From positions 3,286,001 to 3,350,000 of the forward strand of contig NZ_CP102173.1 in the NCBI RefSeq assembly GCF_024584515.1: DNA of 64,000 nt, given 5' to 3'. Source of the DNA: Aeromicrobium wangtongii (GTDB lineage Bacteria > Actinomycetota > Actinomycetes > Propionibacteriales > Nocardioidaceae). Made by a program: the position numbers and the translations under genes. This document shows, piece after piece, positions 1-64,000 of the stretch (the first letter of the stretch is position 1; every line of letters starts with the position of its first letter). The notes beneath the pieces were generated by a model. That model had not been told where the DNA came from. It searched no databases and saw only the letters and a list, made by a program, of their open reading frames with translations.

Positions 1-64
1 CATCACAGCTCGGACACGCGGCTCGACGTCCAGCGTTGAGCCGCGCCCGATCTAGCCTGTCTCG

Positions 65-1396
65 GTGCCGCTGCGCAAGCTCCTGATCGCGGCCCTCGGA
101 TCACTGCTGTTGACCGTGGGCCTGGCTGCTCCTGCCTCGGCGCGCCCGGCCAGGGTGGCGGCCCCGTACGTGACGGCCGCCTCGCCGCACACGCTCACTG
201 TCGAGTGGCCCCAGGTGCGCGGCGCCCGCCGGTACACCGTCCACGTGGCGGCAACTCCCAAGAAGGCGAGCCGGACCACGAAGCGGTCCCACTGGTCCCA
301 CGGCAAGAAGACCAGGCTCAAGATCAAGAACCTGTCCTCGAAGCGGCGCTACTGCTTCACGGTCAAGGCCGTCCGCGGCGGCACGAGCGGCAAGCGCTCG
401 GAGCCGGTCTGCGCGCACACCCTGCGCCGGACCATCAAGCCGGGCGGCCACCGCGTCTCGGTGGCGACCTTCAACGTCTGCGCCGCCGCGGACAACTGCA
501 AGAGGTGGACCAAGAAGCGCGAGAACGCCATCGTGCAGCGCATCGTCGACGCCCGGGCGGACGTCGTCGCGATCCAGGAGATCACCCGCAAGGCGGACAA
601 GCTGGCGTCCCGGCTGGCCAAGCACGGGTACACCCGGTACGCGGCGCCCACCCGCAAGGTCGACGAGGCCATCTACTACCGGACCGCCGTGGCGGACATG
701 GCCGTCACGACCGAGCCGGAGCAGGTGTGTGAGGTCGAGCCCTACGCGGGCGCCGAGGACACCGCCGCGTGGCGTTTCCCGCGGCACTACGACGCGGCGT
801 CCCAGCGCTGGTACGCGTTCCGCACCAGCAGCTGGACCACCGAGGAGCCGGTCTGCCGCGAGCGGAACGCGCCGGTCGAGCACGAAGGGCGCATCGGATC
901 GCCGACCGGCGCGTCCGCGGCGTGGGCGGCGTTGCGGCTCAAGCGCACGGGCCAGACGTACGTGTTCGTCTCGGCGCACCTGTCCCACGGTCGGACCGCG
1001 AAGGACGGGCGGCTGCGCGGACGGGAGACCAAGCAGCTGATCCGCAATGCCGAGCGGATCGCCGGGCCGCTCCCCATCATCTTCATGGGCGACTTCAACT
1101 CCTATCGCGGTGGCCCGGCGGGCGATGCCCCCCGCAAGGAGATGGCCAGGGCGGGCTGGATCGACACCTTCGACGCCTCGGACACCTACACCCGGCCCTA
1201 TGTCAGCAGCTTCAACGGCTGGCGCCCCAAGGTCTCCACGATGAAGCACTGGGGCGGTCACATCGACCGCATCTTCATCCGCCCGTCGATGGGATCGACC
1301 TCGTGGCGGGTCGTCGCCAAGACCAAGAAGCGGCGCTACGTCGGCGTCCAGGCATCGGACCACAACGCGGTGCGGACCACGATCCTGCTGCCCTGA
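65..1396 (+). CDS. Secreted endonuclease/exonuclease/phosphatase-family protein with FN3-like N-domain
   Basis: 443 aa. A Sec signal peptide is visible (MPLRKL, hydrophobic stretch, cleavage after APASA near residue 26). Residues about 30-115 look like a fibronectin type III module, very lysine-rich around residues 70-110. The rest is an EEP (DNase I-like/exonuclease III) fold: a TFNVC strand near residue 137, an IQEI metal-site motif near 176, MGDFN at 341-345 and SDHN at 431-434, which are the usual catalytic Asp/Asn/His positions. It is probably an extracellular nuclease or phosphodiesterase; the substrate cannot be read from sequence. The start is GTG. TAGCCT at 53-58 lies exactly 6 nt upstream and there is no ribosome binding site, so the transcript is probably leaderless. 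Confidence 0.85.
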   Translation: MPLRKLLIAALGSLLLTVGLAAPASARPARVAAPYVTAASPHTLTVEWPQVRGARRYTVHVAATPKKASRTTKRSHWSHGKKTRLKIKNLSSKRRYCFTVKAVRGGTSGKRSEPVCAHTLRRTIKPGGHRVSVATFNVCAAADNCKRWTKKRENAIVQRIVDARADVVAIQEITRKADKLASRLAKHGYTRYAAPTRKVDEAIYYRTAVADMAVTTEPEQVCEVEPYAGAEDTAAWRFPRHYDAASQRWYAFRTSSWTTEEPVCRERNAPVEHEGRIGSPTGASAAWAALRLKRTGQTYVFVSAHLSHGRTAKDGRLRGRETKQLIRNAERIAGPLPIIFMGDFNSYRGGPAGDAPRKEMARAGWIDTFDASDTYTRPYVSSFNGWRPKVSTMKHWGGHIDRIFIRPSMGSTSWRVVAKTKKRRYVGVQASDHNAVRTTILLP

Positions 1397-1433
1397 GCGG
1401 AGCAGACGCTGTGACATCGCGCACACTGGAGTG

Positions 1434-2588
1434 ATGATGCGCTCCTGGCGGGTCATCCCCGCGCTCGTCCTCACCGTCCCCGTGCTCGTCGCGACGCCGG
1501 CCGTCGCGGACCGCCCCGACCTGCGGGTCTCGGTCGTCCAGGACGGGCTCAGCCATCCGTGGGACCTGGCCTTCCTGCCCGACGGGAGGATGCTGGTGAC
1601 CGAGCGGGACTCGCGGCGGCTGAGCCTGGCGACACCCGGTGGCCCGCGCCGCACGGTGCTCACCGCGCCGCGACACATGTGGGCCGCCGGGGAGACCGGC
1701 CTGATGTCGGTCGAGGTCGCCGCCGACTTCGCCCGGAGCCGCGGGATCATCACGTGCCACGGCTATCGCCGGGGCGGCGTGCAGGACGTCCGGGTCGTGC
1801 GGTGGCGGCTCAGCTCGGCCGGCACCTCGGCGTCGTACGTCCGCACACTGGTGTCCGGGCTGCCCTCGACCAGCGGCCGCCACGGCGGCTGCGCCCTGGC
1901 GAAGGGTCCGCGCAACCAGCTGTACATCGGCACCGGCGATGCGGCCACGGGGCGCAATCCGCAGCGCCTGACCTCCGGCGGCGGCAAGGTGCTGCGGGTC
2001 GACGCGACGACCGGACGCCCCGTGGCGTCCAATCCGTTCATCCGCAGCAGCAACCGCATGAAGCAACGCGTGTTCACCTACGGGCACCGCAACGTGCAGG
2101 GTCTGGCGCGGCGCAGCGACGGCACGATGTGGTCGGTCGAGCAGGGCAGCTATCGCGACGACGAGGTCAACCGGCTGGCCAAGAAGGCCAACTACGGCTG
2201 GAACCCGGTGCCCCGGAAGGCCACGGACCCCGCCTACAACGAGGGCGCCGGCTCACCCATGACCGACCACCGCCTGCCGGGCGCTCAACGGGGGGCGCGG
2301 TGGCGGTCCGGGAGCAGCACGGTGGCGGCGAGCGCGGGCGCATTCGTGACCGGCCGCTCGTGGGGCGACTGGAGAGGCGCTCTGGCCGTCTCGGCGTTGA
2401 AGGACACCTCGCTGCGGCTGCTGCGGTTCAGCAAGGGCGGCAGCCTGCGGGGGACGTGGAAGCCGGCCGCGCTCGACGGCAGGTACGGCCGCCTGCGCGG
2501 GGCCGTCGCCGGGCCGGACGGTGCGCTGTACGTGACGACGTCGAACGGGACGAACGACAAGATCCTGCGGGTGACGGCCGGCGGCTGA
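1434..2588 (+). CDS. Secreted PQQ-dependent sugar dehydrogenase-like (GDH/sorbosone) beta-propeller protein
   Basis: About 384 aa with a signal peptide ending near ATPAVA. The mature part begins with a propeller entry typical of the soluble glucose/sorbosone dehydrogenase family (LSHPWDLAFLPDGRMLVTER), followed by KVLRVD, YGHRNVQGLA and EEP-like loops and a final GPDGALYVTT blade. Family members oxidise sugars or related alcohols with PQQ outside the membrane; the substrate is unknown. No PQQ synthesis genes are in the window. It follows the secreted nuclease-like gene by 35 nt on the same strand, and both may be exported together. GTG 1431, ATG 1434 and ATG 1437 are all possible starts; 1434 has CACACT 6 nt upstream. 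Confidence 0.82.
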   Translation: MMRSWRVIPALVLTVPVLVATPAVADRPDLRVSVVQDGLSHPWDLAFLPDGRMLVTERDSRRLSLATPGGPRRTVLTAPRHMWAAGETGLMSVEVAADFARSRGIITCHGYRRGGVQDVRVVRWRLSSAGTSASYVRTLVSGLPSTSGRHGGCALAKGPRNQLYIGTGDAATGRNPQRLTSGGGKVLRVDATTGRPVASNPFIRSSNRMKQRVFTYGHRNVQGLARRSDGTMWSVEQGSYRDDEVNRLAKKANYGWNPVPRKATDPAYNEGAGSPMTDHRLPGAQRGARWRSGSSTVAASAGAFVTGRSWGDWRGALAVSALKDTSLRLLRFSKGGSLRGTWKPAALDGRYGRLRGAVAGPDGALYVTTSNGTNDKILRVTAGG

Positions 2589-2598
2589 GCCGGGCGTC

Positions 2599-3201
2599 TC
2601 AGGCCTGCGTCCCGCTGAGCAGCGCGCGCATCGTGTCGGCGAAGACGCCGACGTCGATCGTCTGGTCGAGCGAGCGCAGCGTGCCCAGGCCGATGCCCAG
2701 GCTGAGCAGCGCCGTGGCCGCCTGGTCGGCGTCGACTCCCTCGATGCCGGCCTCGGCGGTGACCTGCCGGACCAGGTCGGCGATCGCGACGCGGATCGCG
2801 CGGTGCCGCTTGACCAGCTCGGTGGCCACATAGGTGCTCTGCCGGGCGATGGCGCCGAACTCGACCTCGAGAGCCGTCCAACGCGGCTGTCCGAGCCCTT
2901 CGCGAGCCCAGGCAGAGAATGCCTCGATGCGTCCGTCCAGATCGGTGTCCTGCGTGAACGCACGGACCACGCCGATGATCTGCTCCTCGTGGATGCTGTC
3001 GAGCACCGCCATGCAGAGCTCTTCCTTGCCGGCGAAGTTGGAGTACACCGCACCCTTGGAGAAGCCGGCCCGCAGCGCGACCTTGTCCAGCGAGGTCGCG
3101 TTGTAGCCGTCGGCCAGGAACATCTCCCGGGCCACGGCGATCAGCGCCTCCCGCGTCTGCGCCTGGCGCTGCGCCCGGCTGACCTTGATGTTGCTCGACA
3201 C
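2599..3201 (-). CDS. TetR/AcrR-family transcriptional regulator
   Basis: 200 aa. The N-terminal TetR DNA-binding helix-turn-helix spans about residues 10-57 (TREALIAVAREMFLADGYNATSLDKVA..., with GFSKGAVYSNFAGKEEL as recognition region). The C-terminal ligand domain is not assignable to a ligand. The start is GTG, with GAGGAG upstream. The gene is divergent from the flavin monooxygenase at 3277, and a perfect palindrome lies between them, so it probably represses that gene and perhaps itself. The palindrome motif recurs at 60691-60735, so a second target is possible. The 3' end is convergent with the sugar-dehydrogenase-like gene, 10 nt away. Confidence 0.9.
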   Translation of the reverse strand: MSSNIKVSRAQRQAQTREALIAVAREMFLADGYNATSLDKVALRAGFSKGAVYSNFAGKEELCMAVLDSIHEEQIIGVVRAFTQDTDLDGRIEAFSAWAREGLGQPRWTALEVEFGAIARQSTYVATELVKRHRAIRVAIADLVRQVTAEAGIEGVDADQAATALLSLGIGLGTLRSLDQTIDVGVFADTMRALLSGTQA

Positions 3202-3252
3202 ACCTGCTCCTCGTCCGGCGGATCCGTGTTCCGGATGCCTCTTGCATCATAC

Positions 3253-3273
3253 TCAGATACCGCTAGTATCTGA
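3253..3273. promoter_or_regulatory. Palindromic TetR operator overlapping the -10 box of the monooxygenase
   Basis: Perfect inverted repeat TCAGATAC-cgcta-GTATCTGA. The right arm contains TAGTAT (3264-3269), which sits 7 nt before the GTG at 3277 and would serve as the -10 box of a leaderless transcript. Bound repressor would block RNA polymerase directly. Confidence 0.65.
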
Positions 3274-3276
3274 AAT

Positions 3277-4743
3277 GTGATCTCCAAGGACATCGTCATC
3301 ATCGGCACCGGGTTCTCCGGCATGGGCATGGCCATGAAGCTACGCGCATCCGGCCGCGAGGACTTCGTGATCCTCGAGAAGGCGCAGGACGTCGGCGGAA
3401 CCTGGCGCGACAACACCTATCCCGGGTGCGAGTGCGACATCCCCAGCCACATGTACTCCTTCTCCTACGAGCTCAACGCCGACTGGAGCAAGAGCTTCTC
3501 CGGGCAGGAGGAGATCTGGTCGTACATGCGCAACGTCGCCGACGAGCAGGGCATCCGGCCGTACATCGACTTCGGTGTCGAGGTCACGGGGGCGTCGTGG
3601 GACGAGAGCCGCCAGCGCTGGACGGTCCGCACCGCCGGCGGCGAGGACTACGAGGCCCGCTTCGTGGTCGCCGGGGTCGGCGGGCTGCACATCCCCAACA
3701 TCCCCGAGATCACCGGGGCCGAGACGTTCGAGGGGCCACGCTTCCACTCCGCGACCTGGGACCACTCGATCGACCTGGCGGGCAAGAAGGTCGTCGTGAT
3801 CGGCACCGGCGCCAGCGCGATCCAGTTCATCCCGATCATCGCGCAGGAGGTCGGCCAGCTGACGGTCTTCCAGCGCACTCCCCCGTGGGTGCTGCCCAAG
3901 AACGACAAGCCGATGCCCGAGTGGCGCAAGAAGCTGTTCGCGAAGGTCCCCGCGGCGCAGCGGATCTACCGCGATGCCCTCTACTGGGGCCTGGAGGCGC
4001 GGGCGATCGCGTTCAACGGCCACCTGAACGTCCTGCCGTTCGCCGAGAAGATCGTCACGCGACAGCTGGAGAAGAAGATCCCCGATCCCGAGCTGCGGGC
4101 CAAGCTGACGCCGGACTACCGGCTGGGCTGCAAGCGGGTCCTGCAGTCCAACACGTACTACCCGACGTTCCTGCGCGACAACGTCGAGCTGAGCACCGAC
4201 GGCGTCGCCGAGATCGTCAGCGACGGCGTCATCGACGGCAATGGCGTCAAGCACGAGGCCGATGTCATCATCTACGGCACCGGCTTCCACGTCATCGACG
4301 CCTTCGACTACCTCGACATCAAGGGCCGCGACGGCGTCGACCTGGCGGCCCAGTTCCGCGAGAACGGCGTCGAGACGTACATGGGCATCATGGTCAACGG
4401 CTTCCCGAACCTGGCGTTCATGCTGGGACCCAACACGGCGCTGGGCCACAACTCGGTGGTGTTCATGATCGAGCAGCAGACCAAGTTCATCATCCGGCTG
4501 CTCGACGAGCTGGACGCCCGTGGCGCGGCCGCGGCCGAGCCGACGTGGAAGGCCCAGAGCGAGTTCAACGAGGAGATCCAGCGCCTCGTCGAGAAGGGCA
4601 TCTGGACGCAGGGCGGCTGCACCAGCTGGTACCTGGACAGCCACGGCAAGAACCGCACCATCTGGCCGAAGTTCACCTTCCAGTACTGGTGGGAGACCCG
4701 CAAGGTCGACCCCGCCGCCTTTGCCTGGGAACGCGCTGCCTGA
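3277..4743 (+). CDS. Flavin-containing monooxygenase, Baeyer-Villiger type
   Basis: 488 aa. It has an N-terminal FAD-binding dinucleotide fold (IIGTGFSGMGMA, residues 8-20), a second NADPH-binding fold (VVIGTGASAIQF, about 173-184), and between them FEGPRFHSATWD (151-162), which matches the FxGxxxHxxxW(P/D) fingerprint of type I Baeyer-Villiger monooxygenases. The late GTGFH segment near 335 is also typical. Expected reaction: NADPH- and O2-dependent oxygenation of a ketone to an ester or lactone, possibly a cyclic or steroid-like ketone; substrate not determinable. A divergent TetR gene and an operator suggest substrate induction. No ribosome binding site precedes the GTG start, consistent with a leaderless mRNA. 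Confidence 0.88.
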   Translation: MISKDIVIIGTGFSGMGMAMKLRASGREDFVILEKAQDVGGTWRDNTYPGCECDIPSHMYSFSYELNADWSKSFSGQEEIWSYMRNVADEQGIRPYIDFGVEVTGASWDESRQRWTVRTAGGEDYEARFVVAGVGGLHIPNIPEITGAETFEGPRFHSATWDHSIDLAGKKVVVIGTGASAIQFIPIIAQEVGQLTVFQRTPPWVLPKNDKPMPEWRKKLFAKVPAAQRIYRDALYWGLEARAIAFNGHLNVLPFAEKIVTRQLEKKIPDPELRAKLTPDYRLGCKRVLQSNTYYPTFLRDNVELSTDGVAEIVSDGVIDGNGVKHEADVIIYGTGFHVIDAFDYLDIKGRDGVDLAAQFRENGVETYMGIMVNGFPNLAFMLGPNTALGHNSVVFMIEQQTKFIIRLLDELDARGAAAAEPTWKAQSEFNEEIQRLVEKGIWTQGGCTSWYLDSHGKNRTIWPKFTFQYWWETRKVDPAAFAWERAA

Positions 4744-4755
4744 CCCACCTCCCCC

Positions 4756-4815
4756 CTGAGTGCGACGTTCTCCACGCGGTCCCCGCGTGAGCGGTGCAGG
4801 AAACGTCCCACTCAG
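4756..4815. terminator. Nested bidirectional hairpin between convergent genes
   Basis: Outer arms CTGAGTGCGACGTT (4756-4769) and AACGTCCCACTCAG (4802-4815) pair with one mismatch. Inside the loop a second perfect 7-bp stem, CACGCGG/CCGCGTG (4773-4789), forms. The hairpin lies between the monooxygenase stop and the helicase stop and has no clear T-run. Confidence 0.6.
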
Positions 4816-4827
4816 CGGGGAGGGGGG

Positions 4828-7377
4828 TCAGCGGGGGCCGACGTCCGTCACGGTCACGGCGGCCTCGCCGATCTCGTCGCTGCGGGCCAGGTCGACCGTC
4901 GCGCTGATGCCCCAGTCGCGGTCGCCCTCGGGATCGTCGAAGGTCTGCCGGACGGTCCACGTCTCCGGGCCCTCCTCGACCATGAACAGCTCGGGCCCAC
5001 GTGATCCGGGACCGGTGCCGATGTTGGTCGCGAATCCCGACTCGGCCGGGTACTCCTCGCGGTATGCGGCCATCGCCGCCTGCCAGGCCTCGGCGTCCCA
5101 CTCGGAGTCCGGCTCGAGCGCGGCGAGCTCGGTCCAGCGGCCGAAGGCGGCCAGCTCGACCCGGCGGAACATCGCATTGCGCACCAGCACCCGGAAGGCC
5201 CGGGTGTTGCCGGTGACGGGGCGCGGCGTCTCGCTGGCCATCGCCTGCGGCCGCACCTCCAGGGGGTCGACGCCCGGGGCGATGAGCTGCTCCCACTCGT
5301 CCAGCAGCGAGGAGTCGGTCTGACGGACGAGCTCGCCGAGCCACTCGGTGAGGTCCTCCAGCTCGGTGTTGCGGGCCTTCTCCGGCACGGTGCGCCCCAG
5401 CGTCTTGTAGACGTCCGACAGGTAGCGCAGAACCAGGCCCTCCGAGCGGGCGAGCTGGTAGTCGCCGATCAGCTCGGAGAACGTCATCGCGCGCTCCCAC
5501 ATCTCGCGCACGACCGACTTGGGTCGCAGCTCGTGGTCGGCGACCCACGGGTGCCCGCCGCGGTAGGTCTCGTAGGCCGCGGTCAGCAGCTCCTCGAGCG
5601 GCTTGGGCCAGGTGATCTCCTCGAGCAGCTCCATCCGCTCGTCGTACTCGATGCCGTCCATCTTCATCTCGTTGATCGCCTCCCCGCGGGCCCGGTGGCG
5701 CTGGGCGTTGAGGATCGGCCGCGGGTCGTCGAGCGTCGCCTCGATGACCGACACGACGTCGAGCGCGTACGTCGGCGACTCCCGGTCCAGCAGCTCGAGC
5801 GCCGCGACGGCGAACGGGGACAGCGGCTGGTTGAGCGCGAAGTTGGCCTGCAGATCGATCGTCAGCTGCAGCGTGCGGCCCTCCTCGTCAGGCGGGTCGA
5901 TGCGCTCGACGACCCCGCCGGCCAGCAGGGCCTCGATGATCTCGTCGACCTGCGCCAGCATGCGGTCCTGCGCCTCCTCGGTCTCCCCGCTCTCGCGCAG
6001 CAGGTGCTCGAGGGCCGCCCGCGCGTCGCCGGGTCGCGAGATGACGTCCAGCACCATCGCGTGGCTGACCTTCATGCGTGAGTGGAGCGGCTCGGGGGTG
6101 CCGGTCGAGAGCTTCTCGAACGTGCCCTGCCCCCAGGACACGAATCCCTCCTGGGGCTTCTTGCGGTTGATGCGCTTGAGCTTCTTGGGGTCGTCGCCGG
6201 CCTTGCGGACCAGGCGCGCGTTCTCGATCTCGTGATCGGGGGCCTCGACCACGACGTGCCCGATCGTGTCGTAGCCGGCCCGGCCGGCTCGGCCGGCGAT
6301 CTGCTGGAACTCGCGGACCTGCAGCTGCCGCTGGCGGGTGCCGTCGTACTTGGACAGTCCGCTGAACAGCACGGTGCGGATCGGGACGTTGATGCCCACG
6401 CCCAGCGTGTCGGTGCCGCACACGACCTTCAGCAGTCCCTGCTGCGTCAGCGTCTCGACCAGGCGGCGGTAGCGCGGCAGCATGCCGGCGTGGTGGACGC
6501 CGACGCCCATCCGGATGAGTCGCGACAGCGTCTTGCCGAATGCCGAGGAGAATCGGAAGTCCCCCAGCGCGTCGGCGATCGTGTCGCGCTCCTCGCGGGT
6601 CGCCACCTTGATGCTGGTCAGCGCCTGCGCGCGCTCCAGCGCCGACACCTGCGTGAAGTGGACGACGTAGACGGGCGTCTGGCCGGTCTCGATGAGCTGC
6701 TCGAGGGTCTCCTGCACGGGGGTCGTGACGTACTCGCTGACCAGCGGTACGGGGCGCTCGGTGGACGACACGACCGTCGTCTCGCGACCGGTGCGCCGGG
6801 TCAGGTCCGCCTCGAGCCTCGTGGTGTCGCCGAGCGTGGCCGACATCAGCAGGAACTGCGCCTTCGGGAGCTCGATGAGCGGGACCTGCCACGCCCAGCC
6901 TCGCTCCGGATCTGCGTAGAAGTGGAACTCGTCCATCACGACCAGGCCGATGTCGGCCTCGGCGCCCTCGCGAAGTGCCATGTTCGCCAGGATCTCGGCG
7001 GTCGCGGCGATGATCGGGGCGTCGGCGTTGACCGCCGCGTCGCCGGTGACCATGCCCACGTTCTCGGCCCCGAAGATCTCGCACAGGTCGAAGAATTTCT
7101 CACTCACCAGGGCCTTGATCGGTGCGGTGTAGACACTGCACTCCCCGCGCGCGAGCGCTGCCGCCATCGCGCCGGTCGCCACGAGGCTCTTGCCCGAGCC
7201 GGTGGGGGTGGCAAGGATGACGTTGTTGCCTGCGACGCACTCCAGGATCGCCTCGTCCTGGGCGGGATACATCGTGATGCCGCGGGACTCGACCCACTCG
7301 GCGACGGCTTCGTAGACCGCATCCTCATCGGTGGTGACACCCTTGGGCAGCAGATCGACGAGACGCATGGTCGCCAT
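4828..7377 (-). CDS. DEAD/DEAH-box RNA/DNA helicase with C-terminal DUF3516
   Basis: About 849 aa. The Ski2-like superfamily 2 core has Walker A ATPTGSGKS, motif Ia APIKALVSEKF, DEFH in place of DEAD/H as Walker B, motif III SATLGD, then the second RecA domain with GVGINVPIRTVLFSGL and the QIAGRAGRAG arginine-finger motif VI. The remaining ~400 aa match the actinobacterial DUF3516 extension. Probable ATP-dependent helicase acting on structured RNA or DNA; cellular role unknown. ATG 7377 has GGAGG only 4 nt upstream. ATG 7368 is an alternative, with GACAAT 7 nt before it. It is transcribed divergently from the MDR gene at 7461 and ends facing the monooxygenase. Confidence 0.88.
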   Translation of the reverse strand: MATMRLVDLLPKGVTTDEDAVYEAVAEWVESRGITMYPAQDEAILECVAGNNVILATPTGSGKSLVATGAMAAALARGECSVYTAPIKALVSEKFFDLCEIFGAENVGMVTGDAAVNADAPIIAATAEILANMALREGAEADIGLVVMDEFHFYADPERGWAWQVPLIELPKAQFLLMSATLGDTTRLEADLTRRTGRETTVVSSTERPVPLVSEYVTTPVQETLEQLIETGQTPVYVVHFTQVSALERAQALTSIKVATREERDTIADALGDFRFSSAFGKTLSRLIRMGVGVHHAGMLPRYRRLVETLTQQGLLKVVCGTDTLGVGINVPIRTVLFSGLSKYDGTRQRQLQVREFQQIAGRAGRAGYDTIGHVVVEAPDHEIENARLVRKAGDDPKKLKRINRKKPQEGFVSWGQGTFEKLSTGTPEPLHSRMKVSHAMVLDVISRPGDARAALEHLLRESGETEEAQDRMLAQVDEIIEALLAGGVVERIDPPDEEGRTLQLTIDLQANFALNQPLSPFAVAALELLDRESPTYALDVVSVIEATLDDPRPILNAQRHRARGEAINEMKMDGIEYDERMELLEEITWPKPLEELLTAAYETYRGGHPWVADHELRPKSVVREMWERAMTFSELIGDYQLARSEGLVLRYLSDVYKTLGRTVPEKARNTELEDLTEWLGELVRQTDSSLLDEWEQLIAPGVDPLEVRPQAMASETPRPVTGNTRAFRVLVRNAMFRRVELAAFGRWTELAALEPDSEWDAEAWQAAMAAYREEYPAESGFATNIGTGPGSRGPELFMVEEGPETWTVRQTFDDPEGDRDWGISATVDLARSDEIGEAAVTVTDVGPR

Positions 7378-7428
7378 TGTCCTCCGGCCATCCGGGCCGT
7401 GGACGCGCGCCACCCGCGAATTCCCTAA

Positions 7429-7440
7429 GCAAGCGCTTAC
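7429..7440. promoter_or_regulatory. Possible TetR-type operator
   Basis: GCAAGCGCTTAC contains the perfect 8-bp palindrome AAGCGCTT with outer G/C matches. It sits in the intergenic space between the divergent helicase and MDR genes, 9 nt before a TATCGT -10 box (7449-7454). The core resembles operators of some actinobacterial TetR lipid-catabolism regulators, but no cognate regulator is adjacent. Confidence 0.35.
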
Positions 7441-7460
7441 CGATGCGCTATCGTCGGGCC

Positions 7461-8420
7461 ATGAAGGCGATCCAGATCACATCCCTTGACGGACCCGCAG
7501 CGGTCGAGCTCCTCGACGTCCCCGAGCCCGTGCCGGGCGACGGCCAGGTGCTGATCCGCGTGCACGCGGCCGGCGTCGCGTTCCCGGAGGTGCTGCAGAG
7601 CCGCGGGCTCTACCAGATGAAGCCCGAGCTGCCGTTCACGCCGGGCGCCGAGATCGCCGGCGAGGTGGTCAGCGCCCCGGAGGGCTCCGGCCTCGTCCCC
7701 GGCGACCGCGTCGCGGCCCTGTGCCTGCTGGGCGGCTTCGCCGAGCTGGCCGTCGCACCGGCCACCGAGACGTTCAAGCTGCCCGACAACGTGTCGTACG
7801 AGCAGGGCGCCTCGATCATCTTCAACTACGGGACGGCCTACTTCGCCCTCGTCGAGCGCGGCAAGCTGCAGCCCGGCGAGTCGGTCCTCGTGCAGGGGGC
7901 GGCCGGCGGCATCGGGACGGCGGCGATCCAGGTCGCGAAGGCATTCGGCGCCGGTCGCGTCGTGGCCGTGACCTCGACCGTCGAGAAGGGCGCGGTCGCC
8001 CTCGAGGCCGGGGCGGACGAGTTCGTGCTCGCCGACGGCTTCAAGGACGCCGTCGTGGCCGGCGGCAAGGTCGACATCGTGGTCGACCCGGTCGGCGGCG
8101 ACCGGTTCACCGACTCGCTGCGCTGCCTGGCCGATGACGGCCGCGTGCTGGTCATCGGCTTCACCGCCGGCGAGATCCCGACGGTCAAGGTCAACCGCCT
8201 GCTGCTGAACAACATCTCGGTGGTCGGCGTCGGCTGGGGCGCGTACGTCCTGGCCCGCCCAGGGCACATCGCCGGCGAGTGGGACGCCCTCACGCCGCAC
8301 CTCGAGAGCGGGGCCCTGCGTCCGGTCGTGGGGCCGACGTTCCCGCTCGCCGAGGCGTCCGCCGCGCTGCTGACGCTCGACGAGCGCCGCGCAACCGGCA
8401 AGGTGCTGCTGACCATCTGA
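7461..8420 (+). CDS. Zinc-free MDR oxidoreductase, NADPH:quinone reductase-like
   Basis: 319 aa. It has the GroES-like N-domain (ITSLDGPAAVELLDVPEPVPGDGQ) and a Rossmann domain with VLVQGAAGGIGTAAIQVAKA (about residues 141-160). The zinc-ligand cysteines of alcohol dehydrogenases are missing, and VDIVVDPVGGDRF plus GRVLVIGFTAG are typical of the quinone oxidoreductase/YhdH-like branch. Expected to reduce quinones or enones with NADPH; the physiological substrate is unknown. TATCGT at 7449-7454 lies exactly 6 nt before the ATG and no ribosome binding site exists, indicating leaderless transcription. A possible operator sits just upstream. Confidence 0.85.
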   Translation: MKAIQITSLDGPAAVELLDVPEPVPGDGQVLIRVHAAGVAFPEVLQSRGLYQMKPELPFTPGAEIAGEVVSAPEGSGLVPGDRVAALCLLGGFAELAVAPATETFKLPDNVSYEQGASIIFNYGTAYFALVERGKLQPGESVLVQGAAGGIGTAAIQVAKAFGAGRVVAVTSTVEKGAVALEAGADEFVLADGFKDAVVAGGKVDIVVDPVGGDRFTDSLRCLADDGRVLVIGFTAGEIPTVKVNRLLLNNISVVGVGWGAYVLARPGHIAGEWDALTPHLESGALRPVVGPTFPLAEASAALLTLDERRATGKVLLTI

Positions 8421-8429
8421 CCCACACCG

Positions 8430-8559
8430 CCGACGCGTGGGTTACGCACGCCGACGCGTGGCTTACGCACGCCGACGCGTGGGTTGCGCTCAGCACAACC
8501 CACGCGTCGCGGTTCACAACCCACGCGTCGCGGTTCACAACTCACGCGTCAGCGTTCGC
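8430..8559. repeat. Mirrored array of six 21-bp repeats with an MluI-site core
   Basis: Three direct copies of a 21-bp unit (core CGACGCGTGGGTT at 8431, 8452, 8473) are followed by three copies in inverted orientation (core AACCCACGCGTCG at 8497, 8518, 8539). Copy 2 has one core change and copy 6 two. The array is symmetric about position 8491 and the period is 21 bp throughout, that is two helical turns. It starts 10 nt after the MDR stop codon. It could fold as a large hairpin (terminator) or bind protein on one DNA face. No CRISPR features are present. Confidence 0.9.
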
Positions 8560-8668
8560 TGTCGAGCATCGCCATCTGCTCGGCGGCGTAGCGCGTCCCG
8601 GCGACCTTGTCGGCGGGCATCGCGGCCTCGATCGCAGCGAGCTGGTCGGCGGTCAACGTCACGTCCGC
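8549..8668 (-). pseudogene. C-terminal remnant of an aldo/keto reductase
   Basis: The minus strand encodes about 38 residues (VTLTADQLAAIEAAMPADKV then GTRYAAEQMAMLDSER and a stop). This resembles the last helix and tail of bacterial aldo/keto reductases. Nothing upstream continues the family, because the DUF2461 gene and its promoter occupy that space, so about 280 residues are missing. The stop codon lies inside the sixth repeat of the array. Most likely a decaying gene fragment left by a deletion. Confidence 0.6.
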
Positions 8669-8723
8669 TGCGCCCCAGGCTCTCGGTGGCCACGACCTGC
8701 GCGCCTGACCGTATGGTCGGTAC

Positions 8724-9359
8724 GTGCCTGAGTTCAACGGATTCCCCGAGGCGGCCCTCGACTTCTACGACGACATCGAGATGGACAACACCAAGACGTT
8801 CTGGGAGGCGCACAAGGACGTCTACAGAACCGCCGTGGCCGAGCCCATGAAGGCGCTGACCGCAGCGCTGGCCGACGAGTTCGGCGAGGCGAAGATCTAC
8901 CGGCCGTACCGCGACGTGCGGTTCGCCAAGGACAAGACCCCGTACAAGACCCATCAGGGCGCCTTCGTCGCGAAGGGCCCCTCGACCGGCTACTACGTCC
9001 AGATCGGGGCGCCGGGCGTCCGGGTCGGCGTCGGCTACTACGAGGCGTCCGGGCCCCGGCTGGCCAGCATCCGCGACGCGATCGTCGAGGACCGCCGCGG
9101 CGGCGAGCTCGAGCGGATCATCAAGAAGATGACCGCCTCCGGCTGGGAGCTCGGCGGTGACAAGCTCAAGACCGCGCCCCGCGGCTACGACGCCGACCAC
9201 CCGCGGATCGACCTGCTGCGGCACAAGTCGATGACGCTGGGCAAGTCGTATGGCTTCGACCCGGTCATCCACACCCCCGAGCTCATCGACCGGATCCGCG
9301 CCGACTGGCGAGCTGCGACCCCGTTCGTGGAGTGGGTCCGCACCTACGCCAAGGGCTGA
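8724..9359 (+). CDS. DUF2461 domain-containing protein (TIGR02453 family)
   Basis: 211 aa, the usual family length, covered end to end by DUF2461: FNGFPEAALDFYDDIEMDNTK near the N-terminus, then YRPYRDVRFAKDKTPYKTHQG, and a C-terminal DHPRIDLLRHKS segment. The family is widespread and biochemically uncharacterised; no catalytic residues are agreed. The start is GTG with TATGGT at 8712-8717 exactly 6 nt upstream, hence probably leaderless. It stands alone between the repeat array/aldo-keto remnant and a long hairpin at 9371. Confidence 0.88.
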   Translation: MPEFNGFPEAALDFYDDIEMDNTKTFWEAHKDVYRTAVAEPMKALTAALADEFGEAKIYRPYRDVRFAKDKTPYKTHQGAFVAKGPSTGYYVQIGAPGVRVGVGYYEASGPRLASIRDAIVEDRRGGELERIIKKMTASGWELGGDKLKTAPRGYDADHPRIDLLRHKSMTLGKSYGFDPVIHTPELIDRIRADWRAATPFVEWVRTYAKG

Positions 9360-9370
9360 CTCCGGCCCCA

Positions 9371-9439
9371 AGATTTGGCCGATGATCAACCGTTTCCTCG
9401 TCCGTCAGGGACAAGAATGGTTGTTCATCGGCCAAATTT
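9371..9439. terminator. Long imperfect hairpin downstream of the DUF2461 gene
   Basis: Arms of 21 nt (9371-9391 and 9419-9439, built on ATTTGGCCGATGA) pair at 19 of 21 positions around a 27-nt loop, starting 12 nt after the stop codon. There is no T-run after the stem. It may be a terminator or a mobile-type palindromic element. Confidence 0.55.
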
Positions 9440-9575
9440 CGGCTGGTGGCTTCCCCATGCCCCTCGGCAGATGTCGGTCAGATTCCCAGCATGTGCCCCG
9501 CGGCCTGCCATCGCAGCACTTGCGGCCAGGCCGGGTCGGCGCAACCATGGGGCGACCGACCACAGGGAGCCCCCC

Positions 9576-10079
9576 ATGTACGTCATCATCACGACCGACG
9601 GCTCGAAGCAGTCGTTGCAGGCCGCGCGTTATCTCAAGTCCGTCGCCGATCCGGACACCATCACGTCGATCGCGGTGCTCGCGGTCATCAGTCCTCTCGC
9701 GGCCGTGCCGTTCGCGACCGCCGACAAGGGACGGCAGGACCCGGCGGACATGTCCTTTCGGGAGTCCGCGACGGCTGCCACCAAGGAGGTCGCCGCAATC
9801 CTCGCCGGCTGGGGCCCCAAGGTCACGACCCAGATCCGCAGCGGGTCCCCGGCCTCGGAGATCGTCAAGGCCGCCAAGGCCAAGGACGCCGGTCTCATCG
9901 TCCTGGCCGCCCGCAGCTCGCGCGCCGAAGCCGTCCTGATGGGCTCGGTGGCGCACCGCGTGCTCAACCACGCGCCATGCCCCGTGCTGGTCGTCCCCCC
10001 TGGCACGAAGATCAAGGCCAAGAGCAAGGCCAAGCCGGCCGCGGCCGCCAAGAAGCCGGTCGCCAAGAGCCCTTCGTGA
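9576..10079 (+). CDS. Universal stress protein (UspA family), single domain with basic tail
   Basis: 167 aa. The Usp alpha/beta fold is recognisable from IITTDGSKQSLQAARYL to GSVAHRVLNHAPCPVLVV (about residues 125-145). The G-2x-G-9x-G(S/T) ATP-binding motif is degraded: AARSSRAEAVLMGS lacks the first glycines, so nucleotide binding is doubtful. After residue 147 comes a low-complexity Lys/Ala tail (KAKSKAKPAAAAKKP) that could bind nucleic acid or be disordered. ATG 9576 has AGGGAG upstream. It is unrelated in organisation to the tandem-domain stress protein at 62920. Confidence 0.85.
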   Translation: MYVIITTDGSKQSLQAARYLKSVADPDTITSIAVLAVISPLAAVPFATADKGRQDPADMSFRESATAATKEVAAILAGWGPKVTTQIRSGSPASEIVKAAKAKDAGLIVLAARSSRAEAVLMGSVAHRVLNHAPCPVLVVPPGTKIKAKSKAKPAAAAKKPVAKSPS

Positions 10080-10091
10080 CGGGGAGCCGGC

Positions 10092-11129
10092 TCAGCGCGT
10101 CGGGTCGTCGCCGACCTGGACGAGCAGCTTGCCGAAGTTCTTGCCCTTGAGCATCCCGAAGAACGCCTCGGGAGCGTTCTCGAGGCCCTGGACGATGTCC
10201 TCCTTGTGGCGCAGCGAGCCGTCGGCGATCCAGCCTGCGGCGTCGGCCTGGAACGCCTTGTAGTGCGTCTTGACGAACTCGTTCTGGATGAAGCCGCGCA
10301 CCGTCAGGCTCTTGGTGAGGATCGTCTGCATCAGCCGGGGCGCACGGTCGGGCCCGGGCGGCAGCTCGGTGTCGTTGTAGTGGGCGACGAGCCCGCACAC
10401 CGGGACCCGGGCGTAGGTGTTCAGACGCGGCAGGACCGCATCCCACACGTGACCGCCGACGTTCTCGAAGTAGACGTCGATGCCGTCCGGCACCGCGGCC
10501 TTGAGATCGTCCTTGAACGTCGGCGAGCGGTGGTCCAGGGCCACGTCGAAGCCGAGCTCCTCGAGCCAGGCGACCTTCTGCGCGCCGCCGGCGATGCCGA
10601 CGGCCCGCGCGCCCTTGATGCGCGCGATCTGTCCGACGGCAGAGCCCACGGGCCCGGCCGCTGCGGCCACGACGACGGTCTCACCGGGCTGTGGGCGACC
10701 GATCTCCAGCAGCCCTGCGTACGCCGTGAAGCCCGGCATCCCGAGGACTCCGACCGCGGTCGACACCGGCGCGCGGGACGGGTCGAGCTTGCGGACCTGC
10801 CCGGCCGGCAGCACCCCATACGCCTGCCAGCCCAGGTGCGACAGCACGATGTCACCCGGCACGAGGGACGGGTCGCGGGACTCGACGACCTCGGCCACGG
10901 TGCCGCCCTCCATGACCGCCCCGAGCTCGACGGGCGCGGCGTACGACTTGGCGTCGTTCATGCGTCCGCGCATGTACGGGTCGAGCGAGAGGTAGATCGT
11001 TCGCAGCAGCACCTCTCCCTCAGCGGGTTCGGGCACCGGCACGTGCTCGATCCTGAAGTTGTCGGCGGTCGGCTCGCCATCGGGTCGTGAGGCCAGCAGG
11101 ATGCGGGTGTTCTGGATCGGATCGGTCAC
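10092..11129 (-). CDS. NADP-dependent MDR reductase, leukotriene-B4/prostaglandin-reductase-like
   Basis: 345 aa. The PTGR/curcumin-reductase branch of the MDR superfamily is indicated by LSLDPYMRGRMND near residue 55, VVVAAAAGPVGSAVGQIAR (cofactor fold), VDVYFENVGG-type segment and a C-terminal PEAFFGMLKGKNFGKLLV. Family members reduce alpha,beta-unsaturated ketones or aldehydes with NADPH. I chose GTG 11129 over ATG 11150 because TATCGT (11137-11142) lies 7 nt upstream and homologues begin near TDPIQNTRILLASRP. It is divergent from the SCO6745-like gene, 42 nt away. Confidence 0.85.
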   Translation of the reverse strand: MTDPIQNTRILLASRPDGEPTADNFRIEHVPVPEPAEGEVLLRTIYLSLDPYMRGRMNDAKSYAAPVELGAVMEGGTVAEVVESRDPSLVPGDIVLSHLGWQAYGVLPAGQVRKLDPSRAPVSTAVGVLGMPGFTAYAGLLEIGRPQPGETVVVAAAAGPVGSAVGQIARIKGARAVGIAGGAQKVAWLEELGFDVALDHRSPTFKDDLKAAVPDGIDVYFENVGGHVWDAVLPRLNTYARVPVCGLVAHYNDTELPPGPDRAPRLMQTILTKSLTVRGFIQNEFVKTHYKAFQADAAGWIADGSLRHKEDIVQGLENAPEAFFGMLKGKNFGKLLVQVGDDPTR

Positions 11130-11171
11130 CGTGCCGACGATAACGGGCATCCGTGCACGACACTGGATGAC

Positions 11172-12008
11172 ATGACGCAGAGCAGGCCCTTCTGGCGGGC
11201 GATCGAGGCCATTCACGATGTCGTCTACTTCGCTCCCAGCACGAAGGAGCGGTACGGCGCGATCGGGCTGAAGGGCTTCTGGATGGGGTACGCGGCATCG
11301 AGGTCCGCGGCGGTCGGGACCCCGTCGGCACACCTGGTGACGGCGCTGTTCCACGGCTTCGCCCCGGCACTCGTCCAGCGCGCGATCCCGGACGCCTGGC
11401 AGCTGGCCGACCGCGATGCGGTCCTGGCGGCCCGCCTGGACGTCGCCCGGGACGCACTGGCCCCGGCGCTCGACGGCGCGGACGTCGCGCGGATCGCGCG
11501 CGACCTGGGCACGATCACCTCCCGGCTCGACTTCGCCGGCAAGCCGCTGGCCGCGGCCCACGCCGACCTGCCGACACCGGCGGACGAGATCGGCCGGCTG
11601 TGGCACGCGGCGACGATCATCCGCGAGTACCGCGGCGACTGCCATGTCGCGGTGCTGACCGCCGCCGGCCTGGACGGCGCCGCGGCGAACGCGCTGGCCG
11701 CCGTGACCGGCCTCGTGCCGCCGGGCCAGCTGGACATGCGCGGCTGGACCGAGGCCGAGGCGTCCGAAGCAATCGCGCGCCTCGCCACCCGCGGCTGGGT
11801 CGACGCCGCCGGGGCGGTCACCGACACCGGCCGCGCGGCCCGGGCGCAGATCGAGGACACGACCGACCGCGTCTGCGCGGCGGGCTTCGACCGGGAGGCG
11901 ACCGGCCGGGCCATCACGGTGGAGGAATCGGTCGTGGCGGTCGCCCGCCGGCTCGAGGAGCTCGGCGCGATCACGTACCCCAACCCGGCCGGCGTCCAGC
12001 GTCCCTGA
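11172..12008 (+). CDS. SCO6745-family protein of unknown function
   Basis: 278 aa, mostly alpha-helical and alanine-rich. FWRAIEAIHDVVYFAPS followed by KGFWMGYAASRSAAVG is characteristic of this actinobacterial family. The segment around residues 185-225 (GWTEAEASEAIARLATRGWVD) looks like a winged-helix/MarR-type module, which suggests DNA binding or protein interaction, but no function is established. It lies divergent to the MDR reductase gene and convergent with the fusion gene at 12024. No ribosome binding site is obvious before the ATG. Confidence 0.75.
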   Translation: MTQSRPFWRAIEAIHDVVYFAPSTKERYGAIGLKGFWMGYAASRSAAVGTPSAHLVTALFHGFAPALVQRAIPDAWQLADRDAVLAARLDVARDALAPALDGADVARIARDLGTITSRLDFAGKPLAAAHADLPTPADEIGRLWHAATIIREYRGDCHVAVLTAAGLDGAAANALAAVTGLVPPGQLDMRGWTEAEASEAIARLATRGWVDAAGAVTDTGRAARAQIEDTTDRVCAAGFDREATGRAITVEESVVAVARRLEELGAITYPNPAGVQRP

Positions 12009-12023
12009 ACACCGGCCGGACGG

Positions 12024-14987
12024 TCAGCGTCCGCGCCAGACCGGCTCGCGTCCCTCGGCGAAGGCCGCGACTCCCTCGCGGGCGTCATCGGACAAGATGA
12101 CCGGTGAGGCGAGGATGCTCTGCTGCTGGAAGGCGTCATCGAGGTCCCAACCGGGCGACTCGTCGATCATCTTCTTGCCGACCGACACGCTCAGCGGCGC
12201 GTTGGCGGCGATCCGGGTGGCCAGGTCGATCGCGACCTCGAGCGCCGATCCCGGCTCGGTGACCCGGTTGACCAACCCCAGCTCGGCCAGCCGGGCAGCC
12301 GGGAGCGGCTCGCCCAGCAGCGTCAGCTCCATCGCGATGTTGCGCGGCAACCGGTCGCGCAGACGCATGACGCCACCCGCAGCGGCGATCAGTCCGCGGC
12401 GGACCTCCGGGATGCCGAACTCGGCGTCCTCGGCCGCGACGATCAGGTCGGCGGCCAGCGCGAGCTCGCAACCGCCGGCCAGCGCGCTGCCCTCGACCGC
12501 GGCGATGAGCGGCTTGGTCGGCGGCTGGCCGGTGAGTCCCAGCGGACCACGGCGCTCGGTGACCGGGAACTCGCCCCGGGCCGCGGCCTTGAGGTCCATG
12601 CCCGCGCAGAACGCACCGCCGGCCCCGGTCAGCACGATGACCCGCACCGTGTCGTCGGCCTCGGCATCGTCGATCGCCAGCTCCAGCGCTGCGGCGGTGC
12701 GGGCGTCGATCGCGTTGCGCGCCTCGGGTCGATCGAGGGTCACCACCGCCACGGCCCCCTCACGGCGCACCTTCACCGGTGCCGACGGCGGCTCCGGCAG
12801 CTCCGCGATCTTGCGGCGAAGCACCGAGATCTCGCCGCCGGACAGCCGCAGCGTGCGACCGATCGGGTCGCCGTCGAGTACGAACGCGATGATCTCGGGG
12901 GTGTCGCTGCGCAGCAGCACCCGGTCGCCGTTCGGCGTCAGGACGCTGAGCACCGCCGCCTCGGGGGCGCCGTCGCGCGCATAGGGCACCGTGGTCGCCT
13001 CGACCACGACATCGCCCTCGTACGAGCGCAGCACGCGGCGCGCGGGCGGACGCTCGACCATGGGCCGCAGGTGCTCGAAGGCGCGCTCCGGCGGCTGGGC
13101 TGAGTACAGGCCCACCGAGTGCTTGGTCGCGTACCAGCCGAGTGACGTCGACAGGCCCGTGGCGGTCGGGTCGGCGCGCAGGATCGGGACCAGGGTCGCG
13201 ATCGCGTGGCTGCCGTACCCGTTGCCCGGCCCGCCGGCGAAGGTCAGTCCACCGGTCACCGACAGGGGGCGCTCGGGATCGTCCACCGGCAGGCCCAGCG
13301 CGTCCGCGCCGATCTGCACCGCAGCCGGGAAGCAGGAGTACAGGTCGATGTGCTTGACCTGGTCGATCGTGAGCCCGGCGTGCTCGAGCGCCCCGCGGCC
13401 GGCGGCACGGATCGCGGGTGACGTCGACAGGTCGGCCCGCTCCGACACGAACCACTGATCGGTCGCCGAGGCGCCGGCCAGCACGAAGACCCACTTGTCC
13501 TGGGCGATGCCCGCTGCCTGGGCAGCCGCGACGCTGGTCACGACGATGCCCGAGGCGAGGTCGACCTGCAGGTTCGCGCACATCAGCTTCGTGTACGGCT
13601 CGCTGATGGCCCGGTTGGAGGGGGTGGGGCTCGCCAGCTCGTCCGCGGGGACCTCGGTCGGGCTCCACGCGTACGGGTTGTCCGCGGCGATCGCGGACAT
13701 GCGCGACCACAAGCCCGAGATCGCCTCCCGGTGCTGCGGCACGTCGTGGCCGCGCCGGTGGCGGACGGCCGACTCCATCAGCGAGTAGACGTACACCGGG
13801 GCGCCGAGCCCCACGGCCGTCTCGATCTCGTTGTTGGCGACCCGGTCGACGCCGACCACGCGGTCCGGGGCGATGTCGCCGTCCTGCTCGGGCCAGTCCG
13901 GCGTCTGCCCGTCCTTCTGGACGGCGGCCAGGGTCGATCCCGCCTCGGCCCCGGCCACCAGGACGATCTGCGACCGGCCCGAGGCGATCGCGGCCGCGGC
14001 CTCGTTGACCAGCAGCTGTGAGCCGTCGCCGCCGTAGGGCGTCGACTGCACCCGCTCGTTCGGCGTCGCGCCGACCGCCTCGGCCACGAGGGCCGACTGG
14101 TCGCGGTAGGTCCACGAGGCGCTGGGGACGGCGTACACCGCATCGGCCGCACGCAGCAGCTGCTCGCCGGCGCCGCTGTCCTCGGCGGCGGCGCGCAGCG
14201 CCTGCGCCGCGAGGGCGACGGGATCGTTCGCCGGTTGGGGCACCCGCTGCACGACCTGTCCGACACCGACGACGACGGGCGTCCGCGGGTCGAGCATCCG
14301 CCCGCTGGCCTCGTGGAGCACCGGCTCGTCGCGCACGGTCCAGGCCGGACGCGCGCCGGCCCCGGTGCCCATCGCGGCGAGTCGGTCGGCCGAGACGGCC
14401 AGGGCCGCGTCGATGCTGCGGACGACGGTCGTGCCGATGGGGCCGCGCAGGGGCGGGCCGTCCATGCCGACGTCGACCCGCAGCACCGATCCGGTGCCGT
14501 CCGGCGCGACGGCGCACCACAGGGCCAGCACGATGCCCATCGGGCCGGTGCCCTGCAGCTCGAGTCCGCGGCTCGTGACCGATGCCGCGGTCCACCGCAC
14601 CTCCGCCGGGATGTCCATCAGCAGGATCTGCTGGGCGAAGGTGTCACCTTCGGCCAGGCGTCCGGGGGGATCACCACGCCAGGCCGCGTGCAGGGAGAAC
14701 CACTCCGGCGCCCGGCCGAAGTCGGCGATCGCCTCCGCGAGCTGGTCCGGCGGGGTCGCCGAGGACGCCACGGCCACGCTGCGACGGCTGAAGTCCTCGA
14801 GGCCCGTGGGCGGGTCCAGCGTCACCGAGCCCCCGGCCGGCACGGGTGCCTGCGCACCGGAGTCGCCGGGCCGCAGCGATGACAGCAGCGCCTTGCGGGT
14901 CTCGGGGTTGCGGGCCATGCCGGCGACGGCAGAGGCGGTTCCCGCCAGTTGCTTGGCGCGGCGTTGGAGAGGACTTCTGGAGCTCAT
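12024..14987 (-). CDS. Three-domain fusion: SRPBCC - thiolase-like - enoyl-CoA hydratase
   Basis: 987 aa in one uninterrupted frame. Residues about 1-60 are a basic leader. About 65-205 resemble an SRPBCC/polyketide-cyclase-like lipid-binding domain. About 235-735 form an SCP-x/acetyl-CoA acetyltransferase-type thiolase (TPVVVGVGQVVQRVPQP, GGLTFAGGPGNGYG) with its own C-terminal OB-like segment. About 738-987 are a full crotonase (LDRPEARNAIDARTAAALE, GAGGAFCAGMDLKAAA oxyanion loop, GCELALAADLIVAAED). Predicted to hydrate and cleave a CoA ester, with the SRPBCC part perhaps presenting a hydrophobic substrate. No NAD-dependent hydroxyacyl dehydrogenase is included. Start ATG 14987 has GGAAG upstream. 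The divergent TetR gene at 15066 is the likely regulator. Confidence 0.82.
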   Translation of the reverse strand: MSSRSPLQRRAKQLAGTASAVAGMARNPETRKALLSSLRPGDSGAQAPVPAGGSVTLDPPTGLEDFSRRSVAVASSATPPDQLAEAIADFGRAPEWFSLHAAWRGDPPGRLAEGDTFAQQILLMDIPAEVRWTAASVTSRGLELQGTGPMGIVLALWCAVAPDGTGSVLRVDVGMDGPPLRGPIGTTVVRSIDAALAVSADRLAAMGTGAGARPAWTVRDEPVLHEASGRMLDPRTPVVVGVGQVVQRVPQPANDPVALAAQALRAAAEDSGAGEQLLRAADAVYAVPSASWTYRDQSALVAEAVGATPNERVQSTPYGGDGSQLLVNEAAAAIASGRSQIVLVAGAEAGSTLAAVQKDGQTPDWPEQDGDIAPDRVVGVDRVANNEIETAVGLGAPVYVYSLMESAVRHRRGHDVPQHREAISGLWSRMSAIAADNPYAWSPTEVPADELASPTPSNRAISEPYTKLMCANLQVDLASGIVVTSVAAAQAAGIAQDKWVFVLAGASATDQWFVSERADLSTSPAIRAAGRGALEHAGLTIDQVKHIDLYSCFPAAVQIGADALGLPVDDPERPLSVTGGLTFAGGPGNGYGSHAIATLVPILRADPTATGLSTSLGWYATKHSVGLYSAQPPERAFEHLRPMVERPPARRVLRSYEGDVVVEATTVPYARDGAPEAAVLSVLTPNGDRVLLRSDTPEIIAFVLDGDPIGRTLRLSGGEISVLRRKIAELPEPPSAPVKVRREGAVAVVTLDRPEARNAIDARTAAALELAIDDAEADDTVRVIVLTGAGGAFCAGMDLKAAARGEFPVTERRGPLGLTGQPPTKPLIAAVEGSALAGGCELALAADLIVAAEDAEFGIPEVRRGLIAAAGGVMRLRDRLPRNIAMELTLLGEPLPAARLAELGLVNRVTEPGSALEVAIDLATRIAANAPLSVSVGKKMIDESPGWDLDDAFQQQSILASPVILSDDAREGVAAFAEGREPVWRGR

Positions 14988-15005
14988 GTGCACTTCCCGT
15001 ACGAT

Positions 15006-15033
15006 CAGACTGTTTCTGTCATGGTGCAGTCTG
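15006..15033. promoter_or_regulatory. Inverted repeat between the fusion gene and its TetR gene
   Basis: CAGACTG (15006-15012) and CAGTCTG (15027-15033) form a perfect 7-bp inverted repeat with a 14-nt spacer in the 78-nt divergent promoter region. This is a plausible TetR operator but has not been matched to a known motif. Confidence 0.4.
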
Positions 15034-15065
15034 CTGGACTGCGCCCCGTCTGGCAAGGTGGCCCC

Positions 15066-15695
15066 ATGTCCGAGAAGACCGCGCCCGGTCAGAACGCACG
15101 CCGGTCGCAGCGCGATCGCACGGCGGCGACCCGCTCGCGTGTCATCGACGCGACCATCAGCTCGCTGGTCGAGCTGGGCCACGCCGCGACAACGATCTCG
15201 CGCGTGCAGGAACGCGCCGGAGTCGCCCGCGGGACGCTCCTGCACCACTTCCCGACCCGGGCGTCGCTGCTGGTCGCCGTGGTCGAGGACGTCGCGAACC
15301 GTCGCCTGCACGTCCTGGCCGACGAGGTGGAGCACTCCGGGGCCGCGGGCTGGGACGCTGCCGTCGACCTGGTCTGGAAGGACCTGCAGAGCCCGGCGTT
15401 CCTGGCGGTGCTGGAGCTGTGGGTCGCAGCACGCACGGACGCTGACCTGCGGGCAGCCCTGGTACCGGTCGAGCGGACGGTCTTCGAGTCGGTCCACCGC
15501 GCCGTCACGACGGTCGCGGCCGATGACGACCCGCGGGTGCCGACCCTCGTGCAGTTCACGATCGACCTGCTCACCGGATCGACCATGACGACCCTGCTGG
15601 TGGACGACGACGGTTCGCAGCGGGTGCTGCTGGACCGCTGGCGGCGTGCCATCCCGGTCCTGCTGGGCCGCTCGGGGGCCGAGACCTGGGGCTGA
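15066..15695 (+). CDS. TetR-family transcriptional regulator
   Basis: 209 aa. The TetR helix-turn-helix covers about residues 18-66 (TRSRVIDATISSLVELGHAA, then RAGVARGTLLHHFPTRASLL). The C-terminal domain has no recognisable ligand signature. It is divergent from the SRPBCC-thiolase-crotonase fusion, and an inverted repeat lies between them, so it is the obvious candidate regulator of that gene. CAAGGT lies 6 nt before the ATG, so this start could be leaderless; the 47 nt downstream of the stop lead directly to the LigD-like polymerase gene. Confidence 0.9.
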   Translation: MSEKTAPGQNARRSQRDRTAATRSRVIDATISSLVELGHAATTISRVQERAGVARGTLLHHFPTRASLLVAVVEDVANRRLHVLADEVEHSGAAGWDAAVDLVWKDLQSPAFLAVLELWVAARTDADLRAALVPVERTVFESVHRAVTTVAADDDPRVPTLVQFTIDLLTGSTMTTLLVDDDGSQRVLLDRWRRAIPVLLGRSGAETWG

Positions 15696-15741
15696 GCCTC
15701 GAAGACGCGCAGGGTGCGCCGCCCCGGTCTACCGTGGGGAC

Positions 15742-16704
15742 ATGGCAGCGCCCGGCTCCCCCGCCGTCGAGATCGAGGTGGACGATCAGGTCGTCCGCGT
15801 CTCCAACCCCGACCGGGTCTACTTCCCGGACCACGGCTGGACGAAGCTCGACCTGGTGCAGTACTACCTCGCGGTCGGCGAACCGATCGTCAACGCTCTG
15901 TTCGAGCGCCCGTGCATGCTGCACCGCTTCCCCAAGGGTCTGGCCGGCGACAAGGTGCACCAGAAGAAGGTCCCGGCCGGCGCCCCACCCTGGCTCGAGA
16001 CCGTCAGCGTCCACTTCCCCCGGTTCGATCGTGACGTCAACGAGCTGTGCGTGACCTCGGTCGCCGCCGTGATCTGGGCGGTGCAGATGTCGACCGTCGA
16101 GTTCCACCCCTGGAACAGCCGGCGCGCGGACGTCGAGAAGCCCGATGAGTGGCGCATCGACCTCGACCCGGGTCAGGAGTGCGACTTCGCCACCGTCCAA
16201 CGGGTGTCGCACGTCGTGCACGAGGTGCTGGACGAGCTCGGCGCGACCGGGTTCCCCAAGACCTCCGGCGGCTCAGGGCTGCACGTCTACGTGCGCATCC
16301 CGCCCGAGCACGGGTTCACCGACGTGCGCCGCGCCGCGCTGGCCTTCGCCCGCGAGGTCGAGCGGCGATCCAGCGAGGTCACCACGACCTGGTGGCGCAA
16401 GGACCGCGATCCGAAGAAGCTGTTCGTCGACTACAACCAGAACGCCCGCGACCACACGATCGCCGCGGCGTACTCCGTGCGCGGCTTCCCGGACGGACGG
16501 GTGTCGACGCCGGTCGAGTGGGGCGAGATCGACGACCTGGATCCGCACGACTTCACGATCGCGACGGTGCCGGACCGCCTCGCCCGCCTGGGCGACCTGC
16601 ACGCCGGCATCGACGACGCGGTGTTCGACATCGCGCCGCTGCTGCAGTGGGCCGAGCGCGACGAGGCCGACGGCGCGGAGCCGCCGGCCGACCCCGAGGG
16701 GTAG
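15742..16704 (+). CDS. Stand-alone LigD-type polymerase/primase domain protein
   Basis: 320 aa, the length of the archaeo-eukaryotic primase-like PolDom found in bacterial NHEJ ligase D. Key elements are MLHRFPKG (59-66), the catalytic DLD at 140-142, TSGGSGLHVYV (174-184), and FVDYNQN with D230. These bind the divalent metals and nucleotide for templated or gap-filling synthesis with a preference for ribonucleotides in characterised members. Neither the ligase nor nuclease domain is attached, and ku is not nearby, so it resembles mycobacterial PolD-type paralogues rather than LigD itself. TACCGT (15730-15735) is 6 nt before the ATG, indicating a leaderless start. Confidence 0.88.
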   Translation: MAAPGSPAVEIEVDDQVVRVSNPDRVYFPDHGWTKLDLVQYYLAVGEPIVNALFERPCMLHRFPKGLAGDKVHQKKVPAGAPPWLETVSVHFPRFDRDVNELCVTSVAAVIWAVQMSTVEFHPWNSRRADVEKPDEWRIDLDPGQECDFATVQRVSHVVHEVLDELGATGFPKTSGGSGLHVYVRIPPEHGFTDVRRAALAFAREVERRSSEVTTTWWRKDRDPKKLFVDYNQNARDHTIAAAYSVRGFPDGRVSTPVEWGEIDDLDPHDFTIATVPDRLARLGDLHAGIDDAVFDIAPLLQWAERDEADGAEPPADPEG

Positions 16705-16729
16705 ACCGGCGGCTCCGGGGGACGGACGA

Positions 16730-17161
16730 TCAGGCCGTCTCGACCTCAAGCTTGACCTCGATGTTGCCGCGGGTGGCGTTCGAGTACGGGCACACCTGGT
16801 GCGCGACCTCGACGGCCTTCTGCGCGTCCTCGGCCGAGACGCCACCGCCGATCTCCACGTGCAGCGTCACGGCGAGCTCGAAGCCACCCTCGCCGTTCGA
16901 CCCGATGCCCACCTCGGCCGTCACGGCGGAGTCGACGACGTCGACGCCGTGCACCTTCTTGGTGGCCTTCAGCGCGGAGTGGAAGCACGCGGCGTAGCCC
17001 GACGCGAACAGCTGCTCGGGGTTGGTGGCGCCGCCGGGGCCACCCATCTCCTTGGGCGTGCGGACATCGGTGTCGATGAGTCCGTCGCTGCTGCGGACGT
17101 GGCCGTTGCGGCCGTCACCGGTGGATGTCGAGACGGCGGTGTAGACGATGCTCTCGGGCAT
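16730..17161 (-). CDS. ohr: Organic hydroperoxide resistance protein Ohr (OsmC/Ohr family)
   Basis: 143 aa, full length. Thiol peroxidase reducing organic hydroperoxides. The two catalytic cysteines are present: C59 in FASGYAACFHSAL and C124 in HQVCPYSNATRGN. R20s region and E50 (PEQLF) of the active site are also conserved. GAGGAGAA precedes the ATG. It is divergent from a TetR regulator rather than the usual MarR-type OhrR, with a 20-bp palindrome between them. Confidence 0.93.
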   Translation of the reverse strand: MPESIVYTAVSTSTGDGRNGHVRSSDGLIDTDVRTPKEMGGPGGATNPEQLFASGYAACFHSALKATKKVHGVDVVDSAVTAEVGIGSNGEGGFELAVTLHVEIGGGVSAEDAQKAVEVAHQVCPYSNATRGNIEVKLEVETA

Positions 17162-17183
17162 GTGTTCTCCTCGGATCTTGATG

Positions 17184-17203
17184 TAGACTGACTAGTACGT
17201 CTA
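17184..17203. promoter_or_regulatory. 20-bp palindromic operator between ohr and the TetR gene
   Basis: TAGACTGACTAGTACGTCTA matches its own reverse complement at 16 of 20 positions (TAGAC--ACTAGT--GTCTA). It lies 23 nt upstream of the ohr start, inside the only intergenic space shared with the TetR gene. Size and symmetry fit a TetR dimer site. Confidence 0.6.
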
Positions 17204-17265
17204 TTACGATGGAACCACCTTTCCGCGTGATGCACAACCACCCCCGACGACAGGACCTGATTCCC

Positions 17266-17835
17266 ATGAGCGTCATCGACCTGGTTCCCGTGCGCGAGCG
17301 CATCCTGGCCGCCGCGACCGAGCACTACTACGCCGAGGGCATCCGCGCGGTCAGCGCCGACAAGCTGATCGCGGCCGCACACGTCTCCAAGGTCACCTTC
17401 TACCGGCACTTCCCGACCAAGGGCGATCTGGTCGCGGCCTACCTCAGCGCCCGCTCCGAGGAGGAGAAGTCGTTCATCGTCGCCAAGCGGGACGAGCTCG
17501 CGGGCGATCCGGCCGGCGTCCTTCGCTGGTACGCCGGCGCCGTCGGCGACCTGAGCTGCTCGCCGGGCTTTCGCGGCTGCCCGTTCATCAATGCGGCTGC
17601 CGAGCTGCCCGACGGTGACCACCCGGGCCGCCGGGTCATCGCCGAGCACCGCGCCTGGGTGGTCCAGCAGGCCGCCGAGCTGCTGGCCGAGCTGGGGGTC
17701 GACGACCCGGCCACCAAGGCCGAGCAGCTGATGATGCTGCGCGACGGCGCGATGGTGTCGGGTTATGTCGGCCACGCCCCGGAGCAGATCGCGACCGCAC
17801 TGGTCGCCGCCGGTCGCGCCATCATCGGCCGGTAG
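17266..17835 (+). CDS. TetR-family regulator with conserved cysteine pair, divergent from ohr
   Basis: 189 aa. HTH at about residues 10-56 (RERILAAATEHYYAEGIRAV, then AAHVSKVTFYRHFPTKGDL). The effector domain contains C98 and C105 in LSCSPGFRGCPFINAAAE, a motif seen in a subgroup of TetR proteins; two nearby cysteines next to a peroxidase gene suggest a thiol redox switch, which is inference. ATG 17266 has AGGA upstream; ATG 17209 would add 19 poorly conserved residues. A 20-bp palindrome upstream probably serves both genes. Confidence 0.85.
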   Translation: MSVIDLVPVRERILAAATEHYYAEGIRAVSADKLIAAAHVSKVTFYRHFPTKGDLVAAYLSARSEEEKSFIVAKRDELAGDPAGVLRWYAGAVGDLSCSPGFRGCPFINAAAELPDGDHPGRRVIAEHRAWVVQQAAELLAELGVDDPATKAEQLMMLRDGAMVSGYVGHAPEQIATALVAAGRAIIGR

Positions 17836-17875
17836 TCGGCCGTGTCAGCCCGGCGCGGCCGGGTACTCGCGGGGC

Positions 17876-18394
17876 ATGGACGTGCTGGACGACATCTGGA
17901 CACCTGGCATCGAGCTGGCGATCTGCGGGACGGCGGTCGGCCCCTGCGCAGCCGAGCGCGGCCACCACTACGCCCAGCGTGGCAACGCCTTCTGGAGGCT
18001 GCTGAACGACAGTGGGCTGACCCCGACCCTCCTGACGCCGGGGGACGAGGTGCGGCTGCCGGACCTCGGCATCGGCCTGATCGACGTGGTGCGCCGCTTC
18101 GACCCGCCGGACCCCTTCGACGTCGACACCTTCGCGACGGCCCTTGACCGGGCCGCTCCCCGCTGGATCGCGTTCAACGGACGCGTGGGCGCCGACGCCG
18201 TCGCGCGGACCCTCGGCGAGCCGCGCCCGGCGCTCGGCCGGCAACGATGGACGTTCGCCGGCGCCCGGGTGTTCGTGCTGCCGAGCAGCAGCGGGGCCAA
18301 CCAGCGCAAGGACCACGGCGGACGGTCCGACCGTCTCTCGTGGTGGGCCGAGCTGGCCGCGCTCGTCGCCGACCGGGCCGTGGTCAGGTCCTGA
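17876..18394 (+). CDS. Mismatch-specific uracil/thymine DNA glycosylase (Mug/TDG-like)
   Basis: 172 aa, the size of bacterial Mug. The protein starts with the family's LELAICGTAVG-type strand, followed by HHYAQRGNAFWRLLNDSGLTP and ends with VFVLPSSSGANQRK, where the LPSxSGAN motif is the conserved uracil-pocket/DNA-intercalation loop. Expected to remove uracil or thymine analogues from G mismatches. The usual GxNPG catalytic-loop sequence is replaced by CGTAVGPCAAERG, so activity may differ from E. coli Mug. The 3' end overlaps the convergent membrane gene by 11 nt. Confidence 0.8.
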   Translation: MDVLDDIWTPGIELAICGTAVGPCAAERGHHYAQRGNAFWRLLNDSGLTPTLLTPGDEVRLPDLGIGLIDVVRRFDPPDPFDVDTFATALDRAAPRWIAFNGRVGADAVARTLGEPRPALGRQRWTFAGARVFVLPSSSGANQRKDHGGRSDRLSWWAELAALVADRAVVRS

Positions 18395-18986
18395 CGACCC
18401 CGCGGAAGCGGTCGCCACCGAAGGCGGCGAGCGCAGTGGCGATCTGGTCGACCGTGGGCAGCTTGTCGCCCCTGCCGAGCGTCGGGCCCGGGACGCCGAT
18501 CGCACGCGTGAACGGCGTCTGGTCGATGCGCGCCAGCGGGCGCAGGTCCGGCCGGGAGCCGAAGTCCTCCTCGTCCAGCGGCGCGAGCCGGACCAGGATG
18601 CTGACCTTGGTGCGCATCGACTTCGGGAGCTTGGCACCGCCGCGTGACACGACCCGCACCCAGCACCAGACGTCGACGGCTGCCAGCTCCCCCCAGGTGA
18701 CGAGCACGGTCCCGCGACCGGTGGTGCTGGTGATGCCGGTGCCGTCGATCCGCAGCCCCGCCGCGGACGCGCCGCGCAGGGTCCACAGGACCACGGCGCC
18801 AAAGCCGCCGAAGATCGCTGCGACGACCAGTCCCACGACCAGCCCCGTCGTGCCGCTGCCGCTGCCGCTCGCGTACCCAGTCAGGGTCAGGTAGACGAAG
18901 AGCACGCCCAGTCCCAGCGAACCGAGGCCGATCCATCGCGCGACACGGACCTGCGGGGCGAAGGACAGCTCGAGAGGCACGCACAC
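18384..18986 (-). CDS. Two-helix membrane protein with PH-like cytoplasmic domain, unknown function
   Basis: About 200 aa. Two hydrophobic segments occur near residues 15-35 (WIGLGSLGLGVLFVYLTLTG) and 45-68 (TTGLVVGLVVAAIFGGFGAV). The rest (about 75-200) is a soluble domain beginning LRIDGTGITSTTGRGTVLVTW, which resembles bacterial PH-like (bPH/YdbT-type) membrane-associated domains. No specific function can be assigned. GTG 18986 is chosen because TATCGT lies 8 nt upstream; GTG 18980 is the alternative. It overlaps the 3' end of the glycosylase gene and is divergent from cobT. Confidence 0.65.
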   Translation of the reverse strand: MCVPLELSFAPQVRVARWIGLGSLGLGVLFVYLTLTGYASGSGSGTTGLVVGLVVAAIFGGFGAVVLWTLRGASAAGLRIDGTGITSTTGRGTVLVTWGELAAVDVWCWVRVVSRGGAKLPKSMRTKVSILVRLAPLDEEDFGSRPDLRPLARIDQTPFTRAIGVPGPTLGRGDKLPTVDQIATALAAFGGDRFRGVVRT

Positions 18987-19071
18987 AGGCGATGACGATA
19001 GCGGCGCGCGGCGGCCACGTCCGGGCATTCCGGGGCGGCGGATAGTGTGGCGCCGAACCGTCAGGAGCCCC

Positions 19072-20112
19072 ATGCCCCACCAGCACACCCCCCATGTCGT
19101 CACGCCGCCGTCCGCTCAGGTGCGGGCCGACGCCGAGTCCCGACTGGCCGGACTCGCGACCCCGCCCGGCGCCCTCGGCCGGCTCGGTGACCTCGCCGTC
19201 TGGGTCGCCGCGACCCAAGGCCAGGTGCCGCCGCGGCCCGTCGAGCACGTGCGCACGGTGATCTTCGCCGGCGACCACGGCGTCGCCGACCACGGCGTGT
19301 CGGCCTTCCCGAAGGCCATCACGCCTGCCATGGTCCGCACATTCCTGGCCGGCCGGGCCGGCGTCTCGGTGCTCGCGGCGCAGCACGGCGTCACGGTGCG
19401 CGTGCTGGACCTCGGCGTGGACGATGACCTGGCGGGTGTGCCGGACGACGTGACGGCGTACAAGATCCGTCGCGGCAGCGGTGCGATCCACCTCGAGGAC
19501 GCCCTGACATCTGATCAGACGGCCCGCGCCATCGCGGCCGGAGAGGCCGTCGCCGCCGAGGAGATCGCCGCCGGCGCTCAGCTGCTGATCAGCGGCGACA
19601 TGGGCATCGGCAACACGACCCCCGCCGCAGCCCTCATCGCCGCCTCGCTGGGCCTGCCCGCCTTCGAGGTCACGGGCCGCGGCACCGGCATCGACGAGGC
19701 GGGCCTGGCCCGCAAGACCGAGATCGTCCAGCAGGCCCTCGACCGCGCCGGGGACCGAGTCGCCGACCCGGTCGACACCCTGACAGCGCTGGGCAGCGCC
19801 GACCTGGCCGCCTCCGCCGGCTACATGGCCGCGGCCGCGCGCGCCGGCGTCCCCGTCCTGCTCGACGGACTCATCTGCGTCGCGGCAGCCGTCATCGCCG
19901 ACCGCATGGCCCCCGGGGCAGCCGCCTGGTTCGCGGCGGGACACCGCTCGACCGAGCCTGCCCAGTCGCTGGCGCTCAGCAAGCTCGGGCTCGAGCCCGT
20001 CCTCGACCTGGGGATGCGTCTGGGTGAGGGCAGCGGCGCCGTCGCGGCCGTCCCGGTCGTGCGGTCGGCCGCGCTGCTGCTGTCGCAGGTCGCCCTGCTG
20101 TCCGACCTGTGA
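19072..20112 (+). CDS. cobT: Nicotinate-nucleotide--dimethylbenzimidazole phosphoribosyltransferase
   Basis: 346 aa, standard CobT length. It transfers phosphoribose from nicotinate mononucleotide to DMB, giving alpha-ribazole phosphate for the lower ligand of cobalamin. Diagnostic segments: TPPGALGRLGDLAVW, VIFAGDHGVADHGVSAFP, LISGDMGIGNTTPAAA, and C-terminal LDLGMRLGEGSGA with the catalytic glutamate. AGGAG lies 7 nt before the ATG. No other cob biosynthesis gene is adjacent, consistent with salvage of imported corrinoids; the riboswitch-controlled ECF importer lies 2-9 kb away. Its stop overlaps the GTG start of the next gene, so the two are co-transcribed. Confidence 0.95.
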   Translation: MPHQHTPHVVTPPSAQVRADAESRLAGLATPPGALGRLGDLAVWVAATQGQVPPRPVEHVRTVIFAGDHGVADHGVSAFPKAITPAMVRTFLAGRAGVSVLAAQHGVTVRVLDLGVDDDLAGVPDDVTAYKIRRGSGAIHLEDALTSDQTARAIAAGEAVAAEEIAAGAQLLISGDMGIGNTTPAAALIAASLGLPAFEVTGRGTGIDEAGLARKTEIVQQALDRAGDRVADPVDTLTALGSADLAASAGYMAAAARAGVPVLLDGLICVAAAVIADRMAPGAAAWFAAGHRSTEPAQSLALSKLGLEPVLDLGMRLGEGSGAVAAVPVVRSAALLLSQVALLSDL

Positions 20113-21116
20113 GCGACGAGTCGGTCGTCGTCGAGCGCCGCGGACGCCTCGGGGTGCTGACCCTGAACCGGCCACGAGCCATCAACGCGCTCGTGCCGCA
20201 GATGGTGCACCTGATGCAGCAGGCACTCGACACCTGGGCCGAGGACGACGCCGTGGAGGCGGTGCTGGTGACCGGCGCCGGGGAGCGCGGCCTGTGCGCC
20301 GGCGGCGACCTGCAGGGCATGTACCGCTCCGCCCGCGACACGACGACCGAGTCCATCGACTTCTGGCGCGACGAGTACCACCTCGACCACACGATCGCCA
20401 CGTTCGACAAGCCCGTCGTCGCGCTGATGGACGGCATCGTCCTGGGCGGCGGCGTCGGCATCTCGGCCCATGCCTCGCACCGGGTCGTGACCGAGCGGAC
20501 GTCGCTCGGCATGCCGGAGACCCGGATCGGCTTCGTCCCGGACGTCGGCGGTCCGTGGCTGCTGGCCCACGCCCCGGGCGAGCTCGGCACCCACCTGGCC
20601 CTGACCGCCGCCAGCGCCGACGGGCCGGACACCATCGCCCTCGGTCTGGCTGACGTCCTGGTGCCGAGCGTGCGACTCGCCGAGCTCGAGTCGGCCCTGC
20701 GGACCGAGGCACCCGACGCCGTGCTCGCCCGACTGTCGATCGATCCCGGGGCGTCGGCCCTGGCGGCGCAGCGCTCGTGGATCGACGAGTGCTACCGCGG
20801 TGACGATCCCCTGGCGATCGTCGCGCGGCTGCGAGCGTGTGGGGTCGAGGCGGCCGCACTGGCCGCGGACGAGATCGAGGCCCGGTCACCGACCGCCGTG
20901 GCGCTGACCCTGGCCGCGCTGCGCCGTGCCGCGACGCTGCCGGACCTTCGGGCCGCGCTCGACCAGGACCTGGCCGTGTCGGCCTTCCTGCTCGGCGTGC
21001 CCGACATGGCCGAGGGCATCCGCGCCCAGGTCATCGACAAGGACCGGTCCCCCACATGGGATCCCGCGACCTTGGCCGAGGTCGACCCGTCGACGTTCGG
21101 TCACCTGTTCGGCTGA
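20109..21116 (+). CDS. 3-hydroxyisobutyryl-CoA hydrolase-like crotonase
   Basis: 335 aa, longer than ordinary enoyl-CoA hydratases and matching the HIBYL-CoA hydrolase branch of valine degradation. Evidence: NRPRAINALVPQM, oxyanion-loop LCAGGDLQGMYRSAR, GIVLGGGVGISAHASHRVV, MPETRIGFVPDVGG (the Glu of PETxIG is catalytic in this branch) and a C-terminal helical tail. The GTG start overlaps the cobT stop (GTGA). Valine breakdown yields propionyl/methylmalonyl units, which links functionally to B12, though the operon with cobT may be coincidental. Confidence 0.85.
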   Translation: MSDESVVVERRGRLGVLTLNRPRAINALVPQMVHLMQQALDTWAEDDAVEAVLVTGAGERGLCAGGDLQGMYRSARDTTTESIDFWRDEYHLDHTIATFDKPVVALMDGIVLGGGVGISAHASHRVVTERTSLGMPETRIGFVPDVGGPWLLAHAPGELGTHLALTAASADGPDTIALGLADVLVPSVRLAELESALRTEAPDAVLARLSIDPGASALAAQRSWIDECYRGDDPLAIVARLRACGVEAAALAADEIEARSPTAVALTLAALRRAATLPDLRAALDQDLAVSAFLLGVPDMAEGIRAQVIDKDRSPTWDPATLAEVDPSTFGHLFG

Positions 21117-21123
21117 GGCGGGC

Positions 21124-21696
21124 TCAGGACCTCACCCGGTGCAGCCACGGGGCGAGCAGTCGCGTCACCCACGGCAGCAGCACGTACGTCATGAGCGGCA
21201 TCATGATGCAGACCGTCAGCAGAACGCGCCCGGGCAGCCACCAGTGGCTCAGGTACTCCCGGCCCACCACGTTGCCGATCAGGTTCAGCGGGAAGAACAC
21301 GATGAAGATCGCGCACATCTGCTTCCAGCGCGGCGGCGCGGCCGCGGGGGTCCGCAGGTCCTGCACGTCGACGCTGGAGGGCTCGTCGAACCAGCCCTCG
21401 ATACCGGTGCGGTGCTCCCGCGAGGACTCGTCGACGAATCCCTGGGCGGAGTCCAACCACCAGCGACGCTGCGCGGACTGCTCCCACGCGTCCAGCGCCT
21501 GCGGCGACGCGAACCGGAGCATGTGCCACTCGGCCGACTCGGTGGCCGGGCGCACCCAGCCCGAGCCGAGGAATCCCTCGAAGCGCTCGGCCAGCTCGTT
21601 GCTGGCCCGCAGCCAGGCCAGCATCTGGTCCTCCTGCGAGGGGTCGACCCGGCGGGTGATCGAGACGGTCACGGGTCCGGTCGTCAGCTCGGTCAT
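21124..21696 (-). CDS. ABM-domain protein with two C-terminal transmembrane helices
   Basis: 190 aa. Residues about 5-95 resemble an antibiotic-biosynthesis-monooxygenase (dimeric alpha/beta barrel) domain: VTVSITRRVDPSQEDQMLAW, FEGFLGSGWVRP, EWHMLRFASPQALDAWEQS. After a linker, two helices (about 130-150 FIVFFPLNLIGNVVG and 158-178 GRVLLTVCIMMPLMTYVLL) anchor it to the membrane. This architecture is common in actinobacteria and uncharacterised. AGGGGAG precedes the ATG. It faces the crotonase gene with an 8-nt gap and lies downstream of cspA, separated by a terminator. Confidence 0.75.
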   Translation of the reverse strand: MTELTTGPVTVSITRRVDPSQEDQMLAWLRASNELAERFEGFLGSGWVRPATESAEWHMLRFASPQALDAWEQSAQRRWWLDSAQGFVDESSREHRTGIEGWFDEPSSVDVQDLRTPAAAPPRWKQMCAIFIVFFPLNLIGNVVGREYLSHWWLPGRVLLTVCIMMPLMTYVLLPWVTRLLAPWLHRVRS

Positions 21697-21745
21697 GGGC
21701 TCCCCTGGTGTGTTCGCGACGGTGTCGGCCGTGGTCGGACATGCA

Positions 21746-21776
21746 AAGACCCCCGGAGCCAGGCTCCGGGGGTCTT
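21746..21776 (-). terminator. Strong intrinsic terminator of the cold-shock gene
   Basis: Perfect 15-bp stem AAGACCCCCGGAGCC / GGCTCCGGGGGTCTT with a 1-nt gap (tight loop), 28 nt beyond the cold-shock stop codon on the minus strand and before the next minus-strand gene. Confidence 0.9.
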
Positions 21777-21803
21777 GCGGTGATCTAGTTCAGATCAGTG
21801 GAT

Positions 21804-22007
21804 TCAGAGGGGACGAATGTTCGTCGCCTGCAGGCCCTTCTGGCCCTGCTCGACGTCAAACTCGACCTTCTGGTTCTCGTCCAGCGAGCGGTAACCGCTC
21901 GACGCGATGGCGGAGAAGTGCGCGAACACGTCCTCGCTGCCGTCGTCCGGGGCGATGAATCCGAAGCCCTTGTCAGCGTTGAACCACTTGACAGTTCCAG
22001 TAGCCAT
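21804..22007 (-). CDS. Cold-shock protein, CspA family
   Basis: 67 aa, a complete single OB-fold. RNP1-type [10 protein letters not shown] and RNP2-type [12 protein letters not shown]-binding motifs are present, after the invariant [11 protein letters not shown] start. It binds single-stranded RNA/DNA as an RNA chaperone. AAGGAG precedes the ATG. Monocistronic: a perfect terminator follows, and a 190-bp upstream region (to the EcfS stop) carries its own promoter and probably a long leader, as usual for csp genes. Confidence 0.96.
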
Positions 22008-22197
22008 AGTCTTGCTCCTTCTTGCGAGTTGCCGTCCACGCCTTTCGCGGACAGCCGTCGCGACACACATTTAACCGAGAAGAAATCAAAACCAGTGATG
22101 GAACATCATTCGTTCGTACAGCCCAACGTCGTGCAACTGATGTCTACTGTAGCGGGCTTTTCCACAAAGCGCCTCCTCTGGGCGAAGTTGTGACGAT

Positions 22198-22986
22198 CTA
22201 CACGTAGCGGGCCCGCCGCGCGGCCCGTCGCAAGGTGGCAAGAATCGCCGGTCCCAGAGCCACGATCGCGATCGAGTTGGTGATCGCGCGACCCGTGTCC
22301 CATCCCGCCGTCGAGGTCAGCAGCGTGTAGATCGTGAACCGGTGCAGGTTGTCGAGCAGGTCGGCGCCCGGCACGAACGACAGTCCGCCCTCGTGGCCCG
22401 GCACCTCGATGCCCAGGGTGAACGGCCACGACGACAGGTTCATCAAGAATCCGTACAGGTACGAGCACACGACGCCGTAGACGACCAGCGCCACGATCTC
22501 GGCGCGTCCGGTCAGGCGGCGCGGCAGGAGCCCTGCTCCCATTCCGATCCACGCCGAGGCCAGCATCTGGAACGGCAGCCACGGGCCCACCCCGGACGTC
22601 AGCAGGGACGATGCGAACAGCGACGTGCACCCCAGCACGAAGCCGAAGCCCGCGCCGAACACCCGCCCGGACAGGATCAGCAGGAAGAACACCATCTCGA
22701 TGCCCGCCGTCCCGGCCCCGAGCGCCCGCAGCGCGGCGTTGATCGCCGTCAGCACCCCCAGCATCGCCAGCGCCTTGGAGTCCATGCCGCCCTCGGTCAG
22801 CTCGACGACGACGACGCCGACCACCAGCGGCAGCAGCAGCATGAAGAAGAACGGCGGGTCGACCCGCGTCGCGCCGGCCTCCGGCACCAGCACGAGCGGC
22901 CACATGAACATCAGGAGGCCGGCGAGCGAGGCGACCGCCAGCACCGCGATCGACCGCGGCCGCAACCTGGACGCCACCTGGCTCAT
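22198..22986 (-). CDS. ECF transporter S component (substrate-binding membrane subunit)
   Basis: 262 aa with about six hydrophobic segments, for example SIAVLAVASLAGLLMFMWPLV, FFFMLLLPLVVGVVVVELT, LAMLGVLTAINAALRALGAG and VFGAGFGFVLGCTSLFAS. The AINAALR and GFVLG segments are typical of S components. It is the last gene of the cobalamin-riboswitch operon and overlaps the fused ATPase gene by 4 nt (ATGA). Specificity is inferred from the riboswitch as cobalamin or another corrinoid; the sequence alone does not prove it. Confidence 0.82.
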   Translation of the reverse strand: MSQVASRLRPRSIAVLAVASLAGLLMFMWPLVLVPEAGATRVDPPFFFMLLLPLVVGVVVVELTEGGMDSKALAMLGVLTAINAALRALGAGTAGIEMVFFLLILSGRVFGAGFGFVLGCTSLFASSLLTSGVGPWLPFQMLASAWIGMGAGLLPRRLTGRAEIVALVVYGVVCSYLYGFLMNLSSWPFTLGIEVPGHEGGLSFVPGADLLDNLHRFTIYTLLTSTAGWDTGRAITNSIAIVALGPAILATLRRAARRARYV

Positions 22987-24566
22987 GCCAGCGCCTCCGC
23001 GACCTGCTCGACCGTCAGCCAGCCGGGTCCCAGGATCTTGGACACCTGGGGAGCGAACGCCGGCGACTCGGCCAGCACCTGCGCGGTCGGCCCGGTCGAG
23101 ACGACCTCCCCGTCCGCCAGGACGACGCACTCGTCGGCGACGTGGGCGATGAACTCCACGTCATGGCTGGCCAGGAGGACGGCACGCCCCTCGGCGGTGA
23201 GCTCGCGCAGGATGCCGGCGAGCTCGGACTTCGCGGTGTAGTCCAGGCCGCGGGTCGGCTCGTCCAGGGCAATGACGCGGGGGCGGGCCGTCAGCACGAT
23301 CGACAGGACGAGCGAGAGCCGCTGCCCCTCGGACAGGTCGCGCGGGTGGGAGCTGCCGGGGATGCCCGGCGCGAGCCGGTCCAGGATCGCCCGGCAGGTG
23401 CCCACCGGGGAGCCGGCCTGGTTGTCGGCGGCCGCGCACTCCTCGTCGACCGTCTCCAGGTAGAGCAGGTCGCTGGCGGTCTGCGGGACCAGGCCGACCA
23501 GGTTGCGGGCCTCGCTGCTGGACAGGGTGCCGGGATCGGAGCCATCGACGTCGACGGTGCCGGACCTGCGCCTGCCGGTGCCCTGCACCGCCCACAGCAG
23601 GGATGACTTGCCCGAGCCGTTGCGGCCCATCAGGGCCACGACCCGGCCGGCGGGCACCACGAGGTCCACGTCGCGGACCGCGACGACCGATCCGTACGTC
23701 ACCGAGATCCCGGTCGCGGTCAGGGCCGGCTCGGCGGCCGGCAGATCGACCGGCGCCGGTTCGGGCAGGACGCCCAGGGACGACCGGCGGCGACGCGCCT
23801 CGCGCACCGACAGCGGCAACGGGGACCAGCCCGCGAGCCGGCCCAGCTCGATGAGCGGCGGCGCGACGCTGGAGTCGGCCAACAGCTCGGCCGGCTCGCC
23901 GTCGCGCACGCGGCTGCCCTCGACCAGCACGAGCCGGTCCGCGAACGGGATGACCCGCTCCATCCGGTGCTCGGCCAGCACCACGGTCAGCCCGAGGTCG
24001 TCGACCAACCGGGCGAGCGTCGCCAGGACGTCCTCGGCCGCGGTCGGGTCCAGCGCCGACGTCGGCTCGTCGAGGACCAGGATGCGCGGGTGCATCGTCA
24101 GCACCGCGCCGATCGCGACGCGCTGCTGCTGCCCGCCCGACAGCGTCCGGAGCGGCCGCGACCGCAGTCCGGCGATGCCCAGGATGTCGAGCGTCTCCTC
24201 GACCCGGCGGCGCATCGTGCTCGGGTCCAGGCCGAGCTGCTCCATGCCGTAGGCCAGCTCGTCCTCGACGATGTCGCTGACGAATCCGGCGAGCGGGTCC
24301 TGCCCGACGTAGCCGATGCGGTCGGCCAGCTCCCGGGGCGCGCGCCCGCGGATGGACTCCCCGTCGATCAGCACGTCGCCGGCCAGCTCGCCGCCGCTGA
24401 AGTGCGGGACGAGGCCGTTGAAGGTGCCCAGCAGGGTCGACTTGCCCGAACCGGTGCGGCCGGCGACCAGCACGAGCTCGCCCTCGGGCAGGACCAGGTC
24501 CACGCCCTGCAGGGCGGGCTCGTCGGCACCGTCGTACGTGAAACCGACTCCGCGCAGCTCGATCAT
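22983..24566 (-). CDS. Fused ECF transporter ATPase (EcfA-EcfA')
   Basis: 527 aa with two ABC ATPase domains. First half: Walker A AGRTGSGKSTLLG (about residues 35-47), signature LSGGQQQRVAIG, Walker B ILVLDEPTSALD. Second half (from about residue 280): Walker A MGRNGSGKSSLLW, a variant signature LSEGQRLSL, Walker B VIALDEPTRGLD. The H-loop histidines follow in EHRM and SHDVEF. It energises the ECF importer with EcfT. Its stop overlaps the EcfS start, and its start overlaps the EcfT stop by 4 nt, giving translational coupling. Confidence 0.93.
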   Translation of the reverse strand: MIELRGVGFTYDGADEPALQGVDLVLPEGELVLVAGRTGSGKSTLLGTFNGLVPHFSGGELAGDVLIDGESIRGRAPRELADRIGYVGQDPLAGFVSDIVEDELAYGMEQLGLDPSTMRRRVEETLDILGIAGLRSRPLRTLSGGQQQRVAIGAVLTMHPRILVLDEPTSALDPTAAEDVLATLARLVDDLGLTVVLAEHRMERVIPFADRLVLVEGSRVRDGEPAELLADSSVAPPLIELGRLAGWSPLPLSVREARRRRSSLGVLPEPAPVDLPAAEPALTATGISVTYGSVVAVRDVDLVVPAGRVVALMGRNGSGKSSLLWAVQGTGRRRSGTVDVDGSDPGTLSSSEARNLVGLVPQTASDLLYLETVDEECAAADNQAGSPVGTCRAILDRLAPGIPGSSHPRDLSEGQRLSLVLSIVLTARPRVIALDEPTRGLDYTAKSELAGILRELTAEGRAVLLASHDVEFIAHVADECVVLADGEVVSTGPTAQVLAESPAFAPQVSKILGPGWLTVEQVAEALA

Positions 24567-25684
24567 CGGCGCACCTCCGCGGTCGCGTCGAGCACCGGCG
24601 GAGGGGTCAGGAAGGCCGGCACGAGCCCGATCATGACAGCCACGAGCGCCGCGATCGTCAGCTCGGGCCCGTCGGCGACCGACGGCAGGATGACGTCCGG
24701 ACGCCGCGCGGCGATGGCGTAGGTCAGCACGGCGACCGCCACGCCCGACGCGACCGCCACCAGCTCACCGGTGCGCCACCGATCGGGGCGGTACCTCGTC
24801 CGCTCGACGCGCCGGCCGGCCACGACGAACCCCAGCACCGCCAGCACGACGCCGGCCGCCAGCATCGGCCAGGCCAGCGCCCGGGGCGCCGTCGAGTCCA
24901 GATATGCATAGGTGCCGACGCACAGACCGACGAGGCCGGCCAGCATGAGCGTGCCGGTGAGCAGCCGGGCGGAACGCGTCGCCTCCCCGGAACGTCCGTA
25001 GCCGCGCGCGTCCATCCCGGCGGCCAGCGTCATGGAGCGTTCGAGGGCGTCCTCCAGGACGGGGACGATGATCCGCCGCAGCGAGCCGATGCCCTTGCCC
25101 GGGTCGCCGCGCAACCGCCGTGCCCGGCGGACCCGTTGCACGCTCTCGGCCAGCTGCGGGAACACCGAGAGCGCGACCACGATCGCCGTGCCGACCTCGT
25201 ACAGCGCCGGGGGCATCGACTTGAGCAGCCGCTTGGGATTGGCCAAGGTGTTGGCCGCGCCCACGCAGATCACGATCGCGGCCAGCCGCATGCCGTCGTA
25301 CAGCGCGGCGAGCAGCGAGTCGCGGGTGACCGGGCCCAGCAGCTCGATGCCGCGGACCGCCTCCGGCAGCGGGATGCTCGGCAGCGTGAACAACACCGGT
25401 CCCCCGCCGCTGCCGCCGACCAGGATCCGGAACACGACGCGGATCCCGATGATCAGCAGGCCCAGGTACAGGTAGAACCGGAACGACATCGCCCACGGCG
25501 CCTCGGTGCGCCGCGCCAGCACCACGAAGCAGGCGACCAGCACGACCAGGACGATCAGGATCGGGTTCGCCATGCGCGACACGGCAGCGGCCAGACCCAG
25601 GGACCAGATCCACCAGGCCCCTGGGTGCAGATCGCGTGGCAGGACGGTGGCTATGACGGCCCGCCCGCCGCCTTGCGCCGCCAC
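24563..25684 (-). CDS. ECF transporter T component (EcfT)
   Basis: 373 aa. It has an N-terminal group of transmembrane helices (HPGAWWIWSLGLAAAVSRMA..., FYLYLGLLIIGIRVVFRILV), then the coupling region with RRARRLRGDPGKGIGSLRR and AAGMDARGYGR, the Ala-Arg-Gly-type coupling helices that contact the ATPases. C-terminal helices extend to residue 350, longer than minimal EcfT. The ATG overlaps the upstream SCO2322-like gene by 34 nt; no later in-frame start is credible. Part of the riboswitch operon. Confidence 0.88.
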   Translation of the reverse strand: MAAQGGGRAVIATVLPRDLHPGAWWIWSLGLAAAVSRMANPILIVLVVLVACFVVLARRTEAPWAMSFRFYLYLGLLIIGIRVVFRILVGGSGGGPVLFTLPSIPLPEAVRGIELLGPVTRDSLLAALYDGMRLAAIVICVGAANTLANPKRLLKSMPPALYEVGTAIVVALSVFPQLAESVQRVRRARRLRGDPGKGIGSLRRIIVPVLEDALERSMTLAAGMDARGYGRSGEATRSARLLTGTLMLAGLVGLCVGTYAYLDSTAPRALAWPMLAAGVVLAVLGFVVAGRRVERTRYRPDRWRTGELVAVASGVAVAVLTYAIAARRPDVILPSVADGPELTIAALVAVMIGLVPAFLTPPPVLDATAEVRR

Positions 25685-26520
25685 AGCACGGCCCCCATGC
25701 CGGCGACCAGCGCGATGACCAGGACGGCCGCGACCCAGCCCAGCGAGCCGGACCCGTCCGAGGAGTCGGCCTGGTTGCTGGTCGACTCGATGTCATCGGT
25801 GGTCTCCGGCGCCGCAGCCGGCTGCTCCGCGGCAGCCGAGGGCGACGGGGCAGGCGCGGGAGTGGTGGCCGCGGCTCCCGTCGACGGGGTCGCGGATGGG
25901 GTCGGCGTCCCCGGGGTCCCCGGCGCCGCGGAATTGGCACCCGGGGGTGCCGCCGGTGCGCTGCCGGTACGCCCGGCAGTCGGCGCCGTCGCCTTCGGCG
26001 TGACGACCTTCTTCGGGGTGGCGGTCGCCTTGGGGGTCGGCTGGCCGGCCGGCTTCGTGGCAGCCGGGGCCGGGGCCGTGCCGACGGGGTTGACGCCCGG
26101 GTAGGTCCTGGAGCTGCTGTTCTGGAACACCATCGCGACCCATCCGCCCGCGGGAATCCGCAGCGATCCGACGCCCTGGGTGGCGTAGGTCCACTTCCCG
26201 GACTTGCCGTCCGACCAGAACACCCCCCAGTACGCGTCAGTCGGCGGGGTGTTGACACAACCCGCCGAGCTGGGGGCACCGTCGACGCGGCACACGAATC
26301 CCGGCTGTCGGTCGACCATCGTCAGGGTGTGCCCGGTGGCCTTGATGCTGCTGGCCGCGGTTCCGCCGCCGCCGGGGTCGCAGGACACGCTCGACCCGAC
26401 CACGACCGTGACCCCCTGTCCCGCGGGGCAGGAGGCCGCAGCGGCCGGACCGGCTGCGAGGACGACCCCTGCCGCGCTGCCCAGCAGCAGCGCGGCGAGC
26501 AGGCCCGCGAATCGGCGCAT
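25651..26520 (-). CDS. SCO2322-like secreted, membrane-anchored protein of the cobalamin-uptake operon
   Basis: 289 aa. Signal peptide (MRRFAGLLAALLLGSAAGVV, cleavage after AAAA near 29). Globular part about 30-145 contains C31/C52 and C83/C93 as potential disulfides, and YWGVFWSDGKSGKWTYATQG, a signature I associate with actinobacterial SCO2322-like proteins found beside ECF transporters. Residues 150-250 are a long Pro/Thr/Ala-rich stalk. A final helix (LGWVAAVLVIALVAGMGAVLW) with RRK anchors it in the membrane. Probably displays a ligand-interacting domain above the importer; the beta-domain resemblance to DUF4430 of intrinsic factor is a hypothesis. Its start overlaps the upstream stop by 1 nt. 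Confidence 0.75.
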   Translation of the reverse strand: MRRFAGLLAALLLGSAAGVVLAAGPAAAASCPAGQGVTVVVGSSVSCDPGGGGTAASSIKATGHTLTMVDRQPGFVCRVDGAPSSAGCVNTPPTDAYWGVFWSDGKSGKWTYATQGVGSLRIPAGGWVAMVFQNSSSRTYPGVNPVGTAPAPAATKPAGQPTPKATATPKKVVTPKATAPTAGRTGSAPAAPPGANSAAPGTPGTPTPSATPSTGAAATTPAPAPSPSAAAEQPAAAPETTDDIESTSNQADSSDGSGSLGWVAAVLVIALVAGMGAVLWRRKAAGGPS

Positions 26521-28085
26521 CACTTGACCCGGAACGACTTCGAGCCGGTGCGGTCGGCGAAGGCGCCGATGACCTTCACGGTCTTCTTGCCGGCCTTCTT
26601 GCCGACCTTGCTCTGGGCCGTGTACGTGCCGTTGGAGTAGACCGTTCCGGACTTGACCAGCTTGCCGCCGAGGTACACCCGGACGCGCTCGCCCGGCGTC
26701 AGGCCGGAGACCGAGATGGTCTGCTTCTTGCCCTTCTTGACCGTCTTGTGGCGCAGCTTCGGGGTGATCTTGCGGGCCCCGAGAAGGGTGACGGCGGTGG
26801 TTCCGACGCGGTTGGAGCGCGATCCCACGACCGTGACCAGACGCTGGGCGGTTCCGGCCGGGGTGGGCACGGAGCGCGCGACCCGGCCCTCGGCGTCGGC
26901 CGATCCGGTGAACGAGCCACCACCTGCCACCGAGAGCGAGTACTTCTCGCCGGCGCGCAGACCGGTGGCCGACACCGCGATGGTGCTGCCGGCCTTCCTC
27001 AGACCTGACGGGACGGTGACGGCCAGCGAGGTCGCCGACAGCTGGGCGTTGACGCCGATCGCGGCCTGCGCCGTCGCCCGGATGAACTGGTCGCGCGTGG
27101 TCTCGTCGATGCCCGAGGCCTTCGCCGCATCCAGCGCAGCCTGATCGAAGGCGACCGCGCCGAGCTCGGAGGCCAGCAGGGAGTCCTCGGCGACGGCGTC
27201 GGTGACCTGGTGGTCGACGATGAACGCGGCCGCGCTGCCCGCGGCGCCGTCCTTGCCGGTCGCCCTGAGGGTGGCAGCGGCCAGCCCCGTGGAGTTGGTG
27301 TTCGAGGTGCCCTCGTCGGAGAACCCACCGTCGGGGGCCTGCTGCCCCAGCAGCCAGGCGACGGCCTGGTCGATGTCGTCCTGGACGTCTGCCTGGCCGG
27401 CGCCCTTGGCAACCTGCAGCGCCTGCACCGCCAGGGCGGTGGCGTCGATCGTGCCCACGGTCGTGGTGCACTGCTCATCGGCCATCTGCACCCGGAACGA
27501 GCCGTCGTCGCACTGCTGCTCGAGCAGGTAGTCGACCGTCTCGTCGGCGAGGGGGCTCCTGGCGGTCGAGAGCGCCCGCACCACGAAGGACTGACCGATC
27601 GCGTTGGAGTAGTCCGCGCCGTACTCGTCGGCGGGGTCGAAGGTGTCGCTGGCTCGTCCGGACGAGGTGACCAGCGCCTCGGCCTGCTTGATCAGGTCGA
27701 CGCCGGCCACGTCATCGGCCTGGCCGCCGCTGGCCTGGACCGCCGTCGCCAGCTTGCCGGTCGCGCCGGCGTACACCGCGGTGCCACTGCCCGTGTAGAC
27801 GCTCGGGTCGGCTGACAGCGCGTCGATGATGCGCTTCTGGTCGCCGGCCCGGGTGTCGAGCGCATTGAGCGCGAAGAAGATGTCGAGCGTCAGGCCGTAG
27901 TCGTCGAAGTCGTACTGCTCGTTGTGCACGACCCCGTCGGTCAGCTGGTCGCTGAGCCAGCGGGCAGCCGAGTAGGCGTACGAGTTGGGTGCGGCCTGCG
28001 CGGAGGGCGCGGCGACGACCATGCCTGCGGCCAGGGCCGGGGCGATGACGGCCGCACCGAGGCGGCGGAGGGTGGTGCTGTTCAT
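26520..28085 (-). CDS. Secreted prenyltransferase/squalene-oxidase-repeat (alpha/alpha-barrel) protein, transcobalamin-like candidate
   Basis: 521 aa. Signal peptide ends near PSAQA (32). About residues 35-350 show QW/squalene-cyclase-type repeats: AARWLSDQLTDG, VDYLLEQQCDDGSF, AVAWLLGQQAPDGGFSDEG, the (alpha/alpha)6 toroid also used by intrinsic factor and transcobalamin. Catalytic DxDD of cyclases is absent, so binding rather than catalysis is likely. Residues about 355-521 are one or two Ig-like, lysine-rich beta modules (ITPKLRHKTVKKGKKQTISV). It has no membrane anchor. First gene of the operon, 190 nt downstream of a cobalamin riboswitch; GGAAGGA precedes the ATG. Confidence 0.8.
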   Translation of the reverse strand: MNSTTLRRLGAAVIAPALAAGMVVAAPSAQAAPNSYAYSAARWLSDQLTDGVVHNEQYDFDDYGLTLDIFFALNALDTRAGDQKRIIDALSADPSVYTGSGTAVYAGATGKLATAVQASGGQADDVAGVDLIKQAEALVTSSGRASDTFDPADEYGADYSNAIGQSFVVRALSTARSPLADETVDYLLEQQCDDGSFRVQMADEQCTTTVGTIDATALAVQALQVAKGAGQADVQDDIDQAVAWLLGQQAPDGGFSDEGTSNTNSTGLAAATLRATGKDGAAGSAAAFIVDHQVTDAVAEDSLLASELGAVAFDQAALDAAKASGIDETTRDQFIRATAQAAIGVNAQLSATSLAVTVPSGLRKAGSTIAVSATGLRAGEKYSLSVAGGGSFTGSADAEGRVARSVPTPAGTAQRLVTVVGSRSNRVGTTAVTLLGARKITPKLRHKTVKKGKKQTISVSGLTPGERVRVYLGGKLVKSGTVYSNGTYTAQSKVGKKAGKKTVKVIGAFADRTGSKSFRVK

Positions 28086-28159
28086 CGGAGTCCTTCCCGC
28101 TGCATCACGGAAAGGCCCAGGAGCCCGTCACGTGTTGTCCTCGACAGCGTGGATCGGTA

Positions 28160-28276
28160 AGTCCCACAGGCAGGTGCTCCGGCTCGCCACCTGAGGTGGC
28201 CTACGGTTGCGGGTCAGCGCCGGACTTGGACCGGCTTCCCCTGCGATGCGGGTGGATGGAGTTGTGCCGAATGGCT
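28160..28276 (-). promoter_or_regulatory. Cobalamin riboswitch controlling the ECF uptake operon
   Basis: The minus strand contains the B12 box: AAGCCGGTCCAAGTCCGGCG followed by CTGACCCGCAACCGTA (28198-28235), then the conserved 3' element AGCCGGAGCACCTGCC (28169-28184). TAGATT at 28283-28288 would be the -10 box, putting the transcript start near 28276. The expression platform is the 75 nt up to the ATG at 28085, including the GGAAGGA ribosome binding site, so translational control is likely. The rest of the 309-nt gap up to 28394 holds the divergent gdhA promoter region. Confidence 0.93.
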
Positions 28277-28298
28277 CGACGAATCTAGCACCCGCTGA

Positions 28299-29738
<1,440 letters not shown>

Positions 29739-29751
29739 TTCGTCGGTCGGG

Positions 29752-30264
29752 TCAGGCGATGAGCTGGAACAGCGCGCAGTCCTGCCACCGGCCCGCGATG
29801 CGCAGGTAGTCCGGGGCCATGCCGTAGCGCACGAAGCCGGCGCGTTCGAGGACCTTCTGGGAGCCGGTGTTGTGCGTCAGCGTCTCGCCCTGCACCCGGT
29901 GCAGGTCCAGCTCCCCGAACGCCACCTGCACGAGCGAGCGCAGCGCGGCCGTGGCGATCCCGCGACCCTGCGCGTCCGCGGAGACCCAGTAGCCGACCGA
30001 ACCGGACTGCAAGGCGCCACGGATGATGCTGCTCAACCCGATGCGACCGACCAGGCGCCCGTCGTCTTCGAGGATGACGCACGGATGGGACGTGCCGTCG
30101 GCGTGACCCTCCAGCGCGGTGCGCGCCGCCGCGAGCTGACCCTCAGTGGTGAACCAGCTGTCCGCCCGCACCGGCTCCCACGGCTGGAGATGATCGCGGT
30201 TGCGGCGGTGGAGCTCTGTCAGGGCAGGGACGTCGTCAAGGGCGAGCAGACGGATCGAGGGCAC
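29752..30264 (-). CDS. GNAT acetyltransferase, RimJ/RimL type
   Basis: 170 aa. Motif A of the acetyl-CoA site is SADAQGRGIATAALRSL (about residues 95-111), with the RimJ/L hallmark LDLHRVQGETLTHNTGSQKVLERAGF (~118-143) and a final W/C-rich strand. It probably N-acetylates a protein terminus or a small amine such as an antibiotic; the target is unknown. Start GTG 30264 has CACCAT 6 nt upstream. It lies 12 nt downstream of rraA on the same strand and is likely co-transcribed with it. Confidence 0.86.
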   Translation of the reverse strand: MPSIRLLALDDVPALTELHRRNRDHLQPWEPVRADSWFTTEGQLAAARTALEGHADGTSHPCVILEDDGRLVGRIGLSSIIRGALQSGSVGYWVSADAQGRGIATAALRSLVQVAFGELDLHRVQGETLTHNTGSQKVLERAGFVRYGMAPDYLRIAGRWQDCALFQLIA

Positions 30265-30276
30265 GGCGGCATGGTG

Positions 30277-30768
30277 TCACGCCACGTGGTGCAGCGCCCT
30301 CGACGCCACGACGATGCCGTTGGCGTCGGCGTAGACCCAGTCGCCCGGCGTGATCGAGACGCCGCCGAACGTGACGGTCAGGCCGACGTCACCGGCGCCC
30401 TGCGGATCGGTCCGCACCGGGAACACGCCCAGGGCCTGCACGCCGAGGTCGATCGTCCTCAGGATCTCGACGTCGCGCACGGCGCCGTTGATCACCAGGC
30501 CGGCCCAGCCGTTGTCGGCTGCGGCCGACGCCATGTTGTCGCCCAGCAGTGAGCGCCCGGTCGTCCCGCCGTTGTCGACCACGATGACCCGCCCCTCACC
30601 CGGGGTGGCCACCAGGTCCTTGACCCGCGAGTTGTCGTCGTGGCACCGCACCGTGACCGCTTGGCCGAAGAAGGCCTCGCGACCTCCGAAGGTCCGGAAC
30701 ATCGGCGCCATCACCCGGACGTCCTCGGGGTGGTCGTCACACAGGTCAGGAGTCGTGAACACGGTCAT
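30277..30768 (-). CDS. rraA: RraA-family protein (RNase E regulator / HMG aldolase-like)
   Basis: 163 aa. TTPDLCDDHPEDVRV opening, GRVIVVDNGGTTGRSLLGDN (the phosphate/pyruvate-binding loop), WAGLVINGAVRDVEIL with the conserved RD, and VSITPGDWVYADANGIVV are all canonical. E. coli RraA inhibits RNase E; other members are divalent-metal 4-hydroxy-4-methyl-2-oxoglutarate/oxaloacetate lyases, and the R-D pair needed for lyase activity is present here. GAGAGG precedes the ATG. Divergent from the acyl-CoA dehydrogenase gene. Confidence 0.92.
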   Translation of the reverse strand: MTVFTTPDLCDDHPEDVRVMAPMFRTFGGREAFFGQAVTVRCHDDNSRVKDLVATPGEGRVIVVDNGGTTGRSLLGDNMASAAADNGWAGLVINGAVRDVEILRTIDLGVQALGVFPVRTDPQGAGDVGLTVTFGGVSITPGDWVYADANGIVVASRALHHVA

Positions 30769-30834
30769 CCTCTCGACGGGTGGCGCCCACGCTACCGGCC
30801 TGCCACGCACAGCAGGCGCCGGTACCGTGGGCGC

Positions 30835-32742
30835 ATGACGCTCAGCGACGAACTCCGTATGTCCCTCGACGGCAAGTGGCGCCATGTGCGGGAGCAGTCC
30901 CGCAAGGAGCTGGCCGAACTCGACCTCGCCTATGACCACGACCTGACGCTCGACGAGGCGCGGGCGCGCGTGCTGGAGCAGATGAAGAAGCTGGTGCCGA
31001 CCGGCATCCCGGCCGCAGGCTTCAAGGTCTCCAGCGGAGGCACCGGCGATCCGGGCATGGCGGTGACGGGCATCGAGATGCTGGCGCAGTTCGACCTGTC
31101 GCTCATGGTCAAGGCCGGCGTCCAGTGGGGGCTGTTCGGCGGGGCGATCGAGAACCTCGGCACCGCCGCACACCACGAGAAGTACATACCCGGCCTCATC
31201 AACCTGGACATCCTCGGCTGCTTCGCGATGACCGAGACGGGTCACGGCAGCGACGTCCAGAGCCTCGAGACGACCGCGACCTTCGACCCCGCGACGCAGG
31301 AGTTCGTCATCCACTCCCCGACGCCGTCGGCGCGCAAGGACTACATCGGCGGCGCCGCGGCACATGCCCGGGTCGCGGCCGTGTTCGCCCAGCTCATCAC
31401 CAAGGGTGAGGGCCACGGCGTGCACTGCTTCATCGTCCCGATCCGCGACGAGGACGGCAACGACCTGCCCGGCATCACGACCTCCGACGACGGGCACAAG
31501 GGCGGTCTCGGCGCGGTCGACAACGGGCGCATCGTGTTCGACCAGGTCCGCATCCCGCGCGAGAACCTGCTCAACAAGTACGGGCAGGTCGACGAGGGCG
31601 GCACGTACTCCTCCCCGATCGAGAGCTCGAACGCCCGCTTCTTCACGATGCTCGGCACGCTGATCCGCGGACGCATCAGCGTCGGCGGCGCGGCCAGCGC
31701 AGCCACCGAGGTCGCGCTGAGCATCGCCGGCCGCTACGCCCTCAAGCGGCGCCAGTTCGGCCCGGATGCCGAGCACGAGGTGCTGCTGATGGACTACCGG
31801 ATGCACCAGCGGCGCCTGCTGCCGCTGATCGCCAAGTCGTACGCCATGCGCTTCGCCCAGAACCAGCTCGTGGCCCGCATGGACCGGGTCCAGAGCTCGG
31901 AGGAGCCACCTCCCCCGCACCAGCAGCGCGAGCTGGAGAGCCGGGCCGCCGGCCTCAAGGCCGCCCAGACCTGGCACGCGACCAAGGCCATCCAGGAGGC
32001 CCGGGAGGCCTGCGGTGGCGCCGGCTACCTCGCCGAGAACCGCCTGACGACGCTGAAGGGCGACACGGACGTCTTCACGACGTTCGAGGGCGACAACCAC
32101 GTGCTGTTCCAGCTCGTGGCCAAGGAGCTGCTGACGTCGTACGCGCAGGAGGTCGGCGGCCTCGACCCGGTGGGCATGGTCCGGTTCGCCGCGAGCACGG
32201 TCGCCGACGTGGTCAAGGAGCGCACCGCCGCGTCCCAGCTCATCCAACGGCTCATCGACGCCCGCCCGGGCAACAGCGACGACGACCACGACCTGCTGGA
32301 CCGCGGCACCCAGCTCAACTTGTTCGAGGACCGCGAGCAGCACGTCCTGGAGACCGCCGCGCGACGCCTGCGCCGCGCCGGCAAGGACCCCGTCGAGGCC
32401 TTCGAGGTCTTCAACGCCGCGCAGGACCACGTCATCCGCGCCGGGCGCGTCCACATCGAGCGCATCGTCCTCGAGGCCTTCACCGCGGGCATCGCCCGGT
32501 GCGAGGACCCGGAGGCACAGGAGCTGCTGCGGGACGTCTGCTCGCTCTACGCGCTGTCCGCGATCGAGGAGGACCTGGCCTGGTTCATGGGCCACAACCG
32601 GTTGTCGGACACCCGCGCCAAGACCGTCACGGCCCTGATCAACGACCTGCTCGACAAGCTGCGGCCGCACACGCTGACGCTGATCGAGGGCTTCGGCGTG
32701 CCCGAGGAGACGCTCAACGCGGCGATGCTGCTGACCGAGTGA
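30835..32742 (+). CDS. Acyl-CoA dehydrogenase/oxidase-family flavoprotein, long form
   Basis: 635 aa, much longer than the ~390-aa acyl-CoA dehydrogenases and closer to acyl-CoA oxidases with an ACOX-type C-domain. FAMTETGHGSDVQSLETTA is the oxidase-type FAD/substrate segment, EACGGAGYLAENRL and FTTFEGDNHVLFQLVAKELL carry the catalytic glutamate region. Residues 430-635 are helical (ACOX-like). Expected to introduce the alpha,beta double bond into acyl-CoA using FAD; electron acceptor (O2 or ETF) uncertain. TACCGT (30823-30828) is 6 nt before ATG: leaderless. Confidence 0.88.
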   Translation: MTLSDELRMSLDGKWRHVREQSRKELAELDLAYDHDLTLDEARARVLEQMKKLVPTGIPAAGFKVSSGGTGDPGMAVTGIEMLAQFDLSLMVKAGVQWGLFGGAIENLGTAAHHEKYIPGLINLDILGCFAMTETGHGSDVQSLETTATFDPATQEFVIHSPTPSARKDYIGGAAAHARVAAVFAQLITKGEGHGVHCFIVPIRDEDGNDLPGITTSDDGHKGGLGAVDNGRIVFDQVRIPRENLLNKYGQVDEGGTYSSPIESSNARFFTMLGTLIRGRISVGGAASAATEVALSIAGRYALKRRQFGPDAEHEVLLMDYRMHQRRLLPLIAKSYAMRFAQNQLVARMDRVQSSEEPPPPHQQRELESRAAGLKAAQTWHATKAIQEAREACGGAGYLAENRLTTLKGDTDVFTTFEGDNHVLFQLVAKELLTSYAQEVGGLDPVGMVRFAASTVADVVKERTAASQLIQRLIDARPGNSDDDHDLLDRGTQLNLFEDREQHVLETAARRLRRAGKDPVEAFEVFNAAQDHVIRAGRVHIERIVLEAFTAGIARCEDPEAQELLRDVCSLYALSAIEEDLAWFMGHNRLSDTRAKTVTALINDLLDKLRPHTLTLIEGFGVPEETLNAAMLLTE

Positions 32743-32870
32743 AGCCGGTCGCACGACCACGTCACACCCCCGCTTGGGGCCACCTTGCGGCCTTGACGAT
32801 GTCTGGTTCACTGGGGAGCGCCGATAACAGCGGCCACCCACGATCCACCACCTCCAGGGGGAAACACACC

Positions 32871-33314
32871 ATGAAGAATCTCTTGCGCTCAGCGGCCATC
32901 GCCGTCGCGTCCACCGCTCTGGTCGCCGGAGGCGCCACGGCCGCCACGGCCCAGGGCTCGTCGCCCGCCGCCACCAGCGCGTCCAACGTCTCGACCACGG
33001 CGAACGTGTCCACCGCCGTCGCGCCGTACCCGATCGACTACAAGTCCAAGATCCGCGTCAAGAAGGTCGGCAAGAAGCTGACGTTCCGCTTCACGGCCCG
33101 CTACCGCGATGACGCCGGCCGCCCGGTCGGCATCCGCAAGGTGACGCTGCAGGTCCTCAAGAAGGGCAAGTGGCGGACGCAGAAGAACGTCAAGCTGAAC
33201 CGCAAGGGCACCGGCACGTACAAGCGCACCGACGGCAAGAAGCGCAAGTACCGCATGGTGATCAAGCCGACCAGCCTGTACCAGGGCGGTCGCACCGTCT
33301 CGGTCAAGATCTGA
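32871..33314 (+). CDS. Secreted lysine-rich protein, paralogue 1 of 3, unknown function
   Basis: 147 aa. Signal peptide (MKNLLRSAAIAVASTALVAG, cleavage after ATAQ near 28), a Ser/Thr/Ala linker, and a compact C-terminal beta-rich domain about residues 45-147: IRVKKVGKKLTFRFTARY, VGIRKVTLQVLKKGKWRTQK, KRTDGKKRKYRMVIKP. The domain is extremely basic and resembles Ig-like surface modules. Two paralogues follow directly. AGGGGGAA precedes the ATG and a perfect terminator follows, so it is monocistronic. Possibly a cell-surface or polyanion-binding protein (inference). Confidence 0.8.
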   Translation: MKNLLRSAAIAVASTALVAGGATAATAQGSSPAATSASNVSTTANVSTAVAPYPIDYKSKIRVKKVGKKLTFRFTARYRDDAGRPVGIRKVTLQVLKKGKWRTQKNVKLNRKGTGTYKRTDGKKRKYRMVIKPTSLYQGGRTVSVKI

Positions 33315-33331
33315 CCTCGTAGCACCCGCGA

Positions 33332-33367
33332 GACCGGCCCCCGACCCGTATGGGTCGGGGGCCGGTC
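33332..33367 (+). terminator. Perfect terminator after paralogue 1
   Basis: 16-bp perfect stem, arms 33332-33347 (GACCGGCCCCCGACCC) and 33352-33367, loop gtat, followed by CCTTT. The same stem, slightly diverged, follows paralogue 2. Confidence 0.88.
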
Positions 33368-33454
33368 CCTTTGGTTGAGACACTGTGTTGCGACTCAGGG
33401 ACGATCTGCTTGAATGTCGCCACGAATCCAACACCATCCAGGGGGAAACACCAC

Positions 33455-34171
33455 ATGCGAGCTCTGTTGCGCGCAGCGGCCGTCGCCGTTGCATCCACCG
33501 CCCTTGTCGCGGGCACCACGACGATGGCCTCCGCTGCGCCGGGTGACACCGCCACGGTGACCACCGCGGTCATCCAGCCCGTTGCGCTGAGCGGTTTCAA
33601 GAACTCCACGTCGACCTTCGTCCCCGGCACCTTCGCATATGCCGCGCCGGGCTCGACGTCCACTCCGTACGGCCTCAAGGCCAATGTCAACGTCAACGGC
33701 CGGCTGGTGGCTGCGGGCGTTCGCATCAACTCGAACGGCTTCTACTACGAGCGCGCATGGGGCGCCGGTGCCGTCACGCTGACCAACTTCACCCTGTCCG
33801 GGTACGACTCGCGTCCGGCCCCGCACCGTGGCGCCTACACCGACCGTCCGGTGGCGGGGGCGTCCAACGCCGTCCAGATCCGTTACGGCGTCGAGTACCG
33901 CTCGGGCCTCCAGGTGCGCAAGAAGGGCAAGAAGCTCACCTTCAAGATCAAGGCCCGCTACGTCGACAGCCGCGGCAAGAACGTCGGCATCCGCAAGGCG
34001 ACCATCCAGGTCAAGAAGGGCAGCAAGTGGAAGACCCTCAAGAAGGTCAACCTCAAGAAGAACGGCACCAAGACGTTCACCCGCAAGGACGGCAAGAAGC
34101 GCTACTACCGCCTGGTCATCAAGACCACCAGCGTGTACGAAGGCGGGCACACCAAGGGTATGAAGATCTGA
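33455..34171 (+). CDS. Secreted lysine-rich protein, paralogue 2 of 3, unknown function
   Basis: 238 aa. Signal peptide MRALLRAAAVAVASTALVAG with cleavage near residue 28. An additional N-terminal beta module (about 35-130: FKNSTSTFVPGTFAYAAPG, VNGRLVAAGVRINSNGFYYE) precedes the shared basic domain (about 140-238: LQVRKKGKKLTFKIKARYVD, VGIRKATIQVKKGSKWKTLK, KRYYRLVIKTTSVYEGG), which is clearly homologous to paralogue 1. Leader and ribosome binding site (AGGGGGAAAC) are almost identical to those of paralogue 1. Own terminator downstream. Function unknown. Confidence 0.8.
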   Translation: MRALLRAAAVAVASTALVAGTTTMASAAPGDTATVTTAVIQPVALSGFKNSTSTFVPGTFAYAAPGSTSTPYGLKANVNVNGRLVAAGVRINSNGFYYERAWGAGAVTLTNFTLSGYDSRPAPHRGAYTDRPVAGASNAVQIRYGVEYRSGLQVRKKGKKLTFKIKARYVDSRGKNVGIRKATIQVKKGSKWKTLKKVNLKKNGTKTFTRKDGKKRYYRLVIKTTSVYEGGHTKGMKI

Positions 34172-34191
34172 CCTGAACCGACCGCTCCTCG

Positions 34192-34227
34192 CGCCGGCCC
34201 CTGACCCCTGCGGGTCGGGGGCCGGCG
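34192..34227 (+). terminator. Terminator after paralogue 2
   Basis: 16-bp stem, arms 34192-34207 (CGCCGGCCCCTGACCC) and 34212-34227, one mismatch/GU, 4-nt loop. Nearly the same sequence as the terminator at 33332, supporting duplication of whole gene-plus-terminator units. Confidence 0.85.
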
Positions 34228-34317
34228 TCGTCCTGGACTGCGCGACAGCCCGTCTTGCGGCGCCGACCAGGTGTGATTCACTAGGGCCCAATTCATCACG
34301 ATCCGGGGGAACAACGT

Positions 34318-35076
34318 ATGCGTACATCCACTCTTGCCCGCGTCGGCGCCGTCATCACGGCCTCGGCGCTTGCTCTCAGCCTCGGCGCAGGGCCGGTCTC
34401 GGCCGCCGAGACCAGCACCGCCGCCGCGGCCGCCGCTCCCAGTGCGGCGCCGTCGGCCACCTCGTTCGGCACGACCTCGAACGTCGACGCAGCCGGTGTC
34501 ATCACGGCGCTGCGGCTCGGCTCGGGCGTCATCACCGACCGCGCCACCACCCAGTTCCTCGGCAACGTCGCCGGCCAGGCGCCGAGCAACAACGTCCAGA
34601 CCCAGGTCACGATCAACGGACGGGTCAAGGGACGGGTCATCCTGTACCCCGGCCAGGGCAATGGCGGCGTCGAGATCCCGCGTGGCTGGGGCTCCGGCAA
34701 GGTCCAGCTCGGCCCGACGTTCTTCTCCGACGGGACGGTCGACCAGAACCGCAGCAACGTCTTCTACGCCCGCAAGCACGTGACGTCGAAGGCCACGTAC
34801 CCGCTGAAGATCCACCGTCGCAACAGCAAGGTGACCTTCAAGGTCTACGGCGTCAAGATCATCAACCCGTCGAACGGCAAGTACCAGTCGGTCAAGCGGG
34901 TCAAGCTGCAGCGCTCCAAGGGCGGGAAGTGGCGCACCGTCAAGAACATCAAGCTGAACTCCAAGGGCAACGGCTCGTACAAGATCACGAACCGGACCAA
35001 GTACCGCTACCGCCTGTACATCACGCGCTCGGCGACGCAGGAGAAGTTCTCGACCCTGAAGACGGGCAAGATCTGA
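34318..35076 (+). CDS. Secreted lysine-rich protein, paralogue 3 of 3, unknown function
   Basis: 252 aa. Signal peptide MRTSTLARVGAVITASALAL, cleavage near 31 (VSAAE). An N-terminal module (about 45-150: TTQFLGNVAGQAPSNNVQT, TINGRVKGRVILYPG, IPRGWGSGKVQLGPTFFSD) corresponds to that of paralogue 2. The C-terminal domain (about 158-252: YPLKIHRRNSKVTFKVYGVK, VKRVKLQRSKGGKWRTVK, KYRYRLYITRSATQEK) is the most diverged copy of the shared fold. GGGGGAA precedes the ATG. It is followed by its own terminator and then an unrelated convergent MarR gene. Confidence 0.8.
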   Translation: MRTSTLARVGAVITASALALSLGAGPVSAAETSTAAAAAAPSAAPSATSFGTTSNVDAAGVITALRLGSGVITDRATTQFLGNVAGQAPSNNVQTQVTINGRVKGRVILYPGQGNGGVEIPRGWGSGKVQLGPTFFSDGTVDQNRSNVFYARKHVTSKATYPLKIHRRNSKVTFKVYGVKIINPSNGKYQSVKRVKLQRSKGGKWRTVKNIKLNSKGNGSYKITNRTKYRYRLYITRSATQEKFSTLKTGKI

Positions 35077-35097
35077 TCCGCAGCACTGCCTGATCGC

Positions 35098-35128
35098 AGG
35101 GCCCTCGTCCTCTCGGGACGGGGGCCCT
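35098..35128 (+). terminator. Terminator after paralogue 3
   Basis: Stem AGGGCCCTCGTCC (35098-35110) with GGGACGGGGGCCCT (35115-35128), one mismatch, loop tctc. Confidence 0.8.
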
Positions 35129-35143
35129 CGTGGTTGGCGGTGC

Positions 35144-35201
35144 GGACGGATCTTTCTGCCTTTCGGTAGCTCCGGCAGCGCGAACGTCGAAAGATGCGTC
35201 C
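35144..35201. repeat. Intergenic inverted repeat before the MarR stop
   Basis: Arms GGACGGATCTTTC (35144-35156) and GAAAGATGCGTCC (35189-35201), one mismatch, 32-nt loop. It lies between the convergent ends of paralogue 3 and the MarR gene, so it may terminate the minus-strand transcript. It resembles in design the hairpins at 4756 and 9371. Confidence 0.55.
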
Positions 35202-35210
35202 CCCGCGGGG

Positions 35211-35714
35211 TCAGGCGAAGTCGCCGGCGGCGGAGCGCAGGTGGCGCAGGAGCTCGTAGGCCTGGTCCTGCTGCTCGGGGGTCATCCCCGGCACGGCGAA
35301 GTCGATCGCGTTGATCGCCGCGGTGGCCTCGGCCATCACCCGCCGACCCTCCGGGGTCAGCTCGGCGAAGGTCCGGCGGCGGTCCTTCTCGTCCGCGACC
35401 CGGCGCACCAGACCCTGCGACTCCAACCGGTCCATCGCATTGGTCACCGAGGTCGGGTGGACCATGAGCCGCTCCCCGATCTTGCTCAGCGGCAGCTGAC
35501 CGGTCGCGCTGAACGACAGCAGCACCAGGACCTCGAAACGGGCGAAGGTGATGCCGAGGGGCTTGAGCACGGCGTCGAGCTCGGAGCTGATGAGCTGCTG
35601 GACGCGCATGATCGAGGTCGCGAACCGCATCGAGGTGGGATCACCGATGCGCTTGGACCAGATCTCCCCGGCTCGCTCGATCGGGTCGAACTCGAGGCGG
35701 GGTGCGTCGGACAT
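35211..35714 (-). CDS. MarR-family transcriptional regulator
   Basis: 167 aa. The winged-helix core covers about residues 50-125: GITFARFEVLVLLSFSATG, LPLSKIGERLMVHPTSVTNA (recognition helix), RRVADEKDRRRTFAELTPEG (wing). Divergent from icmF across 100 nt containing an inverted repeat, so it probably controls icmF in response to an acyl-CoA or aromatic ligand, as PaaX/FerC-like MarR proteins do (inference). TACGAT (35721-35726) lies 6 nt before the ATG and no ribosome binding site is seen: leaderless. Confidence 0.9.
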   Translation of the reverse strand: MSDAPRLEFDPIERAGEIWSKRIGDPTSMRFATSIMRVQQLISSELDAVLKPLGITFARFEVLVLLSFSATGQLPLSKIGERLMVHPTSVTNAMDRLESQGLVRRVADEKDRRRTFAELTPEGRRVMAEATAAINAIDFAVPGMTPEQQDQAYELLRHLRSAAGDFA

Positions 35715-35750
35715 GCGCCCATCGTAGGGGGCGGATGCCGAGGGGTGGCA

Positions 35751-35787
35751 ATTAGTTGGACATGCGACTATTTTAGATCCAAGTAAT
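35751..35787. promoter_or_regulatory. Inverted repeat in the MarR-icmF divergent promoter
   Basis: ATTAGTTGG (35751-35759) and CCAAGTAAT (35779-35787) pair at 8 of 9 positions around a 19-nt AT-rich spacer. This is unusually AT-rich for the window and is the best operator/promoter candidate for icmF. Confidence 0.45.
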
Positions 35788-35814
35788 TTGCTGCCGCCGA
35801 CGTCGGAGGACCTC

Positions 35815-38800
35815 ATGCCCCAGAACGACCTGCACGTCCCCGTCAACCCGGTGCGCTTCGTGACCGCGTCCGCCCTGTTCGACGGACATGACGCCTCGAT
35901 CAACATCATGCGGCGCATCTTCCAGTCGCAGGGCGCCGAGGTCATCCACCTGGGCCACAACCGATCGGTCAAGGAGGTCGTCGACGCCGCGATCGAGGAG
36001 GACGTCCAGGGCATCGCTGTCTCGTCCTACCAGGGCGGCCACGTCGAGTACTTCGAGTACCTCGTCGAGTCGCTGCGCGAGCAGGGCGCCGGCCACATCC
36101 ACGTCGTCGGTGGTGGCGGCGGCGTCATCGTCCCCGAGGAGATCACCCGGCTGCGCGGCAGCGGCGTGACGATCTTCTCTCCCGAGGACGGCCAGCGACT
36201 GGGCCTGGTCGGCATGATCAACTCGGTCGTCGCGGACTGCGACTTCGACCTGACCTCGCTGGGCGAGCTGGACCTGGATGCTGTCGTCGCCGGCGACCGC
36301 GCCGCGATCGCCCGTGCCATCACCCACGCCGAGGCAGGCTCGCTGACCGACGCCCAGCTCGAGCGCATCCGCGCTGCCGCCGCGACCCACTCCTCCCCCG
36401 TGCTCGGCATCACCGGCACCGGCGGATCAGGCAAGTCGTCGCTGACCGATGAGCTGGTGCGCCGCTTCCGTGTCGACCAGCAGGACAAGCTGCGCATCGC
36501 GGTCATCGCGGTCGACCCCACCCGCCGGCGCGGCGGCGGCGCCCTGCTCGGCGACCGCATCCGGATGAACTCCCTCGACGGTGAGCGTGCCTACTTCCGC
36601 TCGTTGGCGACCCGCGGCTCGCACGAGCTGCCCGAGACGCTCGCCGATGTCATCGACGTCATCAAGGCGGCCGGATTCGACCTGGTCATCGTCGAGACGC
36701 CCGGCATCGGGCAGGGCGATGCGGCGATCGTCCCGTTCGTGGACTCCTCGATGTACGTCATGACGCCGGAGTTCGGCGCCGCCTCGCAGCTGGAGAAGAT
36801 CGACATGCTCGACTTCGCCGACACCGTCGCGATCAACAAGTTCGAGCGCCGCGGGGCCAAGGACGCCCTGCGGGACGTCGGCCGGCAGATGGTGCGCAAC
36901 CGCGAGGCCTTCGGCAAGAAGCCCGAGGACATGCCGATCTTCGGCACCTCGGCCGCGACGTTCAACGACGACGGTGTCACCGCGCTGTACCAGCACCTGC
37001 GCGACACCCTCGGCGAGCAGGGGCTGCCGGTCGAGGACGGAATCCTGCCGCACGTCGACGTGCGCTTCTCCAGCGGCATCCAGCAGGTCGTGCCGACCGA
37101 TCGCGTCCGCTACCTGGCCGAGATCACCGAGACGATCCGCGGGTTCCACGCCGAGACCGAACGGCTGGCCGACGCCGCCGACCGCGCCCAGCGTCTCGAG
37201 CTCACCGCGGCCGAGCTCGCCGACGCCCAGCTCGACGGCGCGAGCGTCGACGAGCTGCTGACCGCCGCCAGGAAGGCCGTCCCGCACGAGATCTCCGACC
37301 AGATCGCAGCGTGGCCGGCCGTCGTCGAGTCGTACTCCGGCGACGAGCAGGTCGTGAAGGTCAGGGACAGGGAGATCCACACCCAGCTGACCCGCGAGAC
37401 GCTCTCGGGCAACAAGGTCCCCCGCGTCTCGCTGCCGAAGATGACCGGCCACGGCGAGCTCGTGCGCTTCTGGCGCCGCGAGAACCTGCCGGGCTACTTC
37501 CCGTACACGGCCGGCGTGTTCCCGTTCAAGCGGGACGGCGAGGATCCCGCCCGCATGTTCGCCGGCGAGGGCGACCCGTTCCGCACCAACCGCCGCTTCA
37601 AGTTGCTGTCCGAGGACGGCGACGCGACCCGCCTGTCGACGGCCTTCGACTCGGTGACGCTGTACGGCCGCGATCCCGACCCGCGTCCGGACGTCTACGG
37701 CAAGGTCGGCACGTCCGGCGTGTCCGTCGCGACGCTCGAGGACATGCACGCCCTGTACGACGGCTTCGACCTCGTGTCGCCGTCGACCTCGGTCTCGATG
37801 ACGATCAACGGGCCCGCGCCGACCGTGCTGGCGTTCTTCCTCAACACGGTCATCGACCAGCAGGTCGACAAGTTCCGCGAGAAGGAGGGCCGCGAGCCGT
37901 CCGAGACCGAGTACGCCGAGCTGCGCTCCTACGCCCTGCAGAACGTGCGCGGCACCGTGCAGGCCGACATCCTCAAGGAGGACCAGGGCCAGAACACCTG
38001 CCTGTTCTCCACCGAGTTCAGCCTGCGGATGATGGGTGACATCCAGCAGTACTTCATCGACGAGGGCGTGCGGAACTTCTACTCCGTCAGCATCTCGGGC
38101 TATCACATCGCCGAGGCCGGGGCGAACCCCATCAGCCAGCTGGCGTTCACGCTGTCCAACGGCTTCACGTACGTCGAGTCGTACCTCGCCCGTGGCATGG
38201 ACATCGACGACTTCGCACCGAACCTGTCGTTCTTCTTCTCCAACGGCATGGATCCGGAGTACTCGGTGCTGGGCCGCGTCGCCCGCCGCATCTGGGCGAT
38301 CGCGATGAAGGAGAAGTACGGCGCGAACGACCGCTCGCAGAAGCTGAAGTACCACGTGCAGACCTCCGGTCGCTCCCTGCACGCGCAGGAGATGGACTTC
38401 AACGACATCCGCACGACGCTGCAGGCACTCATCGCGATCTACGACAACGCCAACAGCCTGCACACCAATGCGTACGACGAGGCCGTCACGACCCCGTCGC
38501 AGGAGTCGGTGCGCCGCGCGCTGGCGATCCAGCTGATCATCAACCGCGAGTGGGGCCTGGCGATGAACGAGAACCCGTTGCAGGGCTCGTACATCATCGA
38601 CGAGCTGACCGACTTGGTCGAGAAGGCCGTGCTCGCCGAGTTCGACGCGATCAACGAGCGCGGCGGTGTGCTGGGCGCGATGGAGACCGGCTACCAGCGC
38701 GGACGCATCCAGGACGAGTCGATGCTCTACGAGCACAAGAAGCATGACGGGTCGCTGCCGATCATCGGCGTCAACACGTTCCGCCGCCCGGTCTCCGAGG

Positions 38801-39051
38801 GCGAGGAGGAGCACACCGTCGAGCTCGCCCGGGCGACCGAGACCGAGAAGGAGTCCCAGCTGGCCCGGGTCCGCGCCTTCCACGACGCGCACTCGAGCGA
38901 GGCGGCCGAGGCACTGGATCGCCTGCGGCTCGCGGCGATCAACCACGAGAACGTCTTCGCGGTCCTGATGGAGGCGGCGCGGGTCTGCTCGCTGCAGCAG
39001 GTCACCGAGGCATTCTTCGAGGTCGGCGGGCAGTACCGGCGCAACGTGTGA
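35815..39051 (+). CDS. icmF: Fused isobutyryl-CoA mutase with G-protein chaperone
   Basis: 1078 aa, the IcmF architecture: N-terminal B12-binding domain (about 12-145, with FDGHDASINIMRR and VVGGGGGVIVPEE), a MeaI/ArgK-type GTPase chaperone (about 170-480, P-loop GITGTGGSGKSS at 198-209), then the catalytic mutase barrel (about 540-1078, with TGVFPFKRDGEDPARMF, HYQTS-like YHVQTSGRSLHAQEMDFNDI). Interconverts isobutyryl-CoA and n-butyryl-CoA (some also pivalyl/isovaleryl) using adenosylcobalamin. CGGAGG precedes ATG 35815. It is the clear B12 consumer in a window that also carries cobT and a B12-riboswitch importer. Confidence 0.95.
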   Translation: MPQNDLHVPVNPVRFVTASALFDGHDASINIMRRIFQSQGAEVIHLGHNRSVKEVVDAAIEEDVQGIAVSSYQGGHVEYFEYLVESLREQGAGHIHVVGGGGGVIVPEEITRLRGSGVTIFSPEDGQRLGLVGMINSVVADCDFDLTSLGELDLDAVVAGDRAAIARAITHAEAGSLTDAQLERIRAAAATHSSPVLGITGTGGSGKSSLTDELVRRFRVDQQDKLRIAVIAVDPTRRRGGGALLGDRIRMNSLDGERAYFRSLATRGSHELPETLADVIDVIKAAGFDLVIVETPGIGQGDAAIVPFVDSSMYVMTPEFGAASQLEKIDMLDFADTVAINKFERRGAKDALRDVGRQMVRNREAFGKKPEDMPIFGTSAATFNDDGVTALYQHLRDTLGEQGLPVEDGILPHVDVRFSSGIQQVVPTDRVRYLAEITETIRGFHAETERLADAADRAQRLELTAAELADAQLDGASVDELLTAARKAVPHEISDQIAAWPAVVESYSGDEQVVKVRDREIHTQLTRETLSGNKVPRVSLPKMTGHGELVRFWRRENLPGYFPYTAGVFPFKRDGEDPARMFAGEGDPFRTNRRFKLLSEDGDATRLSTAFDSVTLYGRDPDPRPDVYGKVGTSGVSVATLEDMHALYDGFDLVSPSTSVSMTINGPAPTVLAFFLNTVIDQQVDKFREKEGREPSETEYAELRSYALQNVRGTVQADILKEDQGQNTCLFSTEFSLRMMGDIQQYFIDEGVRNFYSVSISGYHIAEAGANPISQLAFTLSNGFTYVESYLARGMDIDDFAPNLSFFFSNGMDPEYSVLGRVARRIWAIAMKEKYGANDRSQKLKYHVQTSGRSLHAQEMDFNDIRTTLQALIAIYDNANSLHTNAYDEAVTTPSQESVRRALAIQLIINREWGLAMNENPLQGSYIIDELTDLVEKAVLAEFDAINERGGVLGAMETGYQRGRIQDESMLYEHKKHDGSLPIIGVNTFRRPVSEGEEEHTVELARATETEKESQLARVRAFHDAHSSEAAEALDRLRLAAINHENVFAVLMEAARVCSLQQVTEAFFEVGGQYRRNV

Positions 39052-39056
39052 CCGTG

Positions 39057-39089
39057 CCCCGGTCTGACCGCGTGAGCGTCAGACCGGGG
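39057..39089 (+). terminator. Terminator of icmF
   Basis: Perfect 12-bp stem CCCCGGTCTGAC / GTCAGACCGGGG with a 9-nt loop, starting 5 nt after the stop codon. Confidence 0.85.
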
Positions 39090-39163
39090 AAACGGGGTAC
39101 AAGGCCCACCGGGTCGCGGACGGTCCGCCCGGACCGTGATGGAGCGGCCGGAGGGAGAACAAC

Positions 39164-39601
39164 ATGTCCGACATCGACTGGTGGGTCTGGCTCATCATCG
39201 CGCTCGTCGCGGTGGCCGTCATCGCGGGGCTCGTCGCAGCCTCGAAGGCGGCGAGCCGCAAGAAGGAGCAGGAGCGCATCCGGCGGGAGGACGAGCAGCG
39301 CGAGAAGGCTGCGCTGCTGCGTGAGGACGCCAAGCAGACCAGCGTCGACATCAAGCGCCGTGAGGCCGAGGCGCTGGCCGCCAAGGCGGACGCCGAGGAG
39401 GCGCGCCTGGCCGCCGAGGAGCTCGAGCGCAAGGCGGAGGCGCACCGCGCCGAGGCCGACAGCACCCGCAGTGCCGTCGACGAGCGACTGATGGAGGCCG
39501 ATCGCATCGACCCGGACGTCCAGGTCGACGCCGACCGCAAGGCCGACGCCAAGGATGTCCGCAGGACCGACATCCCCGACGACGGCCGCCACCGTCAGTG
39601 A
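39164..39601 (+). CDS. Small membrane-anchored coiled-coil protein, unknown function
   Basis: 145 aa. One N-terminal transmembrane helix (WWVWLIIALVAVAVIAGLVA, residues 6-25) with the rest a long charged coiled coil: KKEQERIRREDEQREKAAL continuing through AEALAAKADAEEARLAAEEL to about residue 115, then an acidic tail. No domain is recognised; it resembles small actinobacterial membrane-tethered helical proteins. GGAGGGAG precedes the ATG. It is convergent with menB (9-nt gap). Confidence 0.7.
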   Translation: MSDIDWWVWLIIALVAVAVIAGLVAASKAASRKKEQERIRREDEQREKAALLREDAKQTSVDIKRREAEALAAKADAEEARLAAEELERKAEAHRAEADSTRSAVDERLMEADRIDPDVQVDADRKADAKDVRRTDIPDDGRHRQ

Positions 39602-39610
39602 CGCCTGCGG

Positions 39611-40447
39611 TCAGGCCCGCTTCGGGAACTGACTGAAGTCGGGGGTGCGCTTGGCCTTGAAGGCCTCGCGCCCCTCCTGCGCCTCGGCGCTGCCGTAGAA
39701 CAGCAGGTTGGCGTCGTGCGCGAGCTGCTGGATGCCCGCATATCCGTCCTCGTGGGCGTGGAAGCTCAGCTTCGAGAGCCGAAGCGCCCACGGGGACAGC
39801 TGCAGCATCTCGCGGCACCACTGCACGGTCTCGGCCTCGAGATCGGCCAGCGGGACGACGGTGTTGACCAGGCCCATCTCGAGGGCCGTCGGCGCGTCGT
39901 ACTGACGGCACAGGAACCAGATCTCCTTGGCCTTCTTGGGGCCCACGAGATCGGACAGGATGCTCGCGCCGTAGCCGCCGTCGAACGAGCCGACCCGCGG
40001 CCCGACCTGGCCGAAGATCGCGTTGTCGGCCGCGATCGTCAGATCGGCCACCAGGTGCAGCACGTGGCCGCCACCGATGGCGTATCCGGCGACCATCGCG
40101 ACGATCGGCTTCGGGCAGCGGCGCATCTGCACGTGCAGGTCGGTGACGTGGAAACGCCCGGTTGCGTTCGCATCGGTCTTGTAGCCACTGTCGCCGCGGA
40201 CCCGCTGGTCGCCGCCGGAGCAGAAGGCCCGGTCGCCGGCGCCGGTCAGGATGATGACGCCGACCGACTCGTCCTCGCGGGCCTCGTCCAGGGCGTGCGA
40301 CACCTCGATGAGCGTCTGGGGGCGGAAGGCGTTGTGCACCTCGGGACGGTTGATCGTGATCTTCGCGATGCCGTCCTCGGTCGTCGCGTAGAGGATGTCC
40401 TCGTAGTCGCCAGAGGGGGTCCAGGTGATGTCGGCGGTGTCAGTCAT
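39611..40447 (-). CDS. menB: 1,4-dihydroxy-2-naphthoyl-CoA synthase
   Basis: 278 aa. Crotonase-fold ring-closing enzyme of menaquinone synthesis, converting o-succinylbenzoyl-CoA to DHNA-CoA. MenB-specific features distinguish it from enoyl-CoA hydratases: [39 protein letters not shown] (catalytic Asp/Gly loop), and C-terminal [20 protein letters not shown] with [13 protein letters not shown]. No other men genes lie in the window. GACAAT (40454-40459) is 6 nt before ATG, consistent with a leaderless start. Confidence 0.95.
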
Positions 40448-40510
40448 GGGCTCATTGTCTCGCAGCCTCGTCGTCGTGCCGGCGCAGGTGCCGGCCGATA
40501 CCGTGGGCTC

Positions 40511-40987
40511 ATGGCGACACCCGAGTTCATCCTTGCCCTGCGCGAGAAGGTCGGGACCGATCCGTTGTGGCTCTCGGGTGTCACGGCCGTCGTCGTGCGC
40601 GGTGACGACCTGTTGCTCGTTCGCCGCGCCGACAACCAGGAGTGGACCCCGGTCACCGGCATCATCGACCCCGGCGAGGAGCCGGCGGTTGCTGCCGCCC
40701 GCGAGGTGGTCGAGGAGGCGGACGTCCATGCCGTCGTCGAACGCCTCGCCTGGGTGCACGCCACCGGCATGCGCACCTATCCCAACGGCGACCGGACCAG
40801 CTACATCGACATCGTGTTCCGGTTGCGGTGGGAGTCCGGCGAGCCCCGTCCCGCCGATGGCGAGAACACCGAGGCGCGCTGGTTCCCCCGCGACGCACTG
40901 CCGCCGATGTCGCGCGACACCGCCCAGCGCATCGAGGCGGCGCTGGACCCCGAGCCCGCGGCGCGATTCGTCCCCTTCGACGACTGA
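40511..40987 (+). CDS. NUDIX hydrolase
   Basis: 158 aa. Nudix box [20 protein letters not shown] (about residues 51-70) matches Gx5Ex7REUxEExGU except that the final G is replaced by AD. It hydrolyses a nucleoside diphosphate linked to another moiety; substrate unknown. TACCGT (40499-40504) lies exactly 6 nt before the ATG: leaderless. It heads a same-strand run with the NTF2-like, thioesterase and metal-receptor genes, the last three tightly coupled. Confidence 0.88.
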
Positions 40988-41016
40988 CCACCTCCCCGAC
41001 CCCTGCAGGAGAGATC

Positions 41017-41403
41017 ATGACCGACCCCCTCGACCGATGGCACGAGATCGTGCGGACGCAGGACGCGAGCCTCATCGGCCCCCTGCTGGCCGATGACGTC
41101 GTGTTCCGGTCCCCGGCCGTCCACACCCCGCAAGAGGGCCGCCCGGTGGTCACGGCCTACCTGACGGCCGCACTGACGGTGCTCGGCCCGGGCCTGACCT
41201 ACCACCGGCAGTGGCGCGAGCCGTCGTCGGCGGTGCTGGAGTTCACGACGCAGATCGACGGGATCGACGTCCACGGCGTCGACGTCATCGAGTGGGACGA
41301 CGAGTCGCGCATCGTCGACTTCACCGTCATGGTCCGCCCCGTGAAGGGCCTGCAGATCCTGATCGAGCGCATGGGCGCCGAGCTGATGAGGGGCCAGGCA
41401 TGA
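41017..41403 (+). CDS. NTF2/SnoaL-like protein
   Basis: 128 aa. Cone-shaped NTF2-like fold of the SnoaL type: DPLDRWHEIVRTQDASLIGPLLADDVVFRSPAVHTP at the N-terminus, later FTTQIDGIDVHGVDVIEWDD. Ligand-binding or isomerase-type function cannot be specified. AGGAGAG precedes the ATG. Its stop overlaps the ATG of the thioesterase gene (ATGA), so the two are translationally coupled, suggesting that they act on the same small molecule. Confidence 0.78.
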   Translation: MTDPLDRWHEIVRTQDASLIGPLLADDVVFRSPAVHTPQEGRPVVTAYLTAALTVLGPGLTYHRQWREPSSAVLEFTTQIDGIDVHGVDVIEWDDESRIVDFTVMVRPVKGLQILIERMGAELMRGQA

Positions 41404-41900
41404 GCGTGCCCACCTACGAGCAGGTGACCGAGCTGCCGGCACAGACGGTCACGGTGGTCCCGTCGGAGTACATCGACGAGAACGGCCACATGAACATCGG
41501 CCGCTACTTCGAGCTGGGCGGACGTGCCCTGTGGGACCGGTGCATCGACGAGCTCGGGATGGACGAGGACTACCTCACCGCGCGGGGCATGTCGACGTTC
41601 ACCGCCGAGCACCACCTGCGGTACTTCGCCGAGATCCTGCAGGGGCAGGAGGCATCGGTGCACGTGCGGCTCATCGCCCGCTCCGACAAGGTGCTGCACG
41701 GCACGTCGCTGATCGTCAACCGCACCACCCGCCGCTTGGCCTGCACGATGGAGTTCACCGTGATCCACATCGACATGGGCACCCGCCGCCCCACGCCCTT
41801 CCCCGAGGACGTCGCGGGCCTGCTCGACACGGCCCTCAAGGCCGACGACCTGGCCTGGCCCGCACCGGTGTGCGGCGCGATGGGCGTCCGGGCGCCGTGA
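41400..41900 (+). CDS. Hot-dog fold acyl-CoA thioesterase
   Basis: 166 aa. 4-hydroxybenzoyl-CoA thioesterase-like hot-dog: SEYIDENGHMNIGRYFEL, with the DxNGHxN active-site signature, then STFTAEHHLRYFAEI and VLHGTSLIVN. Expected to hydrolyse an acyl-CoA; substrate not evident. It overlaps the NTF2-like gene by 4 nt at its start and the metal-receptor gene by 4 nt at its end, forming a compact three-gene unit. Confidence 0.86.
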   Translation: MSVPTYEQVTELPAQTVTVVPSEYIDENGHMNIGRYFELGGRALWDRCIDELGMDEDYLTARGMSTFTAEHHLRYFAEILQGQEASVHVRLIARSDKVLHGTSLIVNRTTRRLACTMEFTVIHIDMGTRRPTPFPEDVAGLLDTALKADDLAWPAPVCGAMGVRAP

Positions 41901-42649
41901 AGGACGATCTCGGCCACCCGGTCGACACCGCCGGCCCGGTGCGCCGGGTCGTGTCGCTCGTGCCGTCGCTCACCGAGGCGATCGCCGCGACCCGGCGGGA
42001 CGCGCTGGTCGGGGCGACCGACTGGTGCACGCATCCGGCCGACCTCGACGTCGCCCGGGTCCGGGGCACCAAGAATCCCGACCGGTCGGCGGTCGTGGAG
42101 CTGGCACCCGACCTGGTGATCGCCAACCGCGAGGAGAACCGCGAGCTGGACATCACCCGGCTTCGCGAGGCCGGTATCCCGGTGTGGGTCACGGTGATCG
42201 AGACCGTCGACGGGGCATTCGCCTCGATGCGGCGGATGTTCACCGAGGCGCTGGGCTGGGACGTCCCCGGGTGGCTGGACGAGGCCGAGCAGGTGTGGGC
42301 CGCACCCGCCCGCGTCGACGGGCGACGGGTCGCGATCCCGATCTGGCGCGATCCGTGGATGGTCGTGGGGGCCAGGACGTTCACCGGTGACCTGGTCGAA
42401 CGGCTCGGACTCGTCAACGTCTTCGGTGACCCGGGGGTGAATCCCCGCCAGGAACGCTATCCCCACGTCGAGCTGGCCGACATCGACGCCGACATCGTGC
42501 TGTTGCCCGATGAGCCCTACGTCTTCACGGCCGACGACGGACCGGAGGCGTTCGCCGCCGACACCCGGCTCGTGCCCGGACGCTCACTCACCTGGTACGG
42601 GCCGTCGATGGTGACGGCCCGTACCGAGCTGGAAGCGCTGCTGGGCTGA
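41897..42649 (+). CDS. Helical-backbone metal receptor, BtuF-like, without signal peptide
   Basis: 250 aa. Cluster-III substrate-binding fold: VRRVVSLVPSLTEAIAA at the N-terminus, GTKNPDRSAVVELAPDLVIANREENR, and a C-terminal IDADIVLLPDEPYVF, as in BtuF/FhuD-type receptors for vitamin B12 or iron-siderophores. Unlike true periplasmic-type receptors it starts directly at the fold with no signal peptide or lipobox, and no ABC permease is adjacent, so it may act in the cytoplasm. Starts at GTG overlapping the thioesterase stop. Cobalamin-binding is plausible, given the neighbourhood, but unproven. Confidence 0.8.
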   Translation: MKDDLGHPVDTAGPVRRVVSLVPSLTEAIAATRRDALVGATDWCTHPADLDVARVRGTKNPDRSAVVELAPDLVIANREENRELDITRLREAGIPVWVTVIETVDGAFASMRRMFTEALGWDVPGWLDEAEQVWAAPARVDGRRVAIPIWRDPWMVVGARTFTGDLVERLGLVNVFGDPGVNPRQERYPHVELADIDADIVLLPDEPYVFTADDGPEAFAADTRLVPGRSLTWYGPSMVTARTELEALLG

Positions 42650-42651
42650 GC

Positions 42652-43404
42652 TCAGCGGTTCGTGAAGGCCTTGACCAGCCGCTGCGCCTCGTCACCCATC
42701 ACCAGCGACGCGATCGTGGCGGACTCGTCCGCGCCCTGCTCGGGCCCCGTGGCGTCCCACGAGCCGCGCAGGAGGCGACGGGCGTGGCCGAGAGCCGTCG
42801 GAGCCGAGTCGGCCCAGGTCCGGGCGATCTCGTCGACCCGCGTCTCGACCGCGTCGTCGTCGACGACCGAGGTCACGAGCCCCCAGTCGAGCGCCTCGTC
42901 GGCACTGAGCACCCGCCCGGTCAGCGCGAACTCGAGCGCCCGCTGTTGCCCGACCGCGCGGGGAAGGAGATAGGAGACGCCGCAGTCGGGAGTCAGGCCG
43001 ATGCCCGGATAGGCCATCACGAACTTGGTCGCCCGCGAGGCGATGATGACATCGGCGCTCAGCATGACGGCCAGGCCCGCACCGGCGACCGCACCCCGCA
43101 CCCCGGCGACGACGGGCTTGGGCAGGTCGGCCAGATCGCGCAACCCGCCCTCGAGCACGTTCGCCAGCTCGAACAGGTAGGCGCCGGGGTCGTCGGACCC
43201 CAGGAAGGACGTCACGTCGCCGCCGGCGCAGAACCGCTTGCCCTCGGCGGTCAGCGTGATGGCCCGCACCTCATCGGCCGACACCGCCTCGACGGCGAGG
43301 GCCAGGTCCTGAGCGGTCGGCAGGTCGAAGGAGTTCGACTGCTCAGCACGGGACAGGACGATCCGTCCGATGCCGTCGACGATCTGGTGGGTCACTGCGG
43401 CCAT
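42652..43404 (-). CDS. Enoyl-CoA hydratase/isomerase (crotonase)
   Basis: 250 aa. Crotonase fold: RIVLSRAEQSNSFDLPT, oxyanion loop KRFCAGGDVTSFL, GAVAGAGLAVMLSADVIIAS, and YPGIGLTPDCGVSYLLPR. In the second catalytic position it has the D of TPDCG rather than Glu, resembling isomerase-type members such as PaaG; whether it hydrates or isomerises is undecided. GCGAGG lies before the ATG. Convergent with the metal-receptor gene (2-nt gap). Confidence 0.86.
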   Translation of the reverse strand: MAAVTHQIVDGIGRIVLSRAEQSNSFDLPTAQDLALAVEAVSADEVRAITLTAEGKRFCAGGDVTSFLGSDDPGAYLFELANVLEGGLRDLADLPKPVVAGVRGAVAGAGLAVMLSADVIIASRATKFVMAYPGIGLTPDCGVSYLLPRAVGQQRALEFALTGRVLSADEALDWGLVTSVVDDDAVETRVDEIARTWADSAPTALGHARRLLRGSWDATGPEQGADESATIASLVMGDEAQRLVKAFTNR

Positions 43405-43458
43405 CTGGCGCCTCGCTTCGTGAAAGGGGTGGACGGGCCCACCCTAGGCGCCCCGTAC

Positions 43459-44847
43459 CTACCGGTCGTCGCGAGGCAGGGACTGCGCGGCAGCCTGCTT
43501 GGCCGCCTTCTTCATCGCTGCCTTCTTGCCCGGCCGGATGTCCGACTGCGCCTCCAGCACCGTCGGCTCCAGGGCCACGACCGGCGGCGTCTCACCGACG
43601 ATCGCGTTGTGGCTGCCGCCCATGAGGTACTTGGCCGCCAGGTTGGTGAGTGTCGCGAAGCGGTTGCGGTTGCCCAGCAGCGTCGCGACGTGCAGACCGA
43701 CCCAGATGATCCACGCCGGGAAGCCCGTGAGCCGGGGCATGAACTTGATCTCGGCGACCGCCGACGAGCGGCCGATCGTGGCCATCGTGCCCTTGTCCTT
43801 GTACTTGAACGGCTTGGGCAGCGACTTGCCGGCGGCCTGGGCCTTGATCACGTCGGCCACGTGCTTGCCGCCCTGGAGTGCGGGCTGCGCCAGCTGCGGC
43901 AGCGGCTCGTCGGGGTTGACCGCGATGTCGCCGATGGCGAAGACGTCCTCCAGGCCACGGACGCGCAGGTGCTCGTCGACCTCGATGCGACCTCCCCGGC
44001 CCTGGGGCACCGCCCAGTCCTGGACCGCCCCGTGGGCGGTGATGCCGGAGGCCCACACCACCATGCCGGCAGGCAGGAACTCCTGCTCGCCGGCGTGCTC
44101 GACGACGACGCCGTCGCGACGGACCTCCTTGACGGCCGTCTCCAGCCGCAGCTCGACGCCGCGCTTCTCCAGCGACTTCTTGGCGTAGTCACGCAGCTTG
44201 GGATGGAAGGGGCCCAGCACGTGGGGCATCATCTCGACCAGCGTGATGTGGATGCGCCGGGTGTCGAGCTCGGGATAGGTCGTCGGCATGTCGTTGTTGC
44301 GCATCTCGGCGAAGGCTCCGGCCGTCTCGACGCCCGTGGCGCCGCCGCCGACGACGATGATGCGCTGCTCGCTGTCCTGGCCGTTGATCGCGGCATTCTC
44401 CAGGCCCGCGAACATCCGGTCCCGCACGGCGAGCGCCTGCGAGCGCCGGTACAGCGGCATCGAGTACTCGGCAGCTCCGGGGATGCCGAAGAAGTTGGCT
44501 GTGACGCCCACCGAGATCACGAGCTTGTCGTACTTGACGTCCAGACCACCCTCGAGGTGCAGGGTCTTGGTGTCGTGGTCCATCGAGGTGACGGTGCCCT
44601 TGAGGAAGCGGACGTTGCTCTGCTTGGCGCGGACCGCGCGCAGGAACCAGGTGATGTCGCCGGGGTTGAGGCTGGCGGTCGCGACCTGGTACAGCAGCGG
44701 ACTGAAGGTGTTGTAGTTGTGGCGGTCGATCAGGGTCACGTCGACATCGGCGCGCTTGAGCCGGCGGACTGTCGCGATACCGCCGAACCCGCCTCCCACG
44801 ACGACGACGTGGGGGCGCTTCGTGACTGATGCGGGGCTGACTGACAT
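43459..44847 (-). CDS. ndh: Type II NADH:quinone oxidoreductase (NDH-2)
   Basis: 462 aa. Two dinucleotide folds: FAD at VVVVGGGFGGIATVRRL (about 13-29) and NADH at IIVVGGGATGVETAGAFAE (about 164-182), plus AIGDIAVN and QPALQGGKHVADVI (FAD/quinone-site helix). FPAWIIWVGLHVATLLGNRNR near 385 is the amphipathic membrane-anchoring segment. A Lys/Ala-rich C-terminal tail ends the protein. Passes electrons from NADH to menaquinone without proton pumping. TAGACT (44854-44859) is 6 nt before ATG: leaderless. Confidence 0.92.
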   Translation of the reverse strand: MSVSPASVTKRPHVVVVGGGFGGIATVRRLKRADVDVTLIDRHNYNTFSPLLYQVATASLNPGDITWFLRAVRAKQSNVRFLKGTVTSMDHDTKTLHLEGGLDVKYDKLVISVGVTANFFGIPGAAEYSMPLYRRSQALAVRDRMFAGLENAAINGQDSEQRIIVVGGGATGVETAGAFAEMRNNDMPTTYPELDTRRIHITLVEMMPHVLGPFHPKLRDYAKKSLEKRGVELRLETAVKEVRRDGVVVEHAGEQEFLPAGMVVWASGITAHGAVQDWAVPQGRGGRIEVDEHLRVRGLEDVFAIGDIAVNPDEPLPQLAQPALQGGKHVADVIKAQAAGKSLPKPFKYKDKGTMATIGRSSAVAEIKFMPRLTGFPAWIIWVGLHVATLLGNRNRFATLTNLAAKYLMGGSHNAIVGETPPVVALEPTVLEAQSDIRPGKKAAMKKAAKQAAAQSLPRDDR

Positions 44848-44908
44848 ACCGCCAGTCTAGTCCTCGCCGCCACGGCGGCACCTCGCGGGAGCACCCCCTG
44901 GCAGCCGT

Positions 44909-45982
44909 TCAGCTCCTGGCGAACCAGGCCCGCGCTTCGGGCTTTCGCAGCTGGACCAGGCACACGATCGTGGCGACCGTCCACGGCAGTCCGAGCGGGA
45001 ACCCGATCACCGAGACGATGAGGCCGACGACCGTCACGACGAACAACGGAACCCCGCCGGCGCGGCGCTTCATGAGCACCCGGATCGAGGCGAGCAGGCC
45101 GGCCGCGCCGATCACCACCGCGATCGAGGAGAGCACCGTGATGAACCGCAGTGCGGTGTCGAAGTCGTCCTCGGAGCCGCTGACCATGTCAGCGCCAGGA
45201 CCGCCCTGCTCCATGACGGTGTCGTAGTCGACGCCGCCGACGAGAATCACCAGCAGCATGAGCGCCGACAGCCCGGCGGCCACGATCGAGCCGATGAACG
45301 TGGTCCACACCGCGATGTTGACCGGCTTCGGGAGGGGCTCGTGCCCCGGGGTCCACTGCGTGTGGCCCGGCGGCGTGGCTGCCTGGGTGAAGGCCGCCGG
45401 CTGCTGGCCCGGGTACGGCGAGGGAGGCAGCGGCGCGGGGGCAGCCTGATCGCCGCCGACGGCGGAGGGATGAGGCGGTCCGGCGAGAACCGGCTCGGGG
45501 GCCGGCGGGGCCTTGGGTGCCGGGGGCTCGTGCCCGGCCAGGGTCCGGAAGTACGTGCGGATCTCTCCGGTCCACAAGCGGATCGTGAACACGACCGCGA
45601 GGGCGCCGATCATGGCGAACACGAACGTCCCGCCCAGGCCGCCGAGGAAGGTGACGACGCCGGAGAAGCCGATCGCGACCGTCGCGCCGACGCGGCTGGA
45701 CCGGTGCCCGCGTGCGGTGTAGATGGCGAACACCAGGCCGCACGCTGCGAGCACCGCGATCACGGAGAGCAGCCCCTTGTAGAAGGTCTCCGCTCCCGGC
45801 TCGCTCAGCCCCGCGTCGCGCAGCGCCCCGAGCACGCCGGAGAAGTCGGCCGCCCGGTTCTCACCATTCCACGAGGAGACGAGCGTCAAGGCGCGGATCG
45901 CCATGATGACCGAGAGCGCGCCGAGGTAGACGCACGCTCCGGTCAGCATGGGCGGACGCCTCACGGCGGGGTCACTCACCAT
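44909..45982 (-). CDS. Polytopic membrane protein with proline-rich cytoplasmic linker, unknown function
   Basis: 357 aa. Three to four N-terminal transmembrane helices (ACVYLGALSVIMAIRALTLV, LLSVIAVLAACGLVFAIYTA, VAIGFSGVVTFLGGLGGTFV, MIGALAVVFTIRLWT), a Pro/Ala-rich linker (about 150-225), then three more (WTTFIGSIVAAGLSALMLLV, FITVLSSIAVVIGAAGLLA, LFVVTVVGLIVSVIGFPLGL). The two halves look like related four-helix units. AGAAG precedes the ATG. No family function known. Confidence 0.7.
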   Translation of the reverse strand: MVSDPAVRRPPMLTGACVYLGALSVIMAIRALTLVSSWNGENRAADFSGVLGALRDAGLSEPGAETFYKGLLSVIAVLAACGLVFAIYTARGHRSSRVGATVAIGFSGVVTFLGGLGGTFVFAMIGALAVVFTIRLWTGEIRTYFRTLAGHEPPAPKAPPAPEPVLAGPPHPSAVGGDQAAPAPLPPSPYPGQQPAAFTQAATPPGHTQWTPGHEPLPKPVNIAVWTTFIGSIVAAGLSALMLLVILVGGVDYDTVMEQGGPGADMVSGSEDDFDTALRFITVLSSIAVVIGAAGLLASIRVLMKRRAGGVPLFVVTVVGLIVSVIGFPLGLPWTVATIVCLVQLRKPEARAWFARS

Positions 45983-46060
45983 GGTTCTTCTGACGCTGAC
46001 GCTCGTTCATGCCGCCTATGGAACCATGCGCGGGCAAGTGGTGACCCCGCCGCCATCGGG

Positions 46061-48658
<2,598 letters not shown>

Positions 48659-48705
48659 GTTCGTGCTCCTGACTCAAGGGGGTGACGCCAGGTACAACAT
48701 TACTG

Positions 48706-48730
48706 AAGTTGAGTCCATTCCTGTCAACTT
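48706..48730 (-). promoter_or_regulatory. clpB promoter with HAIR-like (HspR) operator
   Basis: AAGTTGA-N11-TCAACTT is a perfect 7-bp inverted repeat whose TTGA-N11-TCAA core equals the spacing of the HspR HAIR element. On the minus strand it contains TTGACA (-35), with AGTAAT 17 nt downstream as -10. HspR itself is not in the window. Confidence 0.5.
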
Positions 48731-48745
48731 TGCTGAGTTCGTTCC

Positions 48746-50317
48746 TCAGTATCCGGAGAAGTAATCCGTCCGGACCGAACGGCACCGCCTCGCCAGACCC
48801 GGGCGCACCGCATTGACCATCGCGGGCGGGCCCGAGACGTACGCATGCCGGCCGGCCAGGTCGGGCACCGCCTCGGCAATGACCTGCACCGACAGGATCG
48901 GCGCCGCCACGAACGTCCACGCTGCAGGGAGCCGGTCGGGGCGCTCGGGGCAGACCAGCACGACCCGCACGTCGGCGAGCTCGTCGGCGTACGGCACCTC
49001 GGCGGCCGAGGACACGCCGAGCACCAGGACCACGTCGCGGTCGGGGCCGTGCCGCAGCTGGCTCAGGAAGGGTGTGATGCCGATGCCCCCGGCCACCAGC
49101 AGCAGCGGCGTCGCCGGATCCGCCGGCAGCACGAAGTCGCCGCCGATGCCGGTGCCGTGCACCCGCGACCCCGGCTCGAGCTCCAGCAGCGCCCGCTTGA
49201 ACGTCGAGGCCCGATCGGGGACGCGCAGCATCACCGCGACCCGTCCGTCGTCGGCCGGCGGGGAGCTGATGCTGAACGTGCGCCGCGTGCCCCGTCCGTC
49301 CGCCCCGGCGTGCGGCACCGTCAGCTCGACGTACTGCCCGGGCACGAACCGCACCGGACGCCGCGGCCGGAAGACCAGCTCGTGGGTCTCGGGCGTCACC
49401 CGGCGCGTCGTCTCCAGCTCGAGCGTCACTCCCGTGCGGCGCGCCAGCGCGAAGGCCACCAGGTTGCCGATCAGCAGCGACAGCTCCGGGCTGATCGCGA
49501 AGACGCCCAGTGCCGGCGGGGTGTCGGTGAACCAGCCGATCCACATCGGATAGGCGAACAGCACCCCGGTGACCGCGGCGACGACCAGCTGCTGGCGGCG
49601 ACGAGGCGGCAGCGTCAACGGCTCGCTGAGCATGAAGCCGGCCAGGAACACGATGGGATACGAGTACGCCACCAGCTTCAGCACGTCACCGAACGGCTGC
49701 CCGGGTGGGGCGAGGTCGAGCAGCCGGGCGCCCACCAGCACCCCGGCCACGGCGATGAACACCAGGGCGACGTCCAGGCGCCTGGTGCGCCACAGCACCA
49801 GCAGCGCGCCCACGACCACGAACGGGAACAGCCGCTCGGTCGCGGCGGTCTGCCAGATCGCGTTGATGGGCTCCTGCCGGCCGACCACGTCCTGGCCCAC
49901 GACGACGAGGAATGCGCCGGCCGCCGCCGGGTTGAAGATGTGCCGCCCACGCCAGGCCAGCACGTACTTGGAGGCATTGGCCAGCGCGGCGGCGAGCGCG
50001 AGCCACACCAGGTTGCCGGTGTCGATCGAGGGCAGCGGGACGAACAGGAAGAACAGCAGCAGCGCGGTGATGACCGCCGACTCCCCGTGCGGCGTGACCC
50101 GCCAGGCCAGTCCCAGCAGCCGGTTCGACCCGTAGGACGCGACGAGCAGCACGAGCAGGCACACCAGGTTGTCACCGGTCGAGAGACCCTCGATGACACC
50201 GGTCGCGGTGAACAGGCAGAAAACCGCCACGAGCACCGCCAGGACGATCGTGACCAGCCGGTACGTCGTGACCGCGCCGAGCCGGCGATCGAGCAGGTCT
50301 CGGACCATCGCGATCAT
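48746..50317 (-). CDS. Fusion of RnfD/NqrB-like membrane domain and ferredoxin-reductase-type flavoprotein
   Basis: 523 aa. About nine transmembrane helices in residues 15-300, with RHIFNPAAAGAFLVV and FLAGFMLSEPLTLPP corresponding to conserved RnfD/NqrB loops. Residues about 305-523 form an FNR-type module: RFVPGQYVELTVPH and RTFSISSPP (FAD), LLLVAGGIGITPFLSQLRHG (NADPH), VSGPPAMV. It probably takes electrons from cytoplasmic NAD(P)H across the membrane to flavins on the outside. Its ATG overlaps the apbE stop (ATGA) and it is the last gene of a three-gene operon. Confidence 0.85.
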   Translation of the reverse strand: MIAMVRDLLDRRLGAVTTYRLVTIVLAVLVAVFCLFTATGVIEGLSTGDNLVCLLVLLVASYGSNRLLGLAWRVTPHGESAVITALLLFFLFVPLPSIDTGNLVWLALAAALANASKYVLAWRGRHIFNPAAAGAFLVVVGQDVVGRQEPINAIWQTAATERLFPFVVVGALLVLWRTRRLDVALVFIAVAGVLVGARLLDLAPPGQPFGDVLKLVAYSYPIVFLAGFMLSEPLTLPPRRRQQLVVAAVTGVLFAYPMWIGWFTDTPPALGVFAISPELSLLIGNLVAFALARRTGVTLELETTRRVTPETHELVFRPRRPVRFVPGQYVELTVPHAGADGRGTRRTFSISSPPADDGRVAVMLRVPDRASTFKRALLELEPGSRVHGTGIGGDFVLPADPATPLLLVAGGIGITPFLSQLRHGPDRDVVLVLGVSSAAEVPYADELADVRVVLVCPERPDRLPAAWTFVAAPILSVQVIAEAVPDLAGRHAYVSGPPAMVNAVRPGLARRCRSVRTDYFSGY

Positions 50318-51171
50318 GTGAACACCTCTCCGGGGAAGCCGGGCGACCACTCGACCCGGCCGTCGGCGTGCATGCGGACGAACTCGTGCGGGAACCGGTC
50401 CACCAGGACGCCCGGGTCGGTCAGGAAGTGGGCCGTCGCCAGACCGTCCGCCCGCATGCACGACCCGGGCACGAGCGTCCATGTGGCGATGACATCGTCG
50501 GTCGGCCGCCCGGTGCGACCGTCGAGCACGTGGTGCAGACCGTCGCCCCAGGCCCGCCGGTTGGTGGCCGACGCGCACAGCGCGTCGCCAGGGCCCACGT
50601 CGGCGACCCCGATCGCGCGGCTCGGGTCGAGCGGATGCTCCAGTGCGACGCGGATGGACGAGGTGCCCTCGTGCCGCAGGTCGCCGCTCGCGTCCACCGT
50701 GAGCTCCTCGCTGTGGGTGCGCACGATGCTCGCGACGAGGTCGACCAGCAGGCCCTTGCCGGCCGCTCCGACGTCGATCAGCAACGGCTCGCCGGTGCGC
50801 AGCACGGGTGCGGTGAACTCGACGGACGACCAGTCCGGGACGCCGGCCGGTGCTGCCACGGCGACCAGCGAGTAGTCGGCGTCATATCCCAGGTCGGCCA
50901 GCGCCCGGCCGACCAGCGGGTTCACGGCGCCGTCGGTGGCGTCGTCCAGCTCGTCGTAGAAGCCGAGCAGCTGCGCGGCCTCCGCGGGCAGCACCCACTC
51001 ACCGGCGCCGGCCGCGACGGCGGAGACCATCGAGTCCGGCCGGAAGCGCGACCACGTGCGGTCGAACTCCTCGATCCGGTCCAGCACGGCGGACTGCACG
51101 CCGGGAGCCAGCGGCACCGCGGTGTCGATCTGCCACGCGGTGCCGATCGCGTCGAATCGCCAGGTGGGCAC
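50314..51171 (-). CDS. apbE: FAD:protein FMN transferase (ApbE family)
   Basis: 285 aa. ApbE fold with FDAIGTAWQIDTAVPL start, DRTWSRFRPDSMVSA, DATDGAVNPLVGRALADLGY, LIDVGAAGKGLLVDLVA, ASGDLRHEG and DDVIATWTLVPGSCMRADGLATA, which include the FAD and Mg2+ sites (D/T residues of GSCMRADG). It attaches FMN covalently to Thr/Ser of target proteins. No signal peptide is evident in this start (GTG 51171), so it may act before export or the true start differs. 2-nt gap to the FMN-binding lipoprotein gene. Confidence 0.88.
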   Translation of the reverse strand: MPTWRFDAIGTAWQIDTAVPLAPGVQSAVLDRIEEFDRTWSRFRPDSMVSAVAAGAGEWVLPAEAAQLLGFYDELDDATDGAVNPLVGRALADLGYDADYSLVAVAAPAGVPDWSSVEFTAPVLRTGEPLLIDVGAAGKGLLVDLVASIVRTHSEELTVDASGDLRHEGTSSIRVALEHPLDPSRAIGVADVGPGDALCASATNRRAWGDGLHHVLDGRTGRPTDDVIATWTLVPGSCMRADGLATAHFLTDPGVLVDRFPHEFVRMHADGRVEWSPGFPGEVFT

Positions 51172-51173
51172 GG

Positions 51174-51665
51174 CTAGACGCCGGCTTCGCCCTTGATCGA
51201 CTCGATCGCCTCGTTGAATCCCTTGGAGGTCAAGGACGAGCCCGCGACCTTCTGGACGTCTAAGTCGTCCAGGCTCTTGCCGACGACCTCCTTGGCGACG
51301 CCGCCGGCGAACTTGGTCTGGAACTGCTTCGACTTGGGATCGGTGGCCTCGGGGGTGACGGTGACGTCGGAGATCTTGCCGCCGCTCAGCGTCAGGTCGA
51401 CCTTGACCGTCGACTGACCGCCGGGATTGACGTAGGTGCCCTCCGCCTCGTAGTTCCCGTCGGCGTAGCCGGCCTCCTCGTTGCCCGCGTCCGGGGTCTC
51501 CGCGGTGTCGGCCGGGGCGTCCGTGCTCGGCGCCGGTGAGCTCGGGGTGCTGGACGTCGACGCGGAGTCGCCATCGCTCGCGCTCGACCCGCACGCCGCG
51601 GTCATCAGCAGGACAGAGGCCGCCGCGGCTGCGGAGAGCATCTTCTTGTGGGCTGGGAGATTCAT
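51174..51665 (-). CDS. FMN-binding-domain lipoprotein, ApbE substrate candidate
   Basis: 163 aa. Lipobox LLMTAAC with lipidated C25, then a long Ser/Thr/Asp-rich linker to residue 65, and an FMN-binding (PF04205-type) domain: YADGNYEAEGTYVNPGG, LSGGKISDVTVTPEATD. Near residues 138-148, QKVAGSSLTSKG matches the S/T-G-x-x-x-T flavinylation loop, with T146 as the likely FMN-carrying residue. The product is an outward-facing flavin electron carrier. AGGAG precedes the ATG. First gene of the operon. Confidence 0.85.
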   Translation of the reverse strand: MNLPAHKKMLSAAAAASVLLMTAACGSSASDGDSASTSSTPSSPAPSTDAPADTAETPDAGNEEAGYADGNYEAEGTYVNPGGQSTVKVDLTLSGGKISDVTVTPEATDPKSKQFQTKFAGGVAKEVVGKSLDDLDVQKVAGSSLTSKGFNEAIESIKGEAGV

Positions 51666-51725
51666 CGGTCGGGCTCCTGATGGCTCGGCATGATGGATGA
51701 AGTTTCAACTGGTAGAACGGGCGGC

Positions 51726-53141
51726 TCAGCCGTCGAGTTCCCGCAGCTCCGCCAGGGCGCGGGTCGCCGCATGGAAACCGCCCATGCCGTGGACCCCACC
51801 ACCCGGCGGCGTCGATGCCGAGCATAGATAGAGCCCCTTGACGCCGAGCGAGTAGGGATTGGGCGACATCCGCGGCCGCATCACCAGCTGCCACGGGTCG
51901 TTGGCACCGCCGGCGATGTCACCGCCGGCGTAGTTGGCGTTGTGGGCCTCGAGCTGCGCCGGGGTGGTCACGGTCCGGGCGACGATGCGATCGCGGAAGC
52001 CCGGGGCGAAGCGCTCCACCTGGTCGATGACGGCCTCGGTCGCATCACCGGTGAAGCCCGTGGGCACGTGCGCATAGGCCCAGACCGGGTGGATGTCGCC
52101 GGACGAGCGCCCCGGGTCGGCCAGGTACTGCTGGCACAGCAGGACGAACGGGCGCGCGGGCATCCGGCCGGCGTGCACCTGCCGCTCGGCGTCGACGATC
52201 TGCTCCAGCGTCCCGCCGACGTGGACCGTGCCGGCCTTGCGGGCCCACTCGTTGGTCCACGGCACGCTGCCGTCGACCGCGAAGTCGACCTTGAACGCGG
52301 CCGGACCGGTGCGCCACCGCCGCAACGGCCGCGCCACGCGGGCGGGGATCTGGCTGCCCGCGACGTCCAGCACCGTCGCCGGCGTGGTGTCGAACATGAC
52401 GATGTCGGCCTGCGGCAGCTCGGTGACCCGGTGACCCGTCTCGATCCGCCCCCCGTGCTCGACGACGTCCGCCGCCAGCGCCGCGGCGATCGCGCGCGAT
52501 CCCCCCTGGGCCACCGGCCAGCCGTACGCGTGGCTCGTCATGGCGAACATGAGCCCCAGCCCGCCGGTCGTCGGTCTGGTCAGCGGGTGGCTCGCGTGGG
52601 CGGCCAGTCCGGCGAACAGCCCGCGCGCCTCCTGGGTGTGCCAGCGGCGCGCGATCCACGACGCCGGCTGCATCGCGCGCAGGCCGAACCGCGCCAGCAG
52701 GACCGGATGACGGGGCACATGGATGATCGGTCCGAAGATCTCCCCGATCAACTCGTCGGCGTGCTCGGCGAGCGGCTCGAACAGGCGCCGCCAGGCGGGC
52801 CCGTCCCGGCCGAGCAGGTCGACGGTCCGGTCGAGGTCGCGGAACAGCACCCCGGCCCGTCCACCGTCGAGGGGATGGGCCGCGTCGACCTCGGGCCACA
52901 GCCACCGCAGGCCGTGCCTCTCCAGGCCGAGGGAGGCGAAGAAGGGTGACGCGACGCCCGTCGGATGCGTGGCCGAGCAGATGTCGTGCAGGACGCCGGG
53001 GACGTTGAGCTCGGCCGATCGGGTGCCGCCGCCGATCTCGTCCTCCGCCTCCAGAACCGTCACGGCGACCCCGGCGCGGGCCAGGACCACGGCCGCCGCG
53101 AGCCCGTTGGGCCCCGAGCCCACCACCACCGCAGAGGTCAT
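51726..53141 (-). CDS. CrtI/phytoene-desaturase-like FAD-dependent oxidoreductase
   Basis: 471 aa. N-terminal FAD fold VVVGSGPNGLAAAVVLARAG and EAEDEIGGGTRSAEL, then the LHDICSATHPTG segment and C-terminal GLYLCSASTPPGGGVHGMGG, which are the hallmark of the phytoene desaturase family's non-carotenoid actinobacterial branch. Substrate unknown. No carotenoid genes are adjacent. TAGGTT (53148-53153) lies 6 nt before ATG: leaderless. Divergent from fprA. Confidence 0.85.
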   Translation of the reverse strand: MTSAVVVGSGPNGLAAAVVLARAGVAVTVLEAEDEIGGGTRSAELNVPGVLHDICSATHPTGVASPFFASLGLERHGLRWLWPEVDAAHPLDGGRAGVLFRDLDRTVDLLGRDGPAWRRLFEPLAEHADELIGEIFGPIIHVPRHPVLLARFGLRAMQPASWIARRWHTQEARGLFAGLAAHASHPLTRPTTGGLGLMFAMTSHAYGWPVAQGGSRAIAAALAADVVEHGGRIETGHRVTELPQADIVMFDTTPATVLDVAGSQIPARVARPLRRWRTGPAAFKVDFAVDGSVPWTNEWARKAGTVHVGGTLEQIVDAERQVHAGRMPARPFVLLCQQYLADPGRSSGDIHPVWAYAHVPTGFTGDATEAVIDQVERFAPGFRDRIVARTVTTPAQLEAHNANYAGGDIAGGANDPWQLVMRPRMSPNPYSLGVKGLYLCSASTPPGGGVHGMGGFHAATRALAELRELDG

Positions 53142-53210
53142 AGGCTCAACCTAGTGGCAGCCTCCGGGACCGAGTCGCTGTGACTTCGGTCACGCATCCC
53201 CCGATCACAT

Positions 53211-53257
53211 CGCAAGACGAATATACGATTCTTGCGGCCGGGGTTTAGGCTTGCCTA
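53211..53257. promoter_or_regulatory. fprA upstream region: inverted repeat and iron-box-like palindrome
   Basis: CGCAAGA (53211-53217) pairs with TCTTGCG (53230-53236). Downstream, TAGGC-TT-GCCTA (53246-53257) is a perfect palindrome resembling the TTAGG..CCTAA iron boxes of DtxR/IdeR. The second is 35 nt from the fprA start and would place fprA under iron control. Confidence 0.4.
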
Positions 53258-53291
53258 TTGACACATGTTTCCCTCCCCCCAGGAGCAGTGA

Positions 53292-54644
53292 ATGAGCAGG
53301 CAGTTGCGAGTCGCCGTGATCGGTGCCGGTCCGGCGGGCATCTATGCCGCGGACATCCTGACCAAGTCCGAGGTCGATGTGACCGTCGACATCCTTGATC
53401 GCGATCCCACCCCGTTCGGCCTGATCCGCTACGGCGTCGCGCCCGACCATCCCCGCATCAAGGAGATCGTCAAGGCGCTCAAGCGAGTGCTGTCCAACGA
53501 GGACATCCGCTTCTTCGGCAACGTCAACTACGGCGCCGACCTCAAGCTCGACGACCTGCACCAGTTCTACGACGCGGTGATCTTCGCGACCGGCGCGCGC
53601 GCCGACCGCGACCTGGCGATCCCCGGCATCGACCTGCGCGGCTCGTTCGGCGCCGCCGACTTCGTCTACTGGTACGACGGTCACCCCGACGCACCCCGCG
53701 AGTGGGACTTCCAGCCGCACGCCAAGTCCGTGGCCGTGCTCGGCGTGGGCAACGTCGGCCTCGACGTGGCCCGCATGCTGGCCAAGACCGCCGACGAGCA
53801 GCTCGTCACCGACATCCCCCAGAACGTCTACGAGGGCCTCAAGGCCAATGCCGCCGAGGACATCCACGTCTTCGCGCGCCGCGGCCCCGCCCAGGTCAAG
53901 TTCACTCCCATGGAGCTGCGCGAGCTGTCGCACTCGCCCAACGTCGACGTCATCGTCCACCCGGAGGGCTTCGAGCTCGACGAGGGCTCGATGGACTCGA
54001 TCCGCGCCTCCAAGTCGGTCAAGCTCGTCGTCGACGTGCTGCAGAACTACCTGGCCAAGGAGCCGACCGGCGCCGCCCACCGCATCCACATCCACTTCTG
54101 CCAGAACCCCGTCGAGGTCCTCGGCGAGGACGGCCAGGTCGTGGGACTGCGCACCGAGGTCACCGAGCTCGACGGCACCGGCAACGTCCGCGGCACCGGC
54201 GAGTTCATCGACTGGCCGGTCCAGGCCGTCTACCGCGCCGTCGGCTACCGCTCCGACAACCTGTCGGGCATCCCGTTCGACAACAACACCGCGACCGTCC
54301 CCAACGACGGCGGCCGGGTCATCGACATCGACGGCTCGGCCCTGCCCGGCGCCTATGTCACCGGGTGGATCAAGCGTGGACCCGTCGGCCTGATCGGTCA
54401 CACCAAGTCAGATGCCGCCGAGACCATCCGCCTGCTCCTGGAGGACGTCGACACGCTCAAGGCGCCGGCGCACCCGGCCCGCGAGGACGTCGACGCGTAC
54501 CTGGACGGTCGCGGCATCGAGTACACGACATGGGCCGGGTGGGAGAAGCTCGACCAGCACGAGATCGAGCTCGGCGAGGCCGCCGGCCGCCCCCGCATCA
54601 AGGTCGTGCCCCGCGAAGAGATGGTCCGCGTCTCGCGCAGCTGA
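53292..54644 (+). CDS. fprA: Ferredoxin-NADP+ reductase, adrenodoxin-reductase type
   Basis: 450 aa, matching mycobacterial FprA. FAD fold VAVIGAGPAGIYAADILT (8-25), NADP fold VAVLGVGNVGLDVARMLA (about 146-163), FARRGPAQVKFTPMELREL, C-terminal YVTGWIKRGPVGLIGHTKSD with the conserved GxxGTN-like tail. Transfers electrons between NADPH and ferredoxin for cytochromes P450 or other iron proteins. GGAG precedes ATG. Upstream is a possible DtxR/IdeR palindrome; followed by a perfect T-tailed terminator. Confidence 0.94.
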   Translation: MSRQLRVAVIGAGPAGIYAADILTKSEVDVTVDILDRDPTPFGLIRYGVAPDHPRIKEIVKALKRVLSNEDIRFFGNVNYGADLKLDDLHQFYDAVIFATGARADRDLAIPGIDLRGSFGAADFVYWYDGHPDAPREWDFQPHAKSVAVLGVGNVGLDVARMLAKTADEQLVTDIPQNVYEGLKANAAEDIHVFARRGPAQVKFTPMELRELSHSPNVDVIVHPEGFELDEGSMDSIRASKSVKLVVDVLQNYLAKEPTGAAHRIHIHFCQNPVEVLGEDGQVVGLRTEVTELDGTGNVRGTGEFIDWPVQAVYRAVGYRSDNLSGIPFDNNTATVPNDGGRVIDIDGSALPGAYVTGWIKRGPVGLIGHTKSDAAETIRLLLEDVDTLKAPAHPAREDVDAYLDGRGIEYTTWAGWEKLDQHEIELGEAAGRPRIKVVPREEMVRVSRS

Positions 54645-54658
54645 CGCACTGACGAGAG

Positions 54659-54703
54659 AATCTGGGTTGGTCCGCACTGGTGCGGACCAACCCAGATTTT
54701 TTT
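54659..54703 (+). terminator. T-tailed terminator of fprA, AATCTGG family
   Basis: Perfect 19-bp stem (54659-54677 AATCTGGGTTGGTCCGCAC; 54680-54698) followed by seven Ts (54697-54703). Flanks GACGAGAG and TTTGTC extend the stem with mismatches, giving the same frame as the hairpins at 55774 and 56823. Confidence 0.95.
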
Positions 54704-54751
54704 GTCCCCCGCCACCGAGCCGTGGGGGGCGAATCGGGTTAACGTCCTGAA

Positions 54752-55759
54752 ATGACCGTCGCCCAGGTGCGGGATGTCGCCGCTCGCGCGGGCGTCTCCC
54801 CTGCCACCGTGTCCAATGCGATGAACCATCCGGAGAAGGTCTCCCCGCGCACCCTGGCGCGGATCCAGTCGGCGATCGACGAGCTCGGGTACATCCGCAA
54901 CGATGCGGCGCGGCAGCTGCGAGCGGGCACGAACCAGGCGATCGGCATGCTCCTGCACGACATCGCCAACCCGTTCTTCACCGACGTGGCAGGCGGGGTC
55001 GAGGACGTCCTGCTCGCCGGTCAGCGACCGCTCATCCTGGGCAACAGCTCCCAGGATCCCCGCCGGGAGACCACCTACCTCGACCTGTTCGAGCAGCAGC
55101 GGATGTCCGGTGTGCTGATCGCTCCCGTGGGGGACGTCCTCGGCCGGCTCAGACGCCTTCGGGACCGCGGCACCCACGTCGTGCTGGTTCACCCGACGAC
55201 CCGGGCCGACGAGTTCTCATCGGTCGCGATCGACGACCAGATGGGCGGCCGCATCGCGACGGAGCATCTGCTGGAGACCGGCCGCCGTCGCATCGCCTTC
55301 ATCGGCCCCACCGCGAACCCGGCGCAGATCGGCCACCGGCTCGCCGCCGGACGCACCGCGGTCGAGACCCACGGCAGCGGCGAGATCGTCCTCGTCGCGA
55401 CCGACACGATGAGCGCCGCGGCCGGCAGCAGCGGTGCCGAGCAGCTGCTGGCGCTGCCCACCAAACAGCATCCCGACGCGATCTTCGCCGCCAACGACCT
55501 GGTCGCGCTGGGGGTTCTGCAGGCGCTGACCGTGCGCGGCGTCAAGGTGCCCGACGACATCGCGATCATCGGCTACGACGACACCGACTTCGCCGCATCC
55601 GCCGCGATCCCGTTGTCGTCCGTACGCCAGCCGGCGCGCACGATGGGCTCGATCTCGGCCTCGCTGCTGCTCGACGTCGTCGCCGACCCAGCCGCGTCCC
55701 GCGTCCAGCACATCACCCTGCAGCCCGAGCTCGTCGTCCGCCGCTCGACCAGCGGATAG
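54752..55759 (+). CDS. LacI-family transcriptional regulator
   Basis: 335 aa. Canonical LacI HTH and hinge: VRDVAARAGVSPATVSNAM (5-23), AIDELGYIRNDAARQLRAG. The periplasmic-binding-protein-like core has IGMLLHDIANPFFTDVAGG, VVLVHPTTRADEFSSVAIDD and AIFAANDLVALGVLQAL. Effector unknown: no sugar catabolism or transport gene is nearby, so it acts at a distance or on itself. TAACGT (54740-54745) is 6 nt before the ATG: leaderless. Flanked on both sides by AATCTGG hairpins. Confidence 0.93.
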   Translation: MTVAQVRDVAARAGVSPATVSNAMNHPEKVSPRTLARIQSAIDELGYIRNDAARQLRAGTNQAIGMLLHDIANPFFTDVAGGVEDVLLAGQRPLILGNSSQDPRRETTYLDLFEQQRMSGVLIAPVGDVLGRLRRLRDRGTHVVLVHPTTRADEFSSVAIDDQMGGRIATEHLLETGRRRIAFIGPTANPAQIGHRLAAGRTAVETHGSGEIVLVATDTMSAAAGSSGAEQLLALPTKQHPDAIFAANDLVALGVLQALTVRGVKVPDDIAIIGYDDTDFAASAAIPLSSVRQPARTMGSISASLLLDVVADPAASRVQHITLQPELVVRRSTSG

Positions 55760-55773
55760 CCCCGCCGCCGGAG

Positions 55774-55831
55774 GGACGGGAAAATCTGGTTTGGTCGGAC
55801 CCGTCGCGGACAGGACCAGATTTTCCCGTCC
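55774..55831 (+). terminator. Hairpin after the LacI gene, AATCTGG family
   Basis: Perfect 17-bp arms GGACGGGAAAATCTGGT (55774-55790) and its complement (55815-55831), 24-nt loop. It starts 15 nt after the LacI stop. The AAAATCTGGT...ACCAGATTTT core is shared with neighbours at 54659, 56823 and 56895. Confidence 0.8.
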
Positions 55832-55918
55832 ACCCACAGGGACGTTCGCGGGGCGCGCCGTCCACAGGCGGGATGCGGTCACTGGTGGTGCCGGCGCGCG
55901 GGGCAGCACGGTCGGGAC

Positions 55919-56848
55919 ATGAGCCTCCCAGACCCCTCCGCCTGGCCGGCCGACCTCACCCTCCAGGCCGGCGTGCTGACCCTCCAGCAGGCCCTCACCC
56001 TGGTGAGCCGGCACACGCTGTACCGGCTGGTCGACCAAGGCATCTGGTCGAGCCCGGCCCGCGGCGTCTTCGTCACGCACAACGGACCGCTGACCGCAGT
56101 GCAGCGCGACTGGGTCGCGCTGCTCGCGGCCCCGCCGGGCTCGGTGCTCGGCGGGTTGACCGCCTTGGCGCACGACGACTTCGACGTCTTTCGGCACGCG
56201 GACGATCCGCCCGTCGTCGTGGCCAGGATGGGCGCCTCGCCGAACCGCTACGCCGACGTCGAGCTGCACTGGTCGATCTACCTCGACTCGCGCGACGTCC
56301 ACCCGCTGCGGCTCCCGCCCCGGACACGACCCGCGCGCAGCGTCATCGACGCCGCCTCGTGGGAGGACGATGAGCGCCGCGCACGCGCGATCGTCCTCGC
56401 GGCGGCCCAGCGCGGGGTGGTCAGCGCGCGGACCCTCCGGGAGGCACTCGTCCGCCGGGGCGCATGCCGGCACCGGGCGCTGATCGTCGAGTCGTACCTG
56501 GACGCTGCCGGCGGCATCCAGTCGCTGCCGGAACGCGACTTCGACCGCATCCGCACCGAGATCGGGCTCCCGTCACCGGATCGGCAGGCGCCCATGCGGC
56601 GGTCGGACGGCCGCTACTACCTCGACGTGTGGTGGCGAGCGCACAACCTGGCCGTCGAGGTGCACGGCATCCCCCACATGCGGATGGAGAACTGGGACCG
56701 GGACCTGCTCCGGCTGAACGAGATCTCGATCCGCGGGCCCCGCACCCTGGTGTTCAGCTCGTACGCGATCCGCCGCCTGGCTCCCACCGTCAAGGACCAG
56801 CTGCGCCGGATGACCGGTGGCGGGACGGGAGAATCTGGTCTCGTCTGA
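55919..56848 (+). CDS. AbiEi-like/DUF559-type protein, unknown function
   Basis: 309 aa. N-terminal half (about 15-100) resembles the AbiEi antitoxin winged-helix region: ALTLVSRHTLYRLVDQGIW, ARGVFVTHNGPLT, VLGGLTALAHDDF. C-terminal about 225-290 resembles a Vsr/DUF559 nuclease-like fold: RYYLDVWWRAHNLAVEVHGI, then WDRDLLRLNEI with the D/E/H positions of PD-(D/E)XK enzymes. No AbiEii toxin is adjacent, so a toxin-antitoxin role is unsupported. Its last residues (GGTGESGLV) are encoded by the left arm of a terminator-like hairpin. Confidence 0.7.
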   Translation: MSLPDPSAWPADLTLQAGVLTLQQALTLVSRHTLYRLVDQGIWSSPARGVFVTHNGPLTAVQRDWVALLAAPPGSVLGGLTALAHDDFDVFRHADDPPVVVARMGASPNRYADVELHWSIYLDSRDVHPLRLPPRTRPARSVIDAASWEDDERRARAIVLAAAQRGVVSARTLREALVRRGACRHRALIVESYLDAAGGIQSLPERDFDRIRTEIGLPSPDRQAPMRRSDGRYYLDVWWRAHNLAVEVHGIPHMRMENWDRDLLRLNEISIRGPRTLVFSSYAIRRLAPTVKDQLRRMTGGGTGESGLV

Positions 56849-56880
56849 CCCGTTGCTGACGGAACCAGATTTTCCCGTCC
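56823..56880 (+). terminator. AATCTGG-family hairpin overlapping the end of the preceding coding sequence
   Basis: Left arm GGACGGGAGAATCTGGT (56823-56839) lies inside the coding sequence that stops at 56848. The right arm at 56864-56880 pairs with one G-T mismatch. The left arm can also pair with the half-element at 56895-56917. Confidence 0.7.
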
Positions 56881-56894
56881 CACCCGATGGTTCC

Positions 56895-56917
56895 GGACGA
56901 AACCAGATTCTCTTGTC
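56895..56917 (-). repeat. Half AATCTGG element at the 3' end of the TetR gene
   Basis: GGACGAAACCAGATTCTCTT GTC repeats the right arm of the hairpin family (ACCAGATT core) and reaches the stop codon of the minus-strand TetR gene. No partner arm lies on its own transcript side; the complementary arm at 56823 lies beyond it. Confidence 0.65.
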
Positions 56918-57566
56918 AGCGGCCCTGGATGTTGCACAAGAGGTCGTGCTTGGCGTCGTCCTTGGGCGGGTGCAGGGGCAGGCGGGGCTGGCCCTCGCGG
57001 GCGCGGAGGCCCTCGATCAGCAGCGCCAGGTACCGGCGCCACAGGTCGGGCTGGTCGGTGGTCGTCATCGAGCTGAGGACGAACAGCTGCAGGCCGACGT
57101 CACCGGCGGCGATGTCCGGACGCAGCGTGCCGTCGGCCTGGGCACGCTCGATCATGGTCTCGATGGCAGCCCGCAGCCGCTCGACGCCCACGGCGCACAG
57201 ATCGGCCTTGGGCAGCTGCGCCAACGCTTCGGTGAGCCCACGATCGGCGACCTGCCGCTCCAGGGCCTGCTCCAGGAACCAGCCGATCCCCTCGAACGAG
57301 TCGGGACGAGAGATCGCCTCCTCGGCGATCGCGACGATCTCGTCGACGCGGGACTCGAACAGTGCCTCGATCAGCTCGGCACGCTCCGGAAACCGGCGGT
57401 AGACCGTGCCGACGCCGACACCGGCCCGGCGGGCGATCTCGTCATATCCCGCGTCAAGGCCGTGCTCGGCGAAGACCTCGGCTGCGGTCCGCAGGATCAG
57501 CTCGCGATTGCGCGCTGCGTCGCGGCGCAGCGGCCGCTCCGCGTCAACGCACTCCTCGGTGATCAT
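56916..57566 (-). CDS. TetR-family regulator of the adjacent efflux gene
   Basis: 216 aa. HTH about 16-63 (DAARNRELILRTAAEVFAEH, then RRAGVGVGTVYRRFPERAEL). Belongs to the common subgroup paired with MFS efflux pumps. Divergent from the DHA2 transporter gene, with three related palindromes in the 134-nt intergenic region, so it very likely represses both. TAGCAT (57573-57578) is 6 nt before ATG: leaderless. Confidence 0.92.
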   Translation of the reverse strand: MITEECVDAERPLRRDAARNRELILRTAAEVFAEHGLDAGYDEIARRAGVGVGTVYRRFPERAELIEALFESRVDEIVAIAEEAISRPDSFEGIGWFLEQALERQVADRGLTEALAQLPKADLCAVGVERLRAAIETMIERAQADGTLRPDIAAGDVGLQLFVLSSMTTTDQPDLWRRYLALLIEGLRAREGQPRLPLHPPKDDAKHDLLCNIQGR

Positions 57567-57585
57567 GGCGACATGCTACCCGGAA

Positions 57586-57679
57586 CGGAAAGAACTTTCC
57601 GATTAGTGCGACATGTCACAGCTCATCCGGAAGACACTCTCCGGTTTTGCGTCTACCCTTATTCGGAACAGACTTTCCA
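57586..57679. promoter_or_regulatory. Three related TetR operators in the efflux-pump promoter
   Basis: Site 1 CGGAAAGAACTTTCCG (57586-57601) is a perfect palindrome. Site 2 CGGAAGACACTCTCCG (57628-57643) matches it at 12 of 16, and site 3 CGGAACAGACTTTCCA (57664-57679) at 13 of 16. They sit between the divergent TetR and MFS starts. Confidence 0.7.
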
Positions 57680-57700
57680 CTTTTTGACCCTGGAGATCCC

Positions 57701-59209
57701 ATGGCTGAGGCCTTGACAGCCGACGAGCTGTCACCCGGTCGGGCGCAACCCGCCGCGACGACCGACAACCCCCATCACGCGACCCGCTGGTTGATCCTGG
57801 CGGTCATCGCGCTGGCGCAGCTGATCGTCGTCCTGGACGCGACCATCGTGAACATCGCGCTGCCGACCGCCCAGGAGGCGCTCGGGTTCTCCAACGACAG
57901 CCGCCAGTGGATCGTGACGGGCTATGCGCTCGCCTTCGGCTCCCTGCTGCTGCTCGGCGGACGCCTGAGCGATCTCCTGGGACGTCGGCCGATGTTCATC
58001 ACCGGCCTGATCGGCTTCGCCGCCGCGTCGGCCGTCGGCGGCGCCGCGCAGAACTTCGAGGTCCTGGTCGGCGCCCGCGTGGCCCAGGGCGTCTTCGGCG
58101 CCGTGCTGGCCCCGGCCGCGCTGTCCCTGCTGACCGTGACGTTCACCGACGCCAAGGAGCGGGCCAAGGCCTTCGCGATCTTCGGCGCGATCTCCGGCGG
58201 CGGTGGAGCGATCGGCCTGATCCTCGGCGGCGCGCTCACCGAGTACCTGTCCTGGCGCTGGGTCATGTACGTCAACGTCCCACTGGCGGTCATCGCCGTG
58301 ATCGGTGCCGCGCTCCTGCTCAAGAAGCAGCCCCGCTCCGCAGACGCCAAGGGCATCGACGCCCCCGGCAGCCTGCTCGTGATCGCCGGCCTCGGCTCGT
58401 TCGTCTACGGCCTGGCCAGCGCCGAGTCCGACGGTTGGTCCAGCGCCACGACGCTGATCTGCGTCATCGCCGGCCTGACGCTGCTCGCGGTGTTCGCGGT
58501 CGTGGAGTCCCGGGTCAAGAACCCGCTGCTGCCGCTGCACATCATCTGGGACCGCAACCGCGGCGCATCGTTCCTGGTCGTCGCCTTCGTCGGCATCGGC
58601 CTGTTCGCCGTGTTCCTGTTCCTGACCTACTACGTCTCGCTGACACTGGGCTACACGCCGCTGAAGACGGGCTTCTCGTTCGTCCCGATGATCCTGGGCA
58701 TCATGGCCACGGCCACCGGTTCGGCCGGTCTCGTCGCGCGCATCGGCCCGAAGATCCCGGTGTTCGTCGGCATGCTGCTGGCCGCGGTCGGCATGGTCCT
58801 GTTCGCCCAGCTCGAGGTCGACAGCACGTACGCCGCGCACATCCTGCCCGGTCTGGTCATCACCGGCCTGGGCATCGGCCTGTCGATGGCACCTGCCTTC
58901 AGCGCCGCGACGTCGGGCGTCGACGCCGAGCACGCCGGAGTCGCCTCGGCATCGGTCAACACGTTCAACCAGATCGGCGGGTCGATCGGCACCGCGGTGC
59001 TGAGCGCCTTCGCCGCGACCGCCACGACGGACTACCTGACCGGCAAGGCGCCGTCCCAGGCCAACCAGGCGCTCGCCGCCGTCCACGGGTACACCACGGT
59101 GTTCTGGTGGGCCGCCGGCGTCTTCGTCGTCGGTGCGCTCCTGTGCGGGGCGCTGTTCCGCCCCGGGCCCGTCGCGGTCAACCCGGACGCCCCCGTCGTC
59201 GGCCACTGA
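57701..59209 (+). CDS. DHA2-family MFS drug efflux transporter (EmrB/QacA type, 14 TM)
   Basis: 502 aa. LAQLIVVLDATIVNIALPTA (motif D1 of TM1), GGRLSDLLGRRPMF (motif A), GARVAQGVFGAVLAPAALSL and AIFGAISGGGGAIGLILGG (motif C) identify a proton-coupled multidrug exporter of the 14-helix branch. Substrate not readable. TGGAGA precedes the ATG. Under control of the divergent TetR gene through three operators. Confidence 0.94.
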   Translation: MAEALTADELSPGRAQPAATTDNPHHATRWLILAVIALAQLIVVLDATIVNIALPTAQEALGFSNDSRQWIVTGYALAFGSLLLLGGRLSDLLGRRPMFITGLIGFAAASAVGGAAQNFEVLVGARVAQGVFGAVLAPAALSLLTVTFTDAKERAKAFAIFGAISGGGGAIGLILGGALTEYLSWRWVMYVNVPLAVIAVIGAALLLKKQPRSADAKGIDAPGSLLVIAGLGSFVYGLASAESDGWSSATTLICVIAGLTLLAVFAVVESRVKNPLLPLHIIWDRNRGASFLVVAFVGIGLFAVFLFLTYYVSLTLGYTPLKTGFSFVPMILGIMATATGSAGLVARIGPKIPVFVGMLLAAVGMVLFAQLEVDSTYAAHILPGLVITGLGIGLSMAPAFSAATSGVDAEHAGVASASVNTFNQIGGSIGTAVLSAFAATATTDYLTGKAPSQANQALAAVHGYTTVFWWAAGVFVVGALLCGALFRPGPVAVNPDAPVVGH

Positions 59210-59225
59210 GCTCGGAGCACACGGC

Positions 59226-60071
59226 ATGTCCACGCTGACCGGCGATCGGCAGAGCCCGACCCGCGCGACGATCTCCTCGTCGCGCGGGTCGCGGACGTCC
59301 GGGGGCCTGCGACGCACCGGCGCCGCGATCGCGCGCCGGTTGCTGGGGGCGCGTGGGCTGCAGGAGATCGCGCTGCTCGCGAGCCTGTGGATCTTCTACT
59401 CGCTGTCCCGGCTGGTGGCCGCCGACGACCTGGTGGCCGCCCGGGGTCGGGCCGCGGACGTCGTGCACATCGAACGGTACGTGCACCTGGACATCGAGGC
59501 CTGGCTCAACAACGCCCTGACGCCCGTCACGCAGATCGCCGTGCCGATGTCGTTCTGGTACGCGACGCTGCACTACGTCGTGACGCCGGCCGTCCTGGCG
59601 TTCATCTACTTCCGGCACCGCAGCGAGTACACCCGGGTCCGCAACGCCATCGTGATCGGCTCGGCGATCGGCCTGGCCTGCTACCTGGCCTTCCCGACCG
59701 CTCCCCCACGGCTCATGCCGGGCACCGAGTACCTCGACGCGCTGGCGCACACCGCGTCATTCGGCTGGTGGGGCGGGGACGCCTCGGCGCCCGCCGGGCT
59801 GGGCCACATCACCAACGAGCTCGCGGCGATGCCCTCGCTGCACGTCGGCTGGACGGTCTGGGTGGCCTGGGCGGTGTGGCGGCACACGAACCGGGCCGGC
59901 AAGATCCTGGCCAGCCTGTACGTCGCCGGCACGACCTTCGTCGTCGTGGCAACCGGCAACCACTGGGTCCTGGATGCCGTCGCCGGTGCGGCGGTCGTGG
60001 TCCTCGGCATCGTCGCGTCGGGCCGCATCGCGGCGTCCCGACGCCGGCAGTCAGCGCAGACCACCCCATGA
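59226..60071 (+). CDS. PAP2-superfamily membrane phosphatase
   Basis: 281 aa. After a ~45-aa basic cytoplasmic leader there are about six helices (LQEIALLASLWIFYSLSRL, IAVPMSFWYATLHYVVTPAV, ...). The phosphatase signature is split as usual: AAMPSLHVGWTVWVAWAVW (SxxH-type motif) and ATGNHWVLDAVAGAAVVVLG (motif with H and D). Belongs to the PAP2_3/inositol-phosphorylceramide-synthase-like branch. Lipid phosphate hydrolysis or transfer is expected. Its stop overlaps the start of the DedA-like gene (ATGA). Confidence 0.86.
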   Translation: MSTLTGDRQSPTRATISSSRGSRTSGGLRRTGAAIARRLLGARGLQEIALLASLWIFYSLSRLVAADDLVAARGRAADVVHIERYVHLDIEAWLNNALTPVTQIAVPMSFWYATLHYVVTPAVLAFIYFRHRSEYTRVRNAIVIGSAIGLACYLAFPTAPPRLMPGTEYLDALAHTASFGWWGGDASAPAGLGHITNELAAMPSLHVGWTVWVAWAVWRHTNRAGKILASLYVAGTTFVVVATGNHWVLDAVAGAAVVVLGIVASGRIAASRRRQSAQTTP

Positions 60072-60664
60072 CCCGGGTCATCCTCGGCTTCCTGTTCGCC
60101 CTCGCCGAGTCCGGGCTCGGACTGGGAGCCGTGGTGCCCGGCGAGGTGGCCATCTCGGGCCTCGCAGCGGGCCTCGACAGCACGATGGCGCTCGTCGCCC
60201 TCGGGGCCGCGGTCGCCGCGGGCGCGGTCGCCGGCGATCACATCGGGCTCGTGGTGGGCCGGCTCGGTGGTGGCCGCCTGCGCGAGTCACGCCTCATCCA
60301 CCGCCTGGGCATCGACCGCTGGGACAAGGCGGCCGGCCTGATGCAGCGTCACGGCTTCTGGGCCGTCCTGGCCAGCCGGCTGCTGCCGGTGGTCCGCACG
60401 GTCATGCCGGTCGTCGCCGGCGCGGCTGGTCTGCGGTACCGGTTGTTCCTGTTGGCGTCGGTGATCGGCGCAGCGGGCTGGTCGGCCGTGTGGGTCGGCG
60501 CGGGTGCCGGCATCGGCGCGTCCGGTGTCCTCGATCATCCCTGGATCATCGCCGGCCTCGCGGTGGTCGCGGCGCTGGTCATCGGCGTCCGGCAGGTCCT
60601 CAAGCGGCGGGCGCGGCGACGCGCCACCGACCCCGCCGTGGTCCTGACCTATCAGGACGCCTGA
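60068..60664 (+). CDS. DedA/VTT-domain membrane protein
   Basis: 198 aa. Features of the DedA (SNARE-associated/VTT) family: LGLGAVVPGEVAISGLAAG near residue 18-36, GDHIGLVVGRLGG, the conserved RLLPVVRTVMPVVAGAAGLRY motif (about 104-124) with the re-entrant arginine, and a C-terminal helix followed by RRARRRA. Family members act as lipid flippases or in membrane homeostasis. Overlaps the PAP2 gene by 4 nt; the pair suggests undecaprenyl- or phospholipid-phosphate handling (inference). Confidence 0.88.
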   Translation: MTRVILGFLFALAESGLGLGAVVPGEVAISGLAAGLDSTMALVALGAAVAAGAVAGDHIGLVVGRLGGGRLRESRLIHRLGIDRWDKAAGLMQRHGFWAVLASRLLPVVRTVMPVVAGAAGLRYRLFLLASVIGAAGWSAVWVGAGAGIGASGVLDHPWIIAGLAVVAALVIGVRQVLKRRARRRATDPAVVLTYQDA

Positions 60665-60690
60665 CGGATTTTCGTGGTGGTGGGGCTCCG

Positions 60691-60735
60691 AGATACTATG
60701 ACGTCCTACGATTTTATTTGGACGTCCTAGTATCT
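60691..60735. promoter_or_regulatory. Long operator before the hydroxyacyl-CoA/acyl-CoA dehydrogenase operon
   Basis: AGATACTATGACGTCC (60691-60706) and GGACGTCCTAGTATCT (60720-60735) pair at 15 of 16 around a 13-nt AT-rich spacer. The end CTAGTATCTG (60727-60736) is identical to the 3263-3272 sequence at the TetR-monooxygenase operator. Confidence 0.65.
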
Positions 60736-60745
60736 GGGAGACGGC

Positions 60746-61612
60746 ATGAGCGGTATTGAGAAGGTCGGCGTCATCGGCGGCGGGCTGATGGGCTCGGGCA
60801 TCACGGAGGTCGCGGCCCGGGCGGGCCTGGACGTCATCGTGATCGAGATCAGCGACGACGCGGCGAAGGCTGCGGCCGAGCGGGTCGAGGGATCGCTGCG
60901 CAAGGCGGAGTCCCGCGGCAAGATCGAGTCCGCCGAGGTCACCGCCGTCCTGGAGCGCATCCGCTTCGAGACCGACCTGGAGACGCTGGCCGACCGCGAT
61001 CTCGTGGTCGAGGCCGCCTCCGAGCACGAGGAGACCAAGCTCGAGCTGTTCCGCAACCTGGGTCGCATCCTGACCAAGGACGACGCGATCCTGGCGTCGA
61101 ACACCTCCAGCATCCCGATCGTGAAGCTCGGTGCCGTCTCGGGCCGCGCCCACCACGTCATGGGCGTCCACTTCTTCAACCCCGCCCCGGTCATGCAGCT
61201 GGTCGAGCTCATCCCGTCGCTCACGACGTCGTCCGAGACGCTGGACCGGATGCGCAGCTGGGTCACCACCGACCTGGGCAAGAAGCCGATCGACGCGACC
61301 GACCGCGCCGGTTTCGTGGTCAACAGCCTGCTGGTGCCCTACCTGCTGTCCGCGATCCGCATGTACGAGGCGGGCTACGCCTCGGCCGAGGACATCGACC
61401 GCGGCATGGTGCTGGGCTGCGGCCACCCCATGGGCCCGCTGGCCCTGTCCGACCTCATCGGCCTCGACACGATCAAGGCGATCGGCAAGTCGATGTACGA
61501 CGAGTTCAAGGAACCCCTCTACTCCCCGCCGCCGCTGCTGGACCGCATGGTCGACGCAGGACTGCTCGGCAAGAAGTCCGGCCAGGGCTTCTACGGCTAC
61601 GAAGGACGATGA
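60746..61612 (+). CDS. 3-hydroxybutyryl-CoA dehydrogenase (PaaH/Hbd type)
   Basis: 288 aa. NAD-binding VGVIGGGLMGSGITEVAARA (5-24); catalytic HFFNPAPVMQLVELI with His (about 140-154), the SNTSSIPI serine and the NSLLVPYLLSAIRMYE asparagine. Oxidises (S)-3-hydroxyacyl-CoA to 3-ketoacyl-CoA with NAD. GGGAG precedes the ATG. It overlaps the acyl-CoA dehydrogenase gene by 4 nt; a long palindromic operator precedes the pair, which forms a beta-oxidation operon. Confidence 0.93.
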   Translation: MSGIEKVGVIGGGLMGSGITEVAARAGLDVIVIEISDDAAKAAAERVEGSLRKAESRGKIESAEVTAVLERIRFETDLETLADRDLVVEAASEHEETKLELFRNLGRILTKDDAILASNTSSIPIVKLGAVSGRAHHVMGVHFFNPAPVMQLVELIPSLTTSSETLDRMRSWVTTDLGKKPIDATDRAGFVVNSLLVPYLLSAIRMYEAGYASAEDIDRGMVLGCGHPMGPLALSDLIGLDTIKAIGKSMYDEFKEPLYSPPPLLDRMVDAGLLGKKSGQGFYGYEGR

Positions 61613-62784
61613 CGATGACTGCTGAAGACATGTTCGTGCTCTCCGAGGAGCACCAGGCGATCCGCGCGGCCGTGCGTGCCGTGGCGGAGAACAAGATCGC
61701 GCCGTTCGCGGCCGATGTCGACGCCCAGCCCCGCTTCCCGCAGGAGGCTGCCGATGCCCTGCTGGCGTCGGACTTCCACGCGCCGCACGTCCCCGAGCAG
61801 TACGGCGGAGCCGGCGCGGACGCCCTCGCGACCGTCCTGGTCATCGAGGAGGTCGCCCGCGTCGACGTCTCGGCCTCGCTGATCCCCGCGGTCAACAAGC
61901 TCGGTTCGCTGCCCGTGCAGATCGGCGGCAGCGAGGAGCTCAAGGCCAAGTACCTGGGCAAGCTCGCCCGTGGCGAGGGCGGGTTCTCGTACTGCCTGTC
62001 CGAGCCCGACGCTGGTTCTGACGCGGCCAACCAGAAGACGATGGCTGTGCGCGATGGCGACGACTGGGTACTGAACGGCGTCAAGCGCTGGATCACCAAC
62101 GCCGGCGTCTCGGAGTACTACACCGTCCTGGCGCAGACCGATCCCACCAAGCGCACCAAGGGCATCACGGCGTTCGTCGTCGAGAAGTCCGACGAGGGCG
62201 TCTCGTTCGGCGCCCCGGAGAAGAAGCTCGGCATCAAGGGCTCCCCGACGCGCGAGGTCTACCTCGACAACGTGCGCATCCCCGGCGACCGCATCATCGG
62301 CGAGGTCGGCGAGGGCTTCTCGATCGCGATGAAGACGCTCGACCACACCCGCGTCACGATCGCGGCCCAGGCCGTCGGCGTCGCGCAGGGCGCACTGGAC
62401 TACGCGCTGGGCTACATCCAGGAGCGCAAGCAGTTCGGTCACCCGATCAGCGACTTCCAGGGACTGCAGTTCATGGTCGCCGACATGGGCATGAAGATCG
62501 AGGCCGCCCGCCAGCTCACGTACGCGGCCGCAGGTCGCTCCGAACGCGGCGACAAGGACCTGACGTTCTTCGGCGCCGCCGCCAAGGCCTTCGCCTCTGA
62601 CACCGCGATGCAGGTCACGACCGATGCCGTGCAGCTGCTCGGCGGGTACGGCTTCACCGCCGACTACCCGCTCGAGCGCATGATGCGCGACGCCAAGATC
62701 ACCCAGATCTACGAGGGCACCAACCAGGTGCAGCGCGTCGTCATGGCACGTCAGCTGCTCGCCGGGATCCAGTCCAAGCTCTGA
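61609..62784 (+). CDS. Acyl-CoA dehydrogenase
   Basis: 391 aa, standard length. FSYCLSEPDAGSDAANQKT (FAD/substrate), WITNAGVSEYYTVLAQTD, AVGVAQGALDYALGYIQERKQFG, and C-terminal LLGGYGFTADYPLERMMRDAKITQIYEGTNQVQR-region with the catalytic glutamate in IYEG. Short-chain/butyryl or branched-chain type cannot be resolved. Its ATG (61609) overlaps the upstream stop; ATG 61615 is an alternative. Transcription ends at a T-tailed hairpin. Confidence 0.94.
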   Translation: MTMTAEDMFVLSEEHQAIRAAVRAVAENKIAPFAADVDAQPRFPQEAADALLASDFHAPHVPEQYGGAGADALATVLVIEEVARVDVSASLIPAVNKLGSLPVQIGGSEELKAKYLGKLARGEGGFSYCLSEPDAGSDAANQKTMAVRDGDDWVLNGVKRWITNAGVSEYYTVLAQTDPTKRTKGITAFVVEKSDEGVSFGAPEKKLGIKGSPTREVYLDNVRIPGDRIIGEVGEGFSIAMKTLDHTRVTIAAQAVGVAQGALDYALGYIQERKQFGHPISDFQGLQFMVADMGMKIEAARQLTYAAAGRSERGDKDLTFFGAAAKAFASDTAMQVTTDAVQLLGGYGFTADYPLERMMRDAKITQIYEGTNQVQRVVMARQLLAGIQSKL

Positions 62785-62801
62785 CCCCGTCAGGCAAGGA
62801 G

Positions 62802-62835
62802 AACGGCGTCGGGCCCCTGGGCCCGGCGCCGTTTT
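62802..62835 (+). terminator. Terminator of the beta-oxidation operon
   Basis: 15-bp stem AACGGCGTCGGGCCC / GGGCCCGGCGCCGTT (62802-62816, 62819-62833), one mismatch, ending in TTTT. Confidence 0.9.
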
Positions 62836-62919
62836 GCCATCTGCGTCGGCCCGCCAGCAGTGGCGTCATCTCGCCCGATGCCCCACAGTGGCAGGTGAGC
62901 CCATCATGAGGAGCGGACC

Positions 62920-63750
62920 ATGAGCACTCGACCAGTGGTTCTCGGCGACGACGGCACCCGCGGCGCGACTCTGGAGTTCGCACTCGCCGAGGCGCGGCGT
63001 CGACATGCGCCGCTCAAGGTGGTGCACTGCGCCCCGACCCCGCTGGATCCCACCGACGTCATGCCCAGCGAGGCCCTGTCGCGCGAGCTGTTGGCCGCCG
63101 GCCAGGAGGTGCTGGACGGCACCCGCCAGCTCATCGAGCAGCGCGCCGCCGAGCTCGATGTCGAGTACGTCCTGTCCGACCGGGCGCCGATCGAGTTCCT
63201 GCTCGAGGAGTCGGAGACGGCCCAGCTCCTGGTCACCGGCATCGACGACATCCCGTGGTACGACCGGCTGTTCGGCGGAGCCGTCGCCACCTATCTCTCG
63301 GCCCACGCGCTGTGCCCGCTGGTCACCGTGCCCAAGCAGCTCGACGAGAGCCAGCAGCACGAGGGCGTCGTCGTGGCGCTGGACGGCACCTCAGGAGCGC
63401 GACCGCTGCTGTCGTTCGCCTTCGAGGTCGCCCAGGAGTGGGGCGCGCCCCTGCACGCCGTGCGGATGGTGCCCGTGGGCGCCACGCCCGACTACCACGA
63501 GATCGCCCGTGCCAATCTCAGCGAGGTCCTCGCCGGCTGGGCCGAGGACTACCCGGACGTGCGGGTCGATCAGGAGGTCATCGTCTCGCAGCCCAGTGCG
63601 GGCGGCATCGCCGCAACCCGCCGCGCCCAGCTCGTCCTGGTGGGTCGCTCGGGCAAGCACGGGATGCACCGTCCCACCGCGGCCAGCCTCGTGCGTCACG
63701 CGGCCTGCCCGGTGGCCGTCGTCCCACTGGATCCGCCGACCGCTCCGTGA
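62920..63750 (+). CDS. Universal stress protein, tandem-domain
   Basis: 276 aa, two Usp domains. Domain 1 (about 1-140): VVLGDDGTRGATLEFALAEA, LSDRAPIEFLLEESETAQLL; its C-terminal ATP loop is replaced by DDIPWYDRLFGGAVATYL, so nucleotide binding there is doubtful. Domain 2 (about 147-270): VVVALDGTSGARPLLSFAFE, LVLVGRSGKHGMHRPTAASLVR, which keeps a Gly-rich loop. Mycobacterial-type dormancy/stress proteins share this layout. GAGGAG precedes the ATG. Confidence 0.88.
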   Translation: MSTRPVVLGDDGTRGATLEFALAEARRRHAPLKVVHCAPTPLDPTDVMPSEALSRELLAAGQEVLDGTRQLIEQRAAELDVEYVLSDRAPIEFLLEESETAQLLVTGIDDIPWYDRLFGGAVATYLSAHALCPLVTVPKQLDESQQHEGVVVALDGTSGARPLLSFAFEVAQEWGAPLHAVRMVPVGATPDYHEIARANLSEVLAGWAEDYPDVRVDQEVIVSQPSAGGIAATRRAQLVLVGRSGKHGMHRPTAASLVRHAACPVAVVPLDPPTAP

Positions 63751-63757
63751 CCTGGCA

Positions 63758-64000
63758 CTAGTGGTCGACGATGGCCTTGACGACGTCCAGTCGCGCGGCC
63801 CGGCGGGCCGGCACCACCGCGGCGACGACGCCGACCAGGACGGCGACCACGACGAAGACCGCAAGACGCGTCCACGGGATCGCGAGATTCGCGATGCCCT
63901 CGTCGGCGACCACGCGTTGCAGGACGAACCCGAACAGCAGGCCCAGTGCGATCCCGAGGAATGCACCCAGTGCCGCGATGGCCACCGCCTCGAGCCGGAT
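63758..64000 (-). CDS. FtsX-like ABC transporter permease, C-terminal part (runs off the window)
   Basis: The final ~81 residues are visible: the frame is open to the window edge, with LEAVAIAALGAFLGIALGLL and LAVFVVVAVLVGVVAAVVPA as two transmembrane helices and the typical FtsX ending RRAARLDVVKAIVDH. The start lies beyond position 64000 on the plus axis. Such permeases (MacB/LolCDE-like) export lipoproteins, peptides or antibiotics together with an ATPase; the partner is not visible. Confidence 0.85.
   Translation of the reverse strand: MRLEAVAIAALGAFLGIALGLLFGFVLQRVVADEGIANLAIPWTRLAVFVVVAVLVGVVAAVVPARRAARLDVVKAIVDH

What the first reader, a model, noticed from the sequence alone, without database searches (positions are those of the whole stretch)
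12024..14987. Natural SRPBCC-thiolase-crotonase three-domain fusion
A single 987-aa frame links a lipid-binding-like domain, a complete SCP-x-type thiolase with its accessory domain, and a complete crotonase. Thiolase and hydratase are usually separate or in hydratase-dehydrogenase fusions; here the dehydrogenase is absent. A retro-aldol or side-chain cleaving enzyme like those of sterol degradation is possible. The frame is continuous; domain identities come from motifs.
Basis: partly seen in the sequence, partly recalled or inferred. Interest (0 to 1): 0.74.

Follow-up and report, generated by a model that had tools for sequence, protein, structure and literature searches.

The report
Lipid-binding, aldolase-like, hydratase fusion enzyme
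Many soil actinobacteria make one 100-kDa protein that joins a fat-binding module, a thiolase-shaped module without the thiolase catalytic residues, and a working-looking hydratase, and its conserved residues suggest it cuts carbon chains the way steroid side-chain aldolases do, which would give a first function to a long-orphaned enzyme family.

Summary
One intact 987-codon frame at 12024-14987, on the MINUS strand, encodes SRPBCC + thiolase-like + crotonase domains. It is not an assembly artefact: 49 of 295 Nocardioidaceae-type genomes carry the same three-domain gene (54-80% identity), as do Nocardia, Pseudonocardia, Thermocrispum, Antrihabitans and Actinoplanes. Some Nocardia carry the two enzyme domains as genes overlapping by 4 bp.

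The identity is partly wrong. The middle domain is not a complete SCP-x thiolase. It belongs to the thiolase-like protein (TLP) family, whose solved member MsTLP1 has no thiolase activity. The nucleophilic Cys is Gly and the GHP His is Gly. Instead it has YSCF: Tyr550 and Cys552 are invariant in all 109 TLPs aligned. By alignment these match the catalytic Tyr of the steroid aldolase Ltp2 and the Tyr302/Cys304 dyad of the bile-acid aldolase Sal. The crotonase keeps both catalytic Glu positions.

Best explanation (0.5): a bifunctional enoyl-CoA hydratase/retro-aldolase with an acyl-chain-binding module, analogous to Shy-Sal or ChsH-Ltp2 but with an unrelated hydratase. A local TetR with a conserved operator probably regulates it. 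TLP and crotonase fused at least twice independently. No activity is shown; the substrate is unknown.

The parts
12024..14987 (-). SRPBCC-TLP-crotonase fusion gene, 987 aa, ATG at 14987, stop 12024-12026
   Evidence: orthologues
14808..14987 (-). N-terminal extension, residues 1-60: predicted basic helices 6-25 and 28-38, low confidence
   Evidence: mean pLDDT at or below 50 over residues 1-50
14370..14786 (-). SRPBCC (START-like, helix-grip) domain, residues about 68-206
   Evidence: Pfam PF10604 75-205; AF2 model of 52-228, pLDDT 85.3; best match MSMEG_5634, Z 18.1, 27% identity
13092..14297 (-). thiolase-fold TLP core, residues 231-632
   Evidence: MsTLP1 4egv Z 45.6, Ltp2 6ok1 Z 39.5, Sal 9myr Z 39.0; phmmer 4egv E 2e-73
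14025..14033 (-). GGD 319-321, at the place of the thiolase CxS nucleophile motif
   Evidence: G319 and G320 invariant in 52 fusions, 49 stand-alone TLPs and 8 TLP1-type rows
13329..13340 (-). YSCF 550-553, at the place of thiolase HDCF, Ltp2 YDHF and Sal YDCY; Tyr550 and Cys552 are the proposed retro-aldol dyad
   Evidence: invariance; PMC12329534
13227..13235 (-). GGP 585-587, at the place of the thiolase GHP oxyanion-hole motif
   Evidence: correspondence to MsTLP1 GGL from PMC3406046
12843..13070 (-). TLP1_add_C beta-barrel domain, residues 640-715
   Evidence: Pfam PF18313 E 8.1e-11, above its cut-off
12027..12776 (-). crotonase (enoyl-CoA hydratase) domain, EchA1-like, residues 738-987
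   Evidence: Pfam PF00378; NCBIfam NF006100 348 bits against cut-off 282; EchA1 structures 53-56% identity
12405..12467 (-). stretch holding the two crotonase catalytic Glu positions, Glu841 (12465-12467) and Glu861 (12405-12407)
   Evidence: invariant in 52 of 52 fusions; spacing of 20 as in rat ECH Glu144/Glu164 (established knowledge)
14992..15012 (-). candidate TetR operator CAGTCTGATCGTACGG, overlapping the ribosome-binding region of the fusion gene
   Evidence: (single exact site in the genome)
15066..15695 (+). divergent TetR-family regulator gene
   Evidence: Pfam PF00440; related TetR next to fused and split versions

Best explanation
The protein is a bifunctional enoyl-CoA hydratase/retro-aldolase with a built-in acyl-chain-binding domain. 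The SRPBCC domain holds the hydrophobic acyl part of the substrate. The crotonase domain adds water to a 2-enoyl-CoA to give a 3-hydroxyacyl-CoA. The TLP domain then splits the C2-C3 bond by retro-aldol cleavage: Tyr550 takes the proton of the 3-hydroxyl, and Cys552 returns a proton to the CoA-thioester enolate. The products are acetyl- or propionyl-CoA and an aldehyde or ketone, so no 3-hydroxyacyl-CoA dehydrogenase and no thiolysis are needed. A divergent TetR repressor that senses a substrate or product controls the gene. Shown here: the fusion and its conservation, absence of thiolase catalytic residues, intact crotonase Glu positions, alignment of Tyr/Cys with the aldolase residues, the TetR/operator co-occurrence, and independent TLP-crotonase fusions. 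Inferred: the reaction, the order of steps, the substrate class and the regulation.
For: TLP, not thiolase: phmmer and AF2/VIA put residues 225-721 with MsTLP1, whose thiolase activity was tested and absent (PMC3406046). G319, G320, Y550, C552, F553, G586, N589, H594 and K622 are invariant in 52 fusions, so this is not a decaying pseudo-domain; Y550 and C552 are invariant in all 109 TLPs of both subfamilies. Profile alignments place YSCF on Ltp2 Y294-DHF and on the HDCF of a true thiolase (6esq); Ltp2 YDHF aligns with Sal YDCY, whose Tyr302 and Cys304 are the essential retro-aldol residues (PMC12329534). Crotonase Glu841 and Glu861 are invariant. Functional coupling: TLP and crotonase are fused in two TLP subfamilies with different crotonases and are genes overlapping by 4 bp in Nocardia and by a few bases in Conexibacter. 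Pathway context in several Nocardia, Actinoplanes and Pseudonocardia loci: CoA ligase (FadD2/FadD12-like) and acyl-CoA dehydrogenase genes next door. SRPBCC: closest solved relative MSMEG_5634 binds long acyl-AcpM chains (PMC9014085).
Against: No activity of any TLP has been shown. MsTLP1 was tested only as a thiolase, and its CoA groove is inferred from superposition. Sequence identity to Ltp2 is about 24%, and the dyad correspondence is by alignment, not by superposed coordinates. Sal and Ltp2 act with a DUF35 partner; TLPs carry a different C-terminal barrel, and MsTLP1 is a monomer. The Asp of YDCY/YDHF is Ser (36) or Ala (16) here. Sal Gln347/Gln352, thought to tune the Cys, were not mapped. 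Some loci also carry an SDR gene, which could be a 3-hydroxyacyl-CoA dehydrogenase and would fit thiolytic beta-oxidation better. In the window the gene stands alone, with no CoA ligase or acyl-CoA dehydrogenase beside it. Most TLPs are not linked to a crotonase.
Confidence: 0.5

Rival explanations
1. The TLP domain is a non-catalytic acyl-CoA-binding scaffold. It and the SRPBCC domain hold or hand over a bulky substrate, and the crotonase does all the chemistry (hydration, isomerisation, or hydratase-lyase cleavage in its own site as in feruloyl-CoA hydratase-lyase).
For: None of the thiolase catalytic residues is kept; MsTLP1 had no thiolase activity (PMC3406046). Crotonase Glu positions are invariant.
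Against: Tyr550, Cys552, His594, Lys622 and the glycine motif are invariant across the fusions, and Tyr/Cys also across a very long branch between TLP subfamilies, which is more than a scaffold needs. Most TLPs stand alone without any crotonase.
Confidence: 0.22
2. The enzyme runs the other way: aldol condensation of an acyl-CoA enolate with an aldehyde on the TLP domain, then dehydration on the crotonase, to build an enoyl-CoA or a branched lipid, with the SRPBCC domain holding the growing chain.
For: Retro-aldol reactions are reversible in principle (established chemistry). The nearest solved SRPBCC, MSMEG_5634, works with FAS-II acyl chains (PMC9014085). The gene stands alone in the window, outside a catabolic operon.
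Against: CoA ligase plus acyl-CoA dehydrogenase neighbours in other genomes and TetR control look catabolic. The characterised thiolase-fold aldolases of this kind act in steroid side-chain degradation (PMC12329534).
Confidence: 0.13
3. It is an ordinary beta-oxidation fusion: hydratase plus thiolase, with thiolysis carried by Cys552 or another Cys and the dehydrogenase supplied by a separate SDR.
For: NCBIfam names the family acetyl-CoA acetyltransferase (below cut-off). An SDR gene lies near some copies.
Against: CxS, HDCF His and GHP are all replaced; the tested relative has no thiolase activity (PMC3406046); the Cys of HDCF is not the thiolase nucleophile.
Confidence: 0.06
4. Artefact: separate genes joined by a sequencing or assembly error.
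For: Split, adjacent TLP and crotonase genes exist in Nocardia and Conexibacter.
Against: Closed genome; 49 of 295 family genomes and many other genera have one open frame of similar length.
Confidence: 0.01

Closest known systems
[quoted passage not shown] PF18313 (PMC3406046)
   Same: Same fold with the same C-terminal barrel; GG for CxS, YSCF, GG(L/P) for GHP; Z 45.6 over 443 residues.
   Different: MsTLP1 is a stand-alone monomer of a different TLP subfamily, 36% identical. Here the domain is fused to SRPBCC and crotonase. MsTLP1 NGG is LGW here.
Steroid side-chain aldolases Ltp2-ChsH2(DUF35) (6OK1) and Sal-Shy(DUF35) (9MYR)
   Same: Thiolase fold without the thiolase nucleophile; catalytic Tyr (and Cys in Sal) in the same motif; works with an enoyl-CoA hydratase and needs no dehydrogenase; Z 39.5 and 39.0.
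   Different: Hydratase is MaoC-type in a separate DUF35 protein, not a crotonase in the same chain; partner barrel is zinc-finger DUF35, not TLP1_add_C; no SRPBCC; about 24% identity to Ltp2.
Crotonase family, EchA1 subfamily (PRK08252; Rv0222 6LDZ, 5KJP)
   Same: 53-56% identity in the structural matches, both Glu positions kept, above the NCBIfam cut-off.
   Different: EchA1 is a stand-alone protein; here it is the C-terminal quarter of a fusion.
SRPBCC acyl-binding protein MSMEG_5634/Rv0910 (7WA9; PMC9014085)
   Same: Helix-grip fold, Z 18.1, 27% identity; a hydrophobic pocket for acyl chains.
   Different: MSMEG_5634 binds acyl-AcpM and is not fused to enzymes.
SCP-x (SCP2-thiolase) and hydratase-dehydrogenase multifunctional enzymes
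   Same: Thiolase fold plus lipid-binding domain (SCP-x); multifunctional acyl-CoA enzymes.
   Different: No SCP2 domain, no thiolase catalytic residues, no dehydrogenase domain.

Membership tests
Thiolase-like protein (TLP) family | thiolase core with TLP1_add_C barrel | tested here: met
   PF18313 above cut-off; 4egv matched over core and barrel, model 231-723
Thiolase-like protein (TLP) family | Gly for nucleophilic Cys, YSCF for HDCF/NEAF, GG for GH in GHP | tested here: met
   against PMC3406046 section 12
Thiolase-like protein (TLP) family | NGG in place of CxG (listed in PMC3406046 for a small set of TLPs; not universal, so not taken as defining) | tested here: inconclusive
   LGW at 616-618 here; position 618 is G or W among stand-alone TLPs
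SCP2-type thiolase (SCP-x) | catalytic Cys of CxS | tested here: not met
   GGD 319-321 invariant in the fusions
SCP2-type thiolase (SCP-x) | His of HDCF and GHP | tested here: not met
   Tyr550 and Gly586 invariant in the fusions; alignment to HDCF of 6esq
SCP2-type thiolase (SCP-x) | SCP2 domain | tested here: not met
   no SCP2 hit in Pfam at E up to 1; the C-terminal parts are TLP1_add_C and crotonase
Thiolase-fold retro-aldolase (Sal/Ltp2) | catalytic Tyr in the YD(H/C)(F/Y) position | tested here: met
   Tyr550 aligned to Ltp2 Tyr294 and via Ltp2 to Sal Tyr302
Thiolase-fold retro-aldolase (Sal/Ltp2) | second catalytic residue: Sal Cys304 or Ltp2 Tyr344 | tested here: inconclusive
   Cys552 aligns with the Sal Cys304 position; the equivalent of Ltp2 Tyr344 lies outside the aligned fragment and was not mapped
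Thiolase-fold retro-aldolase (Sal/Ltp2) | DUF35 partner | tested here: not met
   no DUF35 hit in the protein; none recognised among the genes beside it
Thiolase-fold retro-aldolase (Sal/Ltp2) | retro-aldol activity | not testable with these tools
   needs an enzyme assay
Crotonase / enoyl-CoA hydratase | ECH fold and two catalytic Glu, oxyanion-hole Gly | tested here: met
   PF00378 E 7e-52; Glu841, Glu861 and Gly838 invariant
SRPBCC superfamily | helix-grip fold | tested here: met
   PF10604 above cut-off; model matches 7wa9 with Z 18.1 over 143 residues
SRPBCC superfamily | binding of a hydrophobic ligand | not testable with these tools
   needs a binding assay

The most novel reading that the evidence does not exclude
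The TLP family, orphan since the 2012 structure and present in mycobacteria, many other actinobacteria and some Proteobacteria, is a family of acyl-CoA retro-aldolases using a Tyr-Cys dyad. The three-domain fusion is a self-contained hydratase-aldolase that shortens a bulky acyl-CoA without dehydrogenase or thiolase: an alternative to the last half of beta-oxidation in one chain.
Probability: 0.4. Interest if true: 0.78.

Novelty: new variant of a known kind. Interest (0 to 1): 0.56.

Why it matters
TLPs have had a solved structure but no function since 2012, and M. tuberculosis has one (PMC3406046). The fusion names their likely partner reaction (enoyl-CoA hydration) and, with the 2025 Sal paper, the likely chemistry (Tyr/Cys retro-aldol). 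One purified protein can test it, because hydratase and cleavage can be assayed in the same tube and separated by point variants. If right, it adds a dehydrogenase-free way to cut acyl-CoA chains and a single-chain biocatalyst for carbon-carbon cleavage.

Tried and rejected
Artefact of assembly or frame error: rejected by closed genome and many orthologues. Complete SCP-x thiolase: rejected on catalytic residues. Sterol-specific role: no sterol genes recognised beside the gene. The genome has HsaC-like extradiol dioxygenases below the curated cut-off and one Ltp2-like protein at 37%, so sterol use by the organism is open but not tied to this gene. SRPBCC as a separate gene near split loci: none found with a profile at E up to 1. 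SRPBCC remnant upstream of the two-domain Nocardia crassostreae copy (L104): no convincing match. Crotonase next to mycobacterial TLP1 or TLP2: none found; TLP2 in one genome abuts a CaiB-type CoA-transferase-like gene. Literature search for this architecture: no paper holds thiolase, enoyl-CoA hydratase, SRPBCC and fusion together; a second search gave no relevant paper. 'Rv1867' with 'thiolase' (my own guess at the M. tuberculosis TLP locus tag): no paper. Other matches to crotonases in the genome were set aside as paralogues. Model coordinates cannot be read here, so the Tyr-Cys geometry was not measured.
Full report
OBSERVATION. The genome is a single closed 3.69-Mb contig.

DOMAINS. Pfam gives Polyketide_cyc2 (SRPBCC) at 75-205, TLP1_add_C at 640-715 and ECH_1 at 742-986. 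NCBIfam puts the middle near the PRK08257 'acetyl-CoA acetyltransferase' models (below cut-off) and the end in PRK08252 crotonases (above cut-off). An AF2 model built from 58 aligned sequences has mean pLDDT 88.2, pTM 0.77. VIA alignment of its thiolase part gives MsTLP1 (4egv) Z 45.6 over 443 residues, Ltp2 (6ok1) Z 39.5 and Sal-Shy (9myr) Z 39.0; Foldseek gives EchA1 structures for the crotonase. The SRPBCC domain folded alone (pLDDT 85.3) matches MSMEG_5634 with Z 18.1 and 27% identity, then ligand-binding START-like proteins. MSMEG_5634 binds acyl-AcpM with long acyl chains (PMC9014085).

IS IT A THIOLASE? No, judging by its residues. The MsTLP1 paper lists the thiolase fingerprints lost in TLPs: Cys89 to Gly, NEAF/HDCF to YSCF, GHP to GGL, CxG to NGG, and reports no thiolase activity (PMC3406046). 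Here GGD 319-321, YSCF 550-553 and GGP 585-587 stand at the first places. Across 52 distinct three-domain fusions, G319, G320, D321, Y550, C552, F553, G586, N589, H594, K622 and H623 never vary, whereas position 551 is Ser or Ala. Y550 and C552 are also invariant in 49 stand-alone TLPs and in 8 TLP1-type rows. Such constancy speaks for an active site, not for a dead domain.

WHAT MIGHT IT DO? A profile of TLPs finds the steroid aldolase Ltp2 in the PDB at E 3.9e-10 and Sal at 1.6e-4. The alignments put YSCF on Ltp2 YDHF and on HDCF of an acetoacetyl-CoA thiolase (6esq); Ltp2 YDHF aligns with Sal YDCY. In Sal, Tyr302 and Cys304 of YDCY are the essential base and acid of retro-aldol cleavage; in Ltp2 the Tyr of YDHF is the base; the Sal authors propose that T. 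brucei SLP (YDCF) may be an aldolase too (PMC12329534). TLPs carry the same Tyr-x-Cys. A hydratase fused to such a domain makes the 3-hydroxyacyl-CoA that a retro-aldolase needs, which would explain why no dehydrogenase is present. This is inference; no TLP has been assayed as an aldolase in the papers I could search.

DISTRIBUTION AND ORIGIN. Three-domain fusions: 49 of 295 sampled genomes of the family; in a phylum-wide sample of 396, one beside the window's own; in GTDB contigs also Nocardia, Antrihabitans, Thermocrispum, Pseudonocardia and Actinoplanes. In nine named Nocardia loci and in G365 the TLP and crotonase are separate neighbouring genes, most of them overlapping by 1-4 bp, and in Conexibacter they overlap slightly; no SRPBCC gene is near the named split loci. 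A second set of TLP-crotonase fusions without SRPBCC has TLPs 50-59% identical to MsTLP1 but 34-38% to the window protein. The TLP tree separates the two sets by a long starred branch, and the crotonase tree joins the window type with the split Nocardia genes (97, starred) apart from the other fusions. So TLP and crotonase were fused at least twice, with different crotonases. The trees are 'quick' ones with SH-aLRT only.

NEIGHBOURHOOD AND CONTROL. A TetR gene (15066-15695, +) lies divergently 78 bp from the fusion. Its relatives sit next to 7 fused and 7 split loci in the named set. A palindrome-like site CAGTCYGATCRKAC lies just before the start codon of the fusion. It occurs once in the window (0.02 expected in shuffles) and once in the genome as an exact AAACAGTCNGATCNNACNG site. 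Among 52 fused loci the site is there in 21 of 29 with an adjacent TetR and 0 of 23 without (Fisher p 4e-8; loci are related, so the true significance is lower). In two distinct loci (L015, L051) the TetR and fusion genes run in one direction, and in L084, an Aeromicrobium copy, they overlap by 4 bp. In several Nocardia, Actinoplanes and Pseudonocardia loci an acyl-CoA dehydrogenase and/or a FadD2/FadD12-like CoA ligase lie within a few genes, with an SDR in some. In the window itself the gene stands alone between the TetR gene and a convergent SCO6745-family gene.

NOVELTY. Each domain belongs to a known family. The architecture was not found in the papers searched, though copies are widespread in genomes, so it is a new variant of a known kind, not a new kind. 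What would be new is the function of the TLP family.

LIMITS. Atomic coordinates of the model could not be read, so the dyad geometry is untested. Residue correspondences rest on profile alignments near 24% identity to Ltp2. Substrate class is open: sterol, terpenoid or branched fatty acyl-CoA are all compatible.

Noticed in passing
L169 (G000:C1:3148000-3160000), about 1095-11978: A second, conventional set in the same genome: an Ltp2-like thiolase (37% identity) with a separate DUF35-like gene, two MaoC-like genes, an acyl-CoA dehydrogenase and a CaiB-type gene (names other than the Ltp2 match by eye).
   Followed up: partly
L165 and L166 (G000:C1:3350001-3388000), right of the window: Two clusters with HsaC-like extradiol dioxygenases (265 and 242 bits, below the TIGR03213 cut-off), flavin monooxygenase-like and hydrolase-like genes: ring-cleavage pathways.
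   Followed up: partly
L174 4404-8179: In a probable Mycobacterium genome (G706) the TLP2-like gene abuts a long CaiB-type CoA-transferase-like gene; in three other genomes TLP1 lies near sucCD.
   Followed up: partly
L058 and L059, upstream of the fused gene: Different palindrome AAACAGTCAYGCCTGACTTTTT where the usual TetR gene is not adjacent; perhaps another regulator's site.
   Followed up: no
window 15742-16704, +: LigD-polymerase-like gene (by eye) next to the TetR gene, also kept beside it in L009, L010 and L038.
   Followed up: no
window 10092-11150, -: NADPH-dependent curcumin/dihydrocurcumin reductase, above the NCBIfam cut-off.
   Followed up: no
window 3277-4743, +: Flavin (Baeyer-Villiger-like) monooxygenase with a divergent TetR-like gene at 2599-3201.
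   Followed up: no
L104 7953-10367: Nocardia crassostreae copy of the window-type fusion lacks the SRPBCC domain, which suggests that this domain can be lost.
   Followed up: partly

Follow-up and report, generated by a model that had tools for sequence, protein, structure and literature searches.

The 64,000-nt stretch of DNA analysed here (hereafter the window) carries three adjacent forward-strand genes, A, B and C, which are paralogous. They belong to an undescribed family of small actinobacterial proteins that are exported and consist of one or two Ig/FnIII-like domains. In most of the same-genus species that have it, the family sits between an acyl-CoA dehydrogenase-like gene and a marR gene, and its sequences change much more quickly than those of the genes on either side. 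As a tentative interpretation, somewhat short of probable, we propose that A, B and C are exported, may be held at the envelope by their charge and may serve in adhesion or as a coat.

Gene A (32871..33314, 147 aa) encodes a signal peptide, a linker and a C-terminal module (C-module) only; B (33455..34171, 238 aa) and C (34318..35076, 252 aa) each encode a signal peptide, an N-terminal module (N-module) and a C-module. The three C-modules (A, 33033..33311; B, 33890..34168; C, 34780..35073) are 93–98 aa long, with a net charge of +27, +27 and +26 and a Lys content of 20%, 25% and 18%, respectively; that of A is Ig-like. The three signal-peptide reading frames and their common Lys-rich C-terminal domain had been picked out in a sequence-only reading of this DNA, and both observations were confirmed. 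The N-modules of B (33569..33904) and C (34477..34794), whose bounds are approximate, measure ∼100–110 aa, and A has the linker in their place. According to a hydropathy heuristic and visual inspection, all three proteins begin with a Sec-like signal composed of a basic N-terminus, a hydrophobic stretch and an AxA-type end. Across the family, a signal-like start was found in 38 of 39 members using a hydropathy rule, with one start chosen where several passed; the 39th member (L066) is truncated by a contig end. Reading of the A, B and C translations revealed neither a lipobox Cys nor an LPXTG motif nor a membrane anchor at the C-terminus; as read, the proteins would belong to neither the sortase-anchored nor the lipid-anchored class.

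Each of the three genes has a Shine-Dalgarno (SD)-like leader and a downstream hairpin, and they look like separate transcription units that would give separate transcripts. The leader TCCAGGGGGAA, running up to the ATG, is present at A (32853..32873) and B (33437..33457), and these sites are the only two matches to TCCRGGGGGAA-N4-7-ATG in the 3.69-Mb genome. The leader of C, TCCGGGGGAA (34302..34311), is similar, so that the near-identity of leaders claimed earlier for all three genes applies to A and B. Terminator-like hairpins lacking a long T-run follow A (33332..33367), B (34192..34227) and C (35099..35127). Those of A and B are 88% identical over 32 nt, as the sequence-only reading had said of the first two, and that of C resembles them without being near-identical. 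With up to three mismatches allowed, the A/B hairpin was matched in the genome at the A and B sites only, each on both strands because the hairpin is palindromic, and by eye a strong hairpin lies downstream of most of the 38 aligned members. Promoter-like pairs precede all three genes, TTGCGG-N16-TTCACT before A (32785..32812) and C (34255..34282), and TTGCGA-N16-TTGAAT before B (33388..33415). The pattern TTGCGR-N16-TTSAMT has four genome matches, these three included, and its reversed control has none, a rarity that is suggestive because the pattern was derived post hoc from the A, B and C sites themselves. By eye, the pair is absent from some C orthologues. Within the 5 kb surrounding the fourth match, the filter printed no long GC3-rich open reading frame, and a regulon sharing one promoter was rejected on this ground. 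Rfam gave no match across 32400–36000, so a non-coding RNA reading is unsupported.

The arrangement had been described as a single tandem triplication, which the phylogeny of the C-modules contradicts. Thirty-eight sequences were aligned, 3 from the window and 35 from 23 same-genus loci, with L066 (genome G036) omitted. In the midpoint-rooted tree, the A sequences, from 5 genomes, cluster with the B sequences, from 3, with support of 100/97, and the five C orthologues form a cluster (99/99) inside the other main clade (99/98). C is thus an old paralogue, and A and B stem from a later duplication that carried leader and terminator with it. At the DNA level, a 128-nt repeat occurs in three copies at 70–71% identity, and A and B further share a 228-nt repeat (72%), a 98-nt repeat covering leader and signal (74%) and the 32-nt terminator repeat noted above. 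C-module identity is 56% between A and B and 27% between B and C. The proposal that whole units were duplicated therefore stands for A and B, given these repeats and the uniqueness of their leader and hairpin in the genome, and falls for C, which was not part of the same event. B and C do carry an additional N-terminal module, as noted before, but this is better read as a loss in A: two-module proteins account for 33 of the 38 sequences in the alignment and are present in other genera too, and A most likely lost its N-module rather than B and C gaining theirs. The C-modules of the two main clades are homologous, since a held-out profile of one clade found 21/21 C-modules of the other at 38–80 bits, where the top score among 1000 shuffles was 10 bits. 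Between the N-modules of B and C the sequence link is weak (14.7 bits for B, E 0.0012, vs 9.6 for the best shuffle; the two orthologues of B scored 6.4 and 7.3); predicted fold and domain order agree between the two proteins.

The upstream flank of the three genes is the acyl-CoA dehydrogenase-like gene (30838..32742, forward strand; NCBIfam matches below equivalog cut-offs, start not fixed), and the downstream flank is a gene for a MarR-family regulator (35211..35714, reverse strand, start not fixed). Divergent from marR lies a gene for a fused isobutyryl-CoA mutase/GTPase, IcmF (35797–39051; NCBIfam NF045497, 1929 bits). Further upstream are genes for an NADP-specific glutamate dehydrogenase (28332–29738, forward strand) and an acetyltransferase-like protein (29752–30264, reverse strand; best NCBIfam match below cut-off). 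A search with B found matches at E≤0.001 in 26 of the 49 genomes examined from the same genus and none in the other 23. One of the 26, G043 (L070), is doubtful: the match (E 2e-4) covers residues 2–87 only, a profile search finds no member there, and it probably reflects the signal peptide. Profile searches detected a member in 24 of the 25 fetched loci (L046–L070). A comparison of copy number among relatives, which the sequence-only reading had suggested, gave three copies in 3 genomes, two in 8 and one in 14 within the stretches read, window included and further weak matches (e.g. one in G036 on another contig) omitted, so that the family occurs in 1–3 copies at a fixed locus and is absent in some relatives. 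The acyl-CoA dehydrogenase-like gene and marR were each present in 23 of the 25 fetched stretches, the misses being L070 and one stretch each bounded by a contig end (L066, L067), and icmF was present in 17. Among 15 genomes taken as family-less (14 of the 23 unmatched ones plus G043), the dehydrogenase gene was recovered in 14. In five of these 14, marR and icmF follow within 1.5 kb (in L115 with an intervening open reading frame); of the remaining stretches behind the dehydrogenase gene, two reach the contig end and seven carry other genes.

In a family-level search, 98 of 294 genomes matched the family alignment at E≤0.001. Matches outside the genus were mostly weak or covered the signal peptide or C-module only. 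Strong full-length matches outside the genus came from the genera numbered g5, g6 and g21. A separate search of genome contigs gave one named relative, Nocardioides sediminis, with a match over residues 180–234 of B. Of 394 genomes drawn from across the class, 40 were matched by the profile of the C-module (E≤1e-4) and 9 by that of the N-module, 8 of the latter belonging to the same genus. An origin from phages, plasmids or other mobile elements was considered and rejected: tblastn of B against phages and plasmids gave no match, PHROGs matches were at chance level, and viral fold matches were to generic FnIII/Ig-type or tail proteins. Two same-genus relatives have an operator-like perfect palindrome of 18 nt, ATGGTTC-N4-GAACCAT, directly before the orthologue, with marR close by (L052:8928-8945 and L054:9095-9112), and a half-match occurs at L067:1055. 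It is missing from the window, and control by the neighbouring MarR was rejected as a candidate.

Evolutionary rates were estimated as pairwise dN/dS between orthologues by the Nei-Gojobori method, excluding the first 35 alignment columns. The values were 0.49–0.80 for C (10 pairs), 0.73–0.89 for B (3 pairs) and 0.61–1.59 for A (10 pairs). For the dehydrogenase, MarR and IcmF genes of the same species, 12 window-vs-relative pairs (one with a partial IcmF) gave 0.07–0.19 at similar dS. Although dS is probably underestimated in this GC-rich genome, the flanking genes control for this in part. Mean dN/dS of the N-module was 0.57 for C and 0.78 for B, and that of the C-module 0.81 for C, 0.90 for B and 0.92 for A. 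The C-module is therefore no slower than the N-module among close orthologues. This argues against a receptor-binding site that is tightly conserved, and agrees with either weak constraint or a loose role based on charge. The high ratios themselves may reflect weak constraint rather than selection.

Positive charge was retained despite this turnover. The C-module is net-positive in 38/38 rows, with a median of +26 per 100 aa and a range of +4 to +37, and its net charge is +22 to +28 across 13 orthologues. The pI of the mature protein exceeds 9 in 36 of the 38 rows; the exceptions are two acidic members from G013 (pI 5.2 and 5.6). The charge may nevertheless be characteristic of this type of domain in general, since it is also high in C-module relatives of other architectures (median +17.9 for 29 such domains, with overlapping ranges). 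In a charge-compensation test, the ratio of observed to independently expected values was 0.57 for A, 0.37 for B, 0.83 for C and 3.4 for all 38 rows, so that over the full set the conservation of net charge does not exceed chance. All of these ratios weigh little because the pairs are non-independent and the ratios come without significance values. Conservation is strongest at W, K, G, YR and T, residues that look structural.

Structure prediction, likewise suggested by the sequence-only reading, returned two Ig/FnIII-like sandwiches for both B and C. The model of C has a mean pLDDT of 85.0 and two beta-sandwich domains scoring 88–98 per ten-residue block from residue 61; that of B (mean 83.1) also has two such domains and is less even, at 63–98 from residue 31. 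At the level of predicted fold, the proteins would thus belong to the Ig-like/FnIII beta-sandwich superfamily. Structure comparison mostly returned Ig or FnIII domains whose functions are unrelated, with a best Z of 7.5 for C and of 8.7 for B, and the low TM-scores over both domains point to a generic Ig/FnIII arrangement that indicates no particular family and no function. The earlier statement that the proteins have no known function held up in Pfam, NCBIfam and PHROGs, where no curated family was matched. In Pfam, no window protein reached a cut-off, the best matches being DUF7025 for B (E 0.0059) and Big_14 (PF20251) for C (E 0.014; 15.8 bits vs a gathering score of 27), and Big_14 was matched at E≤0.1 by 3 of the 38 members (best E 0.0083). 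Nor was any family reached by the window proteins in NCBIfam at its curated cut-offs or in PHROGs at E <0.001. Sequence searches for relatives of solved structure gave none that is credible, the family-alignment matches falling mostly in signal peptides or low-score stretches, and a search of an open full-text library found no paper on such a family. Big_14, Big_3_5 (PF16640), Big_1 (PF02369) and fn3 (PF00041) share the predicted beta-sandwich fold, and the latter three are matched by proteins that contain C-module relatives, whereas the window proteins fall below every curated cut-off. This is an undescribed family within the ordinary exported bacterial Ig-like proteins.

Relatives of the C-module also occur in other contexts. 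Among ten relatives scanned, it is fused with M15 peptidase, GH18, LTD, VWA, PD40 or fn3 domains. The same genome encodes an M15-type carboxypeptidase-like protein with a C-module-like domain beside Big_3_5 (L162:1506-3065, minus strand). Stand-alone two-module proteins were found at nine loci in other genera (L180-L188). These have a cationic C-module in 9/9 cases and an N-module match at E≤0.05 in 7/9, but they occupy loci different from that of the window family, with one member per stretch read. At L183, L184 and L186-L188, a two-module relative in another genus likewise keeps one locus, adjoining a gene whose beginning looks like that of an MgtE-type transporter, with a presumably TatB-like gene nearby.

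How might such proteins act? In the reading we prefer, they would exit the cell by the Sec route, and the strongly cationic C-module would bind anionic wall polymers and so keep the protein on or near the envelope. The N-module, missing in A, would point outward. Of the roles raised in the sequence-only reading, a surface adhesin or a binder of polyanions would be compatible with the evidence. Residues of a surface coat or adhesin would turn over fast under outside pressure from neighbours, phages and surfaces; alternatively, fast turnover would follow if little beyond fold and charge is constrained. A precedent comes from the Lactobacillus S-layer proteins SA, CbsA and SlpA, which are likewise exported two-domain proteins with a cationic domain that binds the wall (PMC2571106). 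The likeness is drawn from export, domain architecture and charge; wall binding is proven there, whereas for A, B and C it is the charge that was computed, and nothing seen here points to a regular surface layer. The GW-domain proteins of Listeria exemplify the non-covalent wall retention proposed for A, B and C, but they differ in having another domain and a peptidoglycan receptor (PMC4944223). Since the receptor of SlpA was reported not to be teichoic acid (PMC2571106) and GW proteins bind peptidoglycan (PMC4944223), the receptor class is uncertain even for proven anchors.

The same charge and export evidence would suit proteins that are secreted freely and bind polyanions such as extracellular DNA, exopolysaccharide or polyphosphate, acting as biofilm-matrix glue without being held by their own wall. 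The lack of a visible membrane or sortase anchor agrees with this, but no matrix gene lies beside the locus, which is flanked by metabolic and regulatory genes that remain next to one another in some family-less genomes, and we regard it as unlikely. The C-module type is also found joined to exported proteins such as M15 peptidase and GH18, which raises another idea, that A, B and C are stand-alone copies of an Ig-like spacer of exported hydrolases, assisting enzymes or wall assembly in trans. This appears improbable, given that the two-module stand-alone form exists in several genera and that no hydrolase genes were recognised adjoining the family in the loci read.

High charge, fast evolution and tandem copies could also describe cationic proteins directed at competitors, with the charge attacking foreign membranes and the fast evolution reflecting an arms race. 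No specific evidence for an antimicrobial role emerged: the proteins have folded double Ig-like domains and no toxin domain, no immunity-like gene was seen adjoining the copies, and a match to a bacteriocin model was at chance level (E 0.22), making this very improbable. Finally, dN/dS near 0.5–1 and the lack of a match in 23 of the 49 genomes of the genus are what one would see in a weakly constrained family with little function under selection, whose retention and duplication would be mostly due to chance. Yet frames are open in 38/38 rows, leaders and hairpins are mostly kept, and both the positive charge and the two-module form recur in other genera, so that we think this quite unlikely. 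The envelope-held reading can be taken further, to an Ig-like surface family anchored electrostatically to the wall and selected mainly for net charge and fold, in which nearly any surface residue may change and tandem paralogues diversify the outward module as a coat against phages or competitors. We offer this fuller version as a speculation that is itself rather doubtful.

Should the surface reading prove wrong, A, B and C would simply be another group of hypothetical Ig-like proteins with export signals. If it is right, a family without a curated model is present in about half of the searched species of the genus and in a few other genera. What stands out most is that it evolves fast while staying at one locus, and the family would provide a small natural test of how far a folded surface protein drifts when hardly anything beyond charge and fold is kept.
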